A stretch of 64,000 nucleotides of DNA from Marinobacterium mangrovicola (GTDB taxonomy: Bacteria > Pseudomonadota > Gammaproteobacteria > Pseudomonadales > Balneatricaceae): positions 124,001 through 188,000 of the forward strand of contig NZ_SMFU01000007.1 of assembly GCF_004339595.1 (NCBI RefSeq). The letters are read 5' to 3'. Numbering within the stretch: position 1 is the stretch's first letter; each line of letters begins with the position of its first letter. A program made the position numbers and the translations under genes. This document shows positions 1-64,000 of the stretch, piece after piece. The notes beneath the pieces are model-generated. The model worked only from the letters and a program-made list of their open reading frames with translations. It was not told the DNA's origin and did not search any database.

Positions 1-2
1 TC

Positions 3-1607
3 GTAGAGCGTATCTGCGGTGTCTGCACCGGTACCCACGCGCTGACCTCGGTGCGTGCGGTGGAAGATGCCCTGGGCATCGATATTCCGCTCAACGCGCA
101 CCTGATCCGTCACCTGATGGACAAAACGCTGCAGATTCACGACCACATCGTGCACTTCTATCACCTGCACGCGCTGGACTGGGTTAACCCGGTGAACGCC
201 CTCAAGGCGGACCCGAAAGAGACCTCCGAGTTGCAGCAGATGGTGTCGCCGAACCATCCCAAATCCAGCCCCGGTTATTTCCGCGATGTGCAGACCCGTA
301 TCCGCAAGTTTGTTGAAAGCGGCCAGCTGGGCCTGTTCTCCAACGGTTACTGGGACAACCCCGCCTACAAACTGCCGCCAGCGGCGGATCTGATGGCGGT
401 GGCGCACTACCTGGAAGCGCTGGATCTGCAGAAAGAAGTGGTGAAGATCCACACCATCTTCGGCGGCAAGAACCCGCACCCGAACTACATGGTGGGCGGC
501 GTGGCCTGCGCCATCAACCTGGATGACGTGGGCGCTGCCGGCGCACCGGTCAACATGGTTAGCCTCAACTTCGTGCTGGAGCGCATCCGCGAAGCCCAGG
601 CGTTTACCAAGAACGTCTACCTGCCCGATGTGATGGCGATCGCCGGCATCTACAAGGACTGGCTCTACGGTGGCGGTCTGGCGGGGCAGAACGTGCTGTC
701 CTACGGTACCTACACTCAGGTGCCGGGCGACAAGTCCACCGACCTGCTGCCGGCCGGCGCGATTATCGGCGGCAACTGGGACGAGGTGCATCCGGTGGAT
801 GTGCGCGATCCTGAACAGATCAAGGAGTTCGTCAGCCACAGCTGGTACACCTACGGTGGCGATGAAACCCTCGGCCTGCACCCCTGGGAAGGAGTCACCG
901 AGCCGAACTTCGAGCTGGGTCCGAACACCAAGGGTACCAAGACCGATATCAAGGAGCTGGACGAGTCCGCCAAGTACTCCTGGATCAAGTCACCGCGCTG
1001 GCGCGGGCACGCGATGGAGGTGGGGCCGCTGGCGCGCTACATCGTCGCTTACGCCTCCGGCAAGGAGTACATCCAGGAGCAGGTAGATCGCTCTCTATCC
1101 GCGTTCAACCAGAACACCGGCCTGGATCTGGGCCTGAAGCAGTTCCTGCCCTCCACCCTGGGCCGCACCCTGGCGCGGGCGCTGGAGTGTGAGCTCTGCA
1201 CCGATACCATGCTGGAAGACTGGCATGCGCTGGTGAACAACATCAAAAACGGTGACAGCTCCACCGCCAATGTGGAGAAGTGGGACCCGAGCACCTGGCC
1301 GAAAGAGGCGCAGGGCGTGGGTATCAACGAGGCACCGCGCGGCGCCCTGGGTCACTGGATCAAGATCAAGGATGGCAAGATCGATAACTACCAGGCGATT
1401 GTCCCGACTACCTGGAACGGATCTCCCCGCGACCATAACGGCAATATCGGCGCCTTTGAGGCATCGCTGTTGGATACGCCGATGGAGCGGCCGGACGAGC
1501 CGGTGGAGATTCTGCGCACCCTGCACAGTTTCGATCCCTGTCTGGCCTGTTCTACGCACGTCATGTCACCGGATGGTCAGGAACTGACCAAGGTGAAAAT
1601 CCGCTGA
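3..1607 (+). CDS. hyaB: [NiFe]-hydrogenase large subunit, 5'-truncated by window edge
   Basis: Catalytic subunit of a membrane-bound uptake hydrogenase (H2 to 2 H+ and 2 e-). The reading frame is open from base 3, and the first visible codons already give the proximal nickel motif [10 protein letters not shown], so the true start lies upstream. The distal motif DPCLACSTH is at the C terminus. The four Cys of these motifs bind Ni and Fe. Family knowledge: a protease cleaves just after that last His, here removing a 15-residue tail (VMSPDG...KIR). The small subunit must be upstream of the window. No maturation endopeptidase (HyaD/HupD) or hyp genes are seen downstream, which is unusual for a hya/hup operon. 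The b-type cytochrome gene follows after about 50 bases. Identification is secure. Confidence 0.97.
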
Positions 1608-1658
1608 TAAGGAGGGCGGGCCGCCGACACTGGTGGCCTGCCCGTGGAGGATTCCGCG

Positions 1659-2381
1659 ATGGCACTGGAAAAACACCTATCGGCCGGTGACAGTGGTGAG
1701 AAGGTTCGCAAGCAGACGGCGGTTTATGTGTATGAGGCGCCTGTGCGTCTCTGGCACTGGGTCACCGTGCTCTGCATCCTGACGCTCTGCATCTCCGGTT
1801 ACTTTATCGGCTCACCGCTACCGGCACAGCCGGGCGAGGCCAGCGACAACTACCTGATGGGGTATATCCGCTTTGCGCATTTTGCGGCGGGTTACATCCT
1901 GGCGATCGCCTTTGTGGGCCGCATCTACTGGGCTTTTGTCGGCAACAGCCACGCCCGCGAACTGTTTATCGTGCCTGTCTGGCGCAAACAGTGGTGGTCA
2001 GAGCTGCTACACGAGCTGCGCTGGTATCTGTTCCTGGAGAAAACACCGAAGAAATACATCGGACACAATCCGATGGGGCAGCTGGCGATGTTCGGCTTCT
2101 TCGTCATCGGCAACTTCTTCATGATCATCACCGGCTTTGCCCTCTATGGTGAAGGCCTGGGCGTGGGTAGTTGGGCGGACCGCTGGTTCGGCTGGGTGAT
2201 CCCGCTGTTCGGTCAGAGCCAGGATGTGCATACCTGGCACCACCTGGGCATGTGGTACATCATCATCTTCGTGATGACCCACGTTTACGTGGCGGTGCGT
2301 GAAGATATCATGTCCCGACAGTCGCTGATCTCCACCATGGTGGGGGGCTGGCGCATGTTCAAGGATGACAAGCCCGACTGA
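1659..2381 (+). CDS. hyaC: Ni/Fe-hydrogenase b-type cytochrome subunit
   Basis: Di-heme membrane anchor that takes electrons from the hydrogenase small subunit to the quinone pool. The 240-residue protein has four hydrophobic segments (about residues 33-52, 70-95, 140-165 and 190-220), with His in or near them (LWHW, FAHF, TWHH, MTHVY) as expected for heme ligands. The ATG at 1659 is preferred because GGAGG (1646-1650) lies 8 bases upstream; an in-frame GTG at 1644 would start before this Shine-Dalgarno sequence. It follows the large-subunit gene on the same strand. Its last 17 bases overlap the next gene, a HigA-like antitoxin. Confidence 0.95.
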   Translation: MALEKHLSAGDSGEKVRKQTAVYVYEAPVRLWHWVTVLCILTLCISGYFIGSPLPAQPGEASDNYLMGYIRFAHFAAGYILAIAFVGRIYWAFVGNSHARELFIVPVWRKQWWSELLHELRWYLFLEKTPKKYIGHNPMGQLAMFGFFVIGNFFMIITGFALYGEGLGVGSWADRWFGWVIPLFGQSQDVHTWHHLGMWYIIIFVMTHVYVAVREDIMSRQSLISTMVGGWRMFKDDKPD

Positions 2382-2697
2382 GCGGAGGCGCACGCCTCCG
2401 CGTTTCCAGCCGCTGCTCAGCAGCCGCCGACCGGAACATCCGGGGCGGCTGCTGGAGCGCTGCTATCTGATCCCCCTGCATATCTCTCAGGCCGAGCTGG
2501 CCCGACAGCTGGGTATCTCGCGCCGCCGCATCAACGAAATCGTCAACTGCCAGCGCGCCATCAGCGCCGATACGGCCCTGAAACTCGCCGCATTCTTCCA
2601 GACCACCCCGATGTTCTGGCTGGAAAAACAGCAGTTGTGGGAGCTTCACGAAGCCGGTCGTAAAGATCGCGCCTGCGCCCAGCCGCCGGAGCTCTAG
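2365..2697 (+). CDS. HigA-type XRE-family antitoxin-like protein, no partner toxin seen
   Basis: The 110-residue protein has a helix-turn-helix at about residues 38-75 (ISQAELARQLGISRRR, then NEIVNCQRAISADTALKLA), followed by FFQTTPMFWLEKQQLWEL. This is the typical layout of HigA/VapI addiction antidotes, which bind DNA and neutralise a RelE-like toxin. It begins inside the end of hyaC (17-base overlap), so it is probably translated from the hydrogenase mRNA. No HigB-like ORF is present on either side: upstream is hyaC and downstream is a convergent SDR gene. It may therefore be an orphan regulator or a domesticated antitoxin; a regulatory role in the hydrogenase operon is inference only. Confidence 0.85.
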   Translation: MTSPTERRRTPPRFQPLLSSRRPEHPGRLLERCYLIPLHISQAELARQLGISRRRINEIVNCQRAISADTALKLAAFFQTTPMFWLEKQQLWELHEAGRKDRACAQPPEL

Positions 2698-2707
2698 TAT
2701 TACCGAC

Positions 2708-3466
2708 TCAGAGAAACATACCGCCCGAGGCTTCGATTCGCTGTGCGTTGATCCAGCCGCTTTGGGGTGAGAGCAGCGCCGCGACCACACCGCCAATATC
2801 TTCAGGCTGACCGACACGGCCCAGCGCGGTCTGCGCAGCAACAAACTCTGACATCTCTTTCGAATCCCGGATCGCGCCGTCACGAAAGTCGGTGGCGACG
2901 GCGCCCGGTGCCAGCGTATTGACGCTGATGCGACGCGGGCCGAGCTCCTTTGCCAGGTAGTGACTGAATACCTCGATGCCGCCTTTCATCATCGCGTAGG
3001 CGGCATAGCCGGGTGTGGCAAAGCGGGTCAGGCCACTGGAAAGGTTCAGGATACGGCCACCATCCGCAATCAATGGAAGCAGTTGCTGGGTCAGAAAGAA
3101 GGGGCCCTTGAGGTGGATCGCCATTAATTGGTCGAACTGCGCCTCGCTGGTTTCCGAGATCGGGCTGTTGAGGCCGATTCCCGCGTTATTGACCAGGAAG
3201 TCGAATTGCTGGCGCTGCCAGGTTTCCGCGAGCAGCGTTTGCACCTCTGCTGCGAACGCCGGGAAACTTTCCTTCTGTGCCATATCGAGCGGCAGGGCCA
3301 CCGCTTTTGCGCCCAGCGCTTCGACCTCCTTGATCACCGCCTCAGCCTCTTCGCGGTGGCTGCGATAGGTGAAGAGGGCATCGCAGCCCTGGGCGGCGAG
3401 ATGCAGGATCATGCTTTTGCCAAGGCCGCGGTTGCCGCCGGTGATCAGTGCGATTTTCGAGTTCAT
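2708..3466 (-). CDS. SDR-family NAD(P)-dependent oxidoreductase
   Basis: Classical short-chain dehydrogenase of 252 residues. The Rossmann motif TGGNRGLG is near the N terminus (residues 9-16) and NNAG is at 93-96. The catalytic Ser144, Tyr157 and Lys161 (YAMMK) have the normal Ser-Tyr spacing of 13. It closes with the SGW...GG pattern of FabG-like enzymes. Substrate cannot be told from sequence. It is divergent from a LysR gene at 3585; a LysR gene next to an oxidoreductase usually regulates it, so local control is likely. Confidence 0.92.
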   Translation of the reverse strand: MNSKIALITGGNRGLGKSMILHLAAQGCDALFTYRSHREEAEAVIKEVEALGAKAVALPLDMAQKESFPAFAAEVQTLLAETWQRQQFDFLVNNAGIGLNSPISETSEAQFDQLMAIHLKGPFFLTQQLLPLIADGGRILNLSSGLTRFATPGYAAYAMMKGGIEVFSHYLAKELGPRRISVNTLAPGAVATDFRDGAIRDSKEMSEFVAAQTALGRVGQPEDIGGVVAALLSPQSGWINAQRIEASGGMFL

Positions 3467-3544
3467 AACCTGTCTCCGTTCTCTGTTTGTTTGGATGAGA
3501 ATCAGGTTATTGTTAGATGGTGGTTAGATAAATTGGCTGTTTAT

Positions 3545-3562
3545 GATTTGATTGTTCAAATC
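3545..3562. promoter_or_regulatory. Palindrome between SDR and LysR genes, candidate LysR operator
   Basis: GATTTGA-TTGT-TCAAATC is a perfect 7-base inverted repeat with a 4-base spacer, 22 bases before the LysR start and about 80 bases before the SDR start. It contains the T-N11-A pattern of LysR-type sites. The position in the divergent intergenic region suggests autoregulation plus control of the SDR gene. Binding is inferred. Confidence 0.5.
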
Positions 3563-3584
3563 TGAATAACAAAAGGGTTCGAGA

Positions 3585-4490
3585 GTGGACAGGCTGGATG
3601 CGATGCAGGTGTTTGTGCGGGTGGCGGAAGTGGGCAGTTTTACCCGCACCGCCGATGAATTTGGGTTGCCCAAGGCCAGTATCTCCAATGCGGTGCAGCA
3701 ACTGGAGAAGCAACTGGATGTGCGCCTGCTTAACCGCACCACCCGCAAGGTGGCCATGACCGAAGAGGGCCGGGTGTTCTACGAACGCTGTGTCGATCTG
3801 TTGGCCGATATGGACGAGCTCGGCTCCCTGTTTCAGGGGGACGCGGCAGTCTCCGGCAGGCTCAGGGTGGATATGCCCACCGGCATGGCAAAAAACTTCG
3901 TCCTGCCGAACCTGGCCGACTTCCTTGGCCGCTATCCGCAGCTTCAGCTGGAGATCAGCAGCAGCGATCGCCGCGTCGATGTCATCAGAGAAGGGTTCGA
4001 CTGCGTCATCCGGGTAGGCGAGCTCGAGGACTCCGGTTTGATCGCCCGGAAACTCGGTGACATGAAAATCATCAACTGTGTCAGTCCCGGCTATATTGAA
4101 ACCTGGGGCGAGCCTCGCTATCTGGAGCAATTGAGTGAGCATCGGCTGGTGCACTACTCACCAACGCTGGGCGCGCACGCCGGGGGCTGGGAATACTGGG
4201 ATGGCGAGACCTATCGCAGCGTGGATATGCCGGGTCTGGTGACGGTCAATAATACCGATGCATACAGCCACGCCTGTCTTTCCGGCCTGGGCATTATCCA
4301 GGTGCCCGAAGTGGGAGTGCGACGCTATCTTGAGTCGGGCGAGATGGTTGAGGTGTTAAAGGCGTTTCATGCGCAGCCCATGCCGGTGAGCCTCGTTTAC
4401 CCGCATCGCCGTCATCTGGCCAGGCGGGTCAGGGTCTTTATGGACTGGGTGGCGGAGTTGCTAAGCGGCTATATCCATACGGACAACTAA
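3585..4490 (+). CDS. LysR-family transcriptional regulator
   Basis: LTTR of 301 residues, divergent from the SDR gene. The N-terminal winged helix-turn-helix runs from about residue 5 to 65 (FVRVAEVGSFTRTADEFG, then PKASISNAVQQLEKQL, LLNRTTRKVAMTEEG). It is followed by a periplasmic-binding-protein-like effector domain (about 90-295). The start is a GTG; the sequence MDRLDAMQVFVRVAE is the usual beginning of this subfamily, so GTG at 3585 is preferred over the ATG six codons later. It is of the CrgA/AaeR-like subgroup. The effector is unknown. Confidence 0.93.
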   Translation: MDRLDAMQVFVRVAEVGSFTRTADEFGLPKASISNAVQQLEKQLDVRLLNRTTRKVAMTEEGRVFYERCVDLLADMDELGSLFQGDAAVSGRLRVDMPTGMAKNFVLPNLADFLGRYPQLQLEISSSDRRVDVIREGFDCVIRVGELEDSGLIARKLGDMKIINCVSPGYIETWGEPRYLEQLSEHRLVHYSPTLGAHAGGWEYWDGETYRSVDMPGLVTVNNTDAYSHACLSGLGIIQVPEVGVRRYLESGEMVEVLKAFHAQPMPVSLVYPHRRHLARRVRVFMDWVAELLSGYIHTDN

Positions 4491-4542
4491 AGCGGCGTTT
4501 TTTCGGCTGAAGCGCCGACCCGATATCGTGGCGGGGATCTCT

Positions 4543-5292
4543 ATGAATCGATTCAACAGAGCGTTGAAAATACCTCTGGTTTCTTTTTGGCTGAGGCTTC
4601 TGCCAACCTTGCTTTTGGCAACCTTACTTTCGCCGGCATTGCTGCTGGCCGAAGATAGCCAGCCGAGGGCCGCTGAAGACGCAGACTGTGCCGTGGAGAT
4701 CCAGGTGGTTGGCCAGGATAGCCCCAGGCAACGCATGGAGATCTGCCAGGGCGCGCGCGAGGCGCTGGTGTTTCTGGCCAATTACGGCGTCACACCCACC
4801 GGCAGTATTCAGATCGAGGTCGTTGACAGCCCTCAGGAGCATAACGGCGGTGCGGCGTTTGGCAGCTATGACCGGCGCACCGGGCGCATCAGCCTGATGT
4901 CGATGGCCGCTATCTCAGGGTTGGAGGAAACGCCGAAAATGCTGGGGCAAGCGATGGATTATGAGCATTTTCGAGCGGGCGTCGCCCACGAAATCGCCCA
5001 TGCGCTGTTCCATCAGAATGGGCCGGATGCGCAGCTCTCCAATGCGGCCCAGGAGTATCTGGCCTATGCCACCCAACTGGCGGTGCTGCCGGAACCGCAG
5101 CGGCGGCAATTGATCGAGAGTGCCGATGTTAGTGCCTGGCAATCGGGCGATACCATCAGCGAAGTCTATATGGCGTTTGCGCCGGAGAAGTTTGCTGTTA
5201 AGTCTTACCTGCACTTTATCCAGATGAGCGATCCACAGGCTTTTGTAAAAACGCTGCTCAACGTGAAATGGTTTTATGTGGATGTGCCCTGA
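4543..5292 (+). CDS. Secreted protein with HExxH metallopeptidase-like motif
   Basis: A 249-residue protein of unknown function. A long hydrophobic N terminus (about residues 8-36, LLPTLLLATLLSPALLLA) looks like a signal peptide. HEIAH at 149-153, with a downstream Glu in AQEYLAYA (about 171), is arranged as in gluzincin zinc proteases: two His, a catalytic Glu and a third ligand Glu. Two Cys (about 49 and 68) could form a disulfide. The preceding text resembles small DUF6639-like proteins, but I cannot confirm that. ATG 4543 is chosen over the GTG at 4528 because GGCGGGG lies just upstream. Enzymatic activity is inferred from the motif only. Confidence 0.75.
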   Translation: MNRFNRALKIPLVSFWLRLLPTLLLATLLSPALLLAEDSQPRAAEDADCAVEIQVVGQDSPRQRMEICQGAREALVFLANYGVTPTGSIQIEVVDSPQEHNGGAAFGSYDRRTGRISLMSMAAISGLEETPKMLGQAMDYEHFRAGVAHEIAHALFHQNGPDAQLSNAAQEYLAYATQLAVLPEPQRRQLIESADVSAWQSGDTISEVYMAFAPEKFAVKSYLHFIQMSDPQAFVKTLLNVKWFYVDVP

Positions 5293-5330
5293 CAGGAGCC
5301 AATTATTGAATAAGCCAAGGGAGAAAAATC

Positions 5331-5753
5331 ATGCCTTCACTTTCACCGCTGACAGTACGCTGCCTATGTGGCGCCGTAACCCTGACCGTAATGCCTAAAA
5401 GCCATGATGTGGGCGCCTGCCACTGCAATACCTGCCGCAAGTGGGGAGGTGGCCCGTTAATGGCGGTGGAGTGTGCCGGTGAGGTGACCTTCTCGGGTGA
5501 AGAGGCGCTCGGTGTTTTTGATTCTTCAGACTGGGCGGAACGCGGCTTCTGTAAGGAGTGCGGCACCCACCTGTTCTATCGTTTGAAAGCGGGGGGATAC
5601 TACGCGGTGCCGGTTGGACTCTTTGATAATGCAGATCAATGGACGCTGGCCGAGCAGGTGTTTATTGATGAGAAACCGCCGTTTTATTCTTTCAGTCAGA
5701 AAACCAGGGCCATGACCGGCGCTGAGTTGTTTGCGAAATACGATCAGCCCTGA
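5331..5753 (+). CDS. GFA-family (CENP-V/GFA domain) protein
   Basis: A 140-residue protein of the glutathione-dependent formaldehyde-activating enzyme superfamily. Zinc-binding Cys are in CLCGAVTL, CHCNTCRKW and CKECGTHLFY. Most members have no proven formaldehyde activity, so the substrate should be left open. Its own RBS-like AAGGGAGAA lies upstream of ATG 5331. It follows the secreted HExxH gene by about 40 bases and could be cotranscribed. A second, divergent GFA paralogue lies at 11811. Confidence 0.9.
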   Translation: MPSLSPLTVRCLCGAVTLTVMPKSHDVGACHCNTCRKWGGGPLMAVECAGEVTFSGEEALGVFDSSDWAERGFCKECGTHLFYRLKAGGYYAVPVGLFDNADQWTLAEQVFIDEKPPFYSFSQKTRAMTGAELFAKYDQP

Positions 5754-5903
5754 TGCGCTATTTTTCCGTGTCCGTGGGCATCAAAGCGGATGAAGCTATT
5801 GAAAAATGACCTGCACAGTTCTCTCACGCACAAGCGTCGTTGATCGAACTGGGTGGTAAATCACGTAACCCGGTTTTTGAGGAGAGAGAGGCAAACAGGG
5901 AAG

Positions 5904-6749
5904 ATGAAAAAATTGGCAATAGCGCTTGGCTCAATCCTGCTGGCGGGCTGCACCGAGGCCGGGTTAAAGCTCGCCAATCTGCCGGCAAAATTCAGCGCTA
6001 CGGAAACCCATAAGAATCTTGCCTATGGGCCTGACGAGGCACACAAGCTGGATGTTTACGTGCCAGAGGAGGCCAGCGAAGATGCGTTACCCGTGGTGCT
6101 GTTTTTCTACGGTGGCCGCTGGACCAATGGCTCTCGCGAGATGTACCCCTTTGTCGCGGAGTCGTTCGTAGACGAGGGATATGTCGCTGTTATTGCCGAT
6201 TACAGCAAGTATCCGCGGGTGCGGTTTCCTGCCTTTGTTGAGGATGGTGCGGCGGCTCTCGCCTGGGTTTACAACAATATCGAACGGTACGGCGGTAATC
6301 CCGAGCAGATCTACCTGTCAGGACACTCGTCCGGTGCGCATATCGGCGCGCTTTTGGTGGCTGATGATCAGTACATGCAGGCGCAGGGCTTAGAGCCGGA
6401 CATCATCAGTGCCTTTGCCGGGCTTGCCGGCCCCTATGACTTCGAGCCTGATGCCGAAGACCTTAAGGATATGTTCGGCCCGCCCGACAATTATCCGCAG
6501 ATGCAGGTCACCACCTTTATCGACGGTGATGAACCGCCCATGCTGTTGATGTGGGGCGACGCGGATTCCACGGTCTGGCGACGTAACCTGGATCTGCTGG
6601 AGCAGAAAATACGCGCTCAGAATGGTCAGGTGGAGACGCGTATCTACCCGGGTATCGATCATGTGGGTATTGTCGCCAGCCTGACCTGGTTTTATCAGAA
6701 CCGGCGCCCCGTACTAGGTGATATGGTCTCCTTCTTCCGGCAGCACTGA
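5904..6749 (+). CDS. Lipoprotein alpha/beta-hydrolase (carboxylesterase-like)
   Basis: A 281-residue esterase/lipase-type hydrolase. The start ATG 5904 (AGGGAAG just upstream) gives a short lipoprotein signal with lipobox LLAGC, Cys16; the longer GTG start at 5853 would bury it. Nucleophile Ser142 sits in GHSSG, the oxyanion-hole region is FFYGGRW (HGGxW-like), and the acid and base are probably Asp219 or Asp221 and His253 (IDHVGI). It resembles the BD-FAE/arylformamidase-like branch. It is probably anchored to the outer membrane facing the periplasm. The natural ester is unknown. Confidence 0.88.
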   Translation: MKKLAIALGSILLAGCTEAGLKLANLPAKFSATETHKNLAYGPDEAHKLDVYVPEEASEDALPVVLFFYGGRWTNGSREMYPFVAESFVDEGYVAVIADYSKYPRVRFPAFVEDGAAALAWVYNNIERYGGNPEQIYLSGHSSGAHIGALLVADDQYMQAQGLEPDIISAFAGLAGPYDFEPDAEDLKDMFGPPDNYPQMQVTTFIDGDEPPMLLMWGDADSTVWRRNLDLLEQKIRAQNGQVETRIYPGIDHVGIVASLTWFYQNRRPVLGDMVSFFRQH

Positions 6750-6854
6750 ATGCTTTATCGACGCCACTGTTGAGCCTGAGCAGTCATACGGCTGCCGCCG
6801 CTTTCCTCAGCAGCTAAGCTGACAATGAATGGGGTAAAGAGCGGAGGAGCCGAG

Positions 6855-7877
6855 ATGAGCGTTAAAGCGGCCGGCAGCCAATCGACCAACACCATGAAAG
6901 CCATGGTGCTGGATGCACCGGGCATGGCGTTGCAGCAAAAGCGCCTGCCGATCCCTGTGCCCGGGCCGAACCAGGTGCGCGTGCGGGTCAGCGCCTGCGG
7001 CGTCTGCCGTACCGATCTGCACGTTGTCGATGGTGACCTTCCGGATATTCCCTCAGGTATCGTGCCGGGCCACGAGGTAGTCGGGTATATAGACCAACTT
7101 GGTGATGGAGTATCCGGTTTCAGTAAGGGCGAACGTGTAGGCATTCCCTGGCTTGGGCATACCTGCGGCGTCTGTCCTTATTGCACCAGCAATCAGGAAA
7201 ACCTCTGCGATGCTCCCAGTTTTACTGGCTACACCCTCAATGGTGGTTACGCCGAATACTGCGTGGCTGACGCTCATTATGTTTTTTCACTGCCTGAACA
7301 GTACGACGATCTGCATGCCGCGCCGCTGCTCTGCGCTGGCCTGATCGGCTACCGTTCCTGGGCGATGGTCCAGGACGCCAGACATTTGGGGCTATATGGC
7401 TTTGGCGCTGCGGCGCATGTTATCGCCCAGGTGGCGATCGCCAGAGGCGCGAAGGTCTATGCCTTCTCACGCCCGGGAGATAGCCAGGCTCAGGCGTTTG
7501 CTCAGGAGTTGGGGGCTTGCTGGGTAGGCGATTCCGATTGCCTGCCGCCGCAGGCGCTGGATGCGGCCATCATCTTTGCCCCGGTGGGTGCGCTGGTGCC
7601 TCAGGCGTTGAGAGCGGTGCGCAAGGGCGCAACGGTGGTCTGTGCGGGGATTCATATGTCGGAGATTCCCGCCTTCCCCTACAGTATTCTCTGGGAGGAA
7701 CGGCAGGTGCGTTCGGTGGCCAACCTGACCCGCGCTGATGGCGAGGCGTTTATGGCACTGGCTCAGGATATAGCGATAGAGACCAGCGTGACCCGGTACG
7801 ATCTGGTCGATGCGAACCGGGCCCTGTCTGATCTGCGGGAAGGGCGCCTGAGCGGCGCCGCGGTGCTGGTCCCCTGA
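6855..7877 (+). CDS. Zinc-dependent alcohol dehydrogenase (MDR family)
   Basis: A 340-residue medium-chain dehydrogenase. Catalytic-zinc ligands are in CGVCRTDLH (Cys51) and GHEVVG (His73-Glu74). The structural zinc site is CGVCPYCTSNQENLC. The nucleotide-binding loop is GLYGFGAAAH, where the classic GxGxxG is altered to GFGAAA, as in AdhA-type alcohol dehydrogenases. GGAGGAG (6842-6848) sits 6 bases before ATG 6855, so this start is favoured over the ATG at 6825. It probably oxidises or reduces short alcohols and aldehydes with NAD(P). Confidence 0.93.
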   Translation: MSVKAAGSQSTNTMKAMVLDAPGMALQQKRLPIPVPGPNQVRVRVSACGVCRTDLHVVDGDLPDIPSGIVPGHEVVGYIDQLGDGVSGFSKGERVGIPWLGHTCGVCPYCTSNQENLCDAPSFTGYTLNGGYAEYCVADAHYVFSLPEQYDDLHAAPLLCAGLIGYRSWAMVQDARHLGLYGFGAAAHVIAQVAIARGAKVYAFSRPGDSQAQAFAQELGACWVGDSDCLPPQALDAAIIFAPVGALVPQALRAVRKGATVVCAGIHMSEIPAFPYSILWEERQVRSVANLTRADGEAFMALAQDIAIETSVTRYDLVDANRALSDLREGRLSGAAVLVP

Positions 7878-7903
7878 ACCTGCACGCTTCCCGCTGCAGC
7901 GGC

Positions 7904-8323
7904 TTATAGTGCGGTGATAACGTCCATCACCAGTTTGCCGTCGACCTTCACCGGGCCATCTTCCTTGGCGCCCAGGGTGTATTCAAAGATGCCGGTTTTC
8001 ATGCCGCCGGTTTCGCCGTGGAGCATCAGCATCAGTTTGTCGCCGGATTTAACCTCTTCTGTAAGAATGGCGGCCACATCCATATTCTCACCCTTTTTCA
8101 GCGGTGCATGGCCAACCACCGGACCCGGCTTATTGGCTTCGCCGGTGCGATGAACCACCAGCCAGCCGTTGCTTTCAGCGGTGATTTTTTCGGCCGAAAC
8201 GGTGCCGCCCGACACATCCTGATCCTCTGCCCAGACGCCAAGCTTCATATGATCCTGAGCAAAAGCACTGCCGGCGATAAGGCTGGTGGCGAGCGCTGCG
8301 GTTTTTATCATCTGCTTATTCAT
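7904..8323 (-). CDS. Periplasmic DUF7282-type small protein
   Basis: A 139-residue protein with a clear Sec signal (MNKQMIKTAALATSLIAGSAFA, cut near residue 22). The mature part is a small beta-rich domain (VSGGTVSAEKITAESNGWLVVHRT) like the DUF7282 domain of secreted bacterial and archaeal proteins. Function is unknown. It is the nearest gene downstream of, and in the same direction as, an ECF sigma/anti-sigma pair, and a GAAAC-N16-CGTA element sits about 100 bases before its start. This makes it a likely regulon member (inference). Confidence 0.8.
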   Translation of the reverse strand: MNKQMIKTAALATSLIAGSAFAQDHMKLGVWAEDQDVSGGTVSAEKITAESNGWLVVHRTGEANKPGPVVGHAPLKKGENMDVAAILTEEVKSGDKLMLMLHGETGGMKTGIFEYTLGAKEDGPVKVDGKLVMDVITAL

Positions 8324-8423
8324 GCTGTAGCTCCCTTGCGGTTAGGTCCGGCCCTGTCTGACAGGGCTCAGCTTGAGTTAATCCGTGAACAGCCGTCTTG
8401 GTCTGGTTCAGGATGTCTATAGC

Positions 8424-8448
8424 TACGCGGGAGTTCGGCAAAGGTTTC
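8424..8448 (-). promoter_or_regulatory. Candidate ECF-sigma promoter upstream of the DUF7282-type gene
   Basis: On the minus strand GAAAC is followed after exactly 16 bases by CGTA, the general form of ECF sigma promoters (AAC-rich -35, CGT-type -10). It points at the DUF7282-type gene about 100 bases downstream and lies beside the sigma/anti-sigma genes. No equal copy was found before the sigma gene itself, which weakens the case. Confidence 0.35.
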
Positions 8449-8509
8449 AGAAAAAGATAAAAATTTTTTGTGTGGGGCTGATGGCGCTGGTTTCAGTCAT
8501 AGAGAGAAG

Positions 8510-8537
8510 AGGCCAGACGGATTCAATCGCCTGGCCT
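8510..8537 (-). terminator. Possible terminator after the anti-sigma gene
   Basis: AGGCCAG and CTGGCCT form a 7-base stem with a 14-base loop about 10 bases past the anti-sigma stop codon. The minus-strand sequence after it is C/T-rich (CTTCTCTC) rather than a clean U tract, so this is a weak call. Confidence 0.4.
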
Positions 8538-8546
8538 TTGCAGCTG

Positions 8547-9296
8547 TCAGAGCGATTGCTGCCCAGGGTTGGCCGGGTAGAGGAAGCCGTGAATGGCGGG
8601 CCCCGTTGGTTGCCCGGTGGGTGAGCCGCCTTCAGGTTCCAGGCTGATCCCGAAGGTCGCCTGTTTCAGCAGAGCCGGGTCGTATTGTTCCAGGCTGGTG
8701 CCATCGATCTCCATGCGGGCGTTAAGTACACCCACCGACCTGGGTTTTGGACCCAGCGGGTCGGCCTTGATCCACAACTGGTAGGATCTGCCGGGGATCG
8801 CCTCGGCGGTCACCGGGGTGATACTCAGGCTGCGGCTCTGCAGATCGACGCTGAGCATAAACGCGGGTTGCTGGTCGTCATGCTGAAACACGGCGACAAA
8901 GGATTGCGGCGCGAGCTCAGGGGTGGGTTTGTTCAGCAGCAGGATGCACAGTAGTACCGATGCGGCAGAGGCGAGGGCAGTGCTCCATTGCCAGCGCCTC
9001 AGGCGTAATTTAAGTGCAGCAAACTGCGCTTCGGCGGCCGCAGTCTCGCCCGGCCAATGCTGGGTGGACTCCAGTTCATCCAGGCGCTGTTCGATACGGG
9101 AGAACAGGTTGGGCCCCGGTTTGATCTCATCGATCTCATTGCCGAGCGGCGCAAGGCGGTTTTCCCAGGCCTGGATCAGCTGGTCGAGCTCCGGCTCTCG
9201 CTCGCGCCGGCGTTTCACATCAGCGCGTGCTTCTGGCTCCAGCGTACCGAGCACGAACTCTGCGGCCAGCATGTCGAGATCGTCGTGATCGCTCAT
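8547..9296 (-). CDS. Anti-sigma factor, RskA-like
   Basis: A 249-residue membrane anti-sigma protein. The N-terminal cytoplasmic helical domain (DMLAAEFVLGTLEPEAR, EPELDQLIQAWENRLAPL) is the sigma-binding part and lacks the zinc HxxxCxxC motif. One membrane segment lies at about 105-125 (STALASAASVLLCILLL). The periplasmic RskA-type C-terminal domain has the typical RSYQLWIKADPLGPKPRSVGVL stretch. ATG 9296 overlaps the sigma stop codon as TGATG, a translational-coupling arrangement, and is preferred over the GTG at 9308. It sequesters the sigma factor encoded just upstream. Confidence 0.9.
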   Translation of the reverse strand: MSDHDDLDMLAAEFVLGTLEPEARADVKRRREREPELDQLIQAWENRLAPLGNEIDEIKPGPNLFSRIEQRLDELESTQHWPGETAAAEAQFAALKLRLRRWQWSTALASAASVLLCILLLNKPTPELAPQSFVAVFQHDDQQPAFMLSVDLQSRSLSITPVTAEAIPGRSYQLWIKADPLGPKPRSVGVLNARMEIDGTSLEQYDPALLKQATFGISLEPEGGSPTGQPTGPAIHGFLYPANPGQQSL

Positions 9297-9847
9297 CAGC
9301 TCATACACCCTTTTAACTGTTTCAACGCCCGGTGCAGCCAGGTTTTAATGGTATTCACCGGCTGCTCGAACCGTTCCGCCAACTCGATACGGGAGAGGCC
9401 ATCAAGATAAGCCAGGCGAACCAGGTCGGCGCGGCCATCTTCAAGCTGCTTGAGGCAGTGCAGCAGTTGCTCCTGCTCTCGACTCTGCGCCAGTTTCTGC
9501 TCGCCGTCTGGAAAGTGGCCGGGCAGTTGATCGATCATCTCGTCAGCGTCGTTGGCAGCGGCTGGTTCTCGCCGGAGCTGGTCGATGGCGGTGTTGCGTG
9601 CCAGTGTCACCAGCCAAGTGATCGGCGAGGCTTTGCCCGCATCAAAGCTGCCCGCTTTCTGCCAGACCTTGATGTAAGCCTCCTGCAGCACCTCTTCGCT
9701 CCAGCGCTCATTTTTCAAGATACGCAAAACCGTACCATAAAGTTTCGCCGAGGTTGCGGCGTAAAGCTGGGCGAAGGCCTGGCGGTCTTTGCCGGCGCAA
9801 CGTTCGAGCATTTCGGTCAGAGAGGGCGTTCGATCGGATTCGCGCAT
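9296..9847 (-). CDS. ECF-type RNA polymerase sigma factor
   Basis: A 183-residue ECF sigma factor with start ATG 9847; an upstream TTG at 9901 would add 18 residues. Region 2 shows AFAQLYAATSAKLYGTVLRIL and the -10-binding segment AYIKVWQKAGSFD...ASPITWLVTLARNTAIDQLRR. Region 4 ends with LAYLDGLSRIELAERF and a HTH (QPVNTIKTWLHRALKQL). It is coupled to the RskA-like anti-sigma gene. In the SigK/RskA-type groups the inducing signal acts on the membrane anti-sigma factor; the signal here is unknown. Confidence 0.94.
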   Translation of the reverse strand: MRESDRTPSLTEMLERCAGKDRQAFAQLYAATSAKLYGTVLRILKNERWSEEVLQEAYIKVWQKAGSFDAGKASPITWLVTLARNTAIDQLRREPAAANDADEMIDQLPGHFPDGEQKLAQSREQEQLLHCLKQLEDGRADLVRLAYLDGLSRIELAERFEQPVNTIKTWLHRALKQLKGCMS

Positions 9848-10039
9848 CGGCAGGTCCGGTTCCAGTTTGGGCGGGAAGGATGTTTGGCCAGTTGTACGCA
9901 AAGAATAGCCGATAGACCACCTTCAGATGCGATTCGTGCTTCTTTGACCCCCCCAAGGAGCAACTGGTGCTTGGGGAGACTTTGCTCCAGAATTTGGCGT
10001 CAGCCAGATCAGTGACCAACAGCCAGGACCGAATTTGCA

Positions 10040-10633
10040 ATGAGCAACTCAATAGAACAGCTAGCCGACTTAACCGATTTTTTTATGGAGATTGATGCAC
10101 TGAAAAGCGTCGAGAGGCGCTCCTATATCGGCGGCGGTGCGCGGCTGGAAAACTCAGCGGAGCACTCCTGGCATCTGGCGATGGCGTGCTGGACGCTGGC
10201 GCGTCGCTTTGATCTGCCGGTATCGGAAGAGAAACTGATCAAGCTGGCATTGGTGCATGATCTGGGAGAGATCGATGCCGGCGATACCTTCCTTTATGCC
10301 AAGGAGCGCAGCGATGCGCATCAGCAGGAACGTCGGTGTGTCGCGCGGCTGGCTGCACACGATGGCAACAATATCGATGAGCTGAACGAGCTCTGGGAGG
10401 AGCAGGAGACAGGCTCCAGCCTGGAAACCCGTTTGTTGAAGGTGGCTGATCGTCTGCTACCGTTTCTGCTAAACGTGAAAAACGAGGGTAGAACCTGGCG
10501 GGATCTGGGAGTCAGTCGATCTCAGGTGTTGGCGGCTCATGCATTTATTGCCGATGAGTTTGAGCCGATTCATGCCTGGATGCTCGCCCAGATCGACAAC
10601 GCCGTGGCCAGGGGCTGGCTGAAACCGGACTAA
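10040..10633 (+). CDS. HD-domain phosphohydrolase, HDDC2/YfbR-like
   Basis: A 197-residue HD-superfamily protein. Metal ligands are visible in ENSAEHSWHLA (first His), LVHDLGEIDAGD (the HD pair) and the conserved later Asp in KVADRLLPFL. This arrangement fits the HDDC2/5'-deoxynucleotidase branch, which dephosphorylates deoxynucleoside monophosphates. Substrate is inferred from family. It is divergent from the ECF sigma gene. Confidence 0.87.
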   Translation: MSNSIEQLADLTDFFMEIDALKSVERRSYIGGGARLENSAEHSWHLAMACWTLARRFDLPVSEEKLIKLALVHDLGEIDAGDTFLYAKERSDAHQQERRCVARLAAHDGNNIDELNELWEEQETGSSLETRLLKVADRLLPFLLNVKNEGRTWRDLGVSRSQVLAAHAFIADEFEPIHAWMLAQIDNAVARGWLKPD

Positions 10634-10758
10634 CAGTCGATCTGCCGACCGCGTTTAAAATTCCTTGGCTTTCCCTCGGGCTAAGGCAAAACCGACCAGG
10701 GTCAGGCTGCGTATACAGGGACAAGGTAATTCGGTCTTTCTGTCAAAGGAGTGCGCTC

Positions 10759-11154
10759 ATGGCCCCTGTTCTCTATGTGCTTTTTATTCTCGCGGTAGCG
10801 CCTGTTTTTCTGGCTGGGATCGCCGTGCGTTGCCGACTCAAACAGTTCGGCAGCATCGATAATAATCACCCACGTTTGCAGCAAGGCCAGCTGGAAGGGG
10901 TGGGCGCGCGGGCGATGGCGGCGCAACAGAACGCATGGGAAGCTGCCATCGTGTTCGTTACCACGGTGTTTATTGCCTTCGCCGCGGGTGTATCCCTACA
11001 GGCCCTGACCTTGCCGGCACTGCTCTATCTGCTGTTTCGCGTGTTGCACGCTGCCTTTTATCTGATGAATCTGGCAACGCTGCGCAGTCTGGTGTTCTGC
11101 GGCGGGCTCTTCACCTGTGTCTATATTGTTGGTCTTGCAGCGGTTACCGCCTAA
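10759..11154 (+). CDS. MAPEG-family membrane protein
   Basis: A 131-residue protein with four hydrophobic segments and the MAPEG-like conserved features ARAMAAQQNAWEA and LYLLFRVLHAAFY. AAAGGAGTGCGCTC precedes ATG 10759. MAPEG proteins include microsomal glutathione transferases; many bacterial ones have no assigned reaction. It stands alone. Confidence 0.88.
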   Translation: MAPVLYVLFILAVAPVFLAGIAVRCRLKQFGSIDNNHPRLQQGQLEGVGARAMAAQQNAWEAAIVFVTTVFIAFAAGVSLQALTLPALLYLLFRVLHAAFYLMNLATLRSLVFCGGLFTCVYIVGLAAVTA

Positions 11155-11294
11155 AGGCCAGAGCGGGGTGATAAGCCGACTATAAAAAACTGGGCCAACA
11201 TGGCAGAATGAGCGCCGCATTTTTTACGTTAGTTCGGTTGCTACTCCCTTTTATTCATTTGCCCGCTAGTTTCGCCGTCGAGGTTGTGCCCTGT

Positions 11295-11720
11295 ATGTGT
11301 CTGTTTATCCGACGTTTTTTTCGGGTTGTCCCGGTTGTTATGATGCCCCTTCTGCTGTCCGCCTGTGTTACCGATGGCTTTATCAAGCAGGAAGACGCCG
11401 CGACTGAAGCAGCCTACGATATGGGCTTTCACGATGGTCGCCACAGTGGCCTGCAGGGCGCCGATGAGCTCTCACCCGCGTTGATCAAGGATCTTGGCCG
11501 TTACGCCGATGATGAGGCATACCGCCAGGGTTGGAATGCTGGTGAAGCGGAGGGCCTGCGTATCCGTAAGCAGCTGGCTTCTTTGCGCCAGGAAAAACGT
11601 GTTGATGCGGGCAAGCCCAAGCGCCAAAACCGTCCGATTCCCGATATCTCCAAGCCGGAAGAGGAGGTGCTGGAAACCAATCCTCTGCAGCCGCGAGACT
11701 CATCCAGCATCAAATTCTGA
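11295..11720 (+). CDS. Small lipoprotein of unknown function
   Basis: With ATG 11295 the protein has 141 residues, a basic N terminus (LFIRRFFR), a hydrophobic stretch and lipobox LLSAC. The ORF extends to an ATG at 11208, but that would put a long extra hydrophobic segment before the signal. The mature part is charged (YDMGFHDGRHSGLQGAD, EGLRIRKQLASLRQEKR) and ends in a Pro/Lys-rich disordered tail. No family is recognised. A clear Shine-Dalgarno sequence is not seen, so the start is uncertain. Confidence 0.65.
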   Translation: MCLFIRRFFRVVPVVMMPLLLSACVTDGFIKQEDAATEAAYDMGFHDGRHSGLQGADELSPALIKDLGRYADDEAYRQGWNAGEAEGLRIRKQLASLRQEKRVDAGKPKRQNRPIPDISKPEEEVLETNPLQPRDSSSIKF

Positions 11721-11810
11721 TCGTTTAGATCCCGATACAAGCGCCGTTCAGGAGGCAGGAGCCGATTTTCGAGTCTAGAGTTAGGGTGTCGAATATAAGA
11801 GAGAGACGCC

Positions 11811-12281
11811 ATGCTACTCAAAGGTTCCTGCCACTGCGGCGCAGTGCACTTCAGTGTTGAATCCCCTCACCCTTATCCGTACAACCTCTGTTACTGCTCT
11901 ATCTGCCGCAAGACGGCGGGCGGTGGCGGCTTTGCTATCAATCTGGGGGCGCTAGCCGAATCCCTGGAGGTAGAGGGCTCGGAAAACCTGAGCATCTATC
12001 ACGCCCGCATCAACGATGAGAAAAGTAACGCCGAGCGTCACTTCTGTGCCACCTGTGGCAGCGCACTCTGGGTCTATGACAGCCGCTGGCCGGAGCTGAT
12101 CCATCCCTTTGCTTCCGCCATCGATACCGAGCTGCCGGTGCCGCCGCAGCGCACTCATTTGATGCTGGCCAGCAAAGCCAGCTGGGTGCCGGTCGATGCC
12201 GACGAAGACGACCAGTGTTTTGAGGAGTATCCGGAGGAGAGCCTGGCCCAGTGGCATGAGCGTAACGGACTGGTAAGCTGA
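11811..12281 (+). CDS. GFA-family (CENP-V/GFA domain) protein
   Basis: A 156-residue GFA protein. Zinc Cys are in CHCGAVHFSV, CYCSICRKTAG and CATCGSALWVY. It is longer at the C terminus than the copy at 5331 and differs in sequence, so the two are not a recent duplication. GAGAGAGACGCC precedes ATG 11811. Substrate is unknown. It ends before a strong bidirectional terminator. Confidence 0.9.
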   Translation: MLLKGSCHCGAVHFSVESPHPYPYNLCYCSICRKTAGGGGFAINLGALAESLEVEGSENLSIYHARINDEKSNAERHFCATCGSALWVYDSRWPELIHPFASAIDTELPVPPQRTHLMLASKASWVPVDADEDDQCFEEYPEESLAQWHERNGLVS

Positions 12282-12345
12282 GTCTTGACCGCTCTGCCAA
12301 TCGAAATATCGACGGTCGGGGCTGGCTGGTGCTTGGTGTAAAAGA

Positions 12346-12385
12346 AGACCGCGCCCCACTCATTTGCGGGGCGCGGTCTTTTTTT
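12346..12385. terminator. Strong bidirectional rho-independent terminator
   Basis: AGACCGCGCCCC (12346-12357) pairs perfectly with GGGGCGCGGTCT (12368-12379), a 12-base stem with a 10-base loop. T-run TCTTTTTTTC follows on the plus strand, and the A-rich AAAGA before it gives U-rich RNA on the minus strand. It serves the GFA gene (+) and the convergent chemoreceptor gene (-). Confidence 0.95.
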
Positions 12386-12426
12386 CGATCTGAATCGTGC
12401 CTGTTGCGCAGGCACTATCTCTACAG

Positions 12427-14073
12427 TTACAGACGGAACTGTTTGACCTGACGATCCAGCTGGTGTGAGAGCTCCTGCAACTGACGGCTGGACTCGGACA
12501 GCTGGTCGGCAATCTGGGTGGTCTCGGCGGTGAGCATGCTGATCTCCTCGACACTCTGGTTCATGTCGTTCACCACCATCGACTGCTCTTCCGTGGCGGT
12601 GGCCACCTGAATGTTCATTTCGCTGATACTGCTGATATGGCGGACGATTCGGTCCAGCGCCGCGGTGGTTTCAGTCGACTGTTCCGCCACCGTATTGCTC
12701 TGGTCGCGGCTTTCATTGGTCGCCCGCACTGACAGACTGGTTTGCTGGTGCAGTTTGGCGATCATGGTCTGGATCTCATCGGCCGATGCGGCGGAGCGGC
12801 TGGCCAGGTTGCGAACCTCGTCGGCAACCACCGCAAAGCCGCGGCCCTGGTCGCCGGCACGTGCCGCCTCGATGGCAGCGTTCAGTGCCAGCAGGTTGGT
12901 CTGTTCGGAGATGGCGCGGATGGTTTCCAGAATGCTGCCAATCGCTTCCGCCTCAGTGGCGAGAGAACCGATCTGGGTGCTGACGCCGGCAAGTTCGGTT
13001 GAGAGTGCCCTGACGTTATCACGGGCGCGGTTGATGATCTCACTGCTGCTGTTAGCCTCGGTATTGGCATCCTGAGCCGCATTCGCTGCGTCAGATGCAT
13101 TGCCGGCGATGCTTTCCACGGCGCTACCAAGCTCGGTGATCGCCGCAGCAATCTGGGTCGAGCGGTCGTTTTCACGCATGCAGTTATTGAGGGTCTGCTG
13201 CGCCCGCATCGCCACGTCGGCGGCGGTGCTGGCCAGGAGCTGGGAATTATCAGCCACGGAGCTAAGGGTGTCGTTCATGCGCTGGGTGAAGGTATCGAAG
13301 TCGCTGCCGATATCCGCCAGCTCGTCGCGGCCGGTCAGTCCAACCCGTTGTGACAGATCCAGGTTGGTCACAGCCTGGTTGATGTGAGACTTCAACGTCT
13401 TAACCCGGTTGTTAAGACGAATAAGAATGATAGCGGCAAGGACGACAGAGATCAGCAACGCAGCACCGATCAGCATAATCAGGGTATTGCGGCTGCTGAC
13501 ATAGTTATGTTCGCTGTGGTTGTAGATGTCGTGGGCGTTAGCGAGCTGCTTGTCGAGCAGATCGTTCACCTGTTTGCGCATGTCGCCATAGCTTCTCGCA
13601 TAATCCTGCTGATAAAGACGGTGTGCTTCCGACATGCGACCCTGCTCTAGCGCGTCGAGCATCGGACTCAGCGTATTGGTCCGCACACGGTTAAACAGCT
13701 CGAGCAGCTTCTGAAGCTCCGCTCGGTCGCCCGGGTTTACCTGAGCATCGCGGGCGTCAGTCAGTGACTGAACCATCGCCGGGATATCTTCCTCCCGAGT
13801 TTCTCTGATCCGCGTGACCAACCCCTTTTCATCTTTAAGATCGTCGATGCTTTGCAGCAGCATCATATCGATGCCTACGCGCATACGCGGGATTCGCGAT
13901 GCCACTTCTGCCAGGGCGCGCATTGGATTGCTGGTGTTTTGTGACAGCAGCAGGGTGTCTTGCTGCAGTGCCTGCAGGCTGCGAAGGCCTCCCCAGCCGA
14001 TAAGAATCAGCGTCAGGCAGGGTACGAGAACAGCGGTGGTGAACTGGGCTTTAAGGCTAAGCTTCCCTAGCAT
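12427..14073 (-). CDS. Methyl-accepting chemotaxis protein
   Basis: A 548-residue chemoreceptor of the Tar/Tsr layout. Membrane segment 1 is at about 9-30, followed by a helical periplasmic ligand domain (about 35-185, four-helix-bundle type with [19 protein letters not shown]), membrane segment 2 at about 192-213, a HAMP domain and a cytoplasmic coiled coil. The signalling tip has [18 protein letters not shown] and [16 protein letters not shown]. No CheR-tethering pentapeptide is visible at the C terminus (KQFRL). The ligand is unknown. Confidence 0.96.
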
Positions 14074-14357
14074 CGGGTTTTCCTTGGCTATGGTGTCTGT
14101 GGGACTGCGTGTCGCAACGTGAGAATATTTACTGCCTTATCAAAAGGTTGCCCTGGAAACAGGAAAAATCTCACACAGTTGGGGTTATCGGCCAGTGCTC
14201 CCGGTTGGTTGAGCGGTAATTACAGCCGTAGCAAAAAATGTATGTTGCGTATCTGTGAAGAGTAGCAGCGATCTTTGGCGGCGAGATGGCAACATGGCGG
14301 TGGTAGCGATTTTCGGTCTACGCTGAGGGTAATGTCTGCAAGTCTTGGCAAATAAGG

Positions 14358-16109
14358 ATGAAGGCGATGTCGATGATGGATAGGTCTGGCGCGAAAATGC
14401 TGGGGGCTATGGCGCTCTTTACCAGCATTACGCTTAGCGGCGCTGCCAATGTGAGAGCAGAAGCGATCCTTGAAGGTGATCGCAGCGTCCCGGTGGAGGC
14501 GCGCAACGGCATGGTGGTGACCAGTCACTACCTCGCCACCGATGAGGCGCTTCGCGTGCTGGAAGAGGGCGGTAACGCAATAGATGCCGCCGTCACGGCG
14601 GCGTTTGCGCTGGCGGTAACCCAGCCTCGCTCCGGCAATATCGGGGGCGGCGGCTTTATGCTGGTCTCCTCGGAGGAAAGCGGTGAGGTCAACGCCATCG
14701 ATTATCGTGAGACCGCGCCGGCCGCGGCCAGTCGCGATATGTACCTGGATGAAAACGGCGAGGTGGTTACCGATCGCAGCCGCTTTACTCATAAAGCAGC
14801 GGGTGTGCCGGGAACCGTGGCCGGTCTGGCGCTGGCGCTGGATAAGTACGGCACCATCAGCCTGAAAGAAGCGCTGGCGCCTGCCATCAAACTGGCGGAC
14901 GAGGGATTTGTGATTCCACCCCGTTTTGCCCAGGGGATAGAGTCTCAGGCGGAACGTCTGAAGCAGTTTGAATCCAGTCGCACGGTGTTCTTCAAGCAGG
15001 ATGGCAGCCTCTATCAAGCGGGCGAGCTTTTTGTGCAGAAGGATCTGGCGGCGACACTCAAGCGTATTGCCGAGCAGGGTGTGAAAGGCTTTTACGAAGG
15101 CGAAACTGCCGACCTGATCGTGGCCGAGATGCAGCGCGGCGGCGGCCTGACCACCCATGAAGATCTGAAAAACTACCAGCCGGTGATCCGCAAGCCGGTG
15201 CACGGCAACTACCGCGGCTACGATATCTACTCCATGAGCCCGCCCAGCTCCGGCGGTACCCATATCGTGCAGATCCTGAATATCCTTGAAGGATTCCCGA
15301 TCAGCGACAGCGGATTGAACTCGGCGAAAACCATCCATCTGATGGCCGAAGCGATGAAGCGCGCCTATGCGGATCGTTCCGAGTACCTGGGGGATACCGA
15401 CTTTGTCGATGTGCCGTTGAAGGGGCTGACCTCCACGGATTATGCCGCCAGCCTGCGGCAGCAGATCGACCCGGAGCAAGCCACGCCCAGCGTAGAGATC
15501 AAACCCGGCAATCCGGCACCCTATGAAAGCAACGAGACCACTCATTTCTCCATCGTCGACAAGTACGGCAACGCAGTATCGAACACCTACACCATCAACT
15601 TCAGCTACGGTTCCCACATTGTGGTGGATGGTGCCGGTTTCCTGCTCAACAATGAGATGGACGACTTCAGCGCCAAGCCCGGTGTGCCCAACGCCTATGG
15701 GCTGATTGGCGGTGAGGCCAACAAGATCGAGCCAAACAAGCGGATGCTCAGCTCCATGTCGCCCACCATCGTGAAGAAGGAGGGGAAAAACTTTATCGTC
15801 ACCGGCAGCCCTGGCGGTTCGCGCATTATCACCACGACCCTGCAGGTGCTGATGAACGTGATCGACCATAACCTGAATATTCAGGCAGCGGTGAATGCAC
15901 CGCGTATCCATCACCAGTGGGTGCCGGACGAGATCCGTATTGAGCAGGGGATCAGCCCCGATACCATCAAGCTGCTCGAGGGCATGGGCCATACGGTCGT
16001 GCAGAAAACGGCAATGGGGGCGATTCAGTCGATCATGGTCGGTGAGGATGGCACCTTTTATGGCGGCGCCGACCCGCGTCGCAGCACCTCTTCCGCCAAG
16101 GGATACTGA
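14358..16109 (+). CDS. ggt: Gamma-glutamyltransferase
   Basis: A 583-residue periplasmic enzyme that cleaves and transfers the gamma-glutamyl group of glutathione. The N-terminal signal ends near AANVRAEA. The precursor self-cleaves before the catalytic Thr394 in NETTHFSIVD, giving large and small subunits. Substrate-binding features include IDYRETAP, SNTYTINFSYGS and GSPGGSRIITT. Length matches E. coli Ggt (580). A 590-codon ORF on the opposite strand over the same region is a shadow. AATAAGG just before ATG 14358 serves as RBS. Confidence 0.97.
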   Translation: MKAMSMMDRSGAKMLGAMALFTSITLSGAANVRAEAILEGDRSVPVEARNGMVVTSHYLATDEALRVLEEGGNAIDAAVTAAFALAVTQPRSGNIGGGGFMLVSSEESGEVNAIDYRETAPAAASRDMYLDENGEVVTDRSRFTHKAAGVPGTVAGLALALDKYGTISLKEALAPAIKLADEGFVIPPRFAQGIESQAERLKQFESSRTVFFKQDGSLYQAGELFVQKDLAATLKRIAEQGVKGFYEGETADLIVAEMQRGGGLTTHEDLKNYQPVIRKPVHGNYRGYDIYSMSPPSSGGTHIVQILNILEGFPISDSGLNSAKTIHLMAEAMKRAYADRSEYLGDTDFVDVPLKGLTSTDYAASLRQQIDPEQATPSVEIKPGNPAPYESNETTHFSIVDKYGNAVSNTYTINFSYGSHIVVDGAGFLLNNEMDDFSAKPGVPNAYGLIGGEANKIEPNKRMLSSMSPTIVKKEGKNFIVTGSPGGSRIITTTLQVLMNVIDHNLNIQAAVNAPRIHHQWVPDEIRIEQGISPDTIKLLEGMGHTVVQKTAMGAIQSIMVGEDGTFYGGADPRRSTSSAKGY

Positions 16110-16128
16110 GCTGCGACCTCTTTCAGCG

Positions 16129-17082
16129 TCAGCCCTGTCTTAAAGACGGTTGGTAGCCGCCGGGGACACCGGCGGTAACCACCGCGACCGCATCGTGGGC
16201 ATGCAGGCTCTCCTGATGCTCCACCCTGATCCAGAAATCCTTCACCTCGTCTCGCTGGGAAAGCGCTTGGCTGATGCGGCGTGCGGCATCCTCACAGAAC
16301 ATCAGGTTGCTGCCGTTCAAACGGGCGAACGCCTGTTCGTCCTCCCGTTTGACCGCCGTCTGCACCGGTGTGCCCAGCGCGCCTTCCACTGCGGCTATCA
16401 GTGACTCGATCTCAAAGGCTGGGGCGTCTTCTTTAAGAGCCAGCTTAAGCTTCGCCCAGGAGCGCTGGCTGTGTGGCGTCGCCAGGGAGCCATTTGTTAG
16501 TAGCCATTCCCTGACTTCCTCCAGCGTCATCCTGGCCCGGTCGGCAAAGTCCGAGTCCAGTGCCTCGACAAGCAGTTGGCGGGATAAAGAGGCGGAGCAG
16601 GGGCAGGTGCTGGAGTAGGGGATTGCCAGTTCCAGCTCGATCAGCAGATCGTCTTGTAGCCTGGCATGAATGGCGGCTGGATACTCCTTCCAGCCACTGT
16701 TTTCGCTTTTCAGTGCAGGGCGCCGCGACAGGTAGGGAAACTGTACGGAAAGGCCTGCGGCATGGCTGATATCCCTGTGGGTCTCCAGTTGCTGCCAGAG
16801 AAAGCTGCTCAATACCGCGGGGGACAGCGGTGTGGATTCCGCCAGCTGCTCCAGCAGCAGATAGAGCCGCGACATATGGATCCCTTTCACCTCCGGGCGG
16901 GCGATATCGACATGAATATCCGCCTTGCCCTGCAGCGGCAGAGAACCGCGTTCGGCTTCCATAATCTGCAGAGGCAGAGCCATACCGGACATGCCGACCC
17001 AGTCCAGCCGGCTACTGATACCGGCTTTGGCGGAGGATGCGATATCGGGAAGATGATTTGGTGTGATGCTGAGGCTGTTCAT
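16129..17082 (-). CDS. folE2: GTP cyclohydrolase FolE2 (type IB)
   Basis: A 317-residue GCYH-IB enzyme: GTP to 7,8-dihydroneopterin triphosphate, the first step of folate and queuosine-type pathways. Family motifs visible are KGIHMSRLY, STCPCSASLSRQ (metal/catalytic Cys), TPHSQRS, NLMFCEDAARR and ESLHAHDAV. FolE2 can use metals other than zinc and often backs up zinc-dependent FolE under zinc starvation. The 17-base palindrome 33 bases upstream is a near-consensus Zur operator, which fits that role well. Confidence 0.96.
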   Translation of the reverse strand: MNSLSITPNHLPDIASSAKAGISSRLDWVGMSGMALPLQIMEAERGSLPLQGKADIHVDIARPEVKGIHMSRLYLLLEQLAESTPLSPAVLSSFLWQQLETHRDISHAAGLSVQFPYLSRRPALKSENSGWKEYPAAIHARLQDDLLIELELAIPYSSTCPCSASLSRQLLVEALDSDFADRARMTLEEVREWLLTNGSLATPHSQRSWAKLKLALKEDAPAFEIESLIAAVEGALGTPVQTAVKREDEQAFARLNGSNLMFCEDAARRISQALSQRDEVKDFWIRVEHQESLHAHDAVAVVTAGVPGGYQPSLRQG

Positions 17083-17114
17083 CCTGAATCTCTTGGACGG
17101 TTGAATTAATAGTT

Positions 17115-17131
17115 ATGTTATAAAATAACAT
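17115..17131. promoter_or_regulatory. Zur-type zinc-starvation operator upstream of folE2
   Basis: ATGTTAT-AAA-ATAACAT is a perfect 7-base inverted repeat 33 bases before the folE2 start. It matches the gammaproteobacterial Zur box pattern (TGTTATAnnATAACA type). Under zinc sufficiency Zur would repress folE2. The next upstream gene is on the same strand, so the site acts on folE2 only. Confidence 0.8.
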
Positions 17132-17230
17132 TTAATTCTTTTGTCCGCAGTAGATCGATCATTCGCTTGTCCACCAGAGCGGAGGGCTCTGCGTGCACTT
17201 TAAGTTGCTATTCGCGCATACGCTGGCGAT

Positions 17231-18610
17231 TCAGGCTTTGCGTCCAGGGATCAGTCGCAGCGCGGCGATACCGCAGAAAATGAAAGCGATCAGGGCGACC
17301 AGCCGCCAGAAAAGGTAGTCGACGAGATTGGTGGAGAAACGCTCCGCTGTATCCAGGTCCTGCTGTAGCCTGGGTAGCAATAGTTGTAACTGGCTGGCCA
17401 GTTGGCTCGATGCGCTCACCAGTTCCAGCGCATCGGCAGAAAAGTCTTTATCGGCATCCGGTGTAGAGGAAAATTGCGTATCGATCCGTGCCATCAATCC
17501 GTCCAGGTTAATCAGTGCCTCGTTGGTCATCGAGGCCAGGTTGGCCGACGCGTTGATCAGCTCCAGGGAGGAGGGCAGTATCTCTTTTACCTGGCCGCTG
17601 CTGTCCGAAACAGAGCTGAATATCTGGGCCCTTTCCTGGGCGATCCGCTCAAATAGATAGTCGATAGCGCGTTTGCGCTCGGCACTCAGGTTTTCGAACA
17701 GATTGCGTTCCACCTGGGCGAGATGATCAGGGTAGGAGGCCAGTGTGACCTGAAAGGCGTTGAGTGTCTGTTGCAGCTCGTCAAACTGCGCAAGGGTTTC
17801 CTGAACTTCCGGCGTTGCCAGTATACGGTAAGCCGAGAGTTCGGCCTGCTCCCCGGCAATGTAAGTTAGCCGGCCGGTGTACCACAGGGCTCGCTCTGCA
17901 AAGAGCAGCGCTTCGTCAATGGCTGATACGGCATTGTTGATCTCTTTCAGCAGGCCTACGGCGGCATCCCGTTGTTGTTTCTGAGGCATGCCACGGGCAT
18001 CCGCAAACTCATCGAAGCGAATCAATTCAACGACAAGGCGGTCAGGGTTTTCTTCAAGCCAGGCATCGATAAGGCGGCGCAGGGTAGCCTGCTGATCCGG
18101 GGACAGTAGTCTTGATGAGCGTTGCCAGAGACCACGTTCCGTGTTTTTCAGCTGGGCCAGGGCATCGCGACCGCGCTCTTCTCCCCAGATGTTGGGAATC
18201 CAGTAGTTTTCGAAGGTTTCGCGCTGCAGAGTCACCAGCACTAGCATGTCGAGTAGTCCAATATCGGGGTTGCGGCCAGCGGCTATCTCGGTGGCGGCGC
18301 CGAAACTGTTGCGCATGAATGACTGGATCAGTACGCGCTCATTGCTGGTTTGGGCCTTGGGCCGCAGGTGCAGGAAGGCAACTTCGGAGACGGATGAAAC
18401 GTATTCGTCAGCCATGGACATCACCAGTGACTGCAGACCCAGCATATCCATATCGGTCGTGGCGGAGATCTCATCGCTGGCACTTAGCTGCGCCCCAGGG
18501 TTGGGGCGCGGAGATGTCAGATTAAGGCTTGTACAGCCGGTCAGAAGGACAACGGCAAGCAGCAGGCTAGCCGCCTGTTTCCGAGTGATGCAGGATAACG
18601 CCAGTCTCAT
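17231..18610 (-). CDS. Coiled-coil lipoprotein with C-terminal membrane segment, unknown function
   Basis: A 459-residue protein with a lipoprotein signal (lipobox LLTGC, Cys26) and a second hydrophobic segment near the C terminus (about 432-452, LFWRLVALIAFIFCGIAALRL) followed by IPGRKA. The region between is mostly helical, with long coiled-coil-like stretches and Glu/Gln/Leu-rich sequence. The topology, a lipid anchor at one end and a membrane helix at the other, is unusual. It suggests an inner-membrane protein with a periplasmic helical bundle, somewhat like a chemoreceptor sensor without a signalling domain. It lies about 100 bases after the DUF2149 gene on the same strand and may belong to that operon. 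Confidence 0.75.
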   Translation of the reverse strand: MRLALSCITRKQAASLLLAVVLLTGCTSLNLTSPRPNPGAQLSASDEISATTDMDMLGLQSLVMSMADEYVSSVSEVAFLHLRPKAQTSNERVLIQSFMRNSFGAATEIAAGRNPDIGLLDMLVLVTLQRETFENYWIPNIWGEERGRDALAQLKNTERGLWQRSSRLLSPDQQATLRRLIDAWLEENPDRLVVELIRFDEFADARGMPQKQQRDAAVGLLKEINNAVSAIDEALLFAERALWYTGRLTYIAGEQAELSAYRILATPEVQETLAQFDELQQTLNAFQVTLASYPDHLAQVERNLFENLSAERKRAIDYLFERIAQERAQIFSSVSDSSGQVKEILPSSLELINASANLASMTNEALINLDGLMARIDTQFSSTPDADKDFSADALELVSASSQLASQLQLLLPRLQQDLDTAERFSTNLVDYLFWRLVALIAFIFCGIAALRLIPGRKA

Positions 18611-18711
18611 CTCAGGGCTCCGCGGTGACGCTAACGACGGTTTTCATTCCCTGAATAATAGCGGGCAGCAGACAGTTTTGAGTTTTCTGGCGAGGTTTCT
18701 AACTAGCTGCG

Positions 18712-19005
18712 TTAATCGCCGATCAAAATCAGTTTGCCGGTTTCCGGATCACGGTAAACCTGGCCCACCGATTCATAGCCTGCACCTGTTTCGCCATTGA
18801 TTCCCTTGGGCATCTGCGGCAGTTCACGGCCTTCGCTGACCTGGCGCTTGCTGTTGAAGTGCTCCGCCAGCGATGGGCTTTGCGCCACCAGCGCGGCGAT
18901 CAGGCCGCAGGCGAACACCAGCATCAGGTCGATCAGGTTGGCCAGTGGGCCCAGGGGTTCGTCCATCTCCTGGTCGAAGCGGTTACTGCGCCAGCGTGAA
19001 CTCAT
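18712..19005 (-). CDS. DUF2149 protein, ExbD/TolR-like single-span protein
   Basis: A 97-residue protein. A short cytoplasmic N terminus is followed by a membrane segment at about 22-42 (ANLIDLMLVFACGLIAALV) and a periplasmic tail ending in a small VYRDPETGKLILIGD motif. The family usually sits beside ExbB-like and CobN-like genes. The stretch LIDLMLVF resembles the ExbD/TolR membrane motif FIDVMLVL, including the Asp used for proton transfer; this equivalence is my inference. Its ATG overlaps the stop codon of the ExbB-like gene (TGATG), so translation is coupled. Confidence 0.88.
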   Translation of the reverse strand: MSSRWRSNRFDQEMDEPLGPLANLIDLMLVFACGLIAALVAQSPSLAEHFNSKRQVSEGRELPQMPKGINGETGAGYESVGQVYRDPETGKLILIGD

Positions 19006-19484
19006 CAGGCAGCCTCCCTTAGATCGGCTGAACCGGCTTGCTGTTCGATAGCCTCCAGCTGTTCCATCAGCCGGTCGTACCAGCGGCGGCGCAGGCGGCC
19101 GAGCACAAAGCCGATAATGCCGCCGAGCAGGCCCATCACCGTGGTATCGAAGGCCACGGTCATCGCCGTGGTCAGCACCGACAGTTCGCCATCACCGAGG
19201 GCCGCAAGGCCGGGGCCGAGCGGGATGAGGGTGCCCATCAGGCCCAGCATCGGCGACAGGCGGGTGATGAAGTCCGCCCGTTCGATCCGTCGGCGCCCCT
19301 GCGCCAGCGCTGTGCTCATATCGCCACCGTGCAGCAGGCGTTGCAAACCGCCCCAGCGCTCGCCAAAGGCGAGGCCGATCTCCCAGATGCTCAGCAACAG
19401 AAGGAAAACCAGGCCCCAGACTACGGGCTCCAGCAGCAGGCTGGTGATCTGGTGCATCAGGTTGAGTGAGAAAGATGAAAGCAT
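19005..19484 (-). CDS. MotA/TolQ/ExbB-family proton channel protein
   Basis: A 159-residue protein. Membrane segments are at about 13-35 (EPVVWGLVFLLLLSIWEIGL), 72-92 (TRLSPMLGLMGTLIPLG) and 108-130 (MTVAFDTTVMGLLGGIIGFVLG), the three-span ExbB/TolQ layout with a basic loop GRRRIERAD between the first two. It is shorter than ExbB (about 240). With the DUF2149 protein it could form a proton-motive-force motor. Its ATG overlaps the stop of the CobN-like gene and its stop overlaps the DUF2149 start, so the three genes are translationally coupled. Confidence 0.9.
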   Translation of the reverse strand: MLSSFSLNLMHQITSLLLEPVVWGLVFLLLLSIWEIGLAFGERWGGLQRLLHGGDMSTALAQGRRRIERADFITRLSPMLGLMGTLIPLGPGLAALGDGELSVLTTAMTVAFDTTVMGLLGGIIGFVLGRLRRRWYDRLMEQLEAIEQQAGSADLREAA

Positions 19485-22400
19485 CAGCGTTTTCCTCCCA
19501 TGCGGCCACGAAGCAGGCCGGCAAACATGATCAACAGCGCCAGCGCGATCAGCACTGATAGCTCAAGGGTGTTGCTGGACTGGGCCTGGGTGTTGTCGCT
19601 GTTATCCGCAGCCTCGGCGTCAGTGCTGTCCGGCTCGGAAGCCTGCTGATCCTGAAGGCTGATCTCCCGAATATGACTTGGCTCGCTGTCCGTCTTCCAT
19701 TCCGTTTCAGGCATGCGGCTGTTGGCCTGCAACTGCTGAAGTGCTTGAGCGCTGTCGGCATCCAGCTTTGGCATGACGAACTGGTAGACCGGGTGGTCGG
19801 GGTGGGTGTGACCGCTGCCGGGAATGCCATGCTCGATAATCGAGCGGGCGAAGTCGCGGGAGAGCTGGTTCAGGGTTTCATCATCGGTCTGCCAGAACCC
19901 TTTTTCTGCCGCCACCAACATTACCGCCTGGATATTGGTCAGCACCTGCTGGTTGTGTCCCTCGCGCAGAAACTCGTCTAGGCCCAGTTCAAACCGGTCA
20001 TCAAGGTAGACAGCCTTCACCTCATCCCAGACACGGGACTGGATGATCTCCGGGCTGGTTACCTGCCAGCCCCAGAGGTACTCGATAAACTCGCTGCCCA
20101 TAGTGCGGGCGCCGGAGTAGCCCTCGTCCATCAGCGGTTTGATCCACTGGGGGTTAAGGAATCGGCCGCGCAGCTCGCTACCCAGCGCCTGGGCTAGCGG
20201 GTCGAGACGGGCGTTATCCGCGTCGGCATGTTGAATCACGTAGCTGGTGGGCGGGGCGCCGGTGACGGTTTCCACCGCCAGGTTGAGGCCGCCGAGGTAG
20301 TCGAAGGCATCGTTGTTATCGATCAGACCGTACAGGTGGCTGGCGCGACCGAGATAGCTGCGACCCACCTGGCTGAGCTGGTTGCTGAAGTGATCCTGGG
20401 CGCTGAGCCCGTCCAGGCTCATGCCATAGGCGTGGCCAAGGCGGGCGATATAGGCCTGGCCCAGTTCCTGACGCTGCTGCCAGCTGCCGGAGCGCTCCAC
20501 CAGACGGTTCACACCCGCGCCGTATGCGCCCGGTGCCGATCCGAATACCCGCAGCGATGCCTGGCGGCCCAGTTCGGAGGCGCTGGCCGTTGGGTTTCTC
20601 AGCATGAGTCGTGCTTCTTCAACCCAGTTGGCGGCGATCAGGTTTTGTTCCAGGGTTTCATTGCCGGCTGTGTATTCGGTCAGAGGCTCCAGAGCACCTG
20701 TCAGAGCGCTGTCCAGTGCCGGGTAGTCGCGACGAATGGTCTCTTCGCTGGCCGCGAGACTCAGCAGGACTGCTTCGTCGAGCCACTTGAGCTGGCGCCC
20801 GTACAGGTCGCGGAAAAGCCCCGAGGTGGTAAAAAGCACATCGTGACGGCGCGGTCGGCTCTGATCCAGCGGGATCAGTTTCAGCCCCTTGATGATGCCG
20901 CGACTGTTCCAGACCGGGGTGACGCCGAGCATATCGAAGCCGAAGCCGATCATCGCGCCTTCATCACGCACTGCGTCGGAGGCCCATAGGATCACCGCTT
21001 CCTTCTTGCGCCGTTCCGCCTCGGTCATCGGCTTGCTGCGCGCATCGGCCGCGAGCTCGGCACCGAGCTTGAAGCCAAGTGGCGTCGGCAGCAGGCTGCC
21101 GTCCAGAGCGTGAAAGTTGCGCCCGGTAGGCAGTGCCTCCGGTGTCTTGATAGGATCGTTACCCTTGCCTGGCGCCACAAAACCACCGTTGAGCGCGTTG
21201 ATCAGCGCATCCATCTCCAGCTGCGGCGAGCGGGTCAGGTTATCGCGCCACTGGGGTTTGATGTTGTCGCTGTCCGCCATGGAGGAGAGCATGGTGTCGA
21301 TGGCGTCCGGCTCCCACTGGCGACCGAAGGTGTGCAGCCCCAGCGGCATGAACGCCTCCTGCAGCTTGGTCAGATAGTGGCCGACCTCATGCAGCAGGAA
21401 CTCGTCATCGACCTGGTCGAAGCCGATGCCGCGTACCTTCAGCTCTTCATCCATGCTGGCGATCAGTTCTTCACGCAGCCCCAGGCTATCGATCCGTTCA
21501 CGCAGATCTTCCACCGCACGGCGGCGGGTAACCGGATCGCTGGCTGCTTCGGCGCTTTCGATCAGCTGACGTACGCTGAGCAGGTCGTCGTACAGCTCGG
21601 TCACCGCCAGTGGTGGCGTCAGGTGGTCGATGATCACCGCCTTGCCGCGCCGCTTGGCCTGAATTCCCTCGCCAACGCCGTCGACGATATAGGGGTAGAT
21701 GCTGGGCAGGTCGCCGAGCACCAGGGATGGGTAATCATCTTCGCCGAGGCCGACACTGCGCCTGGGCAGAAATTCGTAGGTGGAGTGGCGGCCCAGGTGG
21801 ATCAGCGCATCGGCCTTAAAGTCGTCGCGTAGGTAGTGGTAAAAGCCCAGGTACTGGTGCGGCGGCGGGAAAGTCATATTGGCGTGCAGCAGCTCTTCGT
21901 TGAGCTCCCAGCCGCGCGGCGGCTGCGGGCCGACAAAGATGTTGCCGAACTGCAGACCCGGTAGCAGCATACGGTCCTGCCAGATCATGCTGCGCCCCGG
22001 TGCCTCGCCCCAACCGCGCATCCCCTCGATGCCCATATGCACCAGCGCCGTGACCAGTTCACCGGCGTTTTGCCATTGGTTAATGCGCTGCTCGTCGGCA
22101 AGATCGTCGCCAAGCAGAACCGTGTAGCTGTCTTTGAGCTGATCGAGCAGATCCAGGGCGCGGCTGCGACGCTGGTCACGCACGCCGTCGAGGGCGTGGC
22201 GCAGATCGCCCAGGCTGCGCTGGATCAGTGTGGCCATCTCCTGGTGTACACCGGGGTCGATAGGCTGGGCGCGGTTGCTCGACAGCAGCGGCTTCAGCCG
22301 GGTATGCAAGTAGCCCAGGGGGCCGCGCACCATCTCCTGTTGCACTGTCTCCGGCAGGGTGGCAAACCACTGGCGGTAATCCTCGCTGCTTACGCCTTTG

Positions 22401-23872
22401 ACCAGCGGTGCCATCTGCTCCAGCGCATGACGATCCTCGGGCAGGTTGACACCGCGCTCCTGCAGCAGGTCCAGCAGCGCTTCGGGCGACTGCGGCAGGG
22501 TGCCCGTAGCGTAGCCCTGGTCTTTCAGGGCGTTGAGAATCTGCCACAGAGATTCGGGCACATTGAGGTTGTCGGCGCCGATATTGTGGCGTCCCGGCGG
22601 ATGGTTGTAATAGACGATGGCAACGCGCTTGTCGGCGTTGTCCTTGCGCTGCAGCGCCAGCCAGTGCTGGATACGGCCAAGAATACGTTCCACCGCCTTG
22701 TCGATTGGCTGTGAAAGAATCAGGCGCGCGCCGGTCACCTCGTCAACTTTGGCAGGGGTGGAGAGTGCCAATACTTCTGGCTGGCCGATTCCCTGCAGCT
22801 CGGGCATCGCCACACGATAATACACGGAGTCGGCAGGCAGGCCGTTGGCAGAAAGCGCGTAGCTGTCGGCGTTGTACTCGTCGACACGGATACCCTTGAA
22901 CACCGGCACGTTGAGTTCACTGAGCCTGGCGCTGACCGCTTCGCGACCTTCGCCGCCGCCGATAACGAAGTCCTGCACCGACAGGATCGCCCAGGCGGAT
23001 TGTTTGGGTGCAAGCGCCTGGATCTGCTCGATGGCCTCTTCGCTGCCGGCGCCCCAGGCTGCCAGCAGCGTCACGCACTGCAGCTCGCTCTGGCTGCAAA
23101 GTTTGCGGTGCAGGCTCCAGTTGCCGGGCAGATCGCCGCTCTGGTGGTCGAGCACGAACAGGGTATCGCGATCTTCCATGGCAGCTGCCAGCTCCTCCAG
23201 TTCGACCGGCCTGGTATTGAGATAGGCGCGTACCGGTGCATTCACTCTGGCGGCGGCAGGTTCCGCGCTCGGGTCCAGCAGCAGCTGCCAGAGCGCGTGG
23301 ATATTGCCGGCGTTGCGGTTCTGCCAGTAGCTGCGCGCGTCGAGCCAGTGGTTAAAGTGCGGCAGCGCCTGTTTCTGCTGCGCCAGCCATTCAGGGAAGG
23401 GCTGATCCGTCGGCGGGCGGCTGAACAGTTTCTCTTTGGTCTCTGCATCTAGCCCGGTGAAGCGGCCACCTTCGGCATCCTTGTGCAGGTCATAGAGACG
23501 TCGGTCGCTGTGAAAGACCAGCCGCTGCTGGTCGCTTTGGACAGGCAGAGCCAGCAGGCGCTCAACCGGCGCGCCGAAAACGCCGGCATAGATCAGCGTT
23601 GCCGCCGGTGAGATCAGTGCTTCCAGCGCGGCATCGTCCATCTCGTTTACCTGGGCGACGCTGCGGATCTGGATACTCGCATCCGGATGATCCTCCAGAA
23701 AGCGGTAGGCGCCGGCCGCCATCACCGGGGCTGAGCGGTCTGAGACGATCGCCACGGCGCTGTGCGTGGCGGCCTGAACCTGGCTGAACATCGCACTGGC
23801 GAACAGGCAGAACAGCGCTGTCAGCCAGATAGTGAGGGCTGGAGCAGGTGATAGAGATGAACGGTTGCGCAT
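19484..23872 (-). CDS. cobN: CobN-family chelatase-like protein with signal peptide and C-terminal membrane anchor
   Basis: A 1462-residue CobN/magnesium-chelatase H-type protein. Family motifs are present: NIGADNLNVPESLW, HLGRHSTYEFLP, LGDLPSIYPYIVDGVGEG, QAKRRGKAVIIDHLTPPL, LPTGRNFHALDGSLLPT and SGLFRDLYGRQL. Classical CobN is cytoplasmic and inserts cobalt into hydrogenobyrinate diamide with CobS/CobT. This one instead has an N-terminal signal (ALTIWLTALFCLFASAMF, cut near VQA-ATHS) and a C-terminal membrane helix (SVLIALALLIMFAGLL) followed by RGRMGGKR, so the body should face the periplasm. ATG 23872 is chosen because AGGAG lies 7 bases upstream; the ORF continues to 24010 through the leader. 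No CobS/CobT genes are in the window. It is controlled by the cobalamin riboswitch upstream. Confidence 0.93.
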   Translation of the reverse strand: MRNRSSLSPAPALTIWLTALFCLFASAMFSQVQAATHSAVAIVSDRSAPVMAAGAYRFLEDHPDASIQIRSVAQVNEMDDAALEALISPAATLIYAGVFGAPVERLLALPVQSDQQRLVFHSDRRLYDLHKDAEGGRFTGLDAETKEKLFSRPPTDQPFPEWLAQQKQALPHFNHWLDARSYWQNRNAGNIHALWQLLLDPSAEPAAARVNAPVRAYLNTRPVELEELAAAMEDRDTLFVLDHQSGDLPGNWSLHRKLCSQSELQCVTLLAAWGAGSEEAIEQIQALAPKQSAWAILSVQDFVIGGGEGREAVSARLSELNVPVFKGIRVDEYNADSYALSANGLPADSVYYRVAMPELQGIGQPEVLALSTPAKVDEVTGARLILSQPIDKAVERILGRIQHWLALQRKDNADKRVAIVYYNHPPGRHNIGADNLNVPESLWQILNALKDQGYATGTLPQSPEALLDLLQERGVNLPEDRHALEQMAPLVKGVSSEDYRQWFATLPETVQQEMVRGPLGYLHTRLKPLLSSNRAQPIDPGVHQEMATLIQRSLGDLRHALDGVRDQRRSRALDLLDQLKDSYTVLLGDDLADEQRINQWQNAGELVTALVHMGIEGMRGWGEAPGRSMIWQDRMLLPGLQFGNIFVGPQPPRGWELNEELLHANMTFPPPHQYLGFYHYLRDDFKADALIHLGRHSTYEFLPRRSVGLGEDDYPSLVLGDLPSIYPYIVDGVGEGIQAKRRGKAVIIDHLTPPLAVTELYDDLLSVRQLIESAEAASDPVTRRRAVEDLRERIDSLGLREELIASMDEELKVRGIGFDQVDDEFLLHEVGHYLTKLQEAFMPLGLHTFGRQWEPDAIDTMLSSMADSDNIKPQWRDNLTRSPQLEMDALINALNGGFVAPGKGNDPIKTPEALPTGRNFHALDGSLLPTPLGFKLGAELAADARSKPMTEAERRKKEAVILWASDAVRDEGAMIGFGFDMLGVTPVWNSRGIIKGLKLIPLDQSRPRRHDVLFTTSGLFRDLYGRQLKWLDEAVLLSLAASEETIRRDYPALDSALTGALEPLTEYTAGNETLEQNLIAANWVEEARLMLRNPTASASELGRQASLRVFGSAPGAYGAGVNRLVERSGSWQQRQELGQAYIARLGHAYGMSLDGLSAQDHFSNQLSQVGRSYLGRASHLYGLIDNNDAFDYLGGLNLAVETVTGAPPTSYVIQHADADNARLDPLAQALGSELRGRFLNPQWIKPLMDEGYSGARTMGSEFIEYLWGWQVTSPEIIQSRVWDEVKAVYLDDRFELGLDEFLREGHNQQVLTNIQAVMLVAAEKGFWQTDDETLNQLSRDFARSIIEHGIPGSGHTHPDHPVYQFVMPKLDADSAQALQQLQANSRMPETEWKTDSEPSHIREISLQDQQASEPDSTDAEAADNSDNTQAQSSNTLELSVLIALALLIMFAGLLRGRMGGKR

Positions 23873-24044
23873 GCAGACTCCTGAATAAGATCTACACGCA
23901 CCGGCAAGTACTGGGATTAACCGTCGGAACTTGGAACAGATACAGGCTCTCCGCTGCGGTAGACGCAAGGGTCTTCCGGGTCGCGGATACTGATGCTGTT
24001 TCAGGGACACCCCGCCTGATGCGCATGGAGATAACCGCTATGGG

Positions 24045-24245
24045 CGGTCATCTGGCAGGCCGGTCTCCGGGCTTGGAAAGTGTCTTTGGATAGACGGCGC
24101 GCTCGGCCTTCCCACAGCGTAAAGGCTGCAGTGGCGGTGATGAGGCGCTTGGCTTTCGTTACCGTTGCGGGGGCAGCGCAGGATTTTCACCTGACTTCCC
24201 GATTATCCCCGCCGCGCTGGAATGGCAGCGGGGCACCTGCAATTG
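24045..24245 (-). promoter_or_regulatory. Cobalamin riboswitch
   Basis: On the minus strand the leader of the CobN-like gene contains the conserved cobalamin aptamer elements in order: GGTGCC near the 5' end, TCAGGTGAAAATCCTG, GCTGCCCCCGCAACGGTAA, the B12-box part GCCACTG, GGGAAGGCCGAGCG, and the closing GCCCGGAGACCGGCCTG. Cobalamin binding should lower expression of the CobN-like/ExbB-like/DUF2149 operon. About 170 bases of expression platform separate the aptamer from the start codon. Boundaries are approximate. The riboswitch fills most of the 420-base gap between this operon and the flavodoxin gene. Confidence 0.95.
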
Positions 24246-24292
24246 CGGGGCAGATTACCGGCAGGCGGTCGGGATCGCAAGCAGGGTAGCTC

Positions 24293-24850
24293 TCAGGCTG
24301 CAGACTCCAATGACTCCAGCAGTTGCGGCTTGATCTGCTCAACCCATTGTTCGAGCCGCGCGTCGGTCAGCATCCCCTGGGTACGTTGGTCGATCACAAG
24401 GCCTACGAACCTGTCGACGATGGCGGCTGCCGAATATTCAAAGGTATAACCCTCGGTGCTCCAATCTCCAACCATCGTCGCGCCCTTCATGGCGAAGGTC
24501 TGATAAAGCGCCATCAGCGAGCTGGCGAAACGCTCGGAGTAGCGCTCCTGGGCACCCAAGCCAAACATGGCGATGCGTTTGCCGCTAAGATCGGGCGAGC
24601 CGAACTGCGCCAGAAACTCACCCCAGTTAGGCTCGAAGCAGCCGGAGACGCCCTTGCCGGGAATGTCGCCCTCGCCATAGCTAGGCGTACCGAGAATCAG
24701 TGCATCGTACTTGAGCATATCTTCCGGCGTGATGCGGTTGACGTTGATCGGCTTGTCGGCGATGTCGCTGCCGAGCAGTTTGTAGATTTTCTTGGCGATC
24801 AGGCGGGTGGTGCCGGTTTCGGTGCCGAAAAAAATGCCGATTTTGTTCAT
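24293..24850 (-). CDS. Long-chain flavodoxin
   Basis: A 185-residue FMN electron carrier. The phosphate-binding loop GTETGTTR is at residues 9-16, the second FMN loop is GTPSYGEGDIPG, and the isoalloxazine-contact region is FGLGAQERYSERF. The inserted loop GDWSTEGYTFEYSAA marks the long-chain (NifF/FldA) type. ATG 24850 has AGGGC upstream. It is on the same strand as the CobN-like operon, about 50 bases before the riboswitch. Flavodoxin can reduce corrinoid or radical-SAM enzymes, but a link to the B12 operon is only suggested by position. Confidence 0.94.
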   Translation of the reverse strand: MNKIGIFFGTETGTTRLIAKKIYKLLGSDIADKPINVNRITPEDMLKYDALILGTPSYGEGDIPGKGVSGCFEPNWGEFLAQFGSPDLSGKRIAMFGLGAQERYSERFASSLMALYQTFAMKGATMVGDWSTEGYTFEYSAAAIVDRFVGLVIDQRTQGMLTDARLEQWVEQIKPQLLESLESAA

Positions 24851-25037
24851 AGTAAGCCCTCTATTCGTAGGAAAGCCGACACGTAACACGTGTTTTCGCC
24901 CGCAGTTAGGTGCTTTGGGAACCAAACCCAAGCGTCAGATCAGGATTTTGCAAAGTAGATGCCATATGAATGATTTAGTACTTGCTGATATCTATTTCTG
25001 TGAGTAGGTTTTAGACAGATCTCTTTCATGCCACCTT

Positions 25038-25053
25038 GCGTATATCTATACGC
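25038..25053. promoter_or_regulatory. Inverted repeat upstream of prepilin gene
   Basis: GCGTATA-TC-TATACGC, 7-base arms with a 2-base spacer, lies 25 bases before the prepilin ATG, overlapping where the transcription start or leader would be. It could be an operator; no regulator gene is adjacent. Confidence 0.35.
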
Positions 25054-25077
25054 CATCTGCATCTGGAAGCTGTGTTG

Positions 25078-25953
25078 ATGAAAACAAGAAGAGAAGCAGC
25101 GGGCTTTACGCTGATTGAAGTGATGATCTCCCTGGCCATAGTCGGAATTCTGGCGGCTATCGCGCTCCCTGCTTACCGGCATTACATCTACGCCGCACAG
25201 GCATCTCAACTACTGACCAATATCGATGCCCTGCGTTTGATGAGTGCGGAGCATAACGCCACCGCAGGTTGGCCCGATCAGCTGCAGACTCCGCCGCCAT
25301 CCAATAAGTGGCCGGATCCGTTAAATATGAACTCCGGCAACCTGCTGGTGCCGCATTTTCAGTCATTGGTGAAGTCGGATGCCAATGGCTATCCGGTGGC
25401 CGTTTTTTATCCCATCGATGAGCGTGGCACTCATATTGTCGATGAAGCGCGCTACAAGTTACCTGATAACCTGGTTTACACCTTTCGGCCGGGCGCGTAT
25501 CTGGCGGTTTATCTGATTGATCCAACGGCACTTCTGCGCGTGCATCAGACAAGTACCGGATCTCAGCAGGTAGCGGCCTATCCGCAACCGAACCCCCAAC
25601 CTACGCTCAAGCCCCAGGCGCAACCTCAGTTGGCGCCGCAGCAACAACCTCCGCTTAAGCCGCAGGCAACTCCTCAGGCTCAACCTCAGCCGTTACCCGC
25701 TTCAACTCAAACTGCGTCCACAGGTAATGCCGGCTCTCAAACGCAGACATCCACTGTTACTCAACAGCAGCAACAGCAAGGTACTAATCCTGCAGGGCAG
25801 TCTTCGTCCGTCGTAACGCGGCCGCGGCCGCCTGCGCAGATTCCTGGGGTCTGCTACACCAATAAAGGGAATCTGCACTATTACAACTCGGGGCACTACT
25901 CCATGTGTCCGCATCCAGACGAAATTATTAACGGGGTTTGGTATCCGCGCTGA
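25078..25953 (+). CDS. Type IV prepilin-like protein with Pro/Gln-rich tail
   Basis: A 291-residue protein with a class III signal: basic leader MKTRREAAG cut before FTLIEVMISLAIVGILAA, with Glu at +5 of the mature protein as in type IV pilins and type II pseudopilins. The pilin-like globular part (to about residue 160) is followed by an 80-residue Pro/Gln-rich low-complexity linker (about 168-255) and a short end domain with two Cys (CYTNKG, MCPHPDE). The linker is highly unusual for a pilin. ATG 25078 with GGAAG upstream is preferred over the start at 25036. It heads a plus-strand run that includes a GspE-type ATPase. Confidence 0.88.
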   Translation: MKTRREAAGFTLIEVMISLAIVGILAAIALPAYRHYIYAAQASQLLTNIDALRLMSAEHNATAGWPDQLQTPPPSNKWPDPLNMNSGNLLVPHFQSLVKSDANGYPVAVFYPIDERGTHIVDEARYKLPDNLVYTFRPGAYLAVYLIDPTALLRVHQTSTGSQQVAAYPQPNPQPTLKPQAQPQLAPQQQPPLKPQATPQAQPQPLPASTQTASTGNAGSQTQTSTVTQQQQQQGTNPAGQSSSVVTRPRPPAQIPGVCYTNKGNLHYYNSGHYSMCPHPDEIINGVWYPR

Positions 25954-25998
25954 TAGCCCATCAACCCTAGTTTTCAAGTATCGCCAGAGGTCAGTTGG

Positions 25999-26409
25999 AT
26001 GGCAGATATAAATGAGTACATCTCCAAGGCAGCGCTTTCTGAGGCGGCTCGCCCCGGTGCCAAGCCGATCAAGCCAGCAGGTGCCAGCACCGGCAAGAAA
26101 CTGAGCACCCTGCTGCTCTGGGGTGTGGTAGTCGCCTTGGTTTTCTATGAAGCGGGATATTGGATGAAAACTCTGGGGATTCATGGTGGTCCTGTGACGG
26201 CCATGGAGATCGACTCGCTTTATGACGAGGCCCAGCAGGAACTGGAGCGCAGGTTTATTGAGGGGCTTCCGATGACCGCGCCCTTTAGCTCCCCGGTGCT
26301 GGTTGCGACGATCGGCGTGGTGGAAGAGTCCTATGGTCGGTATCTCCTTTATTACCTCGATCGCAGCAGGTCGATGGTCGCCCGTGAAGTATTCCTGACG
26401 AGAGAGTAA
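25999..26409 (+). CDS. Single-span membrane protein of unknown function, pilin-locus partner
   Basis: A 136-residue protein with a Pro/Ala/Lys-rich cytoplasmic N terminus (RPGAKPIKPAGASTGKK), one membrane segment at about 36-54 (LSTLLLWGVVVALVFYEAGY) and a soluble C-terminal part (LYDEAQQELERRFIEG, EESYGRYLLYYLDRSRS). No family is recognised. It lies 45 bases after the prepilin gene and 2 bases before the ATPase gene, so it is probably part of the same assembly system. Confidence 0.7.
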   Translation: MADINEYISKAALSEAARPGAKPIKPAGASTGKKLSTLLLWGVVVALVFYEAGYWMKTLGIHGGPVTAMEIDSLYDEAQQELERRFIEGLPMTAPFSSPVLVATIGVVEESYGRYLLYYLDRSRSMVAREVFLTRE

Positions 26410-26411
26410 AG

Positions 26412-28466
26412 ATGTCTGCACTGGACTGGATGTTGGTCACCCTGGGTAAGGCGGTTCCGGAAAAAGCCGAGGCTCTCAAATCACTGGAACTGCCGGATGA
26501 TCAGGTACAGGCGTGGAGCGTCATCTGCCGAACGCTGGCGCGTCCGGGCAGCGAACTGGTCGAGCTTCTGGAAAGCAGCGGTGTGCCGGTGGTGGATCTG
26601 AACGAACAGGTGATCTCCACCAAGGATATACCGTTACCGGAATCGACGGCGCGGCGGCTGCATGCGGTGCTGGCGGAGATCGGTGAGCACCAGGTGGTTG
26701 CGGCGGTCAGCAACCCTTTTGATCAGACCATAAAACAGGAGATCGCTTTCAGCATCGGCCGTAAGACGGAGCTTGCGTTTGCGCCGCCGGAGCAGATAGC
26801 CAATGTACTCAACCTGCACTATTCGGCTTTTGATAGTCTGGGAACCCGCCATCTGTGGATCGACAATGAGGATCTGGAGGTCAGCGCAGACACGGATCAA
26901 CTGATCAGCCAGATTGCCAAGATGATACTGAACGAGGCCGTCAAGATGCGCGCCAGTGATGTTCATATCCAGAATTTTCTTGGCGGCGGACTCATTCGCT
27001 ATCGCGTCGATGGTCTGATGGTGCGCGGCTCAAGCCTGCCTAAAAAGGTAAAGGACGCAGTACTGCGTTATGTGATGACGCAGTCTGGCCTGGATACATC
27101 TAACCATACTACACCTCAGGATGGACGCCTCAGCGCCAGTGTCGACGACCAGCTTTACGACCTCAGGGTTTCTGTACTGCCCAGCCGTGAAGATAGCCGG
27201 CTGGTGTTGCGCCTGTTGGATAAAAACCGCAAGTTTTCATCCGACAGTCTCGGCTTTCCATTGCGTGAGCAGCGTCAGCTGGAGCTGTTAAGCCGTCAGA
27301 ACCAGGGCCTGATTCTGTTTACCGGCCCAACCGGGGCGGGTAAAACCACCAGCCTCTACAGCCTGCTCGCCGGTATCAACACGCCGGAACGTAACATAAT
27401 GACGGCGGAGGATCCGGTCGAGTACAGCCTGCCAGGTATCAGCCAGATAGAGGTCGATACGACTCATGGCCGCAGCTTCGATACCGTGCTGCGGTCCATG
27501 CTGCGGCAGGACCCTGACGTCATTCTGGTGGGGGAGGTGCGTGATGAACCCACCGCCAGCATGGTGATGCGTGCTGTGATGACCGGCCACCTGGTGTTTT
27601 CTACTTTGCACACTATTGATGCCCTGGGCACCGTGCAGCGACTCGTAGACCTGGGCGTGACTCAGGGACAGATAGCAGACAGCCTCACCGCTGTGGTGGC
27701 GCAGAGAATGGTGCGACGGGTCTGTCCGGTTTGTGCGGTAAGGGTTGAGGATGATCTGACGCCGATCGAAACTCTGTTCGCCAACGCGGTTCAGGAGAAG
27801 CCAACGTTCAGAGCAGTGGGTTGCAACGCCTGCAATAACACCGGCTATAAGGGCCGCATACCGCTGGTTGAAGTCTACACGCCCAGTGATGAGGATCGAC
27901 GTCTGCTTCGTACCGATAACTATCTGCGCTCGGCTGATGTGAAGCTTGAACGTAATCTGGCTACGGTGGCCTGGCATCAGATCACCTCAGGGTTGACCAC
28001 GGTTGAGGAGGTGACTCGTGTGTTGGGCGCTGGCTTCTGGAAAGTAATCGATCCTGCTGTTACCAGTGATGCCCTGGGCTCTGTCAGTGACAATGTGTTC
28101 CAGCGCAAACAGCCAGGGCTGATGCTGTTCGGCGCCGATGACGAGGTCTCCAGCCGCATCGGCTCGCTGATAGACCGGCCTTTGATTCGCGTTTATTCGG
28201 GTGAAGAGGGCGCGGAGATTCTGCGTCGGGACGCATTGGTGTTCGGCTTGATCGTCTATGTGGATGTGGCCCGGGACCCGGTGAACTACCTCAAACAGCT
28301 GCGCACCCATATGTCCTGGTGCGGGTTGCCTGTGATTATGGTGCTCTCTGCATCGAATAAAGAGGTAGAGGATTATCTGCGTTGGCGGGGGTACGCTGAG
28401 TGGTGTGTCTGGCCGATCGATGAAGAGCAGTTCCGCCGCCTATGTGTGGCAGCCGTGGATCTCTAG
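26412..28466 (+). CDS. GspE/PilB-family secretion ATPase with receiver-like C-terminal domain
   Basis: A 684-residue hexameric assembly ATPase. The N-terminal N1/N2 region (1-170) is followed by the ATPase core with Walker A GPTGAGKTT (Lys311), Asp box AEDPVEYSLPG, Walker B DPDVILVGEVRDEPTA and His box TGHLVFSTLHT. The zinc finger has CPVC...CNAC. The usual end of the family is near residue 500-560. Here an extra domain of about 120 residues (565-684) follows, with GLIVYVDVARDP, GLPVIMVLSASNKEVEDYLRWRG and VWPIDEEQF, which read like a response-regulator receiver fold without its clear phosphoacceptor Asp. No GspF-like platform or secretin gene is nearby. Confidence 0.9.
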   Translation: MSALDWMLVTLGKAVPEKAEALKSLELPDDQVQAWSVICRTLARPGSELVELLESSGVPVVDLNEQVISTKDIPLPESTARRLHAVLAEIGEHQVVAAVSNPFDQTIKQEIAFSIGRKTELAFAPPEQIANVLNLHYSAFDSLGTRHLWIDNEDLEVSADTDQLISQIAKMILNEAVKMRASDVHIQNFLGGGLIRYRVDGLMVRGSSLPKKVKDAVLRYVMTQSGLDTSNHTTPQDGRLSASVDDQLYDLRVSVLPSREDSRLVLRLLDKNRKFSSDSLGFPLREQRQLELLSRQNQGLILFTGPTGAGKTTSLYSLLAGINTPERNIMTAEDPVEYSLPGISQIEVDTTHGRSFDTVLRSMLRQDPDVILVGEVRDEPTASMVMRAVMTGHLVFSTLHTIDALGTVQRLVDLGVTQGQIADSLTAVVAQRMVRRVCPVCAVRVEDDLTPIETLFANAVQEKPTFRAVGCNACNNTGYKGRIPLVEVYTPSDEDRRLLRTDNYLRSADVKLERNLATVAWHQITSGLTTVEEVTRVLGAGFWKVIDPAVTSDALGSVSDNVFQRKQPGLMLFGADDEVSSRIGSLIDRPLIRVYSGEEGAEILRRDALVFGLIVYVDVARDPVNYLKQLRTHMSWCGLPVIMVLSASNKEVEDYLRWRGYAEWCVWPIDEEQFRRLCVAAVDL

Positions 28467-28492
28467 AGCATTGGGAAAATCGGGGGGAGTTT

Positions 28493-29758
28493 ATGCAGTG
28501 TAAGCTCGCTAAGTCATTTCTCCTGGTCTTTCTTCTTGCAGTTCTCGCTGGTTGTGTCAGTTTCAAACCGAACCCTGAGCTCTCCTCCTTTCATGATAGA
28601 GCACAAAGCCGGACTCAGGGCAATGTGAATGTTACAGCGTCCGTCCTCAGCGAGGAGGAGGGACGTGAGCTGTTCGATATCGATCTCTCCGCAAAGCAGG
28701 TTCAGCCGGTTTGGGTCAGGGTACGCAACAACGATAACCACCCTTACTGGCTGCTCTCGTCCGCACTGGACCCCGAATATTTTTCGCCCCATGAAGTGGC
28801 CTACAGCGCCCACCGCTGGTTGCAGCCTGCGTACAATGAACAGGTCGATAACTATTTTACGCGGATGAGTTTTTTCAACCCGATACCTCCCCAGTCCACG
28901 CGTAGCGGAATCTTTTTCGTCAACCTGGATGAGGATGAAAAGGAGATCGATATCGACTTGCTCAGTAGGGAGGAGACGAAGTTTTTCGATTTCTATTTCG
29001 AACTGGATGGACTGAGAACACAAACGCTGAGGGAAACCGAGGTAAAGATGGCGAAAAGGTCGGTGAAGGTCATCGATGAAGCGGGCCTGCGCAAGGCGTT
29101 GCGCGCGTTACCCTGCTGTACCAGCGGTGAAGATCCAAACACCCAGGGCGATCCGCTGAATCTGGTTGTGATCGGTAACTCGGAGCATCTCTTTCCACCC
29201 TTCGTGCGCCGCGGCTGGCACTATGCCGAAGAGAGTTATTTGCGTTCTATCTGGCGCACAGTGAACTCCTTTCTTTTCGGCAAGCACTACCGCTATTCGC
29301 CGGTCAGCAACCTTTACTACGATGGCCGCAAACAGGACATAGCACTGCAGAAGGCGAGGGGAACTATTCATCAGCGTAATCATCTTCGGTTATGGCTCAC
29401 AGATCTGCGTTTTGAGGGCAAGGAGGTCTGGGTTGGCCAGATCAGTCGAGATATCGGTGTGCGCTTTACGCTGCATACGCCTACATTTACCACGCACAAG
29501 ATCGATCCCGATCTGGATGAAACCCGAACTGCATTTATCGAGGACATGCTGTTTTCTATGGGACTCAAGCGCCTGGGGTTTGTGCGCGGGGTGGGTAAGA
29601 AAACCTTGGGTCAGCCGGGTTATAACCTGACCGGCGATCCCTATATTACCGATGGTCTGAGAGCGGTGCTGGAGTTCGATCGTCGCCCCAGCAATATGGA
29701 AGATGTGCGCTTCTTTAACTGGGTTGACCCGCCGGTACGACGACTCTATCGCGAATAA
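28493..29758 (+). CDS. Lipoprotein with LssY_C-type domain
   Basis: A 421-residue lipoprotein (lipobox VLAGC, Cys21). GGGGGGAG lies 6 bases before ATG 28493, favouring it over the GTG at 28442. The N-terminal half is a beta-rich region (VQPVWVRVRNNDNHPYWLL). From about residue 215 it matches the LssY C-terminal domain: NLVVIGNSEHLFPPFVRRGW, NLYYDGRKQDIALQK and NHLRLWLTDLRFEGKEVW. That domain occurs in membrane phosphatase-like proteins and has no known activity. It follows the ATPase gene by 26 bases and may be cotranscribed with it. Confidence 0.83.
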   Translation: MQCKLAKSFLLVFLLAVLAGCVSFKPNPELSSFHDRAQSRTQGNVNVTASVLSEEEGRELFDIDLSAKQVQPVWVRVRNNDNHPYWLLSSALDPEYFSPHEVAYSAHRWLQPAYNEQVDNYFTRMSFFNPIPPQSTRSGIFFVNLDEDEKEIDIDLLSREETKFFDFYFELDGLRTQTLRETEVKMAKRSVKVIDEAGLRKALRALPCCTSGEDPNTQGDPLNLVVIGNSEHLFPPFVRRGWHYAEESYLRSIWRTVNSFLFGKHYRYSPVSNLYYDGRKQDIALQKARGTIHQRNHLRLWLTDLRFEGKEVWVGQISRDIGVRFTLHTPTFTTHKIDPDLDETRTAFIEDMLFSMGLKRLGFVRGVGKKTLGQPGYNLTGDPYITDGLRAVLEFDRRPSNMEDVRFFNWVDPPVRRLYRE

Positions 29759-29789
29759 TCAGCAGGGCTTAGGCCTGGAGGGAGATACT

Positions 29790-30743
29790 ATGAAACCGGG
29801 ATTTATGGTTGCCGCTGTGCTACTGGCAACCGGCTGCAGCGTTACGCCCGAGCAGGGTAGCGGCACTTTGCCCGCCTTGGAGGATAAGCTGACTGGTAAA
29901 ACCTGGGCGCTGGTCGAGATCCAGTTCATGGATGACAGCGTGTACAGGCCCAGGGAAGGGCACAGCTACACGCTGGAATTCACTGCAGACGGGCAGGTGC
30001 TGGTGCAGGCGGATTGCAATCGCGGTTTCGGTACCTGGGAGCATACACCGCCTTCGGGGATTACGTTGGGGCCGGCGGCCGTAACCCGGCGCTACTGCGG
30101 GGATGACAGTCTTGATGGCCGTTTTTTAAAGGATCTGACTTACATCCGATCCTACGTGATACGCGATGGCGATCTGTATCTGGCCACCCTGGCTGACGGT
30201 GCGATTCTGAAGTTTAAGAGCGCCGTGAGTCCGAGCTTCGATTGCTCCAAGGCTGAGGGCAGTGTACAGACGCTGATCTGTACCGATGCGGAACTGGCCG
30301 GCCTGGATCTTAGGCTTGATGAGCTTTATCGCAAGGCGCTGGAATCCTTTCCCGCGGAGGAGATCCCAACCCTGAAAGCGACCCAGCGCGGCTGGATCAA
30401 AGGTCGGGATGAGTGCTGGAAAGCGGAAAACGCCAGCGATTGTACCCGTGAGGAGTACCAGCGTCGTATCACGGAACTGGAAGTCCGTACCGGCAGCACC
30501 GAGGTTCCCGCGCCGGTGTTGTACAGCTGTCACACCGGCACCCTGCTCACGGCGTACTTCTATAACGAAACCCTGACACCGGCACTGGTGCTGGGCGATG
30601 GTCAGAGCCAGCATCTACTGTTACAGGCCGTTGTCGCCAGTGGTGCCCGCTACTTCGGACAGGGCGTTGAGTTCTGGACCAAAGGGGAGGAGGCCAGCTA
30701 TACCCTGGTTGGTGAAGAACCGGTACAGTGCAGCAAACGTTAA
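29790..30743 (+). CDS. Three-domain lipoprotein: META, LprI and MliC
   Basis: A 317-residue lipoprotein (lipobox LLATGC, Cys16; ATG 29790 with GGAGGGAG upstream). About 35-146 is a META/HslJ-like domain (TGKTWALVEI, LVQADCNRGFGTW). About 150-232 is an LprI-type domain (DCSKAEGSVQTLICTDAEL, LDLRLDELY, QRGWIKGRDEC). About 243-317 is an MliC-type domain (YSCHTGTLLTAYF, ASGARYFGQGVEFWTKGEEA). LprI and MliC proteins inhibit C-type lysozyme, so a protective role at the envelope is likely. The three-part fusion is the noteworthy point. Confidence 0.87.
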   Translation: MKPGFMVAAVLLATGCSVTPEQGSGTLPALEDKLTGKTWALVEIQFMDDSVYRPREGHSYTLEFTADGQVLVQADCNRGFGTWEHTPPSGITLGPAAVTRRYCGDDSLDGRFLKDLTYIRSYVIRDGDLYLATLADGAILKFKSAVSPSFDCSKAEGSVQTLICTDAELAGLDLRLDELYRKALESFPAEEIPTLKATQRGWIKGRDECWKAENASDCTREEYQRRITELEVRTGSTEVPAPVLYSCHTGTLLTAYFYNETLTPALVLGDGQSQHLLLQAVVASGARYFGQGVEFWTKGEEASYTLVGEEPVQCSKR

Positions 30744-30773
30744 GGGTCTTTATTCAGGGAAAAGGAGTTTCCA

Positions 30774-31703
30774 TTGGCTGGAACCAGTCTGCTCGCACTG
30801 ATCGATGATATCGCCACGCTGCTGGATGATGTTGCACTGATGTCCAAGGTGGCGGCCAAAAAGACCGTCGGTCTGTTGGGGGATGATCTGGCACTGAATG
30901 CCGAGCAGGTCTCCGGCGTTAAGGCCGACCGGGAGCTGCCGGTGGTCTGGGCCGTATTCAAAGGCTCGATCATCAACAAGCTGATCCTTGTGCCGGTGGC
31001 GCTGCTGATCTCGGTAATCGCGCCCTGGCTGATTACACCGCTACTGATGGTAGGCGGCGCCTACCTCTGCTTTGAAGGCTTCGAAAAGGTACTGCACAGC
31101 ATCAAGCCCGACAAGTCGGCCCACGCCAAAGAGCTGAAAGCGATCGCCGATACCCATGTGGATCTGCGCGAATTCGAAAAGAAAAAGATCAGGGGCGCGA
31201 TCCGTACCGATTTTATTCTTTCCGCAGAAATCGTTGTTATCGCGCTGGGTTCGGTGCAAACGGCGGCTTTTGGTACTCAGGTGGCGGTGGTTTCAACCAT
31301 CGCTCTGGTGTTGACGGCGGGCGTCTATATTCTGGTGGCAGGTATCGTAAAACTGGATGACGCCGGGCTTTATCTGGCCGAGAGCGCCAAAACCGGCATC
31401 GGTGCGGCGCTGGGACGGGGGCTGCTTTCATTGGCGCCCCGGCTGATGAAATCCCTGTCGGTGATCGGAACCATCGCCATGTTTCTAGTGGGTGGTGGCA
31501 TCCTGGTACACGGGACGCCCGGGTCGCATGAGTTCCTGCATCATATCGAGCAAAGTGCGGATGGCCTGCCAGCCATCGGCAACATAGTAAACGGTGTGCT
31601 GCCCTCACTGATTAACGCGGGGCTTGGTGTGCTTGCCGGTGGCATCGTCTTTCTTGTAGTTGAATACCTGGTGCATCCGCTGTTCGGGCGTAAAGCGCAC
31701 TGA
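30774..31703 (+). CDS. DUF808 inner-membrane protein (YedI-like)
   Basis: A 309-residue protein with several membrane segments, matching the DUF808/YedI family from its first residues ([18 protein letters not shown]). The start codon is TTG at 30774, with AAGGAG exactly 6 bases upstream and no ATG that would keep the conserved N terminus. Membrane segments are at about 72-100, 155-185, 190-205, 235-255 and 275-300. The biochemical role is unknown. Confidence 0.9.
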
Positions 31704-31713
31704 GGCACAAACC

Positions 31714-32568
31714 ATGACTGAGAATGAACTGCAGATCCGACCGATGCAGCCCGAGGAACTCAACCTGATGCTGGATTGGGCGGCCGACGAGGGGTGGAAC
31801 CCGGGCCTTAACGATGCCCGCTGCTACTACCAGGCGGATCCTAAGGGCTTCCTGCTGGGGCTGGTTGGTGGCGAGCCGGTGGCGACCATCTCAGTGGTGC
31901 GCTACAGCGATAGCCTGGGCTTTCTCGGTTTTTATATTGTAAGGCCCGAGTATCGCGGCCGTGGTTACGGCATGCAGGTCTGGAACGCCGGCATGGCTTA
32001 CCTGGCTGGCTGCAATGTGGCGTTGGATGGAGTGGTTGCGCAGCAGGATAACTACGCCAGGTCCGGATTCCGTCTGGCCTGGAATAACGTGCGTTATGCC
32101 GGAAATGCCCGGCACTCAGAGGAGCTGACGCCGTCCTCTGTCACGAAGCTTGGGCCAGCGGACCTGCCTGAACTGTTTGAATACGATAAAGCATTCTTTC
32201 CAGATACTCGCCCAGCCTTTCTGGCCGCCTGGATCGATCAGCTCGGAGGCACCGCACTGGCAATACGAGAGGGCGGTGCTCTGGCCGGCTATGGCGTGAT
32301 CAGGCCCTGCCGTGAAGGGTTTAAGATCGGGCCGCTTTACGCGGATAGCCCGGATCTTGCGGCGACGCTGTTTGATGGTCTGCAACGGGCGGTGCCGGAA
32401 GGGGCGCCGATCTATCTGGACCTGCCTGACAATAACGCTGCAGCGGTAGCGCTGGCCCGTTCAGCTCAGATGACGCCGGTGTTTGAAACGGCTCGCATGT
32501 ACACCGGTACTCAACCGGACCTCCCGCTGAGCAGAATCTACGGTGTGACCTCGTTCGAGATCGGCTAA
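31714..32568 (+). CDS. GNAT acetyltransferase with second C-terminal GNAT-like domain
   Basis: A 284-residue protein. The N-terminal GNAT fold (about 3-125) has the acetyl-CoA loop VRPEYRGRGYGMQVW. The C-terminal half (about 140-280) matches the Acetyltransf_18 type (GYGVIRPCREGFKIGPLYAD). ATG 31714 is preferred to the earlier in-frame start at 31660, which lies inside the DUF808 gene. Substrate is unknown. Only 10 bases separate it from the DUF808 stop. Confidence 0.9.
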   Translation: MTENELQIRPMQPEELNLMLDWAADEGWNPGLNDARCYYQADPKGFLLGLVGGEPVATISVVRYSDSLGFLGFYIVRPEYRGRGYGMQVWNAGMAYLAGCNVALDGVVAQQDNYARSGFRLAWNNVRYAGNARHSEELTPSSVTKLGPADLPELFEYDKAFFPDTRPAFLAAWIDQLGGTALAIREGGALAGYGVIRPCREGFKIGPLYADSPDLAATLFDGLQRAVPEGAPIYLDLPDNNAAAVALARSAQMTPVFETARMYTGTQPDLPLSRIYGVTSFEIG

Positions 32569-32575
32569 AAGGCTT

Positions 32576-32841
32576 GGGAAGCTATGATTAAGTCTATAGC
32601 GTCTCAGCGTGGCATGAAGTGCCCAGATACTAGGCGAGCTTTGCCGTCAATGGCCGTAGCCCTTGGCAAAAAGCTCAACGCCGTAGATGGGTGCTTCATG
32701 CCGCGCCCTCCGGGGCTTGCAGGCTGGCCCACTCTCTGCGTTGGACTTTTTTGCCGTAGCGCCACTACGCCTGCAAAAGCCCGCCTTGATAGTGAGCCAG
32801 CCTGTAAGCCTGAGATGCCATGAACTTGTTCATAGCTTCCC
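32576..32841. repeat. Cloverleaf-like element of nested inverted repeats, non-coding
   Basis: A 266-base unit bounded by imperfect 32-base inverted arms (32576-32607 and 32810-32841, 26 of 32 positions matching, with GGGAAGCTATGA identical). Inside are two long hairpins: 32611-32702, closed by GGCATGAAG...CTTCATGCC with an inner GAGCTTTGCC/GGCAAAAAGCTC pairing, and 32714-32810, closed by an 18-of-20 match around CAGGCTGGC with an inner CGTAG-CGCCA-CTACG tip. Short ORFs on both strands are by-products. It fills the 371-base gap between the GNAT and uracil-glycosylase genes and may be a MITE-like repeat or a structured RNA. Confidence 0.8.
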
Positions 32842-32939
32842 TTGGTTCGATAATCGAATGGCATCTTTTACACGGGATGAACTACCTGTTGCTCGTGTTC
32901 CTGTTCTCGGGGGATGAACTTCTGTTGATATGAGCTTTT

Positions 32940-33521
32940 GTGGATGTGAACTTTGAAGACCTGATGTGCCAGGTGCGAGCCTGTCGACTCTGTGAAGCGC
33001 AGCTGCCACTGGAGCCCCGGCCGATAATCCAGGCGTCGCCCGAAGCGCGGATCCTGATCGTCGGTCAGGCGCCGGGGCGCAAGGCGCATGAATCCGGTCT
33101 GCCTTTTGATGATGCCAGTGGCGACCGCCTGCGGCAGTGGCTGGAGCTTAGTCGCGAGCAGTTTTACGACCCGGCCCTGGTGGCGATACTGCCGATGGGG
33201 TTCTGCTACCCGGGTACCGGAAAATCGGGCGATCTGCCGCCCCGGCCCGAGTGTGCGTCCGCCTGGCGGGATAAGCTGATGGCTGAGCTGCCCAATATTC
33301 ACCTGACGCTTTTGCTGGGCCAGTATGCCCAGCAGTATCACTTTGGTGCTGATAAACGAACGCTGACGGAACGGGTGAGTGACTGGCAAACCACCTGGCC
33401 AGACCTGGTGTCACTGCCGCACCCCAGCCCCCGTAACAATCTCTGGTTAAGACGTAATCCCTGGTTTGAAACCGAACTGCTGCCGGCGCTGGCAGTCAGA
33501 ATCAAGCAACTTATTCCATAA
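32940..33521 (+). CDS. Uracil-DNA glycosylase family protein
   Basis: A 193-residue protein of the UDG superfamily. The catalytic/water-activating motif is in LIVGQAPGRKAHESGLPF, and the DNA-contact loop near the end is LPHPSPRNNLWL (the HPSPRN type of families 4 and 5). Short N-terminal Cys (CQVRACRLCEAQL) could ligate an Fe-S cluster with partners elsewhere, but the full four-Cys set is not evident. Several starts are possible (GTG 32940, GTG 32946, ATG 32964) and no strong RBS is visible. Confidence 0.88.
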   Translation: MDVNFEDLMCQVRACRLCEAQLPLEPRPIIQASPEARILIVGQAPGRKAHESGLPFDDASGDRLRQWLELSREQFYDPALVAILPMGFCYPGTGKSGDLPPRPECASAWRDKLMAELPNIHLTLLLGQYAQQYHFGADKRTLTERVSDWQTTWPDLVSLPHPSPRNNLWLRRNPWFETELLPALAVRIKQLIP

Positions 33522-33673
33522 CTCAGTTATCTACTTGGTCCATCACTTGGTGAATAGTTGACGCATAATCAAGCCAGATTTTGGCATTGGCCTTTAACTA
33601 TGGATCTGTGCCCTTAGATATTACGTATCAAACATTTACGCCATTCGGGCTTAGCCGCAAAAAGGAGAGAAGG

Positions 33674-34009
33674 ATGTCATCACTGGTTTACTGTATTGCC
33701 CAGTTCAAGCCGCGCCCGGGCAAAGAGAAAGAGCTGTTTGCCGTACTCCAGTCGCTGGAGCCCAACACCCTGCGCGAAGAGGGCTGTATCCAGTATCGCG
33801 TGACGCGCCACATTCCCAACCCCTATGCCGATGGCAGCAGTTTCCCCATCGCTTTTAACGAGATCTGGCGCGATGCCGAGAGCTTTGCCAAGCATAACGA
33901 GGGACCGAGAATTAAGGAGTTCTTCAGCCGTTACTGCCTCGCGGAAGATGGGCTCGCGGAAGAGTGGAATGTTTGCGTTTACACCGACGAGCCGGAAGAC
34001 TTTTCCTGA
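33674..34009 (+). CDS. Antibiotic biosynthesis monooxygenase (ABM) domain protein
   Basis: A 111-residue small dimeric alpha+beta barrel protein of the YgiN/ABM type: VYCIAQFKPRPGKEKELFAVL, EEGCIQYRVTRH, FNEIWRDAESFAKHN. AAAAAGGAGAGAAGG precedes ATG 33674; the ORF extends upstream to 33581 without support. Family members act on quinones or as small monooxygenases. The specific role is unknown. Confidence 0.88.
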   Translation: MSSLVYCIAQFKPRPGKEKELFAVLQSLEPNTLREEGCIQYRVTRHIPNPYADGSSFPIAFNEIWRDAESFAKHNEGPRIKEFFSRYCLAEDGLAEEWNVCVYTDEPEDFS

Positions 34010-34056
34010 GTCGGCGCTGAGCCTTTTCTAAAGTGTAAAGATCAGGGAGTTTTATC

Positions 34057-35043
34057 ATGACAAGCCACGCAGCTTACCGACAACCGGCCCGCCTGACCGG
34101 TAGTGATGGTGAGATCAGGAAGGTCGGCTTCGAGCTGGAGTTTTCCGGCGTATCCCTGGATGACACCGCCAATGCGCTCAGGCAAAAGCTCGAAGGCAAT
34201 GTTGTCTACCAGACCGAGGCGGAGCTGGTACTGGAGCTGCCGTCCATCGGTAAGCTGACCGTGGAGCTGGACTGGGCCTTCCTCAAGCGCAAGGCGGCAG
34301 AAAGTGCCGAAAAGGGTGAGCCGGAAGAGTGGCTTAAACCACTAAGCCAGGCGGCGGGGCTGCTGGTGCCGGTGGAAGTGGTCTGCCCACCGGTGGCGAT
34401 CGATAAGCTGGATCGCCTGGATAATCTTGTCGATATTCTGCGCGATCTGGGTGCCCAGGGCACCGAAGAGTCTTTGATCGCCGCCTACGGTGTGCATATC
34501 AATACTGAGATTCCGCAGTTGAATGCACCCTGTATGCACGCGTACCTGAAAGCGTTTAGCCTGCTGCAGTGGTGGCTCGTAGAGGCGCACGAGGTCAATA
34601 CCGCACGCAAGATCAGCCCCTATATCGGGCTCTATCCAGAAGCTTACGTGGTTGAGCTACTGGAGATGTCCGAGCCGGATATGGACCAGCTTTTTGCCAC
34701 CTACCTGGAACATAACCCCACCCGCAACCGTGCCCTGGATATGCTGCCACTGCTGGCAGAGATCGATGAATCCCGGGTACAGGACGCGGTGGGCGACGCC
34801 AAGGTTAATGCTCGTCCGACCTTCCACTACCGTCTGCCCAACTGCCAGATAGAGCGGACGGGCTGGTCGCTGGCGGATTCCTGGAATGTCTGGTGTGTGG
34901 TCGAAGCGCTGGCCAACGATACCCAGGCGCTGGAAGAGCTGGGTCAGGCATTTCTGGATGCGCGGCTGCCGGTCATCGGCGTCAATCGTAGGAGCTGGGT
35001 GGAGTTTATAACCAGATGGCTGCAAGACCGAGAGTTGGCGTAA
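34057..35043 (+). CDS. Amidoligase-family protein
   Basis: A 328-residue amidoligase_2-type protein (VGFELEFSGV, then ELVLELPSIGKLTVELDWAF), a glutamine-synthetase-fold ATP-dependent enzyme that joins a carboxylate to an amine. It overlaps the next gene, a C26 class-I glutamine-amidotransferase-like hydrolase, by 28 bases. Amidoligase/C26 pairs have been noted in comparative genomics as probable modules for gamma-glutamyl or peptide-type conjugates (Iyer and Aravind). The actual substrate is unknown. Confidence 0.88.
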   Translation: MTSHAAYRQPARLTGSDGEIRKVGFELEFSGVSLDDTANALRQKLEGNVVYQTEAELVLELPSIGKLTVELDWAFLKRKAAESAEKGEPEEWLKPLSQAAGLLVPVEVVCPPVAIDKLDRLDNLVDILRDLGAQGTEESLIAAYGVHINTEIPQLNAPCMHAYLKAFSLLQWWLVEAHEVNTARKISPYIGLYPEAYVVELLEMSEPDMDQLFATYLEHNPTRNRALDMLPLLAEIDESRVQDAVGDAKVNARPTFHYRLPNCQIERTGWSLADSWNVWCVVEALANDTQALEELGQAFLDARLPVIGVNRRSWVEFITRWLQDRELA

Positions 35044-35681
35044 CCGGTAACGGGCGCCGCTGGGCGCCGAGCTGGTGGTGTTCCGCGTTGGCGTTGAGGC
35101 TTGCCGGCGCGACGCCTGAGCGCATCAGTGTGCGCCACCCGCCCAGTGGTAAAGCGCTGGATGGCCTGGTGATCGGCGGCGGCAACGATATCGCCCCGGA
35201 GCATTACCAGGGTGATATCGACGCCAAGGTGAAGTTGGATCCGGAGCGCGATGAGTTGGAGATTCAGTGGATAAACCGTGCCATCGACACCGGTATCCCG
35301 CTGCTGGGTATCTGTCGCGGTGCGCAGCTGATCAACGTGGTGCTGGGCGGCAATCTGCATCAGGACATTCGCCCCCTGCGCAAGCGTACCTACAACCGCC
35401 CTGGGCTGTTACCCACCAAGCAGGTGAAAGTGGAAGAGAGTTCGGTGCTGGCCGAACTCTGCGGTAAGCTGCAGCTGCGGGTGAACAGCTTGCATCATCA
35501 GGCGATTCGCGACACCGGCGAGGGGTTAGAGGTGGTCGGCAGGGATCTGGACCAGATCACCCAGGCGGTGGAGCATATCAACGGTCAGCCGATTATCGGT
35601 GTGCAGTGGCACCCGGAATATCTGTTTTACCTGCCATCCCAGTTTGCGCTGTTTCGCTGGCTGGTTTCCCGTATGCGTTAA
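35016..35681 (+). CDS. Gamma-glutamyl-gamma-aminobutyrate hydrolase family (C26) protein
   Basis: A 221-residue class-I amidotransferase-like hydrolase. The nucleophile elbow is GICRGAQLINV (Cys), and the triad His/Glu is in GVQWHPEY. IGGGNDIAPEHYQGD is the PuuD-like substrate region. It should cleave gamma-glutamyl linkages. It starts inside the amidoligase gene (28-base overlap), so the two are coexpressed, making one enzyme that forms and one that cuts an amide bond. Confidence 0.92.
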   Translation: MAARPRVGVTGNGRRWAPSWWCSALALRLAGATPERISVRHPPSGKALDGLVIGGGNDIAPEHYQGDIDAKVKLDPERDELEIQWINRAIDTGIPLLGICRGAQLINVVLGGNLHQDIRPLRKRTYNRPGLLPTKQVKVEESSVLAELCGKLQLRVNSLHHQAIRDTGEGLEVVGRDLDQITQAVEHINGQPIIGVQWHPEYLFYLPSQFALFRWLVSRMR

Positions 35682-35721
35682 ATCAACGCGAATCAATCTT
35701 ACCAAGGAATAAGGAGTTTCC

Positions 35722-36330
35722 GTGATATCGATGCTGCGAAGTCTGGTGTTGGGTCTGGCGGTTTTCGTGCTGGCTGGATGCAGTGATGAAAAGCTCAGTC
35801 CCCTGGGCGATTACGCCCGTATCCTTGCTTTTGGTGACAGCCTCACGGCAGGTTATGGCGTTTCCAGTGAGCAGAGTTACCCCAGCGTATTGGCCGAGTT
35901 AAGCGGTCGTGAGGTGATCAATGCCGGAATCTCGGGGGAGGAAACTTCCGAGGGTGTCAGCCGTTTGGCGACGCTGCTTGAGCGTGAGAGCCCTGAGCTG
36001 CTGATCCTGTTCGAGGGCGGTAACGACATTCTTCGCAATCGTAACCTCGCGCAGACCAAGTCCAACCTGGCGCAGATGATTGAGCAGGCCAGGGCGGCTG
36101 ATATACAGGTGATGTTGGTCGGAGTACCGCAGAAAAGCCTGTTTTCCAGCGCGGCGCCGTTCTATGCCGAACTGGCCGAAGAGTACGATCTTGCCTACCT
36201 GGAGGGCACGGTTGCAGAGCTGCTGAGGGAGCCCGCCTACAAGTCGGATCAGGTGCACTTCAACGCCGAGGGCTACAGGCGTCTGGCGCAGGCGATTCAT
36301 GATCATCTGCAGCAGGAAGGTGCTCTCTGA
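35722..36330 (+). CDS. tesA: SGNH/GDSL arylesterase-lysophospholipase lipoprotein (TesA-like)
   Basis: A 202-residue SGNH hydrolase. Block I is AFGDSLTAGYG (nucleophile Ser), block III is GGNDILRN, and block V is DQVHFNAEGYRRLA (Asp and His). It differs from secreted TesA by having a lipobox (VLAGC), so it is a lipid-anchored form. The start is GTG 35722 with AAGGAG six bases before. It acts on acyl esters or thioesters in the periplasm. Confidence 0.92.
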   Translation: MISMLRSLVLGLAVFVLAGCSDEKLSPLGDYARILAFGDSLTAGYGVSSEQSYPSVLAELSGREVINAGISGEETSEGVSRLATLLERESPELLILFEGGNDILRNRNLAQTKSNLAQMIEQARAADIQVMLVGVPQKSLFSSAAPFYAELAEEYDLAYLEGTVAELLREPAYKSDQVHFNAEGYRRLAQAIHDHLQQEGAL

Positions 36331-36344
36331 TCGGTTAGAGGATG

Positions 36345-36393
36345 TAAAAAACGGGCAATATCGAAGGACTCTGGTCGTTTCGATATTGCCCGT
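36345..36393 (-). terminator. Rho-independent terminator of the DUF1989/putP operon
   Basis: ACGGGCAATATCGAA (36351-36365) pairs perfectly with TTCGATATTGCCCGT (36379-36393), a 15-base stem with a 13-base loop. The A-run before it (GTAAAAAA) becomes a U tract on the minus strand, so it ends the DUF1989/putP transcript. No T-run follows on the plus strand. Confidence 0.9.
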
Positions 36394-36448
36394 GAAGGTG
36401 CTCAGTTCAAACTGTGCTCATCAAACCGCCGAAAATGGCGGGGCTGGA

Positions 36449-37318
36449 CTAGCAGCAGCCCTGTTTTTTGATCGCGGCCCAATCCACATTTGGGTTCTGG
36501 CGACCGTGGCGGCCTTTGTACGGAGCGTATTCCGGCGACTTCCAGTTGCTCAGAAGCTCAGGGTTCACCTTGTAGATCTCGACGCCCAGCGGGTTGCAGG
36601 TCTGCAGCGGGTCCTGGGCGTTTTCACCCCAAAGGTCCACGGACAGATCGCCGCCCGGGCAGCAGGACATGGCGCAAAGCAGGTCGATCTCGGCGAAGAA
36701 CTCCAGATAATCCCCTTTGTCCGCCGGGCAGGCTTTCATGAAGTACTGGTCGTCGTCGTTCAGGCCTGTGCACTGGAAGATGTTCAGTACGTCGTGCACA
36801 TCAAACTCGGTCAGACCGTAGGGCTCCACGGCACGCACCAGGTTGGAGTGGCAGTGGAAGTCGAAGTCTTCGCCGGTGAGCAGGCGGTTGACGTAAGGAT
36901 CGCAGCGGGTGCCGAGCAGGTCATGTACGCGGCCACCTTCGGCATCGACACCGTAATCCGCCAGGGTGTCGTCAATGATGGTTGCCATCGGACGCAGATA
37001 GGGCAGGTTTGACCAGAGACGGTCGTAGGTGCTGACGTGGGCACGTTGCAGCTGACGGGTACGGGACGCCCACATCCGCTCGCGCGGGTTATGCAGGCTC
37101 CACATATTGAAGTCGCCGACCTGGGGGCCATCGTTGATTTTTACTCGGAAAACGTGGCCGGCCGGCACTACCCACGCCAGGCCGTCACGCATCGGCACGG
37201 TGTGGGTTTCCACCAGTTCTCGCTCGGTGTTAGCGGCGGTCAGGCTGTCGTAGAAGCCCTTATCCACGTCCAGGACTGACCCTTTGGTTGCCTGGTAAGC
37301 TGCAGAAACATTAGACAT
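36449..37318 (-). CDS. DUF1989 (urea-carboxylase-associated type) protein
   Basis: A 289-residue protein of the DUF1989 family: GDFNMWSLHNPRERMW, HDLLGTRCDPYVNR, FQCTGLNDDDQYF and LCAMSCCPGGD. Conserved Cys and His suggest a metal or redox site. It ends in an unusual C-terminal Cys-Cys. Members are found with urea carboxylase or amino-acid use genes, with no settled activity. Here it follows a PutP-type symporter gene by 24 bases on the same strand, so it probably acts on the transported compound. Confidence 0.87.
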   Translation of the reverse strand: MSNVSAAYQATKGSVLDVDKGFYDSLTAANTERELVETHTVPMRDGLAWVVPAGHVFRVKINDGPQVGDFNMWSLHNPRERMWASRTRQLQRAHVSTYDRLWSNLPYLRPMATIIDDTLADYGVDAEGGRVHDLLGTRCDPYVNRLLTGEDFDFHCHSNLVRAVEPYGLTEFDVHDVLNIFQCTGLNDDDQYFMKACPADKGDYLEFFAEIDLLCAMSCCPGGDLSVDLWGENAQDPLQTCNPLGVEIYKVNPELLSNWKSPEYAPYKGRHGRQNPNVDWAAIKKQGCC

Positions 37319-37342
37319 ATTAATAATCTCCAGTGAAAAGGA

Positions 37343-38821
37343 TCAGCTTTTTACGGCGCCCGGTTGGTTGTAATCGGTCATCAGACCATCGAACTTGCGG
37401 GCTGCACGTGAGCTATCGGTAAGCTTGCTGACGATAACGACAGCAATGAAAGAGAGAACGAAGCCGGGTACCACTTCGAAAATATCGAAGATGCCAGCGG
37501 GGCCGCCGCTCAGAGGTTTCCAGATCGCCACGGTGGCTGCACCGACGATCAGGCCGGCAAAGGCGCCGTTACGGCTCATCCCACGCCAGAACAGGGAGAG
37601 CAGAATCACCGGGCCGAACGCTGCACCGAATCCACCCCAGGCGTAGGAGACCAGGTCCAGAATGCTGCTCTCCCGGTCCATGCCCATCACGGCGGCCAGC
37701 AGGGCAACGGCTGCCACGCTGATGCGGCTCAGCCAGACCAGCTCTTTCTGGCTGGCGTCGGGGCGGATCAGGCCGCGGTAGATATCTTCAGAGATGGCGG
37801 AGGAGCAGACCAGCAGCTGGGAGTCGATGGTGCTCATGATGGCAGCCAGCACGCCGGCCAGAACAAAGCCTGCGACCCAGGGGTTGAGCATGGTGTTGGC
37901 CAGCAGGATAAAGACGCGCTCGCCATCTTCCATGGAACCGCCGTACCAGTAGTAGCCCACGGCGCCGACGGCGACCGCAGATGCCATGGTGATGGTGGAC
38001 CAGATCATGGCGATGCGGCGGGAGATCTTCACATCTTCGCGGCGGCGTACCGCCATAAAGCGCACGACCACGTGGGGCTGGCCGCAGTAGCCGATCGCCC
38101 AGCCTGCCAGAGAGACCATACCCAGGAAGGTCATACCCTCGGTCCAGCCCGGCAGATCGGGGACAGTTACGTCAGCAGCGGCGCCGGTCTCGCCATTCAT
38201 CAGGGCGTACAGAGTCATGGCGGCGACGATCAGCAGTGACGCTGCCATCATCAGGCCCTGGATCAGATCGGTCCAGGATGCCGCAGAAAATCCGCCGAGA
38301 AAGGTATAGGCCACGATAATGGCGCCGCCGACCCAAAGGGCTACCGAGTAGTCCAGCTCAAACAGGCTTTCGAACAGGGTAGCGCCACCGACCAGGCCTG
38401 CGGATACGTAGAAGGTGAAGAACACCAGCATCACGATAGAGGAGACCGTGCGCAGCACCCGCTGTTTATCGTCGAAGCGCGCTTCCAGGTAATCCGGTAC
38501 GGTCAGGGCGTTACCGGCCTTTTCGGTAAAGACGCGCAGACGCTCGGCGATCAGGGTCCAGTTGAGGTAGACACCGACCAGGGTCCAGACGGCGATCCAT
38601 GCCTGGGCGTAGCCTTCGGCGAAAATGGCGCCCGGCAGGCCCATCAGAGCCCAGCCGCTCAGGTCCGATGCGCCTGCACTCAGCGCAGCAACCGCAGGGG
38701 GCAGGCTGCGACCACCCAAAACATAGTCGGAGAGGTCGTTGGTCTTGCGGTAAAAGTAGAAGCCGATCCCCAGCATCATTAGCAGGTAGATCGCGAAAGA
38801 GATGATGACAGATGTACTCAT
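37343..38821 (-). CDS. putP: Sodium/proline-type symporter
   Basis: A 492-residue SSS-family transporter with about 13 membrane segments. PutP signatures are visible: SAGASDLSGWALMGLPG, AEGYAQAWIAVW and IGYCGQPHVVVRFMA. It takes up substrate with Na+ across the inner membrane. Proline is the best guess from similarity; no PutA is in the window. It is cotranscribed with the DUF1989 gene and divergent from a LysR gene at 38999, whose product probably controls it. Confidence 0.92.
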   Translation of the reverse strand: MSTSVIISFAIYLLMMLGIGFYFYRKTNDLSDYVLGGRSLPPAVAALSAGASDLSGWALMGLPGAIFAEGYAQAWIAVWTLVGVYLNWTLIAERLRVFTEKAGNALTVPDYLEARFDDKQRVLRTVSSIVMLVFFTFYVSAGLVGGATLFESLFELDYSVALWVGGAIIVAYTFLGGFSAASWTDLIQGLMMAASLLIVAAMTLYALMNGETGAAADVTVPDLPGWTEGMTFLGMVSLAGWAIGYCGQPHVVVRFMAVRRREDVKISRRIAMIWSTITMASAVAVGAVGYYWYGGSMEDGERVFILLANTMLNPWVAGFVLAGVLAAIMSTIDSQLLVCSSAISEDIYRGLIRPDASQKELVWLSRISVAAVALLAAVMGMDRESSILDLVSYAWGGFGAAFGPVILLSLFWRGMSRNGAFAGLIVGAATVAIWKPLSGGPAGIFDIFEVVPGFVLSFIAVVIVSKLTDSSRAARKFDGLMTDYNQPGAVKS

Positions 38822-38880
38822 GGCTGAGCTTCCAGATTGGTTTTTGTACTTAACACCAGGGGCAGCTGGAGTGAGGCGCT

Positions 38881-38896
38881 TATCAACTTATTGATA
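38881..38896. promoter_or_regulatory. Inverted repeat in the putP/LysR intergenic region
   Basis: TATCAA-CTTA-TTGATA, a perfect 6-base inverted repeat with a 4-base spacer, 60 bases before putP and 102 before the LysR gene. The half-site order is the reverse of an Fnr box, so it is not one. It is a possible LysR-regulator site. Confidence 0.35.
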
Positions 38897-38998
38897 GCGT
38901 CTTCATACGTTTTATTTTTTAGGGGCTGGTAAACTATCCTTAACAAAAAGTAATGAATACTGATTAATGTTGATACGACACTTTACTTTGAGTCATAT

Positions 38999-39886
38999 AT
39001 GGCGCGTCCTAGCTTTTCATCACTGAAGACATTCGAGGTAGTCGCCCGGCTGGGCAGCCTGCGTGCGGCCGGCGAGGTGCTGCATATTACCCAATCGGCG
39101 GTCAGCCACCAGATCCGGCGGCTTGAAAGCAGCCTGCAGGTAAAGCTGATGGAGAAGAATGGCCGGGGTATCCGGCTGACCTCCAGTGGCGAGCAGCTGG
39201 CGTACCGCCTTTCTGAGGGCTTCGCGTTGATCGATGAGGCGGTGGACAGCATTACCCTGCGCAAGGATATGGAACAGCTGAGGATCGTCTGCCTGCCTTC
39301 GATCGCGGTGCGCTGGCTGATTCCGCGGCTGAACCGTTTCCGCAGCCGCTATCCCGACTATGCGATCAGCATCGAATATATCGACGTTTCCCGCGATGAG
39401 GTGCCTCCGGATATCGATATCCAGATCACCTGGTTTGATGGCCCACCCCGATCGCGCTTCGACCGGAAGTTGATCTGTGAAGGTGTCACCCTGCCGGTGG
39501 CCAGCCCGCTTTATCTGCAGACGGTGGCGGCGATCGAGCAGCCTCGCGATCTGCTGCGGCTGGATCTGTTGCACGATGAAACTTCCGATTCCTGGCGCAG
39601 CTGGTTTCAGAGTGTGGGATTGAATCCTGGGCATCTGGAGCGGGGAATGTTTTATCAGGACTTTAACCTGTTAAGCTCTGCTGCTATCGCAGGGCAGGGG
39701 ATAGCACTTTGCCCGCCGCGTCTGATCGAGACCGAGCTGGCGAATGGCACCCTGGAGGTGCTGTTTGATACGCCCTCTAACACCTCGCGGGCGTACTGGC
39801 TGTTTACGCATCCGAACCCACGCGCTGCCGTGCAGCGGTTTATGGATTGGGTACTGGAGGAGGCGGAACAGCCACCGCAGATTTAG
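38999..39886 (+). CDS. LysR-family regulator, GcvA-like
   Basis: A 295-residue LTTR of the GcvA/AmpR subgroup. The N-terminal HTH has SLRAAGEVLHITQSAVSHQIRRLE, with a later KNGRGIRLTSSGEQL wing. The effector domain follows from about residue 90. Start ATG 38999 has no strong RBS. It is divergent from the putP-DUF1989 operon, which it likely regulates in response to the transported substrate. Confidence 0.93.
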   Translation: MARPSFSSLKTFEVVARLGSLRAAGEVLHITQSAVSHQIRRLESSLQVKLMEKNGRGIRLTSSGEQLAYRLSEGFALIDEAVDSITLRKDMEQLRIVCLPSIAVRWLIPRLNRFRSRYPDYAISIEYIDVSRDEVPPDIDIQITWFDGPPRSRFDRKLICEGVTLPVASPLYLQTVAAIEQPRDLLRLDLLHDETSDSWRSWFQSVGLNPGHLERGMFYQDFNLLSSAAIAGQGIALCPPRLIETELANGTLEVLFDTPSNTSRAYWLFTHPNPRAAVQRFMDWVLEEAEQPPQI

Positions 39887-39996
39887 AGAAACAAGTTAAT
39901 CGCAACAATTAAGCACTGGCCCGGCTGGCTTGGAGCACTCGGCCTTGCCTGCTCGGACTATGCAATAACGAATCATCCAATAATAAGGAGTTAATC

Positions 39997-40440
39997 ATGA
40001 GCTGGACCGTGTACCTGTCAGGCGAGATTCATACCGACTGGCGTGAACAGATTATCGAAGGCTGTAAAGCGAAGAACCTGCCGATCAGTTTCACATCGGC
40101 GGTCACCAATCACGATGCCAGCGATGCCGCGGGCGATGGGCTGGGTGAGGAGAGCAGCAATTTTTGGCGTGATCACAAGTCGGCCAAGGTTAATGCGATC
40201 CGCACCAAGACGCAGATCGAAAAGTGCGATCTGGCGATTGTACGCTTTGGTGACAAGTACAAGCAGTGGAATGCGGCGTTTGACGCCGGTTTCTGCGCTG
40301 CGCTGGGCAAGCCCTATATCACGCTGCACAGTGCAGACATTATTCATCCGCTGAAAGAGGTGGATGCGGCCGCATTGGCCTGGGCACAGACGCCGCAGCA
40401 GGTGATCGAAGTGCTTGAATACGTCGTCAGCGCCCAGTAA
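39997..40440 (+). CDS. ytoQ: YtoQ-family protein
   Basis: A 147-residue protein matching the YtoQ family throughout: WTVYLSGEIHTDWREQI, TSAVTNHDASDAAGDGLG and AIRTKTQIEKCDLAIVRFGD. It has a nucleoside-2-deoxyribosyltransferase-like fold in family annotations, but no proven activity. AATAAGGAG precedes ATG 39997. It is followed by a convergent small gene, with a weak CCCGGC/GCCGGG hairpin between them. Confidence 0.9.
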   Translation: MSWTVYLSGEIHTDWREQIIEGCKAKNLPISFTSAVTNHDASDAAGDGLGEESSNFWRDHKSAKVNAIRTKTQIEKCDLAIVRFGDKYKQWNAAFDAGFCAALGKPYITLHSADIIHPLKEVDAAALAWAQTPQQVIEVLEYVVSAQ

Positions 40441-40491
40441 GGGATGCCTCACCCGGCGGGAGAGAGTGTGCCGGGCAAGACAAAAGCGGCG

Positions 40492-40686
40492 TTACTGCGT
40501 AATGCAGTCGGGGCAGTAGCTGACCTGGGGATAGAACATCTTCACGTCATAGTGCGCTGCCTTGGGGTTGGAGTAGGAACCGATGTAACGCAGCTCCGCT
40601 TTCTCCGGCATATGTGAACACTGGGATTCATGGATCTGGTTGCCGGCTTCTTTCTGGGCTTCAAGGTGCAGATAGTACTTGGCCAT
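40492..40686 (-). CDS. Small conserved-looking protein with Cys pairs
   Basis: A 64-residue soluble protein. Cys and His occur in ESQCSHMPEKA and the C-terminal SYCPDCITQ; the CPDC could bind metal or be redox active. A central ELRYIGSYSNPKAAH stretch looks conserved in character, but I do not recognise the family. AGGAG and AAGG lie upstream of ATG 40686. Its upstream region is 439 bases long, holds two Fnr/Anr-type boxes and a stable hairpin, and no other gene reads from it, so it is a candidate anaerobically induced gene. Confidence 0.7.
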   Translation of the reverse strand: MAKYYLHLEAQKEAGNQIHESQCSHMPEKAELRYIGSYSNPKAAHYDVKMFYPQVSYCPDCITQ

Positions 40687-40785
40687 AACCTTTACTCCTG
40701 ACTGTTCGCTAATCACTGATTGTTTTGTGCTGAATTCCTGTCCCGACTTCGATCAAAAGCATGAAACCAGTCGAGGGCATGACAG

Positions 40786-40812
40786 GGGTACGGAGCCCGC
40801 CACTCCGTACCC
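40786..40812. other. Stable stem-loop in the long intergenic leader
   Basis: GGGTACGGAG (40786-40795) pairs perfectly with CTCCGTACCC (40803-40812) around a 7-base loop. It lies about 100 bases upstream of the 64-residue protein's start, on the side its mRNA leader would cover. No T-run follows on either strand, so it is not an obvious terminator. A second weaker pairing (GTCC/GGAC) lies around 40825-40837. Confidence 0.6.
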
Positions 40813-40936
40813 GTCCCGTCTGAGTCCGCAAGGGGGACCAGGCGTCTCAGGCGGCGCTGTCATGTTGATTCTCTTATCGCAAGTCCTGTACCAGCCTGGC
40901 TGTCAATAGAGCGCGTTTGACTCACATCAGTGTTTA

Positions 40937-40950
40937 TTGATCAAAATCAA
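40937..40950. promoter_or_regulatory. Fnr/Anr box, perfect match
   Basis: TTGAT-CAAA-ATCAA is identical to the Fnr/Anr consensus TTGATnnnnATCAA. It lies 250 bases upstream of the 64-residue gene (minus strand). A -10-like TCTATT on the minus strand (40910-40905) is at roughly the spacing for an Fnr-activated promoter. It suggests oxygen-limited expression. Confidence 0.8.
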
Positions 40951-41053
40951 TAAATTGCAGCAGGCGCTCCGGGGTATCCAAGCTTTGAGGCGCAGAGAGG
41001 CTCGAGCCTGATGTCGTGAAAGCTTCAGGCTGGAAGCAACAAATGTTGTTTTA

Positions 41054-41067
41054 TTGACATGGATCAA
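41054..41067. promoter_or_regulatory. Second Fnr/Anr-like box
   Basis: TTGAC-ATGG-ATCAA matches the Fnr/Anr consensus at 9 of 10 fixed positions. It is 117 bases from the perfect box. No plus-strand gene starts after it, and the convergent gene ends at 41126, so its target is unclear. Confidence 0.5.
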
Positions 41068-41125
41068 TATCTGGGGCGGCTGTGGCGGGCAAAGCGCCTG
41101 CCACAGTCGTAAGGGGAGGGGCTGT

Positions 41126-41629
41126 TTAGTCTTTGCTTGGGCGCTCGGAATCTTTTTTCGGCTCGCTGGATTCGCTGCTTTCCTGAGCGACTTCCTGTAC
41201 CGCTTCGGCCTGCGGTTTAGCCTTGTCCTGCGCTTTCTCGTTGGCTTGCGGCTCGTCGTCTACCTGCGACTCGAGCGCTGCCGGCTCGGCTGTTGTTCCG
41301 GTATCGGATTCGGTCGGCTGGCCGCACTCTTCAGCGATGTAACGGTTGATATATTCCTGGCCACGGCGACTGGTGTTGGTGAGCCAGAGAATAGCGAGCA
41401 CGCCGAAAGCGAGTGCAAAGACAGCGTATTCGCGGAACACCAGCGCCAGAATCACGATGATAGGAATGACCACCATGAGACCGGTTTTACTGCGCTTGGC
41501 CAGATTGTCGCGCAGTTCGCCGGCTTTTTGCGCATCGGTCATGCCCGCCTTGAGGAGAGCCTGTTTCAGTGACTCATATTCTCGTTCGCGGCGTCGGGCC
41601 ATGCGGCCGAAGGGATCATTCAGTTTCAT
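41126..41629 (-). CDS. Membrane protein with acidic Gln/Glu-rich tail
   Basis: A 167-residue protein. It has a basic N-terminal part (RMARRREREYESLK), a hydrophobic region at about 49-83 (GLMVVIPIIVILALVF and YAVFALAFGVLAILWL, two spans or a hairpin), then a long acidic, Gln/Glu/Ser-rich tail (about 105-167) that should be disordered. ATG 41629 is preferred over the TTG three codons earlier. No family is recognised. It lies alone, convergent with nothing and divergent from the MFS gene. Confidence 0.7.
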   Translation of the reverse strand: MKLNDPFGRMARRREREYESLKQALLKAGMTDAQKAGELRDNLAKRSKTGLMVVIPIIVILALVFREYAVFALAFGVLAILWLTNTSRRGQEYINRYIAEECGQPTESDTGTTAEPAALESQVDDEPQANEKAQDKAKPQAEAVQEVAQESSESSEPKKDSERPSKD

Positions 41630-41816
41630 AAATAGCAACTCTGTTATGCGGCAGTGTAATTATGGGGTCGGATATTACCGGCGAATCCAGTGTTTGTCCG
41701 CTATTTGGCCCAAAATCTGGTGCGAGTCCAGCCGTTCGTATGGCAGGGCGTGACTTTAATAGCGGTTAATTCTTTACCATAATGGTCGGCTTTTTTCCGC
41801 CATCAGGGAGACAACG

Positions 41817-43031
41817 ATGACCCCCAGCGATAACCAGACCGCTTACTCTAGCCGCGCGGTGCTGCTGATTCAAATTGCACTGGCTATGGGAGGTTTCGGT
41901 ATCGGCACCGGGGAGTTTGCGATCATGGGACTGATGCCCAATGTGGCGGAAGGGCTCTCGATCACCGAACAGCAGGTAGGCCATGTGATCAGCGCCTATG
42001 CGCTGGGCGTTGTCGTGGGTGCACCGCTGCTGGCGATTGTCGGCGCGCTACTGTTCCGGCGCCATCTGCTGATCCTGCTGATGTTTGTCTTCGCGCTGGG
42101 TAACTTTGCCAGCGCCATGGCACCGGACTATCACAGCCTGCTGCTGTACCGCTTTCTGGCGGGGCTGCCGCACGGGGCTTACTTTGGCGTTGCCTGCCTG
42201 GTAGCGGCTTCGCTGGTACCGCCAAATCAGCGCGCCAAGGCGGTGAGCCGGGTGCTGATGGGCCTGACCATCGCCATGCTGCTGGGTAACCCACTGGCCA
42301 CCTGGCTGGGACAGTCGATGGACTGGCGCTACGCCTTTGGCTTCGTTGGCGTGATTGCATTGTTGACCGTCGTACTGGTGACCCTATTCCTGCCGCTGAA
42401 TCGTAACGAGCCACGCAGCAACCCGGTGCGGGAACTGCGCGCCTTCAACCAACCGAAGGTCTGGCTGTCGCTGGCGATCAGCTCGGTGGGCTTTGCCGGT
42501 ATGTTCTGCGTGTTCAGCTACCTGGCGCCGACACTGCTGGAAGTGACCGAAGTCTCCAAGGTCTGGATCCCGGTGGCGCTGGCGGCCTTTGGTGCCGGCG
42601 GCATCGTAGGCAATATCGCTGGCGGTTGGCTGTTTGACCGGCTGCAGTTCAAGGCGGTGGGCTGGCTGCTGCTCTGGAGTACCGGCATCCTGCTGCTGTT
42701 TCCGCTGGCGACCCAGAATATCTACACCATGCTGCTGGCGGCCTTCGCGGTTGGCACCATGATATCGCTGTCTCCCGCGCTGCAGACGCACCTGATGGAT
42801 GTGGCCGCTGAAGCGCAGACCTTGGCCGCAGCCACCAACCACTCCGCTTTCAACCTGGCCAATGCCCTCGGCCCCTGGCTCGGCGGTATGGCGATCTCGG
42901 CGGGTCTTGGCTGGAGCAGCACCGGCCTGGTCGGCGCCGCCACAGCGCTTACAGGGTTCGCTGTCTTTGTGATCGCCTACCGTCACCACAAGCTGGTTCC
43001 CGCGATGGCGGAAGTAGAGGCGCAACGCTGA
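41817..43031 (+). CDS. MFS transporter, AraJ/DHA1-like efflux permease
   Basis: A 404-residue protein with 12 membrane segments. The first segment carries the typical GTGEFAIMGLMPNVAEG of the sugar-efflux/drug DHA1 group (AraJ, PbuE), and the loop between helices 2 and 3 has GALLFRRH. It exports a small molecule in exchange for protons; the substrate is unknown. GGGAGACAACG precedes ATG 41817. Confidence 0.93.
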   Translation: MTPSDNQTAYSSRAVLLIQIALAMGGFGIGTGEFAIMGLMPNVAEGLSITEQQVGHVISAYALGVVVGAPLLAIVGALLFRRHLLILLMFVFALGNFASAMAPDYHSLLLYRFLAGLPHGAYFGVACLVAASLVPPNQRAKAVSRVLMGLTIAMLLGNPLATWLGQSMDWRYAFGFVGVIALLTVVLVTLFLPLNRNEPRSNPVRELRAFNQPKVWLSLAISSVGFAGMFCVFSYLAPTLLEVTEVSKVWIPVALAAFGAGGIVGNIAGGWLFDRLQFKAVGWLLLWSTGILLLFPLATQNIYTMLLAAFAVGTMISLSPALQTHLMDVAAEAQTLAAATNHSAFNLANALGPWLGGMAISAGLGWSSTGLVGAATALTGFAVFVIAYRHHKLVPAMAEVEAQR

Positions 43032-43101
43032 AGAAGCTGTTAGCGTCTATCCTGACCTTAAGAGTGTAGGTAACAGTCTTTATGAGTCTTGGAGTGACGC
43101 G

Positions 43102-43335
43102 ATGAAGAAGCTTAAGAACGAGAAGGAACTGGTCCGCAAGGCAATTGAAGAGGGCGTGAAATACGGAGAGGAGCGGGGTGCCGTGGAGTTCGAGCCTGGC
43201 GACTCTGCCGATCTGAAGATTGAGTATATCTACCGGCTGCTGGTTCACGACAAGGTGATTCAGCCGATGCCGGAGGAGCAGGTATCACAGCAAACCATGC
43301 GCCACCGATTGGCGCTTTGGGCATCTCACTTGTAG
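43102..43335 (+). CDS. Small hypothetical protein
   Basis: A 77-residue charged, helical protein (ELVRKAIEEGVKYGEERG, IEYIYRLLVHDKVIQPM). TTGGAGTGACGCG before ATG 43102 supplies a Shine-Dalgarno, and a terminator follows about 17 bases after the stop, so it looks like a real single-gene unit. No family recognised. Confidence 0.65.
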   Translation: MKKLKNEKELVRKAIEEGVKYGEERGAVEFEPGDSADLKIEYIYRLLVHDKVIQPMPEEQVSQQTMRHRLALWASHL

Positions 43336-43352
43336 CCTTGTCGCGAGCATAG

Positions 43353-43379
43353 AGCCTCTGTTATCACAGGGGCTTTTTT
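43353..43379 (+). terminator. Rho-independent terminator after the 77-residue gene
   Basis: AGCCTCTG (43353-43360) pairs with CAGGGGCT (43367-43374), one G-T wobble, loop 6, followed by TTTTTT. It ends the small gene and separates it from the SRA-HNH gene. Confidence 0.88.
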
Positions 43380-43452
43380 GTGGTTAATTAACAGCTAGCA
43401 TGCAGCTTCCAATAATCAACTCATCTGCTCGCACAGAGCTAAGTAAGGTGGC

Positions 43453-44151
43453 ATGAGAGGGAACGTAATTTCATATTTTGAGATGTGCCAAAAAGAAGGC
43501 ACGAGTTTGCAGCGGGGGATGAATTTTCGACTGCGCGGCCGCCACTCTGTGATTTTAATGTCCCTGCATCCGAATGCTCCCTACCAGGATAGAGTCGAAG
43601 AAGAGGGTAGTGTCCTGATATACGAAGGGCATGATGAGCCTCGAACGGCGAGCCTTAAAAATCCCAAGATTGTTGATCAGCCTGAGTGTCTTCCTTCGGG
43701 AAACCTTGCTGAAAATGGGAAGTTTCATAAAGCCGCCCAGGATTATAAATCAGGCTCGAAAAATCCCGATATCGTCAGGGTTTACGAAAAAATCAAAAAA
43801 GGGATCTGGTCTGACAACGGATATTTTCACCTGGTAGATTCTTGGCGCGAGACGGATGGAAGTCGCCAGGTTTTTAAGTTCAAACTTGTCGCGGTAGATA
43901 GTGTTGTTAGTGATGATTTAGCTGAGGACTCACAATCTACAGAGGCAAAGAGAAGCAGGATCATCCCAACGCATATCAAATTGGAAGTCTGGAAGAGAGA
44001 TGGGGGCAAGTGTGTTGAGTGTGGTGCAACGGATGAGCTTCATTTCGACCATGTACTGCCGTACTCGAAGGGTGGTACGTCGTTAAAAGCCGAAAATATT
44101 CAGTTGCTATGCGCGAGGCACAATTTGGAAAAGAGCGCGAAAATACAGTGA
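43453..44151 (+). CDS. SRA-domain HNH endonuclease, predicted modification-dependent restriction enzyme
   Basis: A 232-residue protein. The N-terminal half (about 5-145) reads as an SRA/YDG-type domain, which flips and binds modified cytosine: RGRHSVILMSLHPNAPYQD, GSVLIYEGHDEP, VRVYEKIKKGIWSDNGYFH and LVDSWRETDGS. The C-terminal part (about 175-230) is a canonical HNH nuclease: VWKRDGGKCVECGA, LHFDHVLPYSKGGTS and IQLLCARHNLEKS. SRA-HNH proteins are type IV-like enzymes cutting methylated or hydroxymethylated foreign DNA. The gene is visibly AT-richer than its neighbours and is flanked by terminators, signs of acquisition. Confidence 0.88.
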   Translation: MRGNVISYFEMCQKEGTSLQRGMNFRLRGRHSVILMSLHPNAPYQDRVEEEGSVLIYEGHDEPRTASLKNPKIVDQPECLPSGNLAENGKFHKAAQDYKSGSKNPDIVRVYEKIKKGIWSDNGYFHLVDSWRETDGSRQVFKFKLVAVDSVVSDDLAEDSQSTEAKRSRIIPTHIKLEVWKRDGGKCVECGATDELHFDHVLPYSKGGTSLKAENIQLLCARHNLEKSAKIQ

Positions 44152-44180
44152 TTGAAACGTGCTGTTTTGTATATTGAAAC

Positions 44181-44213
44181 AAGGGGCTGCAGAGTTTCTG
44201 CAGCCCCTTGTTA
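44181..44213. terminator. Terminator between SRA-HNH and pyrC
   Basis: AAGGGGCTGCAGA (44181-44193) and TCTGCAGCCCCTT (44197-44209) form a perfect 13-base stem with a 3-base loop between the convergent genes. Both flanks are only moderately U-rich (TTGTTAG on plus, TTGTTTC on minus), but the stem is very stable and is placed to end both transcripts. Confidence 0.85.
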
Positions 44214-44216
44214 GTA

Positions 44217-45260
44217 TCAGCCTTCCAGCTTCCAGCGCAGGGTTTCACCGGCGCGTAGCGGCACGATGATATCGTTGCCGAACGGCATTTCTGCCGGCAC
44301 TTCCCAGGGCGATTTCACCAGGGTGACCTGGTCGCTGTTACGTTCACGGCCGTAGAAGTCAGCACCGAAGTGGCTGGCGAAGCCTTCCAGTTTATCCAGT
44401 GCACCCAGGTCTTCGAAGATCTCAGCGTAGAGCTCGATCGCCGCATAGGCGCTGTAGCAACCGGCGCAACCGCAGGCGGACTCTTTAGCACCCTTGGCGT
44501 GGGGAGCGGAGTCGGTGCCGAGGAAGAATTTCGGGCTGCCGCTGATGGCCGCTGCCTGCAGCGCTTCCTGGTGGATGTTGCGCTTGAGAATCGGCAGGCA
44601 GAACAGGTGCGGACGGATACCGCCCACCAGCATATGGTTGCGGTTGTAGGCCAGGTGCTGGACGGTGATGGTCGCCGCCACGTTATCGCCCTGGCTGTTG
44701 ACGAACTCCGCTGCGTCCTTGGTGGTGATGTGTTCGACCACCAGCTTCATGTTGTTGTGCTTGGCTGCCAGCGGGCTCAGGATCTCATCGAGGAAGCGCT
44801 TCTCACGATCATAGATATCGACATCCTGATGGGTCACTTCACCGTGCACCAGCAGCGGCATGTTGTGCTCCGCCAGGGCGTCGCAGACAGCGCCCAGTTT
44901 ACCCAGGTCGGTGACGCCCGATGCTGAGTTGGTGGTGGCGCCGGCCGGGTAGAGCTTAACCGCGGCGACTTTGCCGGTGGCAGCTGCGGCGGCGATCATC
45001 TCCGGGGTTGTGTTGTCGGTCAGGTAGAGCGTCATCAGCGGCTCGAAGCTAACGCCTGCCGGCACCTGTGCCATGATGCGGTCGTAGTAGGCCAGCGCTT
45101 CTTCCGCATTGGTGACCGGTGGCTTGAGGTTGGGCATGACGATCGCGCGACCCATCTGACGGGCCGTAGCCGGCACTACATGTTGCAGTACGTCACCATC
45201 ACGCAGGTGAAGGTGCCAGTCATCGGGGCGGGTCAGGGTAAGGCGTTCGGTCATGGTCAA
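44217..45260 (-). CDS. pyrC: Dihydroorotase, class II
   Basis: A 347-residue enzyme of pyrimidine synthesis: carbamoyl-aspartate to dihydroorotate. Zinc ligands are in [11 protein letters not shown]; the carboxylated metal-bridging Lys is in [11 protein letters not shown] (about Lys102). [15 protein letters not shown] and [16 protein letters not shown] carry the remaining His and Asp. Length matches E. coli PyrC (348). It stands alone between terminator and a divergent antiporter gene. Confidence 0.97.
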
Positions 45261-45527
45261 TCTCTCGATGGCGGGGTGGATTGCACAGCTCGGAAGTGGC
45301 TGGAGATATTGTATGTAGATAGTGGCTGGGGATTATAGACAATCCAGCCCGGTGCGTCTTGTGGGCGTATATGTCCGTGATATACCTGAGTATTACAATA
45401 AGGTATTAGTGATATATGTTGATCACTGTATAATTCCCCGCTACTAATTCCGGTGGATCCCGGGACAACCCATTTTTTCACCTGACCTTACCCGGTCGGG
45501 CAGAACCATCAGGGTGATCGACTCATC

Positions 45528-46859
45528 ATGAATAAACCGTCTCCGCTGGCGCTGCTGCCGCTGGCGCTGTTCCTGCTTTTCTTTGTTGGTAGTGGCCTCT
45601 GGTATCAGTCCCAGGGCGAGGACTTTGCCTTTTACAAGATATCGGCACCGGTGGCGATTTTGCCGGCTATCGTGCTGGCAGTGCTGCTCGCCAGGGGCTC
45701 ACTGAACGAGCGCATCAACACCTTTATCGAAGGGGTGGGTGATAACACCATCATCACCATGGTGCTGATCTATCTGCTCGCCGGTGCCTTTGGCAGTGTG
45801 GCCGAAGCGGTGGGTGGCGTGGATGCCACGGTGAACCTGGGACTGAGTGTGGTTCCGCCGGAGCTGGTGCTGCCGGGTCTGTTTGTGATCGCGGCCTTTG
45901 TCGCTACTTCCATGGGCACTTCCATGGGCACCATTGCGGCGATCGCGCCGATTGCAGTGGGTGTGGCCGAGGCGACCGATCTGTCGCTGCCGCTGACCGT
46001 GGCAACGGTGGTCGGTGGTGCGATGTTCGGTGATAACCTGTCGATCATCTCGGATACCACCATCGCGGCCACCCGTACCCAGGGCTGCGCCATGCGCGAC
46101 AAGTTCAAGCTGAACTTTATGATCGCCCTGCCGGCGGCACTGCTGACGTTGGTCTGGCTCTGGTTGCAGAGCAGTTCGGCCCAAGTGGAAGCGCCCGGCG
46201 ATTACAACCTGATTCTGGTGCTGCCATATTTAGCGGTACTGGTATTGGCGGTGCTTGGCGTGAATGTGATGCTGGTGCTGTTTATCGGTATTCTGCTGGC
46301 CGGCGGCATAGGCCTGTGGATGATGCCGGACTATAACCTGGCGAAATGGTCCTCGGACATTTATGCGGGCTATACCAGCATGCAGGAGATCATGATCCTG
46401 TCGCTGCTGATCGGTGGTCTCGGAGCAATGATGAAATCTCAGGGCGGTCTGGCCTGGATCTCCGACGCAATTGACCGTATCAGCCGCCTCGGTAACCGCG
46501 AGCCCGGCAAGCGCAGCGGTGAGCTCAGCATCAGTGCTTCGGTGGCCCTGACCAATCTCTGCACCGCCAACAACACCGTGGCGATTCTGCTGGCGGGCTC
46601 TCTGGCCAAGGATATCGCCGAACGTCATGAGGTGGATCCGCGCCGCAGCGCCAGCCTGATCGATATCTTCTCCTGCGTGGTGCAGGGGCTGATTCCGTAC
46701 GGTGCCCAGGTACTGCTGGCGGCTTCCACTGCCAAGCTTTCGCCGCTGGCACTGATCGGCAATATCTATTACTGCTGGTTGCTGGGGCTGGTGGCGTTGC
46801 TCTCGATCATCATCGGTTTCCCGCGTATCAAGTCACCCCAGCCCGCGCAGACCGTCTGA
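45528..46859 (+). CDS. Na+/H+ antiporter, NhaC family
   Basis: A 443-residue protein with about 11-12 membrane segments. Conserved NhaC-family stretches are SMGTSMGTIAAIAPIAVG, GGAMFGDNLSIISDTTIA and SLIDIFSCVVQGLIPYGAQ. It probably exchanges Na+ for H+, though related members carry malate/lactate or amino acids. AGGGTGA lies upstream of ATG 45528; a TATAAT at 45429-45434 may be its -10. Its stop codon abuts the convergent yejK stop with no gap. Confidence 0.92.
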   Translation: MNKPSPLALLPLALFLLFFVGSGLWYQSQGEDFAFYKISAPVAILPAIVLAVLLARGSLNERINTFIEGVGDNTIITMVLIYLLAGAFGSVAEAVGGVDATVNLGLSVVPPELVLPGLFVIAAFVATSMGTSMGTIAAIAPIAVGVAEATDLSLPLTVATVVGGAMFGDNLSIISDTTIAATRTQGCAMRDKFKLNFMIALPAALLTLVWLWLQSSSAQVEAPGDYNLILVLPYLAVLVLAVLGVNVMLVLFIGILLAGGIGLWMMPDYNLAKWSSDIYAGYTSMQEIMILSLLIGGLGAMMKSQGGLAWISDAIDRISRLGNREPGKRSGELSISASVALTNLCTANNTVAILLAGSLAKDIAERHEVDPRRSASLIDIFSCVVQGLIPYGAQVLLAASTAKLSPLALIGNIYYCWLLGLVALLSIIIGFPRIKSPQPAQTV

Positions 46860-47840
46860 TTACTCGCCCTTGAGCTGCTTGATCAATGCGGCAGGCAGCT
46901 CGCTCAGGGTCAGGGTGCCGGCGTTCGGATCGAAGGTGATGTTCTTGCCGAGCGATTCGTTGCTGAAGCTGATCGATACATCGCGGCTGCGGCCGCTGTA
47001 GCGAATATACTTCTTCAGACTGGACTGGTCCGGGATGAAGGCTTCCTTCAGTTCCGGATCGCGCTCTTCGATATAGCGATCCAGGCCGGTGGGAGCCTGG
47101 CTTTCGATCTCGCCGGAGAGCTCTCGGTAGTTCACCGCCTCGCCGTTCTTTACCTGTTCGATGCAGTATTCAGCCACCTCTTTCTGGTAGCGCTTACCGG
47201 TGTCCTCCGGCATATCACGGCTGTAATCCTCCACCAGTGACATAAAACGCTCGGTATCGGCGGTGGTGTCCACGGTGTCGGTGAAGCTGAGGAAATCCAT
47301 CATCAGCTTCTGCATCGGGCGTTCGCCAAAGCCGAAACTGATAGTAAGAAACTTCTGTTCGCCCGGCTGATGCACCTGGTCCAGGTTCAGGCTGGCGCAG
47401 AAGCCGAGTTTGGTGAAATCGATGTATTCGCAGTCATCCGGTTTGTTGTCGCCGTTCACAACGATGCCAGGTCGTTGGCGCAGCTGAGCCAGCCAGAGGA
47501 TACGACCGGCCTCCTGCTCATCCACAGCAAAGAGCCAGTAGCCGTCGGACTCCACATCCTGTTCTTCCAGTGCGATCGCCAGGTATTCGATGGTTTTCTG
47601 GCTGAAAGAGACCAAGTTCAGGGTATCGCCGAGCCAATTCACCACCAGCCCCTTGAATACGTCGGCCTCGTTTGAGAAGCAGCCGTAGCGCTTGCTGGCG
47701 CGGCGCACAAACAGCGGTTTGATCTCGCTGAGCAGTCGGCTCTCGGTTTCTGTCAGTTCCAGAGGCTTGTCGCTGAGGCTGTAGGATTTGTCGCCGCTGT
47801 CGCGGGTCAGGCGGTGGATGATCGCTTGAGAAACAGACAT
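46860..47840 (-). CDS. yejK: Nucleoid-associated protein YejK/NdpA
   Basis: A 326-residue nucleoid-associated protein. It matches YejK from the start (SVSQAIIHRLTRD), through LPLFVRRASKRYG-like sequence, to the conserved end (FDPNAGTLTLSELPAALIKQL). ATG 47840 with GGAG six bases upstream is preferred to the start at 47885. It binds DNA or nucleoid proteins; the exact role is not settled. It is convergent with the NhaC-type gene, zero bases between the stops. Confidence 0.95.
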   Translation of the reverse strand: MSVSQAIIHRLTRDSGDKSYSLSDKPLELTETESRLLSEIKPLFVRRASKRYGCFSNEADVFKGLVVNWLGDTLNLVSFSQKTIEYLAIALEEQDVESDGYWLFAVDEQEAGRILWLAQLRQRPGIVVNGDNKPDDCEYIDFTKLGFCASLNLDQVHQPGEQKFLTISFGFGERPMQKLMMDFLSFTDTVDTTADTERFMSLVEDYSRDMPEDTGKRYQKEVAEYCIEQVKNGEAVNYRELSGEIESQAPTGLDRYIEERDPELKEAFIPDQSSLKKYIRYSGRSRDVSISFSNESLGKNITFDPNAGTLTLSELPAALIKQLKGE

Positions 47841-48127
47841 GGGAGCTCCGGCTGAATGAAAAACAGGCGCAGGAGTATACCGCACGGAGCGGGGTGGTTC
47901 CGATAGCTGAATGCACGCTGGCGATGGGTGGGGCTGACGCTCAGAGGCAGCCCGGTGTTGGTATTAGAGATGGCTGAATTTCGCGCTTTGGTTAGACTGT
48001 AGGTGTGAATTATTGGGGAGAAAGCCTTGGGCAGGTCTCTCCCCGATCTCCATCAGTTTTGATGGAAAAGCCGACTATATAAAAATTATTTAGCTGGAAT
48101 AGCTTAGCTGGAAGCAAGGAGCAGCGG

Positions 48128-48616
48128 ATGGCTCAGGGCAAGGGCGATATCCGTGTAAGACCGGCGCATTTCGCCGATGCGGATCGGATCGCAGATATTT
48201 TTTTCGACAGCGTGCATGGCATAGACCCTGATATCTACAGCAGGGCCGAACAGTTGGCCTGGGCCCCGGCTCCGTTGGACTACGATTACTGGCGCCGTGC
48301 CATCCCCTTACATGAAACCTTTGTCGCCTGTATCGACCGGCGTGTGGTCGGCTTTATTGGCTTGGAGCCGGAAGGCTATATCGACTGGCTCTATACCCAG
48401 AATTACCATCAGGGGCAGGGGGTTGCCTCGGCGCTCTATGACCATCTGGAAAATCTGGCCCGTGAGCGCGGTCTTGCGTTGCTGAGCGTCAGTGCATCCG
48501 ATGTGGCGAGGCCGTTCTTCGAGCGCCGCGGTTTTCGGGTGCTGAGGGCGAACCAGGTCGAGCGCCAGGGAGTAAGCCTGCGCAACTGGCAAATGCAAAA
48601 GCCGCTGACTGCTTAG
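48128..48616 (+). CDS. GNAT-family N-acetyltransferase
   Basis: A 162-residue GNAT enzyme: FADADRIADIFFDSVHGI at the start, acetyl-CoA loop QNYHQGQGVASALYDHLE, and the end VSASDVARPFFERRGFRVL. It resembles the YafP-type group. Substrate is unknown. GCAAGGAGCAGCGG precedes ATG 48128. The 287 bases upstream show no recognised feature. Confidence 0.92.
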   Translation: MAQGKGDIRVRPAHFADADRIADIFFDSVHGIDPDIYSRAEQLAWAPAPLDYDYWRRAIPLHETFVACIDRRVVGFIGLEPEGYIDWLYTQNYHQGQGVASALYDHLENLARERGLALLSVSASDVARPFFERRGFRVLRANQVERQGVSLRNWQMQKPLTA

Positions 48617-48686
48617 CTTAACGGCAAGGTTGGAAGGGTAAGGGCGGGCGTTTATAGTCAGGGCTCCTCACTTTCACTCTCTGGTA

Positions 48687-50216
48687 ATGGATATGCCCGA
48701 CTTCGCTTCCCGTTTTTCGATACAGCGACCCTATCAGCAGCGCGGGAAAGCGCCAGAAGAGTATCGAGTGGAGCGCTGCGGCGTGAGAGCGCTGGAAAAA
48801 CAGCTGGAGAGCGATCGCGGCCGCATTATCAATTCCGCAGCGGTGCGGCGCCTGCAGCAGAAAACCCAGGTGTTTCCGCTGGAACACAACGCCGCCGTGC
48901 GCAGTCGTCTGACCCACTCACTGGAGGTGCAGCAGACCGGGCGCTATATCGTGCGGACCATCTTCGATCAGCTTGGTGAGGGCGCCGGGATTCTGGGGCT
49001 CGACGGGCTGGAGCGGGCCACCGAAACCCTGGTGGAGATGGCCTGCCTGATGCACGATATCGGCAATCCACCTTTTGGCCATTTCGGCGAGGCGGCGATC
49101 TCCCGCTGGTTTGAACAAACCCTGCCGCTGTTGCCGCCCTTTGTCCACGAGCTGGAAGGTCCGGCCGCCAGTCTGCGTCAGGAGCTACTGCGCGAGCTGG
49201 CCAGTTTCGAGGGCAATGCCCAGGCGATCCGGCTGATCAGCCAGTTGCAGAAGCTCAATCTCACCTATACCCAGACCGCCTGTATCTTTAAATACACCCG
49301 CTGTGCCACCGAAGAGCGACCACCGAAAGGCGCACCTCTGGCTTACCTGAAGAAGAAACCGGGCTATTACTTTTCGGAGCGGGGCTTTGTCGCCCGTATG
49401 CAGCAGGCGCTGGATATGAAGCCGGGGCAGCGATTCCCGCTGACCTACCTGATGGAAGCCGCCGATGATATCGCCTACTGCCTGGCGGATCTTGAGGACG
49501 GCGTAGATAAGGGCATACTCAACTGCGCGCATCTCGCCGAACTGCTGAAGGCGCAGTATGCGGAGCTGCGCGAGCCCTTTGATGATGCCGACGACCCCAG
49601 CTTTAATGGCAAGTGTTTTGCCGATCTGGTCGACTACGCGCTCAAACGCTGGCAGCAGGAGGAGATTAACAAGGAGCACGAGTTCTTCGTCTACCTGCGT
49701 GTCGGTCTGATCCATCCCCTGGTTGAGCACGCCGCCCGCGTATTCCTCGATCATGCCGAGGCGGTCAGTGAGGGCAGCCTGGACCGGGCCCTGCTGGAGG
49801 ATAACTCCCCCTGTCATGCTATCGTCGAAAGCCTTAAGCGGGTGGCGATCGATCATGTATTCTGCGTGCCGGAGGTGGAAACCTTGGAGCTGCAGGGCTT
49901 TCAGATTATTTCCGGTCTGTTGGAGCATTACCGGCCGCTGCTGATGCTGCCGATGGCTGATTTTCAGCGCCTGTGTGAGGGCGGCAGTCGTGGCCTGCTG
50001 GTCGAAAGCCGGCTGTTTCACCGGTTGCCGAAAAAGCATGTCAAAGCTTACCTGTCGCTGCTGGCTGAACCGCCTGAAGAGCTCAAGCAGGGCGATCAGG
50101 CGACGCAAATCTGGGAGCGCTACTGCCGTTGCCGCTTGATGCAGGATATGGTCAGCGGCATGACCGATCAGTTTGCCCTGGATGAGTTTCGCACCCTCTC
50201 GGTTAGTCTGAGTTAA
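48687..50216 (+). CDS. dgt: Deoxyguanosinetriphosphate triphosphohydrolase
   Basis: A 509-residue HD-superfamily dGTPase (dGTP to deoxyguanosine and triphosphate), close to E. coli Dgt (505). Metal ligands are in SRLTHSLEV and CLMHDIGNPPFGHFGE, with a later DDIAYCLADLEDG. It is involved in dNTP pool control and phage defence in some bacteria. A 402-codon antisense ORF over it is a shadow. Confidence 0.95.
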   Translation: MDMPDFASRFSIQRPYQQRGKAPEEYRVERCGVRALEKQLESDRGRIINSAAVRRLQQKTQVFPLEHNAAVRSRLTHSLEVQQTGRYIVRTIFDQLGEGAGILGLDGLERATETLVEMACLMHDIGNPPFGHFGEAAISRWFEQTLPLLPPFVHELEGPAASLRQELLRELASFEGNAQAIRLISQLQKLNLTYTQTACIFKYTRCATEERPPKGAPLAYLKKKPGYYFSERGFVARMQQALDMKPGQRFPLTYLMEAADDIAYCLADLEDGVDKGILNCAHLAELLKAQYAELREPFDDADDPSFNGKCFADLVDYALKRWQQEEINKEHEFFVYLRVGLIHPLVEHAARVFLDHAEAVSEGSLDRALLEDNSPCHAIVESLKRVAIDHVFCVPEVETLELQGFQIISGLLEHYRPLLMLPMADFQRLCEGGSRGLLVESRLFHRLPKKHVKAYLSLLAEPPEELKQGDQATQIWERYCRCRLMQDMVSGMTDQFALDEFRTLSVSLS

Positions 50217-50237
50217 ATCGATGGCGGCCGGATTTTG

Positions 50238-50576
50238 ATGAGCAGCGAATTCACTCACTGGCTGGTTGAACAGATGCAGGTGATCGGGCCGGTAACGGCG
50301 CGGCGCATGTTTGGTGGGCAGGGACTGTTTATCGATGGCCTGATGTTCGCGATTATTTTTGACGACCAGCTCTACCTGAAAGCGGATGATCATAGCCGTC
50401 AGGCATTCCTGGATCAGGGGCTTGAGCCCTTCACTTATCTGCGTCAGGGCAAACGCTGTGCGCTTTCCTACTATCAGGCACCGGATGAGCTCCTGGCTGA
50501 GTCGCCGGAGTCGCTGGAGCTGATGCGGCTCTGGGGTAACGCGGCCTATGGCGCGGCGCTGAGATCACGTCGATGA
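50238..50576 (+). CDS. TfoX N-terminal-domain protein
   Basis: A 112-residue protein consisting only of the TfoX/Sxy N-terminal domain: VTARRMFGGQGLFIDG, LYLKADDHSRQAFL and FTYLRQGKRCALSYYQ. Full Sxy/TfoX, a competence regulator, also has a C-terminal domain that is absent. Many stand-alone versions have no known role. ATG 50238 is preferred to the TTG just before it. Confidence 0.92.
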   Translation: MSSEFTHWLVEQMQVIGPVTARRMFGGQGLFIDGLMFAIIFDDQLYLKADDHSRQAFLDQGLEPFTYLRQGKRCALSYYQAPDELLAESPESLELMRLWGNAAYGAALRSRR

Positions 50577-50605
50577 ATCGAATCTTCTGGATGTAAGGAT
50601 ACCCA

Positions 50606-52027
50606 ATGTCTTTGGAGCAAATCAGCCTGTGGATGGAGCAGGTTGGCGATCAGGTTGTTTCCCGCCCGGCGCTGGCGTCGGAGCTGGAGCTGGATGTGGC
50701 GATTATCGGCGCCGGCTATACCGGTCTATGGACCGCCTACCATCTGAAGCGTCAGCAGCCGGATCTGAACATAGCGATCTTTGAGGCCAGACACGTGGGC
50801 TTTGGTGCCTCCGGTCGCAACGGCGGCTGGCTGATCGGTGAACTGGCCGGCCAGGATCAACTGTTGGCCGGATTGCCGCAGGAGGAACAACGGCGCTACA
50901 GGGAGCTGATTCATACCATCCCTGATGATGCGGCCGAAGTGTTTGCGCGAGAGGGGATCGACTGCGGTTATCGCAAGGGTGGCATGCTGGTCTGCGCGGC
51001 GCGGTTTCCTGAGCAGGAAAACTGGATCCGCGAAGAACTCAGGGGATTTTATGCCCGCGGTTACAGCGCCGAGGATTATCGCTGGCTGGATGTCGATGAG
51101 CTGACACAGCAGGTCAATATCGCCGGCAGCAAAGGTGCGCTTTACTCGCCGCACTGCGCCACCATTCATCCGGCAAAGCTGGCGCTGGGGTTGGGGCAGG
51201 CAGTTGAACGGCTGGGTGTGACTATTTATGAATCCAGCCCGGTGGATGAGTGGCAGCCCCGCAGGCTCAAAGTGCGGGGTCACAAGGTTAAGGCACGCGT
51301 CGTGGCGCCCTGTATCGAGGGTTATGCCGCCAGTTTGCCGCCCCTGAGTCGTTACCAGATCCCGGTGCAGAGCTTGCAGATTGCGACCGAACCACTGTCA
51401 GAAACACTCTGGGATGAACTGGGTATGGCCGATGGTCAGGCGATTAGCGAAGCGAGCCGTATGGTCACCTATTTCCACCGCAGCCGGGATGATCGTTTGG
51501 TGTTTGGTGCCCGCGGCGGATACCGCTTCGGCGGGCGTTTGCGCGAGGATTTCAGCCTGTCTAATACCGAGTTTAATCGTCATCGTGGGCTGATGCTGTC
51601 GCTTTTTCCGCAGCTGGAGTCGGTGAAAATTACCCACGGTTGGGGCGGTAACCTGGGCATTTCTCGCCGTTTTCTGCCCCATGTTTACTGGGATCTTCAC
51701 CAGGGATTGGCGCTGGCCGGCGGCTATGGCGGCGAGGGAGTAGGCGCCAGTTTCCTCTGCGGACGCACCCTGGCTGAGCTGATTCTCGGTGTTGAAAATG
51801 ACGCTACCCGGGCGCCCTGGGTGTTGCGTGGTGAGGGTCTATCTAGTTCGCTGCGATCCTGGGAGCCGGAACCCTTCCGCTGGTTGGGTTACAGCGCTGT
51901 GCTGGCGGCCCTTGGGCATGAAGATGCGGTGCTCGCCAACGAGAATAGCCCGGGCTGGAGGCGGCGTATGGCCAGCGCCCTGGCTGATCGTTTCGAAGGG
52001 TTGATGGCTGCAAGCCCAACACCCTGA
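50606..52027 (+). CDS. FAD-dependent oxidoreductase (DAO family, PuuB-like)
   Basis: A 473-residue flavoenzyme. The FAD motif is VAIIGAGYTGLWTAYHL, then the FGASGRNGGWL stretch typical of glycine/amine oxidases such as PuuB or OrdL. ALAGGYGGEGVGASFL near the end is the second flavin-contact region. It probably oxidises an amine or amino acid. No aminotransferase or polyamine genes adjoin it, so the substrate is open. AAGGATACCC precedes ATG 50606. Confidence 0.92.
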   Translation: MSLEQISLWMEQVGDQVVSRPALASELELDVAIIGAGYTGLWTAYHLKRQQPDLNIAIFEARHVGFGASGRNGGWLIGELAGQDQLLAGLPQEEQRRYRELIHTIPDDAAEVFAREGIDCGYRKGGMLVCAARFPEQENWIREELRGFYARGYSAEDYRWLDVDELTQQVNIAGSKGALYSPHCATIHPAKLALGLGQAVERLGVTIYESSPVDEWQPRRLKVRGHKVKARVVAPCIEGYAASLPPLSRYQIPVQSLQIATEPLSETLWDELGMADGQAISEASRMVTYFHRSRDDRLVFGARGGYRFGGRLREDFSLSNTEFNRHRGLMLSLFPQLESVKITHGWGGNLGISRRFLPHVYWDLHQGLALAGGYGGEGVGASFLCGRTLAELILGVENDATRAPWVLRGEGLSSSLRSWEPEPFRWLGYSAVLAALGHEDAVLANENSPGWRRRMASALADRFEGLMAASPTP

Positions 52028-52062
52028 ACCCGCTTTCTCAAGCAGGCGGGCGGCTTGCCTGG

Positions 52063-52296
52063 TCAGACTTGACGGGAGTCGGCCAGCAGTCGCGCGGTCA
52101 GGCGAGCCACAAAGGGGCCTGCCGCAAAAGCGATGGCGTAGGCGATCGGCCAGGCGAGCAGGAAGGCGTTCATCCAGCGGCCGATAAATGCGTCGGTGAG
52201 GCCCAGATTGATAAACGTCACCCAGCAGGTCATCAGTGTGCAGAGAATAAATGACATGATACCGCTTTGTAGTAAGCGCGCCTTGAGATGGTACAT
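52063..52296 (-). CDS. DUF2798 small membrane protein
   Basis: A 77-residue protein with two membrane segments, matching DUF2798: SGIMSFILCTLMTCWVTFIN and WMNAFLLAWPIAYAIAFAAG. Function is unknown. It is divergent from the LysR gene at 52405, which may regulate it. Confidence 0.87.
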   Translation of the reverse strand: MYHLKARLLQSGIMSFILCTLMTCWVTFINLGLTDAFIGRWMNAFLLAWPIAYAIAFAAGPFVARLTARLLADSRQV

Positions 52297-52386
52297 CGGC
52301 TAGAGGTCCTTTCTTTAGTGCACAAAATGAACAACAGAGTGTAGTGGGTTTCAGTTCTGTCGAGTAGACTGATATTCGTTATCTAA

Positions 52387-52404
52387 AATTTCATAAATGA
52401 AATT
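52387..52404. promoter_or_regulatory. Palindrome abutting the LysR start codon
   Basis: AATTTCAT-AA-ATGAAATT, a perfect 8-base inverted repeat with 2-base spacer, ends one base before ATG 52405 and takes the place of a Shine-Dalgarno sequence. It may be an operator, with binding that would also cover the start of the LysR gene, i.e. autorepression. Confidence 0.45.
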
Positions 52405-53331
52405 ATGCTCGATGATCTTTCACTCTTTGTCCGTGTCGTGCAGGAAGGCAGCTTTCTTGCGGCTGCCCGTGCCGCTGAGCTCTCCACCGCGACGCTGACC
52501 CGGCGAATCCAGAACCTGGAGACCCGCTTTAACTGCCAGTTGCTCAACCGTTCCGCCCGTGGCGTATCGTTGACCCCCATCGGCCAGCGCCTTTACGAAT
52601 CCACCGTGGCTCAGGTTGAGTCTTTGCAGACAGAGATGGGACGCCTGCATACCGATACGGCGGATCATCGTGGCAGGATACGGTTGATCGCGCCGATCAA
52701 CCTGACGCACCATATTGTTCAGCCGCTATTGCAGACCTTTCTGTGCGAAAACCCCGGGATTCAGCTGAGTGTCTTGCTGAGCAACGATGTCGAAAACCTG
52801 GCTGAGCGACAGGCTGATCTCGCGCTGCGATTCGGTAACCAGGTTGATTCGGGCCTCAGGCAGAAGTTTGTTGGCGAGTTTCCATCGGTGCTGGTCGCTA
52901 CGCCGGAGGTTGCCCTGGCGCTTGAAGGTGCTGCGGATATGCAGGCATTACTGGCCTATCCGTGCATCGCCTCCCTGGAGGAGCGTTATCTGGTGCTGCA
53001 AAACACTAAGACCGGTGCCCGCAGTAACCTGGCGATCGAGCCGCACTTTCACTGTAACGATCTGGATGTGGCGATAGCCACGCTGGAGAGTAACGGTGGC
53101 TTTATGCACTGCCCCTATCTGCTGGTGCGTGAGCATCTGGCCAGTGGTAGGCTGATCCGGATCATGCCGGAGTGGGAGGGGGAGAATCGTCGACTTTATA
53201 TGGTGTGGAACAGCCGCAACCTGTTGATGCCCCGCACCCAGCTGCTGCTCAATTTTCTGGTTGAGCAGGTGGGTGCTATCGGGGCTCGGTTGGCGCGAGA
53301 GTTAGAGCACCGCGCCGATGAACTGACGTAG
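52405..53331 (+). CDS. LysR-family transcriptional regulator
   Basis: A 308-residue LTTR: LFVRVVQEGSFLAAARAAEL, STATLTRRIQNLETRF and LLNRSARGVSLTPIGQRL in the HTH and wing, then the effector domain (about 90-300). It lacks a visible Shine-Dalgarno, with a palindrome right before ATG. It is divergent from DUF2798 and its last 30 bases overlap the convergent ABC ATPase gene. Confidence 0.93.
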   Translation: MLDDLSLFVRVVQEGSFLAAARAAELSTATLTRRIQNLETRFNCQLLNRSARGVSLTPIGQRLYESTVAQVESLQTEMGRLHTDTADHRGRIRLIAPINLTHHIVQPLLQTFLCENPGIQLSVLLSNDVENLAERQADLALRFGNQVDSGLRQKFVGEFPSVLVATPEVALALEGAADMQALLAYPCIASLEERYLVLQNTKTGARSNLAIEPHFHCNDLDVAIATLESNGGFMHCPYLLVREHLASGRLIRIMPEWEGENRRLYMVWNSRNLLMPRTQLLLNFLVEQVGAIGARLARELEHRADELT

Positions 53332-54030
53332 TTCCGGTGTCTGCGGATCGGCCAGAACGGTCTTGGCATCGCCGGTTTCATGGACCTTGCCCTGGTGCAT
53401 GAAGACGACCCGGTCACCGACATCGCGGGCGAAGTTCATCTCGTGGGTTACCAGAACCAGGGTCATACCCTCGGCCGCAAGCTGCTCCAGAACCTTCAGT
53501 ACGTCACCCACCAGTTCCGGGTCCAGCGCTGAGGTGATCTCGTCGCACAGCAGTACCTTGGGCTTCATCGCAAGGGAGCGGGCGATGGCAACGCGCTGCT
53601 GCTGACCACCGGAGAGCTTTTCAGGATACTGGCCGAACTTGTCGCCCAGGCCGACTTTCTCCAGCACCTCCTGGGCCAGTTTTTTCGCCTCTGCTTTGCT
53701 GGTCTTCTTGATCAGCGTCGGGGCCAGCATGATGTTTTCGCCCACGGTCAGGTGGGGGAACAGGTTGAAGCTCTGGAACACCATGCCAACGCTCTGGCTC
53801 AGCTTGCGCACCTGGAATTCGTCGGTGCTGACCTCCATGCCATCGAGGATGATGGCGCCCTGATCGTAGCTTTCCAGGCCGTTCATGCAGCGTAGCAGGG
53901 TACTCTTGCCCGAGCCGCTGCGGCCGATGATCGAGACCACTTCACCCGCTTTAATGTCCAGGTCGATGCCTTTGAGGACATGCAGGTCTCCGAAATATTT
54001 GTGTACGTCACGCACGCTTACCAGCGACAT
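53302..54030 (-). CDS. Amino-acid ABC transporter ATP-binding protein (GlnQ type)
   Basis: A 242-residue ATPase: Walker A GRSGSGKSTLL, signature LSGGQQQRVAIARSL, Walker B VLLCDEITSALDPE and H-loop VTHEM. It powers a polar amino-acid importer with the two permeases and binding protein upstream. Its start overlaps the end of the second permease gene (23 bases), and its end overlaps the convergent LysR gene. Confidence 0.96.
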   Translation of the reverse strand: MSLVSVRDVHKYFGDLHVLKGIDLDIKAGEVVSIIGRSGSGKSTLLRCMNGLESYDQGAIILDGMEVSTDEFQVRKLSQSVGMVFQSFNLFPHLTVGENIMLAPTLIKKTSKAEAKKLAQEVLEKVGLGDKFGQYPEKLSGGQQQRVAIARSLAMKPKVLLCDEITSALDPELVGDVLKVLEQLAAEGMTLVLVTHEMNFARDVGDRVVFMHQGKVHETGDAKTVLADPQTPELRQFIGAVL

Positions 54031-54667
54031 TTAGCTTCTCCTCAAGATATTGGCTGGCTCGCGACAGCGGGTAGCACAGCAGAAAATAGATCAGGGCAAC
54101 CATGGCGAACACCTTGAACGGTTCAAAGGTGGCGTTATTGAGCATGGTGCCTGCCTTGGTCAGCTCCACGAAGCCGATGATCGACGCCAGGGCGGTACCT
54201 TTGACGATCTGGACTGAGAAGCCAACGGTCGGTGGAATGGCGATGCGCAGCGCCTGGGGCAGAATGATGTAGCGCATGGTCTGGAGATAGTTTAGGCCCA
54301 GGCAGCGAGACGCTTCCCACTGGCCCTTGGGTAGAGACTCGACACAGCCGCGCCAGATATCGCTCAGGAAAGCGCTGGAGAACAGCGTCAAGGCGAGTGC
54401 TGCAGCGGTCCAGGCCGACACATCGATGCCGAGCAGGCCGAGGCCGAAAAAGGCGATAAACAGCTGCATCAGCAGCGGTGTGCCCTGAAAAATCTCGATG
54501 TAGATCCGGGTCACCCAGATCAGTGGCTTGCGGCGGCTGATTCGCATAAAGGTCAGCAGCAGGCCGACGATGGAGCCACCGGCAAAGGCCAGCAGTGAGA
54601 GCAGGATGGTCCAGCGGGCCGCCAGCAGCAGGTTGCGCAGGATATCCCAGTCGGTAAATTGACTCAT
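54008..54667 (-). CDS. Amino-acid ABC transporter permease
   Basis: A 219-residue HisM/GlnP-type permease with about five membrane segments. The EAA-type motif that docks to the ATPase is EASRCLGLNYLQTMRYIILPQALR. It pairs with the second permease (54757-55431) as a heterodimer. Its ATG overlaps the stop of the last mini-ORF of a duplicated junction (ATGA). Confidence 0.94.
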   Translation of the reverse strand: MSQFTDWDILRNLLLAARWTILLSLLAFAGGSIVGLLLTFMRISRRKPLIWVTRIYIEIFQGTPLLMQLFIAFFGLGLLGIDVSAWTAAALALTLFSSAFLSDIWRGCVESLPKGQWEASRCLGLNYLQTMRYIILPQALRIAIPPTVGFSVQIVKGTALASIIGFVELTKAGTMLNNATFEPFKVFAMVALIYFLLCYPLSRASQYLEEKLNVAGKRA

Positions 54668-54760
54668 GACAGTTTTTTCTCCCCGTTCATGACTGTTTCC
54701 TCTCCCTCGTTCATGACTGTTTCTCGCCCTGGTTCATGACTGTTTCTCGCTCTGGTTCAT
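54664..54760 (-). repeat. Tandem-duplicated intercistronic junction forming a mini-ORF relay
   Basis: Between the two permease genes lie near-identical repeats of 23-24 bases (plus-strand start GTTCATGACTGTTTC, at about 54685, 54709, 54732 and 54755). On the minus strand each unit is an ATG...TGA reading frame whose stop overlaps the next start as ATGA: 54760-54734 (MNQSEKQS), 54737-54711 (MNQGEKQS), and 54714-54664 (16 codons, because a 24-base unit fused two frames), which finally overlaps the second permease ATG at 54667. Each unit has a purine-rich Shine-Dalgarno-like GAGAAA or GGAGA. The first permease itself ends in EEKQS, the likely template for the duplication. Confidence 0.9.
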
Positions 54761-55431
54761 GACTGCTTCTCCTCTCTGGAAAAGGCCCGTGAGCCGATCA
54801 GGTTAAAGATAAGGCGCATCAGGAAGGCCAGCAGCAGGTAAAGCAGCGCGGCGACCAGGTAAGACTCGAAACTCAGGAAGTTGCGCGACTGGATAAAGTT
54901 GGCGGCGAAGGTGAGTTCCTGCACCGAGATCTGTGACACCACGGCGGAACCCAGCATGACGATGATGCACTGACTGACAACGGAACTGTAAACGCGCTGG
55001 AAAGCCGGTGGCAGGATGATACGGATAAATATCTGTCGGCTGCTCAGCCCCAGAGTGCGGGCTGCTTCGATCTGTCCTTTGGGGGTGTTGTCGATGCCGG
55101 CGCGGATAATCTCGGTGAGATATGCGCCAAGGTTGATCACCAGGGCCAGAATGCCGGCCTCCACTTCCGTCATCTTGATGCCGATGGCGGGCAGTCCGAA
55201 AAAGATAAAGAACAACTGCACAATAAAGGGCGTGTTGCGGATCAGTTCTACGTAGGCTTTGGAGCCATGACGTAGAACGGGATTGCGGTGGCGTCGTGCA
55301 GCGGCACCGAGGATGCCCAGCAGAATGCCCAGCAGCGTGGATACAACGGTGAGTTTTACCGTCATCCAAAGCCCGGCCAGCAGGACGTCCTGGTACTCGA
55401 GCAGAGCACCGAAATTCAGTTCATAACCCAT
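54757..55431 (-). CDS. Amino-acid ABC transporter permease
   Basis: A 224-residue HisQ/GlnP-type permease: TVVSTLLGILLGILGAAAR at the start and the EAA motif IEAARTLGLSSRQIFIRIIL. It has about five membrane segments. It follows the binding-protein gene, separated by a stable stem-loop. It ends in EEKQS, whose codons are repeated in the following tandem junction. Confidence 0.94.
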   Translation of the reverse strand: MGYELNFGALLEYQDVLLAGLWMTVKLTVVSTLLGILLGILGAAARRHRNPVLRHGSKAYVELIRNTPFIVQLFFIFFGLPAIGIKMTEVEAGILALVINLGAYLTEIIRAGIDNTPKGQIEAARTLGLSSRQIFIRIILPPAFQRVYSSVVSQCIIVMLGSAVVSQISVQELTFAANFIQSRNFLSFESYLVAALLYLLLAFLMRLIFNLIGSRAFSREEKQS

Positions 55432-55460
55432 TCTTGGTTCCAGTTAGGGTTGGTCTTGAA

Positions 55461-55485
55461 GCCGGAGCAGAGGGGCTGCTCCGGC
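55461..55485. other. Intercistronic stem-loop between binding-protein and permease genes
   Basis: GCCGGAGCAG (55461-55470) pairs perfectly with CTGCTCCGGC (55476-55485), loop AGGGG. Just past the binding-protein stop (55494), such a hairpin typically stabilises the upstream mRNA or partly terminates, keeping the binding protein in excess over permeases. No U tract follows, so read-through is expected. Confidence 0.75.
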
Positions 55486-55493
55486 GAACGCAG

Positions 55494-56294
55494 TTACATG
55501 GACGCCAGTTCAGCGGGGTACGGTGCTTTCAGCCATTTCTGCGAGAGGGACTCCAGGACGCCGTCGGCATAGGCTTTGCCGATCAGTTCGTTGACCTTAT
55601 CGGCCAGGCGGGTTTCGCCTTTCATCACGCCCACATAGCAGGGGGAGTTTTTCAGCATAAACTTGGTTTCAGGCACGCGGGAGGGGTTACGATTGGCGAT
55701 TTCGGTCACCACCAGGTTGCCGGTGGCGATCAGGTCGACCTGGCCTGACAGGAAGGCGGACAGGGTGGTGTTGTTATCTTCAAAGCGCTTGATGGTTACG
55801 TCGTCTGAGACCAGCTTGCTCAACTCTATATCTTCAACTGCACCGCGGGTGACGCCCACGGTTTTGTCCGCCAGTTCTTCCGGTGAGCTTACCTCTACCT
55901 CGTTAAGACCGAACACGCCAAGGAAGAAAGGCGCATACGGCTTGGTGAAGTCGATCGCCTTTTCACGCTCCGGGTTTTTACCCAGGCTGGAGATCACCAG
56001 ATCGACTTTCTGGGTTTGCAGGTAAGGGATGCGGTTGGCGCTGGTGACCGGAACCAGTTCAAGCTTTACGCCGAGTTCCTGGGCCAGGTAGCCCGCCATA
56101 TCGATGTCGTAGCCCTGGGGCTGAAGGTCGGGTCCTACAGAACCGAAGGGAGGGAAGTCCTGAGGTACAGCAACTTTCAGGACTCCCGCTTCTGTAATGT
56201 CGTCCAGTTTATCGGCTGAAGCGGTGGATATGGCGCCGAAAGTCAGCAGCAGAGAGCCGGCAACGGCCAGGCTCATTTTTTTTAAAATTTTCAT
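55494..56294 (-). CDS. Polar amino-acid ABC transporter substrate-binding protein
   Basis: A 266-residue periplasmic solute-binding protein with a signal peptide (AVAGSLLLTFGAISTASA, cut near residue 27). Family-3 SBP features: LKVAVPQDFPPFGSVGP, GYDIDMAGYLAQELG, ISSLGKNPEREKAIDFTKPY and VGVTRGAVEDIEL. It brings a polar amino acid to the permease pair; which one is not evident. First gene of the operon; the 268 bases upstream show AT-rich promoter-like sequence without a clear box. Confidence 0.94.
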   Translation of the reverse strand: MKILKKMSLAVAGSLLLTFGAISTASADKLDDITEAGVLKVAVPQDFPPFGSVGPDLQPQGYDIDMAGYLAQELGVKLELVPVTSANRIPYLQTQKVDLVISSLGKNPEREKAIDFTKPYAPFFLGVFGLNEVEVSSPEELADKTVGVTRGAVEDIELSKLVSDDVTIKRFEDNNTTLSAFLSGQVDLIATGNLVVTEIANRNPSRVPETKFMLKNSPCYVGVMKGETRLADKVNELIGKAYADGVLESLSQKWLKAPYPAELASM

Positions 56295-56562
56295 TATTGG
56301 CTACCCTCTGTTTAGGAAACGAATGATTCAGTAACTATCGCTTTGCAACTTCAAGGCCAAGATGTAACGCCTTGATTGTTAGACAATTTGTGCTGAAACA
56401 TATGATTCACTGGTGGCCGTCAATGCTCCATCATAGTGCGGATGATCAATATTAGGTCATAGCTGACCAATCGGTTAAGAATTAAAAATCAATAACTTAG
56501 ATTAATCTTGTATAAATCGAAGTGAAACTTTTGTTTCATGATCTTTAAAGGCTCAGCCCGGG

Positions 56563-57165
56563 TTAACGGTTTTCATATTCGATTTCGCCCAGTACTGTGT
56601 TGATCGGCTGTACGCCCGCCCAGACCGGCAGACTCATATCTTCCGGATCATCGACCGGTCCGCCGGTGCGGATTTTCGCGGAGACCTCGTTGAGGGTAAA
56701 AGCGATAACGCTGGTGGCCTTCAACTCGGTTTCATTGGCGCGCCGCGCCTGTTCGGAGCGTCCCTTATGAAACTTCTCCATCAGCTGATCGAGCGCACGG
56801 CTCTTTTCGTCGGCGTCATCGACCAAACGCGCCTGACTGTAGATCACCACGCTGCGGTAGTTCACCGAGTGATGAAACGCGGAGCGGGCGAAGACGATGC
56901 CGTCCAGCAGGGTAACGGCGATGCACGCTTCTGAACCCTCGAGCAGCGCCTTGAACAGTCCGTTTTTGCTGGAACCGTGTACATAGAGCTGATCGCCGTC
57001 ACGCCAGTGAATTGTCGGCTGCAGCAGCGGCTGGCCACCCAGCTGGGTGCTGACATGGCAGATCATCGCCTCGTCGAGAATCGTGTTGATCGTTTCTTTA
57101 TCGTAGTTGGCTCTTTTGCTACCTCTTTTTACCCGAGTCCGTTCGGTCAGGCTGTATTCGCTCAT
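56563..57165 (-). CDS. Pyridoxamine 5'-phosphate oxidase-family (PNPOx-like) protein
   Basis: A 200-residue flavin-binding split-barrel protein: RANYDKETINTILDEAMICH, LLQPTIHWRDGDQLYVHGSS and SVNYRSVVIYSQARLV. This is the FMN-binding PNPOx-like family (Nim/HugZ-type), not proven to oxidise pyridoxamine phosphate. It is divergent from a MocR-type gene, and a palindromic operator lies between the two. PNPOx-like genes next to MocR genes are a common arrangement, so regulation by it is likely. Confidence 0.9.
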   Translation of the reverse strand: MSEYSLTERTRVKRGSKRANYDKETINTILDEAMICHVSTQLGGQPLLQPTIHWRDGDQLYVHGSSKNGLFKALLEGSEACIAVTLLDGIVFARSAFHHSVNYRSVVIYSQARLVDDADEKSRALDQLMEKFHKGRSEQARRANETELKATSVIAFTLNEVSAKIRTGGPVDDPEDMSLPVWAGVQPINTVLGEIEYENR

Positions 57166-57208
57166 CTCTGTTCACTCCATCTCGTTGAGCGATTAGAGTA
57201 GGTCTTAA

Positions 57209-57231
57209 ATTGGATCTATATAAGATCCAAT
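57209..57231. promoter_or_regulatory. Palindromic operator between PNPOx-like and MocR genes
   Basis: ATTGGATCT-ATATA-AGATCCAAT is a perfect 9-base inverted repeat with a 5-base spacer. A third half-site, CCAATTT (57251-57257), overlaps the MocR start. MocR/PdxR proteins bind repeated half-sites of this kind, so this is the likely site for autoregulation and control of the PNPOx-like gene. Confidence 0.7.
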
Positions 57232-57258
57232 ATATGACTTAATAAAGGTCCCAATTTG

Positions 57259-58704
57259 ATGGATGAGTCAGGACTGGCGAGGACCGATCTGGGTCTGTTC
57301 CTTGAGCTCAACAGGCAGGACCCCGCGCTACCAGCGTACCGACGCCTGTTTCTGGCGCTAAGGCGGCTGATACTGGAGCGACGTGTTGGCGGCGGGACCC
57401 GTTTGCCGGCGACGCGCTCATTGGCGGCGGCGCTTAATATCTCGCGAAACACGGTAAAAAGTGCCTACGAGCTGCTGCAGGCGGAAGGTTATATCTACAC
57501 GCGTACCGGTGCCGGCTGTTTTGTGGCTGAACTGCCCCAAACGCCGCAGGGACCGAAATCCAGCGGTCAAGCGCCTGATCTGTCTACGCCTGCGAAAAAC
57601 GCAGCAGGGAGTTCTGGTGCAGGGCTGCTGCAGCCAGCGGTACCCGCCTTGGACCATTTTCCGTACCGGCGCTGGCAGCGGGCGATGCAAAAGTCGGTGT
57701 CCGCAGCGGGGTTGTTGGCGGGTGATCCCCAGGGAGACCTGAAGTTACGTCGTGAGATAGTGCGCTGGCTCGGCGCTCAGCGCGGCATGCAGGTGGATGC
57801 CGACCAGGTGTTGATCACATCAGGTTCTCAGCAGGGGATTTACCTGGTAGCGAATCAACTGGTATCGGCGGGAGATAAAGTGCTGCTGGAGAGGCCGGGG
57901 TTTCCCGGCAGCGAACGGGTCTTTAAAGCGGCAGGGGCGAAGATCGACTATTTCCACCAGCAGGATCTTGATGAGGTTGAGAGCCTGGGCGAAGCCAGGC
58001 TTATGTTGCTGACCCCTTCGCGTAACTTTCCACTGGGGCATACGCTGCCCGCTGATCGTCGCCTGGCGCTGCTGGACTGGGCGCAGCGAAATGATGTCTG
58101 GTTGCTGGAGGATGATTACGATTCGGAATTTGCGGCGGGGCCTGCTTTATCGGCCATGTTCTCGCTGGATATCCATCAACGAGTGATCTACGCCGGGACT
58201 TTCAGCCGCACCCTGTTCCCGGGGCTCAGGTTGGGCTACCTGGTGTTGCCGCGATCGCTGCTAACCGACTTTCTAAATGCACGAAGAGTTATTGATGGCG
58301 GTCTTTCGATGCCGGCCCAACTGGCGTTGGCTGAATTTATGGCCTGTGGGGATTACGGACGGCATCTACGGCGTATGAAGCGCTTCTATCTGCAGCGCAG
58401 GCAGATGCTCGAGGCTCAGATTGCAGAGAGTGCGCTGGCGGGACTGCCGGTGATCGATGCCGGTGGCGGGATGAATCTCTGCTTGAAACTGCCGTCGAGG
58501 GTGGGTGAGTCGAAGGTCGATGATCAGGCGGTGGTGGCGCTTCTGACGGCTGAGGGTGTTAGCGCAAGGGCGTTGAGTCTGTTTGATCCGGAAGAGGGTT
58601 GTGGCCTGGTGCTGGGGTTTGCGGCTCAGGACCGTGATGCCATGCGTCGAGGCGTCGCGATCCTGGAGCGGGTGCTGCAACCGATCATCTCTGCTGCCGA
58701 GTGA
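57259..58704 (+). CDS. MocR-type GntR/aminotransferase regulator lacking the PLP lysine
   Basis: A 481-residue fusion of a GntR-type winged helix (about 15-95: LPATRSLAAALNISRNTVKSAYE) with a fold-type I aminotransferase domain (about 115-480). In family members the PLP-binding Lys sits in GSFSKTLFPGLRLGY; here the sequence is GTFSRTLFPGLRLGY, with Arg317 in its place (codon CGC). Other aminotransferase landmarks remain (LLEDDYDSEF, ITSGSQQG). ATG 57259 is preferred to a TTG three bases earlier. It is divergent from the PNPOx-like gene. Confidence 0.93.
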   Translation: MDESGLARTDLGLFLELNRQDPALPAYRRLFLALRRLILERRVGGGTRLPATRSLAAALNISRNTVKSAYELLQAEGYIYTRTGAGCFVAELPQTPQGPKSSGQAPDLSTPAKNAAGSSGAGLLQPAVPALDHFPYRRWQRAMQKSVSAAGLLAGDPQGDLKLRREIVRWLGAQRGMQVDADQVLITSGSQQGIYLVANQLVSAGDKVLLERPGFPGSERVFKAAGAKIDYFHQQDLDEVESLGEARLMLLTPSRNFPLGHTLPADRRLALLDWAQRNDVWLLEDDYDSEFAAGPALSAMFSLDIHQRVIYAGTFSRTLFPGLRLGYLVLPRSLLTDFLNARRVIDGGLSMPAQLALAEFMACGDYGRHLRRMKRFYLQRRQMLEAQIAESALAGLPVIDAGGGMNLCLKLPSRVGESKVDDQAVVALLTAEGVSARALSLFDPEEGCGLVLGFAAQDRDAMRRGVAILERVLQPIISAAE

Positions 58705-58731
58705 CTCGGTTCGTGGCATGGCTTCGGGTTC

Positions 58732-59034
58732 TTACAGCACCTGGTTAAAACCTTCGAACTGCGGCGGGCCCAGGTAGATATCCTTGGCCGGCTTGGCGTT
58801 GGCGTGGGCCTTGCGGAAGGCTTCGGACTTGGTCCAGTTGATAAACGCTTCTTCCGACTCCCATATACTGTGCGAAGCGAACAGGGTGCACTCTTCGCTG
58901 GTGGGGCCCTGCAGCAGGTTGAAGCTCTTGAAGCCCGGCACCTCACTTAGAAAGGTGTCGCGGTTTTTCCAGATGTCGATGAAGGCTTCCTCTTTGCCCA
59001 GGGCGATGCGGAAGCGGTTCATGGCGATATACAT
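58732..59034 (-). CDS. ABM-domain protein, IsdG-like heme-degrading type
   Basis: A 100-residue protein: AMNRFRIALGKEEAFIDIW, LSEVPGFKSFNLL, ASHSIWESEEAFINWTKS and EAFRKAHANA. This spacing, including the VPGF...WES...AFRKAH pattern, is like IsdG/HmoA heme monooxygenases, which open heme and release iron. It stands alone, with no heme-uptake genes beside it, so other substrates are possible. GAGGAACAGCC precedes ATG 59034. Confidence 0.82.
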   Translation of the reverse strand: MYIAMNRFRIALGKEEAFIDIWKNRDTFLSEVPGFKSFNLLQGPTSEECTLFASHSIWESEEAFINWTKSEAFRKAHANAKPAKDIYLGPPQFEGFNQVL

Positions 59035-59269
59035 GGCTGTTCCTCTGATTAGGTTTGAACGGATGCGCCCACCTTAGCCTGCCTGGGGGGAGGCTGTCAG
59101 TTTTATATCGCTCCCCTGCACTTACTGCACCACACTGTTGTGTGCATTAATCATTTAATTGAGCTATTAGTAGTATCAAAGTGCAAATTGCCTATAACCA
59201 TTACTCTGCCGTGCCCCGGTTCGTGTCTACTCTGAAAAGATGATCAACTGATCATCCAAGGGGGAATCG

Positions 59270-60469
59270 ATGACGGATAAGCACTCTCTATCGCAGGCGC
59301 CATCACACGCGCCATCCCATGCAGGGATTAGCCACTCACACTACCTCGATACCGCACCGCCGAAGGTACTCAGCAACCTGCTGGCTCATGCCGATGTTCG
59401 TGTAAACGGCGACAGGCCCTGGGATATCCAGGTGTCGGATCCGAGCGTCTATGCCGCCGTGCTGACCCGGGGATCGCTCGGTTTTGGTGAAGCGTACATG
59501 GATGGTTACTGGGAGTGCCACGATCTGTCGGGCCTGATGACCCGCCTGATGCATGCCCGGCTTGATGAAAGGCCTCTTGGCAGCGCACGTCTCTATATCG
59601 CCATGCATTATCTCAAGGCGCGCCTGCTTAATCTGCAGACCTCCAGCCGCGCCTTTCAGGTCGGCGAGCAGCACTACGATATCGGCAATGACCTCTACGA
59701 AAAAATGCTCGATCGCCACTGGTGCTACAGCTGCGGATACTGGGCCGAGGCCGATAATCTTGAGGATGCCCAGATCGCCAAACTCGACCTGATCTGCCGT
59801 AAGCTCAAGCTCAAGCCCGGTATGACCGTGCTGGAAGTGGGCTGTGGCTGGGGGAGCCTGGCCGCGTACATGGCCAAACATTACGGCGTAAAGGTTCATG
59901 GCATCACCATCTCGAAAGAGCAGGTGAAGATGGCCAAGGAGCGTTGCGCCGGCCTGCCGGTGGATATCGAACTGATCGACTATCGCGAGATCCAGGGGCA
60001 GTACGATCGAGTGGTGTCGGTGGGCATGTTCGAGCACGTGGGTCACAAAAACTACGACACCTACTTTTCCACGCTGTCGCGCTGCGTGAAACAGGATGGG
60101 CTGTTCCTGCTGCATACCATCGGTACCGAACAGGATGGCGGCGGCGTCGATCCCTGGATCGACCGCTATATCTTCCCCAACGGCGAGTTGCCCACGCTGC
60201 CGACGCTGGTGGGCTCCTGCAAAAGCTATTTCAACGTGGAAGACCTGCACAACTTCGGTACCGATTACGACAAGACGCTGATGGCCTGGTGGGATAACTT
60301 CAAATCCAGCTGGCACAGCCTGTCCGGTAACTATGATGAGCGTTTCGCCCGTATGTGGCGTTACTACCTGATGAGCTGCGCCGGTTTCTTCCGCTCCAAG
60401 CGCGGACAGCTCTGGCAGGTGGTGCTGGCGCCGCTGGAGAGCCAGGAGGTCTATCGCTCGGTGCGCTGA
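59270..60469 (+). CDS. cfa: Cyclopropane-fatty-acyl-phospholipid synthase
   Basis: A 399-residue SAM-dependent enzyme adding a methylene bridge to unsaturated phospholipid acyl chains. It has the SAM site VLEVGCGWGSLAAYMAK, the bicarbonate/active-site region HYDIGNDLYEKMLD, and VSVGMFEHVGHKNYDTYF. Length is close to E. coli Cfa (382), with a His-rich N-terminal extension. AAGGGGGAATCG precedes ATG 59270. Confidence 0.97.
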   Translation: MTDKHSLSQAPSHAPSHAGISHSHYLDTAPPKVLSNLLAHADVRVNGDRPWDIQVSDPSVYAAVLTRGSLGFGEAYMDGYWECHDLSGLMTRLMHARLDERPLGSARLYIAMHYLKARLLNLQTSSRAFQVGEQHYDIGNDLYEKMLDRHWCYSCGYWAEADNLEDAQIAKLDLICRKLKLKPGMTVLEVGCGWGSLAAYMAKHYGVKVHGITISKEQVKMAKERCAGLPVDIELIDYREIQGQYDRVVSVGMFEHVGHKNYDTYFSTLSRCVKQDGLFLLHTIGTEQDGGGVDPWIDRYIFPNGELPTLPTLVGSCKSYFNVEDLHNFGTDYDKTLMAWWDNFKSSWHSLSGNYDERFARMWRYYLMSCAGFFRSKRGQLWQVVLAPLESQEVYRSVR

Positions 60470-60495
60470 ATCTGGAATACTGTGCGTCCTTAAAA

Positions 60496-60517
60496 TGCGG
60501 GCGCCTTCGTGCCCGCA
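60496..60517 (+). terminator. Weak hairpin after cfa
   Basis: TGCGGGC (60496-60502) pairs with GCCCGCA (60511-60517), loop 8, between cfa and the DUF6544-type gene. It is followed by GTTCTAG rather than a T-run, so termination is doubtful. Confidence 0.3.
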
Positions 60518-60546
60518 GTTCTAGAAGTGTAGATGTAGAGGTATGA

Positions 60547-61377
60547 ATGGACGCCTGGAGCTGGATTCTCCTGCTGGTTTTAACAACGCTGTTCTGTATT
60601 GGCCTGTGGCGCACCCTGGGCTGGGAGCGGCGTTTGACTCACCGTTTACAGACCGCATCCGGCGATGACTCCGGGCTGGCGCGTGGTCTTGCCGACCTGC
60701 CGCTCGTACTCCAGACCTACCTTAATAATGTCCTGCCCGCCGGCGATCCCATGCCGCTGGTTGCCCGCGTTGAGCTCAAGCAGCATGGCCTGATCGATCT
60801 GGGCGAGAGCGAGCCTCAGTGGAAGGCGTTTAAGGCCCGGCAGCTGGTATTTACCCGCGCCCCCGGATTTGCCTGGATCGCCCGTATCCGCCCAACGATC
60901 TGGGTCTGCGATGCCTATGCGCAGCAGGAGGGTAGTCTGCGTGCGGCATTTATGGGGCTGCTGCCCCTGGCAGACCAGAGAGACGGGGAAGCTCTCGCAG
61001 AGGCGGAGCTACAGCGCTTTCTGGCAGAGCTGCCCTGGTATCCGATGCTGCTGCTGACCCATCCGGCACTGAGTTTTAAGCAGCTCGGCGATAACTCGGT
61101 GGAGGTGAGTATCCGCGACGGCGAGTTATCCGCCTCGCTGACCTTCGTCTTCAATGACGAGGGGCTGATTGACCGTGTTTATGCGCAGGAGAGAGCGCGA
61201 TTCAGGGCAGGCAAGTTTGTGCCAACGCCCTGGGAGGGTCGCTGGTACGCCTACGCAAGGGTGGCCGGTGTGCTGGTGCCACAGCGGGCCGAGGCGATCT
61301 GGCTGGAAGGGGAGGAGTCCGCTCCCTACTGGCAGGCTGAGCTCGACTCGCTGACCTATACTGACGCCCAGGCATAG
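60547..61377 (+). CDS. DUF6544-type membrane-anchored protein
   Basis: A 276-residue protein with an N-terminal membrane segment (about 4-20, SWILLLVLTTLFCIGLW). The soluble part has LPLVLQTYLNNVLPAGDPMP, WKAFKARQLVFTRAPGFAWIAR and LQRFLAELPWYPMLLL, a pattern seen in DUF6544 proteins. Function is unknown. It follows cfa by about 80 bases and precedes the DUF924 gene by 15 bases. Confidence 0.8.
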   Translation: MDAWSWILLLVLTTLFCIGLWRTLGWERRLTHRLQTASGDDSGLARGLADLPLVLQTYLNNVLPAGDPMPLVARVELKQHGLIDLGESEPQWKAFKARQLVFTRAPGFAWIARIRPTIWVCDAYAQQEGSLRAAFMGLLPLADQRDGEALAEAELQRFLAELPWYPMLLLTHPALSFKQLGDNSVEVSIRDGELSASLTFVFNDEGLIDRVYAQERARFRAGKFVPTPWEGRWYAYARVAGVLVPQRAEAIWLEGEESAPYWQAELDSLTYTDAQA

Positions 61378-61392
61378 GTTGATCAGGAGGTC

Positions 61393-61932
61393 TTGATGTA
61401 TACCGAGGTGCTGGAGTTCTGGTTCTCGGAACTATCACCCGAAGACTGGTGGAGGAAGGACGCGGAGCTGGATGCGCTGATCGAGCGCCGCTTTCTGCAA
61501 ACGCTGGAGCGAGCCAAAAGAGGCGAGCTCTTTGCCTGGCGCGAACAACCCGAGGGGCGCCTCGCCGAGATCATCGTGCTGGACCAGTTCTCGCGTAATA
61601 TCTATCGCGATACCGCGGCGGCCTTCGCCCAGGATTCGTTGGCGCTGGTGCTGTCCCAGGAGGCCGTGCACGCCGGCGTCGACAAGCATCTCAGCGCCAT
61701 CCAGTGTCACTTTCTCTATATGCCTTACATGCACTCGGAGTCGGTGTTGATCCACGAGCAAGCAGAGCAACTGTTCCGGAACAATGGGCTGGAAAGCGAA
61801 TATCGCTTCGAGCTGAGGCATAGGGCGATCATCGACCGTTTCGGTCGCTACCCCCACCGCAACGCCATCCTCGGCCGTGAATCCAGTGAAGAGGAGCTGG
61901 AGTTTCTCAGGCAGCCCGGCTCCAGTTTCTAA
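61393..61932 (+). CDS. DUF924-family protein
   Basis: A 179-residue helical protein with the DUF924 hallmarks VLEFWFSELSPEDWW, IIVLDQFSRNIYR and FLYMPYMHSES, and the end RFGRYPHRNAILGRESSEEE. The fold is TPR-like; the role is unknown. Short spacing to the DUF6544 gene suggests cotranscription. Confidence 0.93.
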   Translation: MMYTEVLEFWFSELSPEDWWRKDAELDALIERRFLQTLERAKRGELFAWREQPEGRLAEIIVLDQFSRNIYRDTAAAFAQDSLALVLSQEAVHAGVDKHLSAIQCHFLYMPYMHSESVLIHEQAEQLFRNNGLESEYRFELRHRAIIDRFGRYPHRNAILGRESSEEELEFLRQPGSSF

Positions 61933-61967
61933 CTCCATCCCCTCTGTAGCAACCGCCAGGCCCCGGC

Positions 61968-63389
61968 TTATACCAGCGGCGCCGTTGGTCTGGGGCCTTC
62001 TGCCAGCAGGTCCCGTAGCCGGTTCAGCCCGGTTTGCAGCGACTCGATAGAGGTGGGTGGGGTGATGCAGATTCGCACCGCCTGAGGCGCCGGCTGGGTG
62101 CCCACGCAGAAGGGTTCGGGACTGACCAGGGTCACGCCTCGGTGGCGGGCCTGCTCGACAAAGTCGCTGGCGCGCCAGGGCTCAGGCAGATGCAGCCAGG
62201 CGTGAAAGCCGCAGGGATGGGCGTGAAAGTCGTACCCGCGAAACACCTGCTCCAGAAGCGCATGGCGCGCTGCCAGTTCCTGGTTCTGCCAGTTGATCAG
62301 GGTGTCCGCATCACCGCTTGCAAGCCACTCGCAGGCAACGGCTCCGACGATCCCCGGGCTGGACCAGAATTGCGCTCTGATCCCCGATGCGAGCTGGGGA
62401 ATCAGCGCCGCCGGCGCTCGCAGACAGCCAAACCTGAGTCCCCCTGAAAGAATTTTCGAGACGCTGAAGATATAGAAGGAGCGCTCCGGCGCCAGTTCAA
62501 AAAACGGCGTGCCGCGTAGCTCTGCGCTGACGAACTGTACGCCATCCTCCAGAATCAGCAGGTCATACTTACGCGCGATGCGGACGATTTCCCGCCGCCG
62601 CTGCTCACTCATATGCGCTGCCGTGGGGTTGTTATGCTCCGGCATCAGGTAGAGCAGGCGCACCCGCTGGCGCTCGCACAGTCGCTCAAGTGCATCCGGG
62701 CGCATACCCTCGCGGTCCATGGAAACCGGCAGGTGTTTGAGGCCGAGCTGGCGGGCGCAGGCGATCATGCCGGGGTAGGTCAGGGCGTCGGATGCCACCG
62801 CTTCCCCGGGTCGGATCAACGATTGCAGCACCAGGAAGTCCGCGTGCTGTCCGCCAATCGATAGCAGCAGCTCGTCGGCGTCGATATGAATGTTCTGGCT
62901 GCTTAGCCAGGCTGCCAGCTGTTTTCTCTGCTCAGGATTACCCTTCTCCGACTGATATTCGAGCGCGTTGTGCAGTGCACTGGGCTGCTCGCTCAGCCTG
63001 GCCATGATCGCCGACAGCTGCCGCTCACGCAGTGCGCAGGGGATCGGGATGCTCAGGGACAGATCGATGCTGTCGCCTGTGGCTTTCGAGAGATGGTGGA
63101 AGTTGGGCTCATCACTGTGTTTACCCCTGACCCGTGTACCGCTGCCCACCTTGGCTTCAAGCAGACCCCGTCTTTCCGCTTCCTTATAGGCGCGGGTGAT
63201 CGTGCCGACGGTCACCTCGAGCGCATCGGCAAGCAGGCGCTGTGGTGGCAGCCGGTCTCCCGGTTTGAGCTCGCCGGATGCAATGGCGGCAGCGATCTGG
63301 TCGGCGAGGGTTTTGTAGCGCGCCCCGGCCGGTGTTTGGCCGGAGGGCAGCCAGCTGGCCCGTTGCTGGGCTTTTTCCTTGATGCTCAT
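61968..63389 (-). CDS. MocR/PdxR-type GntR/aminotransferase regulator
   Basis: A 473-residue fusion: N-terminal GntR winged helix (about 22-95, LPPQRLLADALEVTVGTITRAYK) and an aminotransferase domain with the PLP-binding Lys intact (IFSVSKILSGGLRFG). It is divergent from a 48-codon gene and a LysE-type exporter gene; a strong 18-base palindrome and several TTGTA half-sites lie between. It probably controls the exporter, sensing PLP or an amino-acid-PLP adduct. Confidence 0.95.
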   Translation of the reverse strand: MSIKEKAQQRASWLPSGQTPAGARYKTLADQIAAAIASGELKPGDRLPPQRLLADALEVTVGTITRAYKEAERRGLLEAKVGSGTRVRGKHSDEPNFHHLSKATGDSIDLSLSIPIPCALRERQLSAIMARLSEQPSALHNALEYQSEKGNPEQRKQLAAWLSSQNIHIDADELLLSIGGQHADFLVLQSLIRPGEAVASDALTYPGMIACARQLGLKHLPVSMDREGMRPDALERLCERQRVRLLYLMPEHNNPTAAHMSEQRRREIVRIARKYDLLILEDGVQFVSAELRGTPFFELAPERSFYIFSVSKILSGGLRFGCLRAPAALIPQLASGIRAQFWSSPGIVGAVACEWLASGDADTLINWQNQELAARHALLEQVFRGYDFHAHPCGFHAWLHLPEPWRASDFVEQARHRGVTLVSPEPFCVGTQPAPQAVRICITPPTSIESLQTGLNRLRDLLAEGPRPTAPLV

Positions 63390-63525
63390 GCGGCTTTTAT
63401 CCCAGGCTGATTGTCAGGGTGACATTTGAGTGTATGGGGTACAAAACTCTGATTGCTCGGTTTTAAGTCCCGAACTAACCTTGATTGTACCTCTTGTATG
63501 AGGTTTTTATATCCCATTTTTCGAC

Positions 63526-63543
63526 AATTGTATGCATACAATT
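63526..63543. promoter_or_regulatory. 18-base perfect palindrome, candidate MocR operator
   Basis: AATTGTATGCATACAATT is a perfect palindrome 18 bases upstream of ATG 63561. Further TTGTAY half-sites occur at 63485-63490 and 63494-63499, with an inverted one (TACAA) at 63440-63444. Repeated half-sites between divergent genes are typical of MocR regulators. It would control both the exporter operon and the MocR gene. Confidence 0.75.
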
Positions 63544-63560
63544 ATGTATCGGAGGCTCTT

Positions 63561-63707
63561 ATGTCTATTCATGGTTCCCAACTCCTTAATCTGCCGGTGG
63601 TTCAGTCTGTATGCGCGGTCGTTGAGGTGATGGCCATGATGATGCGTCAGAGCCGCCGTGGCCGTGCCTGTTTTCGCGAGTGTAGCGAGCAGGGGGGAAG
63701 GTCATGA
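63561..63707 (+). CDS. 48-residue leader-type protein coupled to the LysE gene
   Basis: A 48-residue small protein with a consensus RBS (GGAGG, 5 bases before ATG 63561). It contains a hydrophobic segment (LPVVQSVCAVVEVMAMMM) followed by a basic, Cys-containing end (RQSRRGRACFRECSEQGGRS). Its stop overlaps the LysE-type start as ATGA, so the two are translationally coupled. No family is recognised; it resembles, only in size and basic end, the DUF1127-type small proteins. It could be a functional peptide or a coupling leader. Confidence 0.65.
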   Translation: MSIHGSQLLNLPVVQSVCAVVEVMAMMMRQSRRGRACFRECSEQGGRS

Positions 63708-64000
63708 TCTCTAGCGCCGAACTGCTTGCCCTGGCCGGGCCGGTTGTTGCCTTTGCATTCAGCATGTCAGCGACGCCAGGCCCCAACAACATGATGCTGA
63801 CCGCCTCGGGCGCCAACCACGGCTTTCTGCGCACTCTGCCGCACATGGCGGGTATCACCGTTGGCTGTATGGTGCTGATGAGTGCGGTTGCCCTGGGCCT
63901 GGGCGCACTGTTCCAGCAGTGGCCTGTGCTGCAGCTGGGGCTCAAGGTGGTGGGCAGTCTTTATCTGCTCTGGCTGGCGTGGAAAATCGCCAGTGCACCA
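63704..64000 (+). CDS. LysE-family exporter, 3'-truncated by window edge
   Basis: 99 codons visible, cut by the window end. The N terminus contains MSATPGPNNMMLTASGANHG, the signature of the LysE/RhtB family of amino-acid exporters, followed by the second and third membrane segments. It is translationally coupled to the 48-codon gene (ATGA) and divergent from a MocR gene, a common arrangement for amino-acid efflux. Confidence 0.92.
   Translation, partial: MISSAELLALAGPVVAFAFSMSATPGPNNMMLTASGANHGFLRTLPHMAGITVGCMVLMSAVALGLGALFQQWPVLQLGLKVVGSLYLLWLAWKIASAP

Follow-up and report, generated by a model that had tools for sequence, protein, structure and literature searches.

A cobalamin-riboswitch-linked CobN paralogue with ExbB-like and DUF2149 partners in Marinobacterium mangrovicola, a possible exported cobaltochelatase

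The BtuS family of CobN-like proteins was reportedly set out by Rodionov et al. in 2003. Its members are described as standing apart from CobN and ChlH and as predicted to be exported and to serve metalloporphyrin salvage, and BtuS1 and BtuS2 of Bacteroides fragilis as affecting the use of heme iron (PMC6460266). In the hmu operon of Bacteroidota, HmuS, an exported and membrane-anchored protein with the class I chelatase fold, is found together with HmuU (ExbB-like), HmuV (DUF2149) and a TonB receptor (PMC12583661, PMC10434189, PMC13227078), and in vitro it is reported to carry out one to two turnovers without added motor subunit (PMC12583661). The operon PA1922-PA1925 of Pseudomonas aeruginosa, described as zinc (Zur) controlled, combines a CobN-like gene with that of a TonB receptor, and PA1924 is named an ExbD homologue in the literature on this organism (PMC4542158, PMC8531726, PMC13083405). 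Plasmid pSZ77 of Geobacter lovleyi carries a cobN-exbB-exbD-tonB cluster, a CobN without CobS/CobT beside Ton-type genes, which its authors link to cobalamin metabolism while calling its role unknown (PMC3403914). Both CobNST and ChlIDH, the chelatases of class I, are ATP-driven, and the reason for this energy need is described as not fully understood (PMC7689651). The literature searched, with most subscription journals outside its scope, contained no statement that an exported CobN acts as the late cobaltochelatase, or that ExbB-DUF2149 drives it.

Within the window, the whole stretch of 64,000 nucleotides that was analysed, the minus strand carries in order a cobalamin riboswitch, a CobN-like gene, an ExbB-like gene and a DUF2149 gene. 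The aptamer (24041..24255) matches RF00174 with 104.6 bits in cmscan (E 4.1e-25), far above the gathering score of 31.5, and AGGAG stands upstream of the cobN start ATG at 23872. The CobN-like gene (19484..23872; PF02514, 801.9 bits) encodes 1462 amino acids, of which the first 34 (23771..23872) are signal-peptide-like, beginning with MRN and ending QVQA/AT, while residues 1436-1454 (19511..19567) form a predicted C-terminal transmembrane helix that is followed by the basic tail RGRMGGKR. Next come an ExbB/TolQ-like proton-channel subunit of 159 amino acids with three helices (19005..19484; PF01618, 40 bits, cut-off 22.9) and a DUF2149 protein of 97 amino acids with a single membrane helix and a short tail (18712..19005; PF09919, 38.1 bits, cut-off 27.1). 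TGATG overlaps can be read in the sequence at both joints, cobN/exbB and exbB/DUF2149. Among 80 named relatives exbB lies downstream of cobN in all, and DUF2149 in 78, the two misses being at contig ends; because the same order is kept in these 78, the gene arrangement is not a matter of chance. A preliminary description had already recognised the aptamer in front of a CobN-family gene with a signal peptide and a C-terminal helix, the TGATG coupling to the two small genes and the recurrence of such sets in other genomes. All of this was recovered, with the aptamer end at 24255 where 24245 had been given, and the B12 control and the pairing with a proton-channel module that it put forward are supported by the riboswitch score and, as far as gene order can tell, by the counts above.

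The set resembles and differs from the known systems in several respects. HmuS is directed at heme, iron-controlled and dechelating, with His1209 and a methionine-rich insertion, whereas the proteins grouped here as clade A have a B12 riboswitch, a corrinoid context and Asp1188, and lack the insertion. From BtuS1/BtuS2 they differ in that the latter act in heme iron use, and from PA1922-PA1925 in having a B12 riboswitch instead of Zur control. The Geobacter lovleyi cluster, likened here by its description only, includes a TonB gene, and the plasmid carries cbi-type cobalamin genes (PMC3403914). With CobNST and CobN-ChlID (PMC7689651) they share the family, Asp1185/Asp1188 and the pathway neighbours cbiA/cobB and btuR/cobO; unlike these, clade A is predicted to be exported, has ExbB-DUF2149 as partners and HLGRHS where the others have HxGKHG, and in the Marinobacterium genome, as far as searched, no CobT or ChlI/ChlD was found with it.

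Between 23800 and 24400 no terminator-like site was found, and the predicted RNA fold puts the cobN start region in a stem (z -2.07), which is compatible with translational control. With 13 riboswitches as the basis of a covariance model, we found a riboswitch upstream on the cobN strand in 67 of the 80 named loci, and 7 of the 13 misses have less than 2 kb of upstream sequence. An Rfam spot check of six loci confirmed five and found none in L119, where the model score was only 13.1 bits; a hand-written motif caught just 19 of the 80. Clade A gammaproteobacterial genomes carried the riboswitch in 11 of 12 cases, once at 30.1 bits, thus below the gathering score, and once 3.3 kb upstream. Furthermore, 25 of the 80 clade A loci have btuB, or else two or more further cobalamin genes, in their flanks, and the order btuM-cbiA-cobN-exbB-DUF2149-btuR is seen in seven loci of the Colwellia group; the slot between cbiA and btuR is the one that belongs to the cobaltochelatase step when cobalamin is made aerobically. 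The sole other cobalamin riboswitch found in the Marinobacterium genome belongs to a BtuB-BtuM-BtuR-CbiA-CbiP-CobUST salvage operon.

The AlphaFold model of the ExbB-like protein has a pLDDT of 91.7, and the best 46 PDB matches in Foldseek comprise 45 ExbB/TolQ chains and one flagellar stator chain (best E 4.6e-3). The PF01618 match and the three-helix fold place it in the ExbB/TolQ/MotA family. For the DUF2149 protein the model is poor (pLDDT 64.5), with one confident helix at residues 19-42. The layout is ExbD-like, one N-terminal helix with a conserved Asp; this residue, D26 (18928..18930), is placed like Asp25 of ExbD and is invariant in 79 of 79 sequences. In hhalign the stretch LIDLMLVF falls on the motif FIDVMLVL of E. 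coli ExbD with a probability of just 4.4%, and none of the 20 members profiled gave an ExbD family match, so that homology between DUF2149 and ExbD is at best weakly indicated. In a plasmid copy of Marinobacter M3C, exbB and DUF2149 are missing along with the C-terminal helix of CobN, whereas btuB- and btuFCD-like genes are still there. This would fit a link between the helix and the motor genes, but it is one deletion, on a plasmid, and could be decay.

The CobN-like protein belongs to a distinct group, clade A, which stands apart from cytosolic CobN, from BchH and from a second exported clade (clade B) with an SH-aLRT of 100 in a tree that did not contain HmuS. We take the cobN-like gene of PA1922-PA1925 to be of the clade B type. 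Nine NCBIfam CobN/BchH models match the protein, all below cut-off (best 619 bits against 1619), and by whole-sequence score the best PDB match is HmuS 9d26 (494 bits), followed by CobN 9uk9 (478 bits). It is CobN-related, distinct from CobN and ChlH and predicted to be exported with membrane attachment, as the BtuS type is defined in PMC6460266. Its topology was judged statistically, by hydropathy and charge across 90 sequences of clade A. A hydrophobic N-terminal stretch is present in all 90 and missing in the sole cytosolic CobN of the same alignment; the C-terminal helix passes the hydropathy threshold in 86, and in 83 the positive charge after this helix exceeds that before it. The Marinobacterium protein has membrane segments at both ends, as HmuS does, and does not share the lack of such segments that is typical of cytosolic CobN. 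The envelope location proposed earlier is therefore the predicted one.

Alignment to 9d26, over a stretch that leaves out the HmuS heme ligands Met79 and His254, identifies H696 (21785..21787) in the motif HLGRHS as the equivalent of the catalytic His538 of HmuS, and this His is kept in every one of the 90 clade A sequences. The HmuS motif LSLDHxxEFMGG with His1209 is not matched; at this position stands D1188 (20309..20311), Asp in all 90, as in cobaltochelatase CobN (7c6o, 9uk9 and that of Azotobacter). This Asp is not specific to clade A, as 7 of the 9 exported sequences of the clade B type have it too. E1201 is likewise present in all 90, but Mycobacterium CobN 7c6o has Arg there, and D1185 occurs in ChlH as well. 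Judged by length and Met content, the methionine-rich domain IV insertion of HmuS is missing: the columns from H696 to L914 span a median of 222 residues in clade A versus about 424 in HmuS, the latter figure being reckoned from the alignment. At the position of the second catalytic His of HmuS the cleft thus appears to depart toward cobaltochelatase, although such residue typing is not decisive. An orthologue of HmuS, nearest solved relative as this is, was ruled out on the Asp and the missing insertion.

The preliminary description had noted that CobS/CobT are absent here, and had named a complete CobNST pathway elsewhere that uses this CobN as a finding that would speak against its reading. 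A search of the Marinobacterium genome (assembly 99.64% complete) yielded no CbiC, which serves as marker of ring synthesis, no CobT and no other CobN, and with 29 of 36 candidates scored the best match to a ChlI/ChlD-type model was 53.1 bits, in a protein whose own best match is to a sortase-target family; as far as searched, no such pathway was found. CobG, a marker of the aerobic route with late cobalt insertion, was found above cut-off in five genomes with the module: G236 (323.0 bits), G089 (247.1), G121 (269.0), Zhongshania marina (G373; 276.2) and Z. aliphaticivorans (G390; 269.4). All five have CbiC and a single CobN, of clade A and with a signal-like N-terminus, and in G236, G089 and G121 the module lies inside the cob cluster. 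In none of the five was CobT found, nor a ChlI/ChlD-grade match (26.7-50.8 bits, with 29 of 33 first-look candidates scored in G236). Considering that genomes of this type would need a late cobaltochelatase and that clade A provides their only CobN, a role in cobalt insertion is favoured. In Azotobacter chroococcum, a cytosolic-type CobN lies with ChlI, ChlD and CobW in the cob cluster and clade A is a second copy. Two further carriers of the module have a CbiG/CbiX-like route that is apparently anaerobic, and one genome has it beside a classical CobN; CobT-like matches below cut-off (271 and 148 bits) were seen in two CbiC-negative genomes.

Taken together, the sole late chelatase of the five CobG genomes, D1188, the motor genes, the B12 context and the topology suggest a cobaltochelatase, and the reading we tentatively prefer is that of a B12-repressed periplasmic enzyme of BtuS/HmuS type, for which a proton motor of ExbB and DUF2149 would do the work of CobS/CobT. 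At low AdoCbl the riboswitch would permit synthesis of the CobN paralogue; the signal peptide would direct its export, and the C-terminal helix would anchor it in the inner membrane. It would then bind a corrin ring in the periplasm and insert cobalt, with the ExbB-DUF2149 channel acting on its membrane helix to supply energy; since the periplasm is without ATP, this energy would come from the proton channel rather than from the AAA+ subunits CobS/CobT or ChlI/ChlD. The substrate, the direction and the use of the proton motive force are what we infer. In the CbiC-less Marinobacterium genome, metal-free or incomplete corrins may be made usable for the salvage operon, as cbiA/cbiP in genomes without CbiC would imply. 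More doubtful, if still conceivable, is the general form of this proposal, late cobalt insertion outside the cytoplasm by an exported enzyme whose AAA+ ATPase has been replaced by ExbB-DUF2149, with the same frame re-used, under different regulators, for heme and perhaps zinc as further rings and metals. Against the cobaltochelatase stands that in the CobG genomes the substrate would arise in the cytoplasm, yet their CobNs carry signal-like N-termini, that the genomes with a CbiG/CbiX-like route or a classical CobN need no module for synthesis, that the nearest solved relative by whole-sequence score is a dechelatase, reported to turn over in vitro without a motor subunit, and that DUF2149 is at best weakly related to ExbD. 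If true, the proposal would mean that metal insertion into B12 precursors can be powered in a new way, and it would supply the chelatase step that is missing from those aerobic B12 producers in which neither CobT nor ChlI/ChlD was found. It would suggest how incomplete corrins could be put to use by bacteria that do not make the ring. It would also give a function to the DUF2149 partner common to the gut heme system, and with the catalytic subunit separated from its motor the question of the energy need could be put to the test. For most of the other sequences of the superfamily, bacterial and archaeal, reliable annotation is described as not yet possible (PMC12583661).

Cobalt capture, corrinoid remodelling and uptake had been proposed in the preliminary description; uptake stays as the main rival, and the CobG genomes and the cleft favour the more specific role of cobalt insertion into corrin precursors. 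For uptake, ExbB-DUF2149 would be a Ton-like energiser and the exported CobN a periplasmic corrinoid binder aiding BtuB or BtuM/BtuCDF. The locus is B12-repressed and in 23 of 80 loci (9 strong, 14 weak) a BtuB-like or weaker receptor match lies at most 3 kb upstream or 3.5 kb downstream; moreover, HmuU/HmuV are assigned to powering outer-membrane heme import in PMC12583661, and a transport role is proposed for the Geobacter lovleyi cluster in PMC3403914. We nevertheless consider uptake somewhat unlikely: 57 of the 80 loci have no BtuB-like match in that range, where unlike receptors could escape, and none was recognised among the scanned neighbours in the window; the Marinobacter plasmid keeps its btuB- and btuFCD-like genes without exbB, DUF2149 and the CobN tail; H696 and D1188, as chelatase residues, do not vary; and the five CobG genomes without another CobN are left unexplained.

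A dechelatase like HmuS, which would remove the metal from heme, Zn-corrins, corrins with a wrong metal or similar tetrapyrroles on the periplasmic side, would fit the nearest solved relative, and the anchored architecture and the ExbB/DUF2149 partners as described for the hmu operon. It is unlikely in view of the Asp at the His1209 position and the shortened insertion region, and AdoCbl control makes little sense for the removal of cobalt from B12. Very unlikely is the acquisition of cobalt or zinc, by which the protein would capture or release Co(II) for the cytoplasm and not act on corrins. A P. aeruginosa znuA mutant over-expressing PA1922-PA1925 is reported to have had more cellular cobalt (PMC4542158), but that operon is Zur-controlled, clade A lies amid corrinoid-processing genes in 25 of 80 loci, and among the loci with the module a CobW query matched only L036 (27%). 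A Zur-box consensus was matched in none of 13 clade B-type loci and, for clade A, in 9 of the 80, which one shuffle equalled, so that this search carries no weight. That the protein is an ordinary CobN of the CobNST pathway, misread as exported, is hardly credible despite its PF02514 membership, given the N-terminal segment, the clade separation, the CobN scores below cut-off and the genome lacking any CobT, CbiC or ChlI/ChlD-grade match, which together ruled out an ordinary CobNST subunit.

Regarding other neighbours, three of the five CobG genomes have an ABC-2 pair in their cluster, which might bear on how a corrin made in the cytoplasm gets to the periplasm. Beside the clade A locus, flavodoxin and folE2 gave matches in only 2 and 3 of the 80 loci, respectively.

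The preliminary description of this locus, in which a cobalamin riboswitch precedes a CobN-like protein with a signal peptide and a C-terminal helix, translationally coupled to an ExbB-like and a DUF2149 gene, was borne out. All features lie on the minus strand: the riboswitch (24255-24041, 104.6 bits), the CobN-like gene (23872-19484; PF02514, 801.9 bits), directly after it the ExbB-like gene (19484-19005) and directly after that the DUF2149 gene (19005-18712), with a TGATG overlap read in the sequence at both the cobN/exbB and the exbB/DUF2149 joint. The cobN start at 23872 has AGGAG ahead of it; the first 34 residues of the product are signal-like, and its C-terminal end forms a hydrophobic helix with a basic tail behind it. 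A search around the riboswitch leader gave no terminator-like site; the predicted leader fold places the cobN start region in a stem, which would be compatible with translational control of cobN. The region is bordered on the same strand by folE2 and a flavodoxin gene (16129-17082 and 24293-24856), neither of which accompanies the module regularly.

DUF2149 was present in 21 of 369 gammaproteobacterial genomes (the class sample): 12, that of the window counted, carry a module with a CobN of the window type (clade A), eight a module of a second exported clade (clade B; CobN known from fragments only in two of these) and one a weak match without CobN. The identity to the window CobN was 47-53% for clade A and 23-32%, in pieces, for clade B. 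A tree of 50 sequences, built by a quick method, resolved four single groups: clade A with 30 rows (SH-aLRT 100); clade B with 11, among them the second CobNs found in three genomes and two copies on plasmids (96); cytosolic CobN with six, archaeal proteins included (99); and BchH with three (100). Among the best 80 of 280 relatives from a genome-collection scan (the named loci), exbB followed cobN in all 80 and DUF2149 came next in 78; the other two, L086 and L127, end at a contig end. A PF02514 search of 24 named genomes revealed a second CobN in five (G375, G393, G402, G411 and G413).

The ring-synthesis marker CbiC was found in 3/12 of the class sample's clade A genomes and in 5/49 named ones, two sets that may overlap in species. 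CobG marks the oxygen-dependent cobalamin route with late cobalt insertion. It scored above the cut-off (234.8) in five of these eight genomes: G236 (323.0), Zhongshania marina (276.2), Z. aliphaticivorans (269.4), G121 (269.0) and G089 (247.1). The available part of PMC7689651 likewise places cobalt insertion late in the aerobic route. The only PF02514 protein in each of the five is of clade A, CobT was found in none of them, and the best ChlI/ChlD-type matches reached just 26.7-50.8 bits (29 of 33 candidates scored in G236), a level also attained by unrelated proteins in other genomes; that of Z. marina is confined to the C-terminal portion of the model. In G236, G089 and G121 the module lies inside the cob cluster, which in G236 reads riboswitch, cobN, exbB, DUF2149, bluB, btuR, cobB, cobA, cbiD, two ABC genes, cobG, cobH, cobI, cobJ and cbiET. 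Between cbiD and cobG, three CobG genomes have an ABC-2 type ATPase-permease pair (L041 2789-4758, L038 3692-5409 and L050 14909-16755), possibly an exporter of a corrin intermediate; the pair had no match in the two Zhongshania clusters examined. Of the other three CbiC genomes, those of Zhongshania sp. G381 and Spongiibacter thalassae G382 probably encode the anaerobic route, because each gave CbiG-like and CbiX-like matches, below cut-off, and no CobG match in the stretch examined.

The third, that of Azotobacter chroococcum, serves as a built-in positive control for the partner searches: in its cob cluster ChlI, ChlD and CobW accompany a classical CobN (1322.7 bits), and the clade A module lies elsewhere. 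Using CobW, ChlI, ChlD and CbiX-like queries in tblastn against 101 loci, matches were confined to the Azotobacter cluster (CobW, ChlI, ChlD), L036 (CobW, 27%) and the two CbiX-like clusters. Classical cobN mostly adjoins cobW, according to the accessible portion of PMC2770081. CobT-like matches below cut-off occurred in Pseudomonas sp. SJZ079 (G400, C27; 271 bits) and an Ectothiorhodospiraceae genome (G395, C165; 148 bits), both without CbiC and with an exported CobN; of the 29 genomes searched, two others gave such matches at 28-35 bits.

The genome containing the window (4.98 Mb, 99.64% complete; closest named match Marinobacterium lutimaris, 96% identity over the best CobN segment) has one CobN, and a genome search recovered neither CbiC/CobH nor cobaltochelatase CobT. 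The second of two cobalamin riboswitches found (150 of 283 candidates scored) heads a salvage operon of btuB, a BtuM-like gene, btuR, cbiA, bluB, cbiB, a cobD/cobC-type aminotransferase gene, cbiP, cobU, cobT (dimethylbenzimidazole phosphoribosyltransferase), cobC and cobS. Thus, the cell lacks the ring-synthesis marker and retains genes that act between (hydrogeno)byrinate and cobalamin. The membrane protein of 190 residues between btuB and btuR (L006 5160-5732), which is BtuM-like, fell into no Pfam or NCBIfam family at E 0.001 and matched PDB 8c7p, entitled 'Cobalamin ABC transporter' (E 2.9e-36).

In 50 of the 80 named loci, a covariance model placed a riboswitch on the cobN strand no more than 700 bases upstream of the gene, and in 17 more it placed one farther upstream; for seven of the remaining 13, the available upstream sequence is shorter than 2 kb. 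Within the class sample, 11/12 clade A modules had one upstream (that of G256, at 30.1 bits, is below the gathering score and that of G072 lies ~3.3 kb away), and the eight clade B modules all lack one on their contig. At 25/80 loci there is a btuB or there are two or more other cobalamin genes. Seven Colwellia-group loci share the order btuM-cbiA-cobN-exbB-DUF2149-btuR, and G140 has two riboswitches, btuB, btuM, cobN, exbB, DUF2149, btuR, cbiA, bluB, one further gene, cbiB, cobD and cbiP. A second riboswitch right after DUF2149 precedes a btuB operon in L107 (15040-15274) and L116 (15041-15332) and a weakly BtuB-like receptor, perhaps for another corrinoid, in L087 (15067-15230) and L093 (6657-6850). 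Divergent riboswitches upstream of cobN occur in L066 and L069 (both 9091-9329), L122 (7636-7854) and L125 (7497-7709), with a weakly BtuB-like receptor (56-87 bits) on the opposite strand.

All 90 clade A sequences have His at H696, the equivalent of His538 in the heme dechelatase HmuS, and Asp at D1188, the position of HmuS His1209. This Asp is shared with CobN 7c6o, 9uk9 and Azotobacter CobN, ChlH having His; its presence in seven of nine exported clade B-type sequences (His in two) counts against over-reading the residue. D1185 (90/90) is common to CobN and ChlH and is Ser in HmuS, and E1201 (90/90) recurs in 9uk9 and Azotobacter CobN and is Arg in 7c6o, HmuS and most of clade B. The window CobN carries the signature HLGRHS, against HxGKHG in the three CobNs examined and HxGTHG in clade B and HmuS. 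Unlike HmuS, clade A lacks a methionine-rich insertion, and by whole-profile score the window CobN is slightly nearest to HmuS (494 bits, against 478 for CobN and 446 for ChlH).

A hydrophobic N-terminal stretch was present in 90/90 clade A sequences, with a small-x-small motif after it in 85 and higher positive charge before than after it in 74. The C-terminal helix passed the threshold in 86/90 (greater positive charge following it in 83/90); the four exceptions are two truncated reading frames (L090, L102) and two weaker helices (L098, L114). The ExbB-like model (pLDDT 91.7) had 45 ExbB/TolQ chains and one flagellar stator chain as its best 46 structural matches (best E 4.6e-3). DUF2149 has one helix with an Asp that is invariant (79/79) and placed as in ExbD; profile tests did not establish homology between the two.

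The simplest account of the clade A module, tentatively put forward here, is that CobN acts as a cobaltochelatase in the periplasm and that a proton motor has taken the place of its ATPase partners. Such a system would explain the B12 repression, the position in the pathway, the genomes with clade A as their only CobN, the residues of the cleft and the constant association of cobN with its partner genes. The corrin ring, made in the cytoplasm of the CobG genomes, would then have to reach the periplasmic CobN. The motor may be dispensable for the chemistry itself, since HmuS performs one to two turnovers motor-free in vitro (PMC12583661, as far as its accessible text goes). The main rival, that the module energises uptake, seems less likely to us. 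On a Marinobacter sp. M3C plasmid (NZ_CP092285.1, L152), a B12 salvage cluster behind a riboswitch (652-15060) comprises cobD, btuB-, btuF-, btuC- and btuD-like genes, cbiA, cobN, cobO, cbiP and bluB. Its clade A cobN, between cbiA and cobO, keeps the signal-like N-terminus and is missing the C-terminal helix, and no exbB or DUF2149 was found in the 20 kb examined around it, with btuB- and btuFCD-like genes present. From this one case, the motor would seem to go with the CobN tail and not with BtuB, although the joint loss could also reflect decay.

Exported CobN-like proteins with an ExbB-like partner are already known, judging from the available parts of the respective papers: BtuS (named by Rodionov et al. 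2003, per PMC6460266), HmuSTUV (PMC12583661), the Zur-controlled PA1922-PA1925 operon (PMC4542158) and a Geobacter lovleyi cluster noted as lacking CobS/CobT (PMC3403914). The accessible portions of the literature searched contain no statement that such a protein is a late cobaltochelatase or is powered by ExbB-DUF2149; these two proposals, on which we would not yet insist, are what may be new here. Two further observations concern clade B: on an Azospirillum brasilense plasmid (L153, 3335-10964) cobN, ExbB and DUF2149 genes precede those of an ABC transporter, whose annotations read substrate-binding protein and iron permease, and in G197 (L028, contig C54), which has CbiC, the sole CobN is of clade B and adjoins a TonB receptor.
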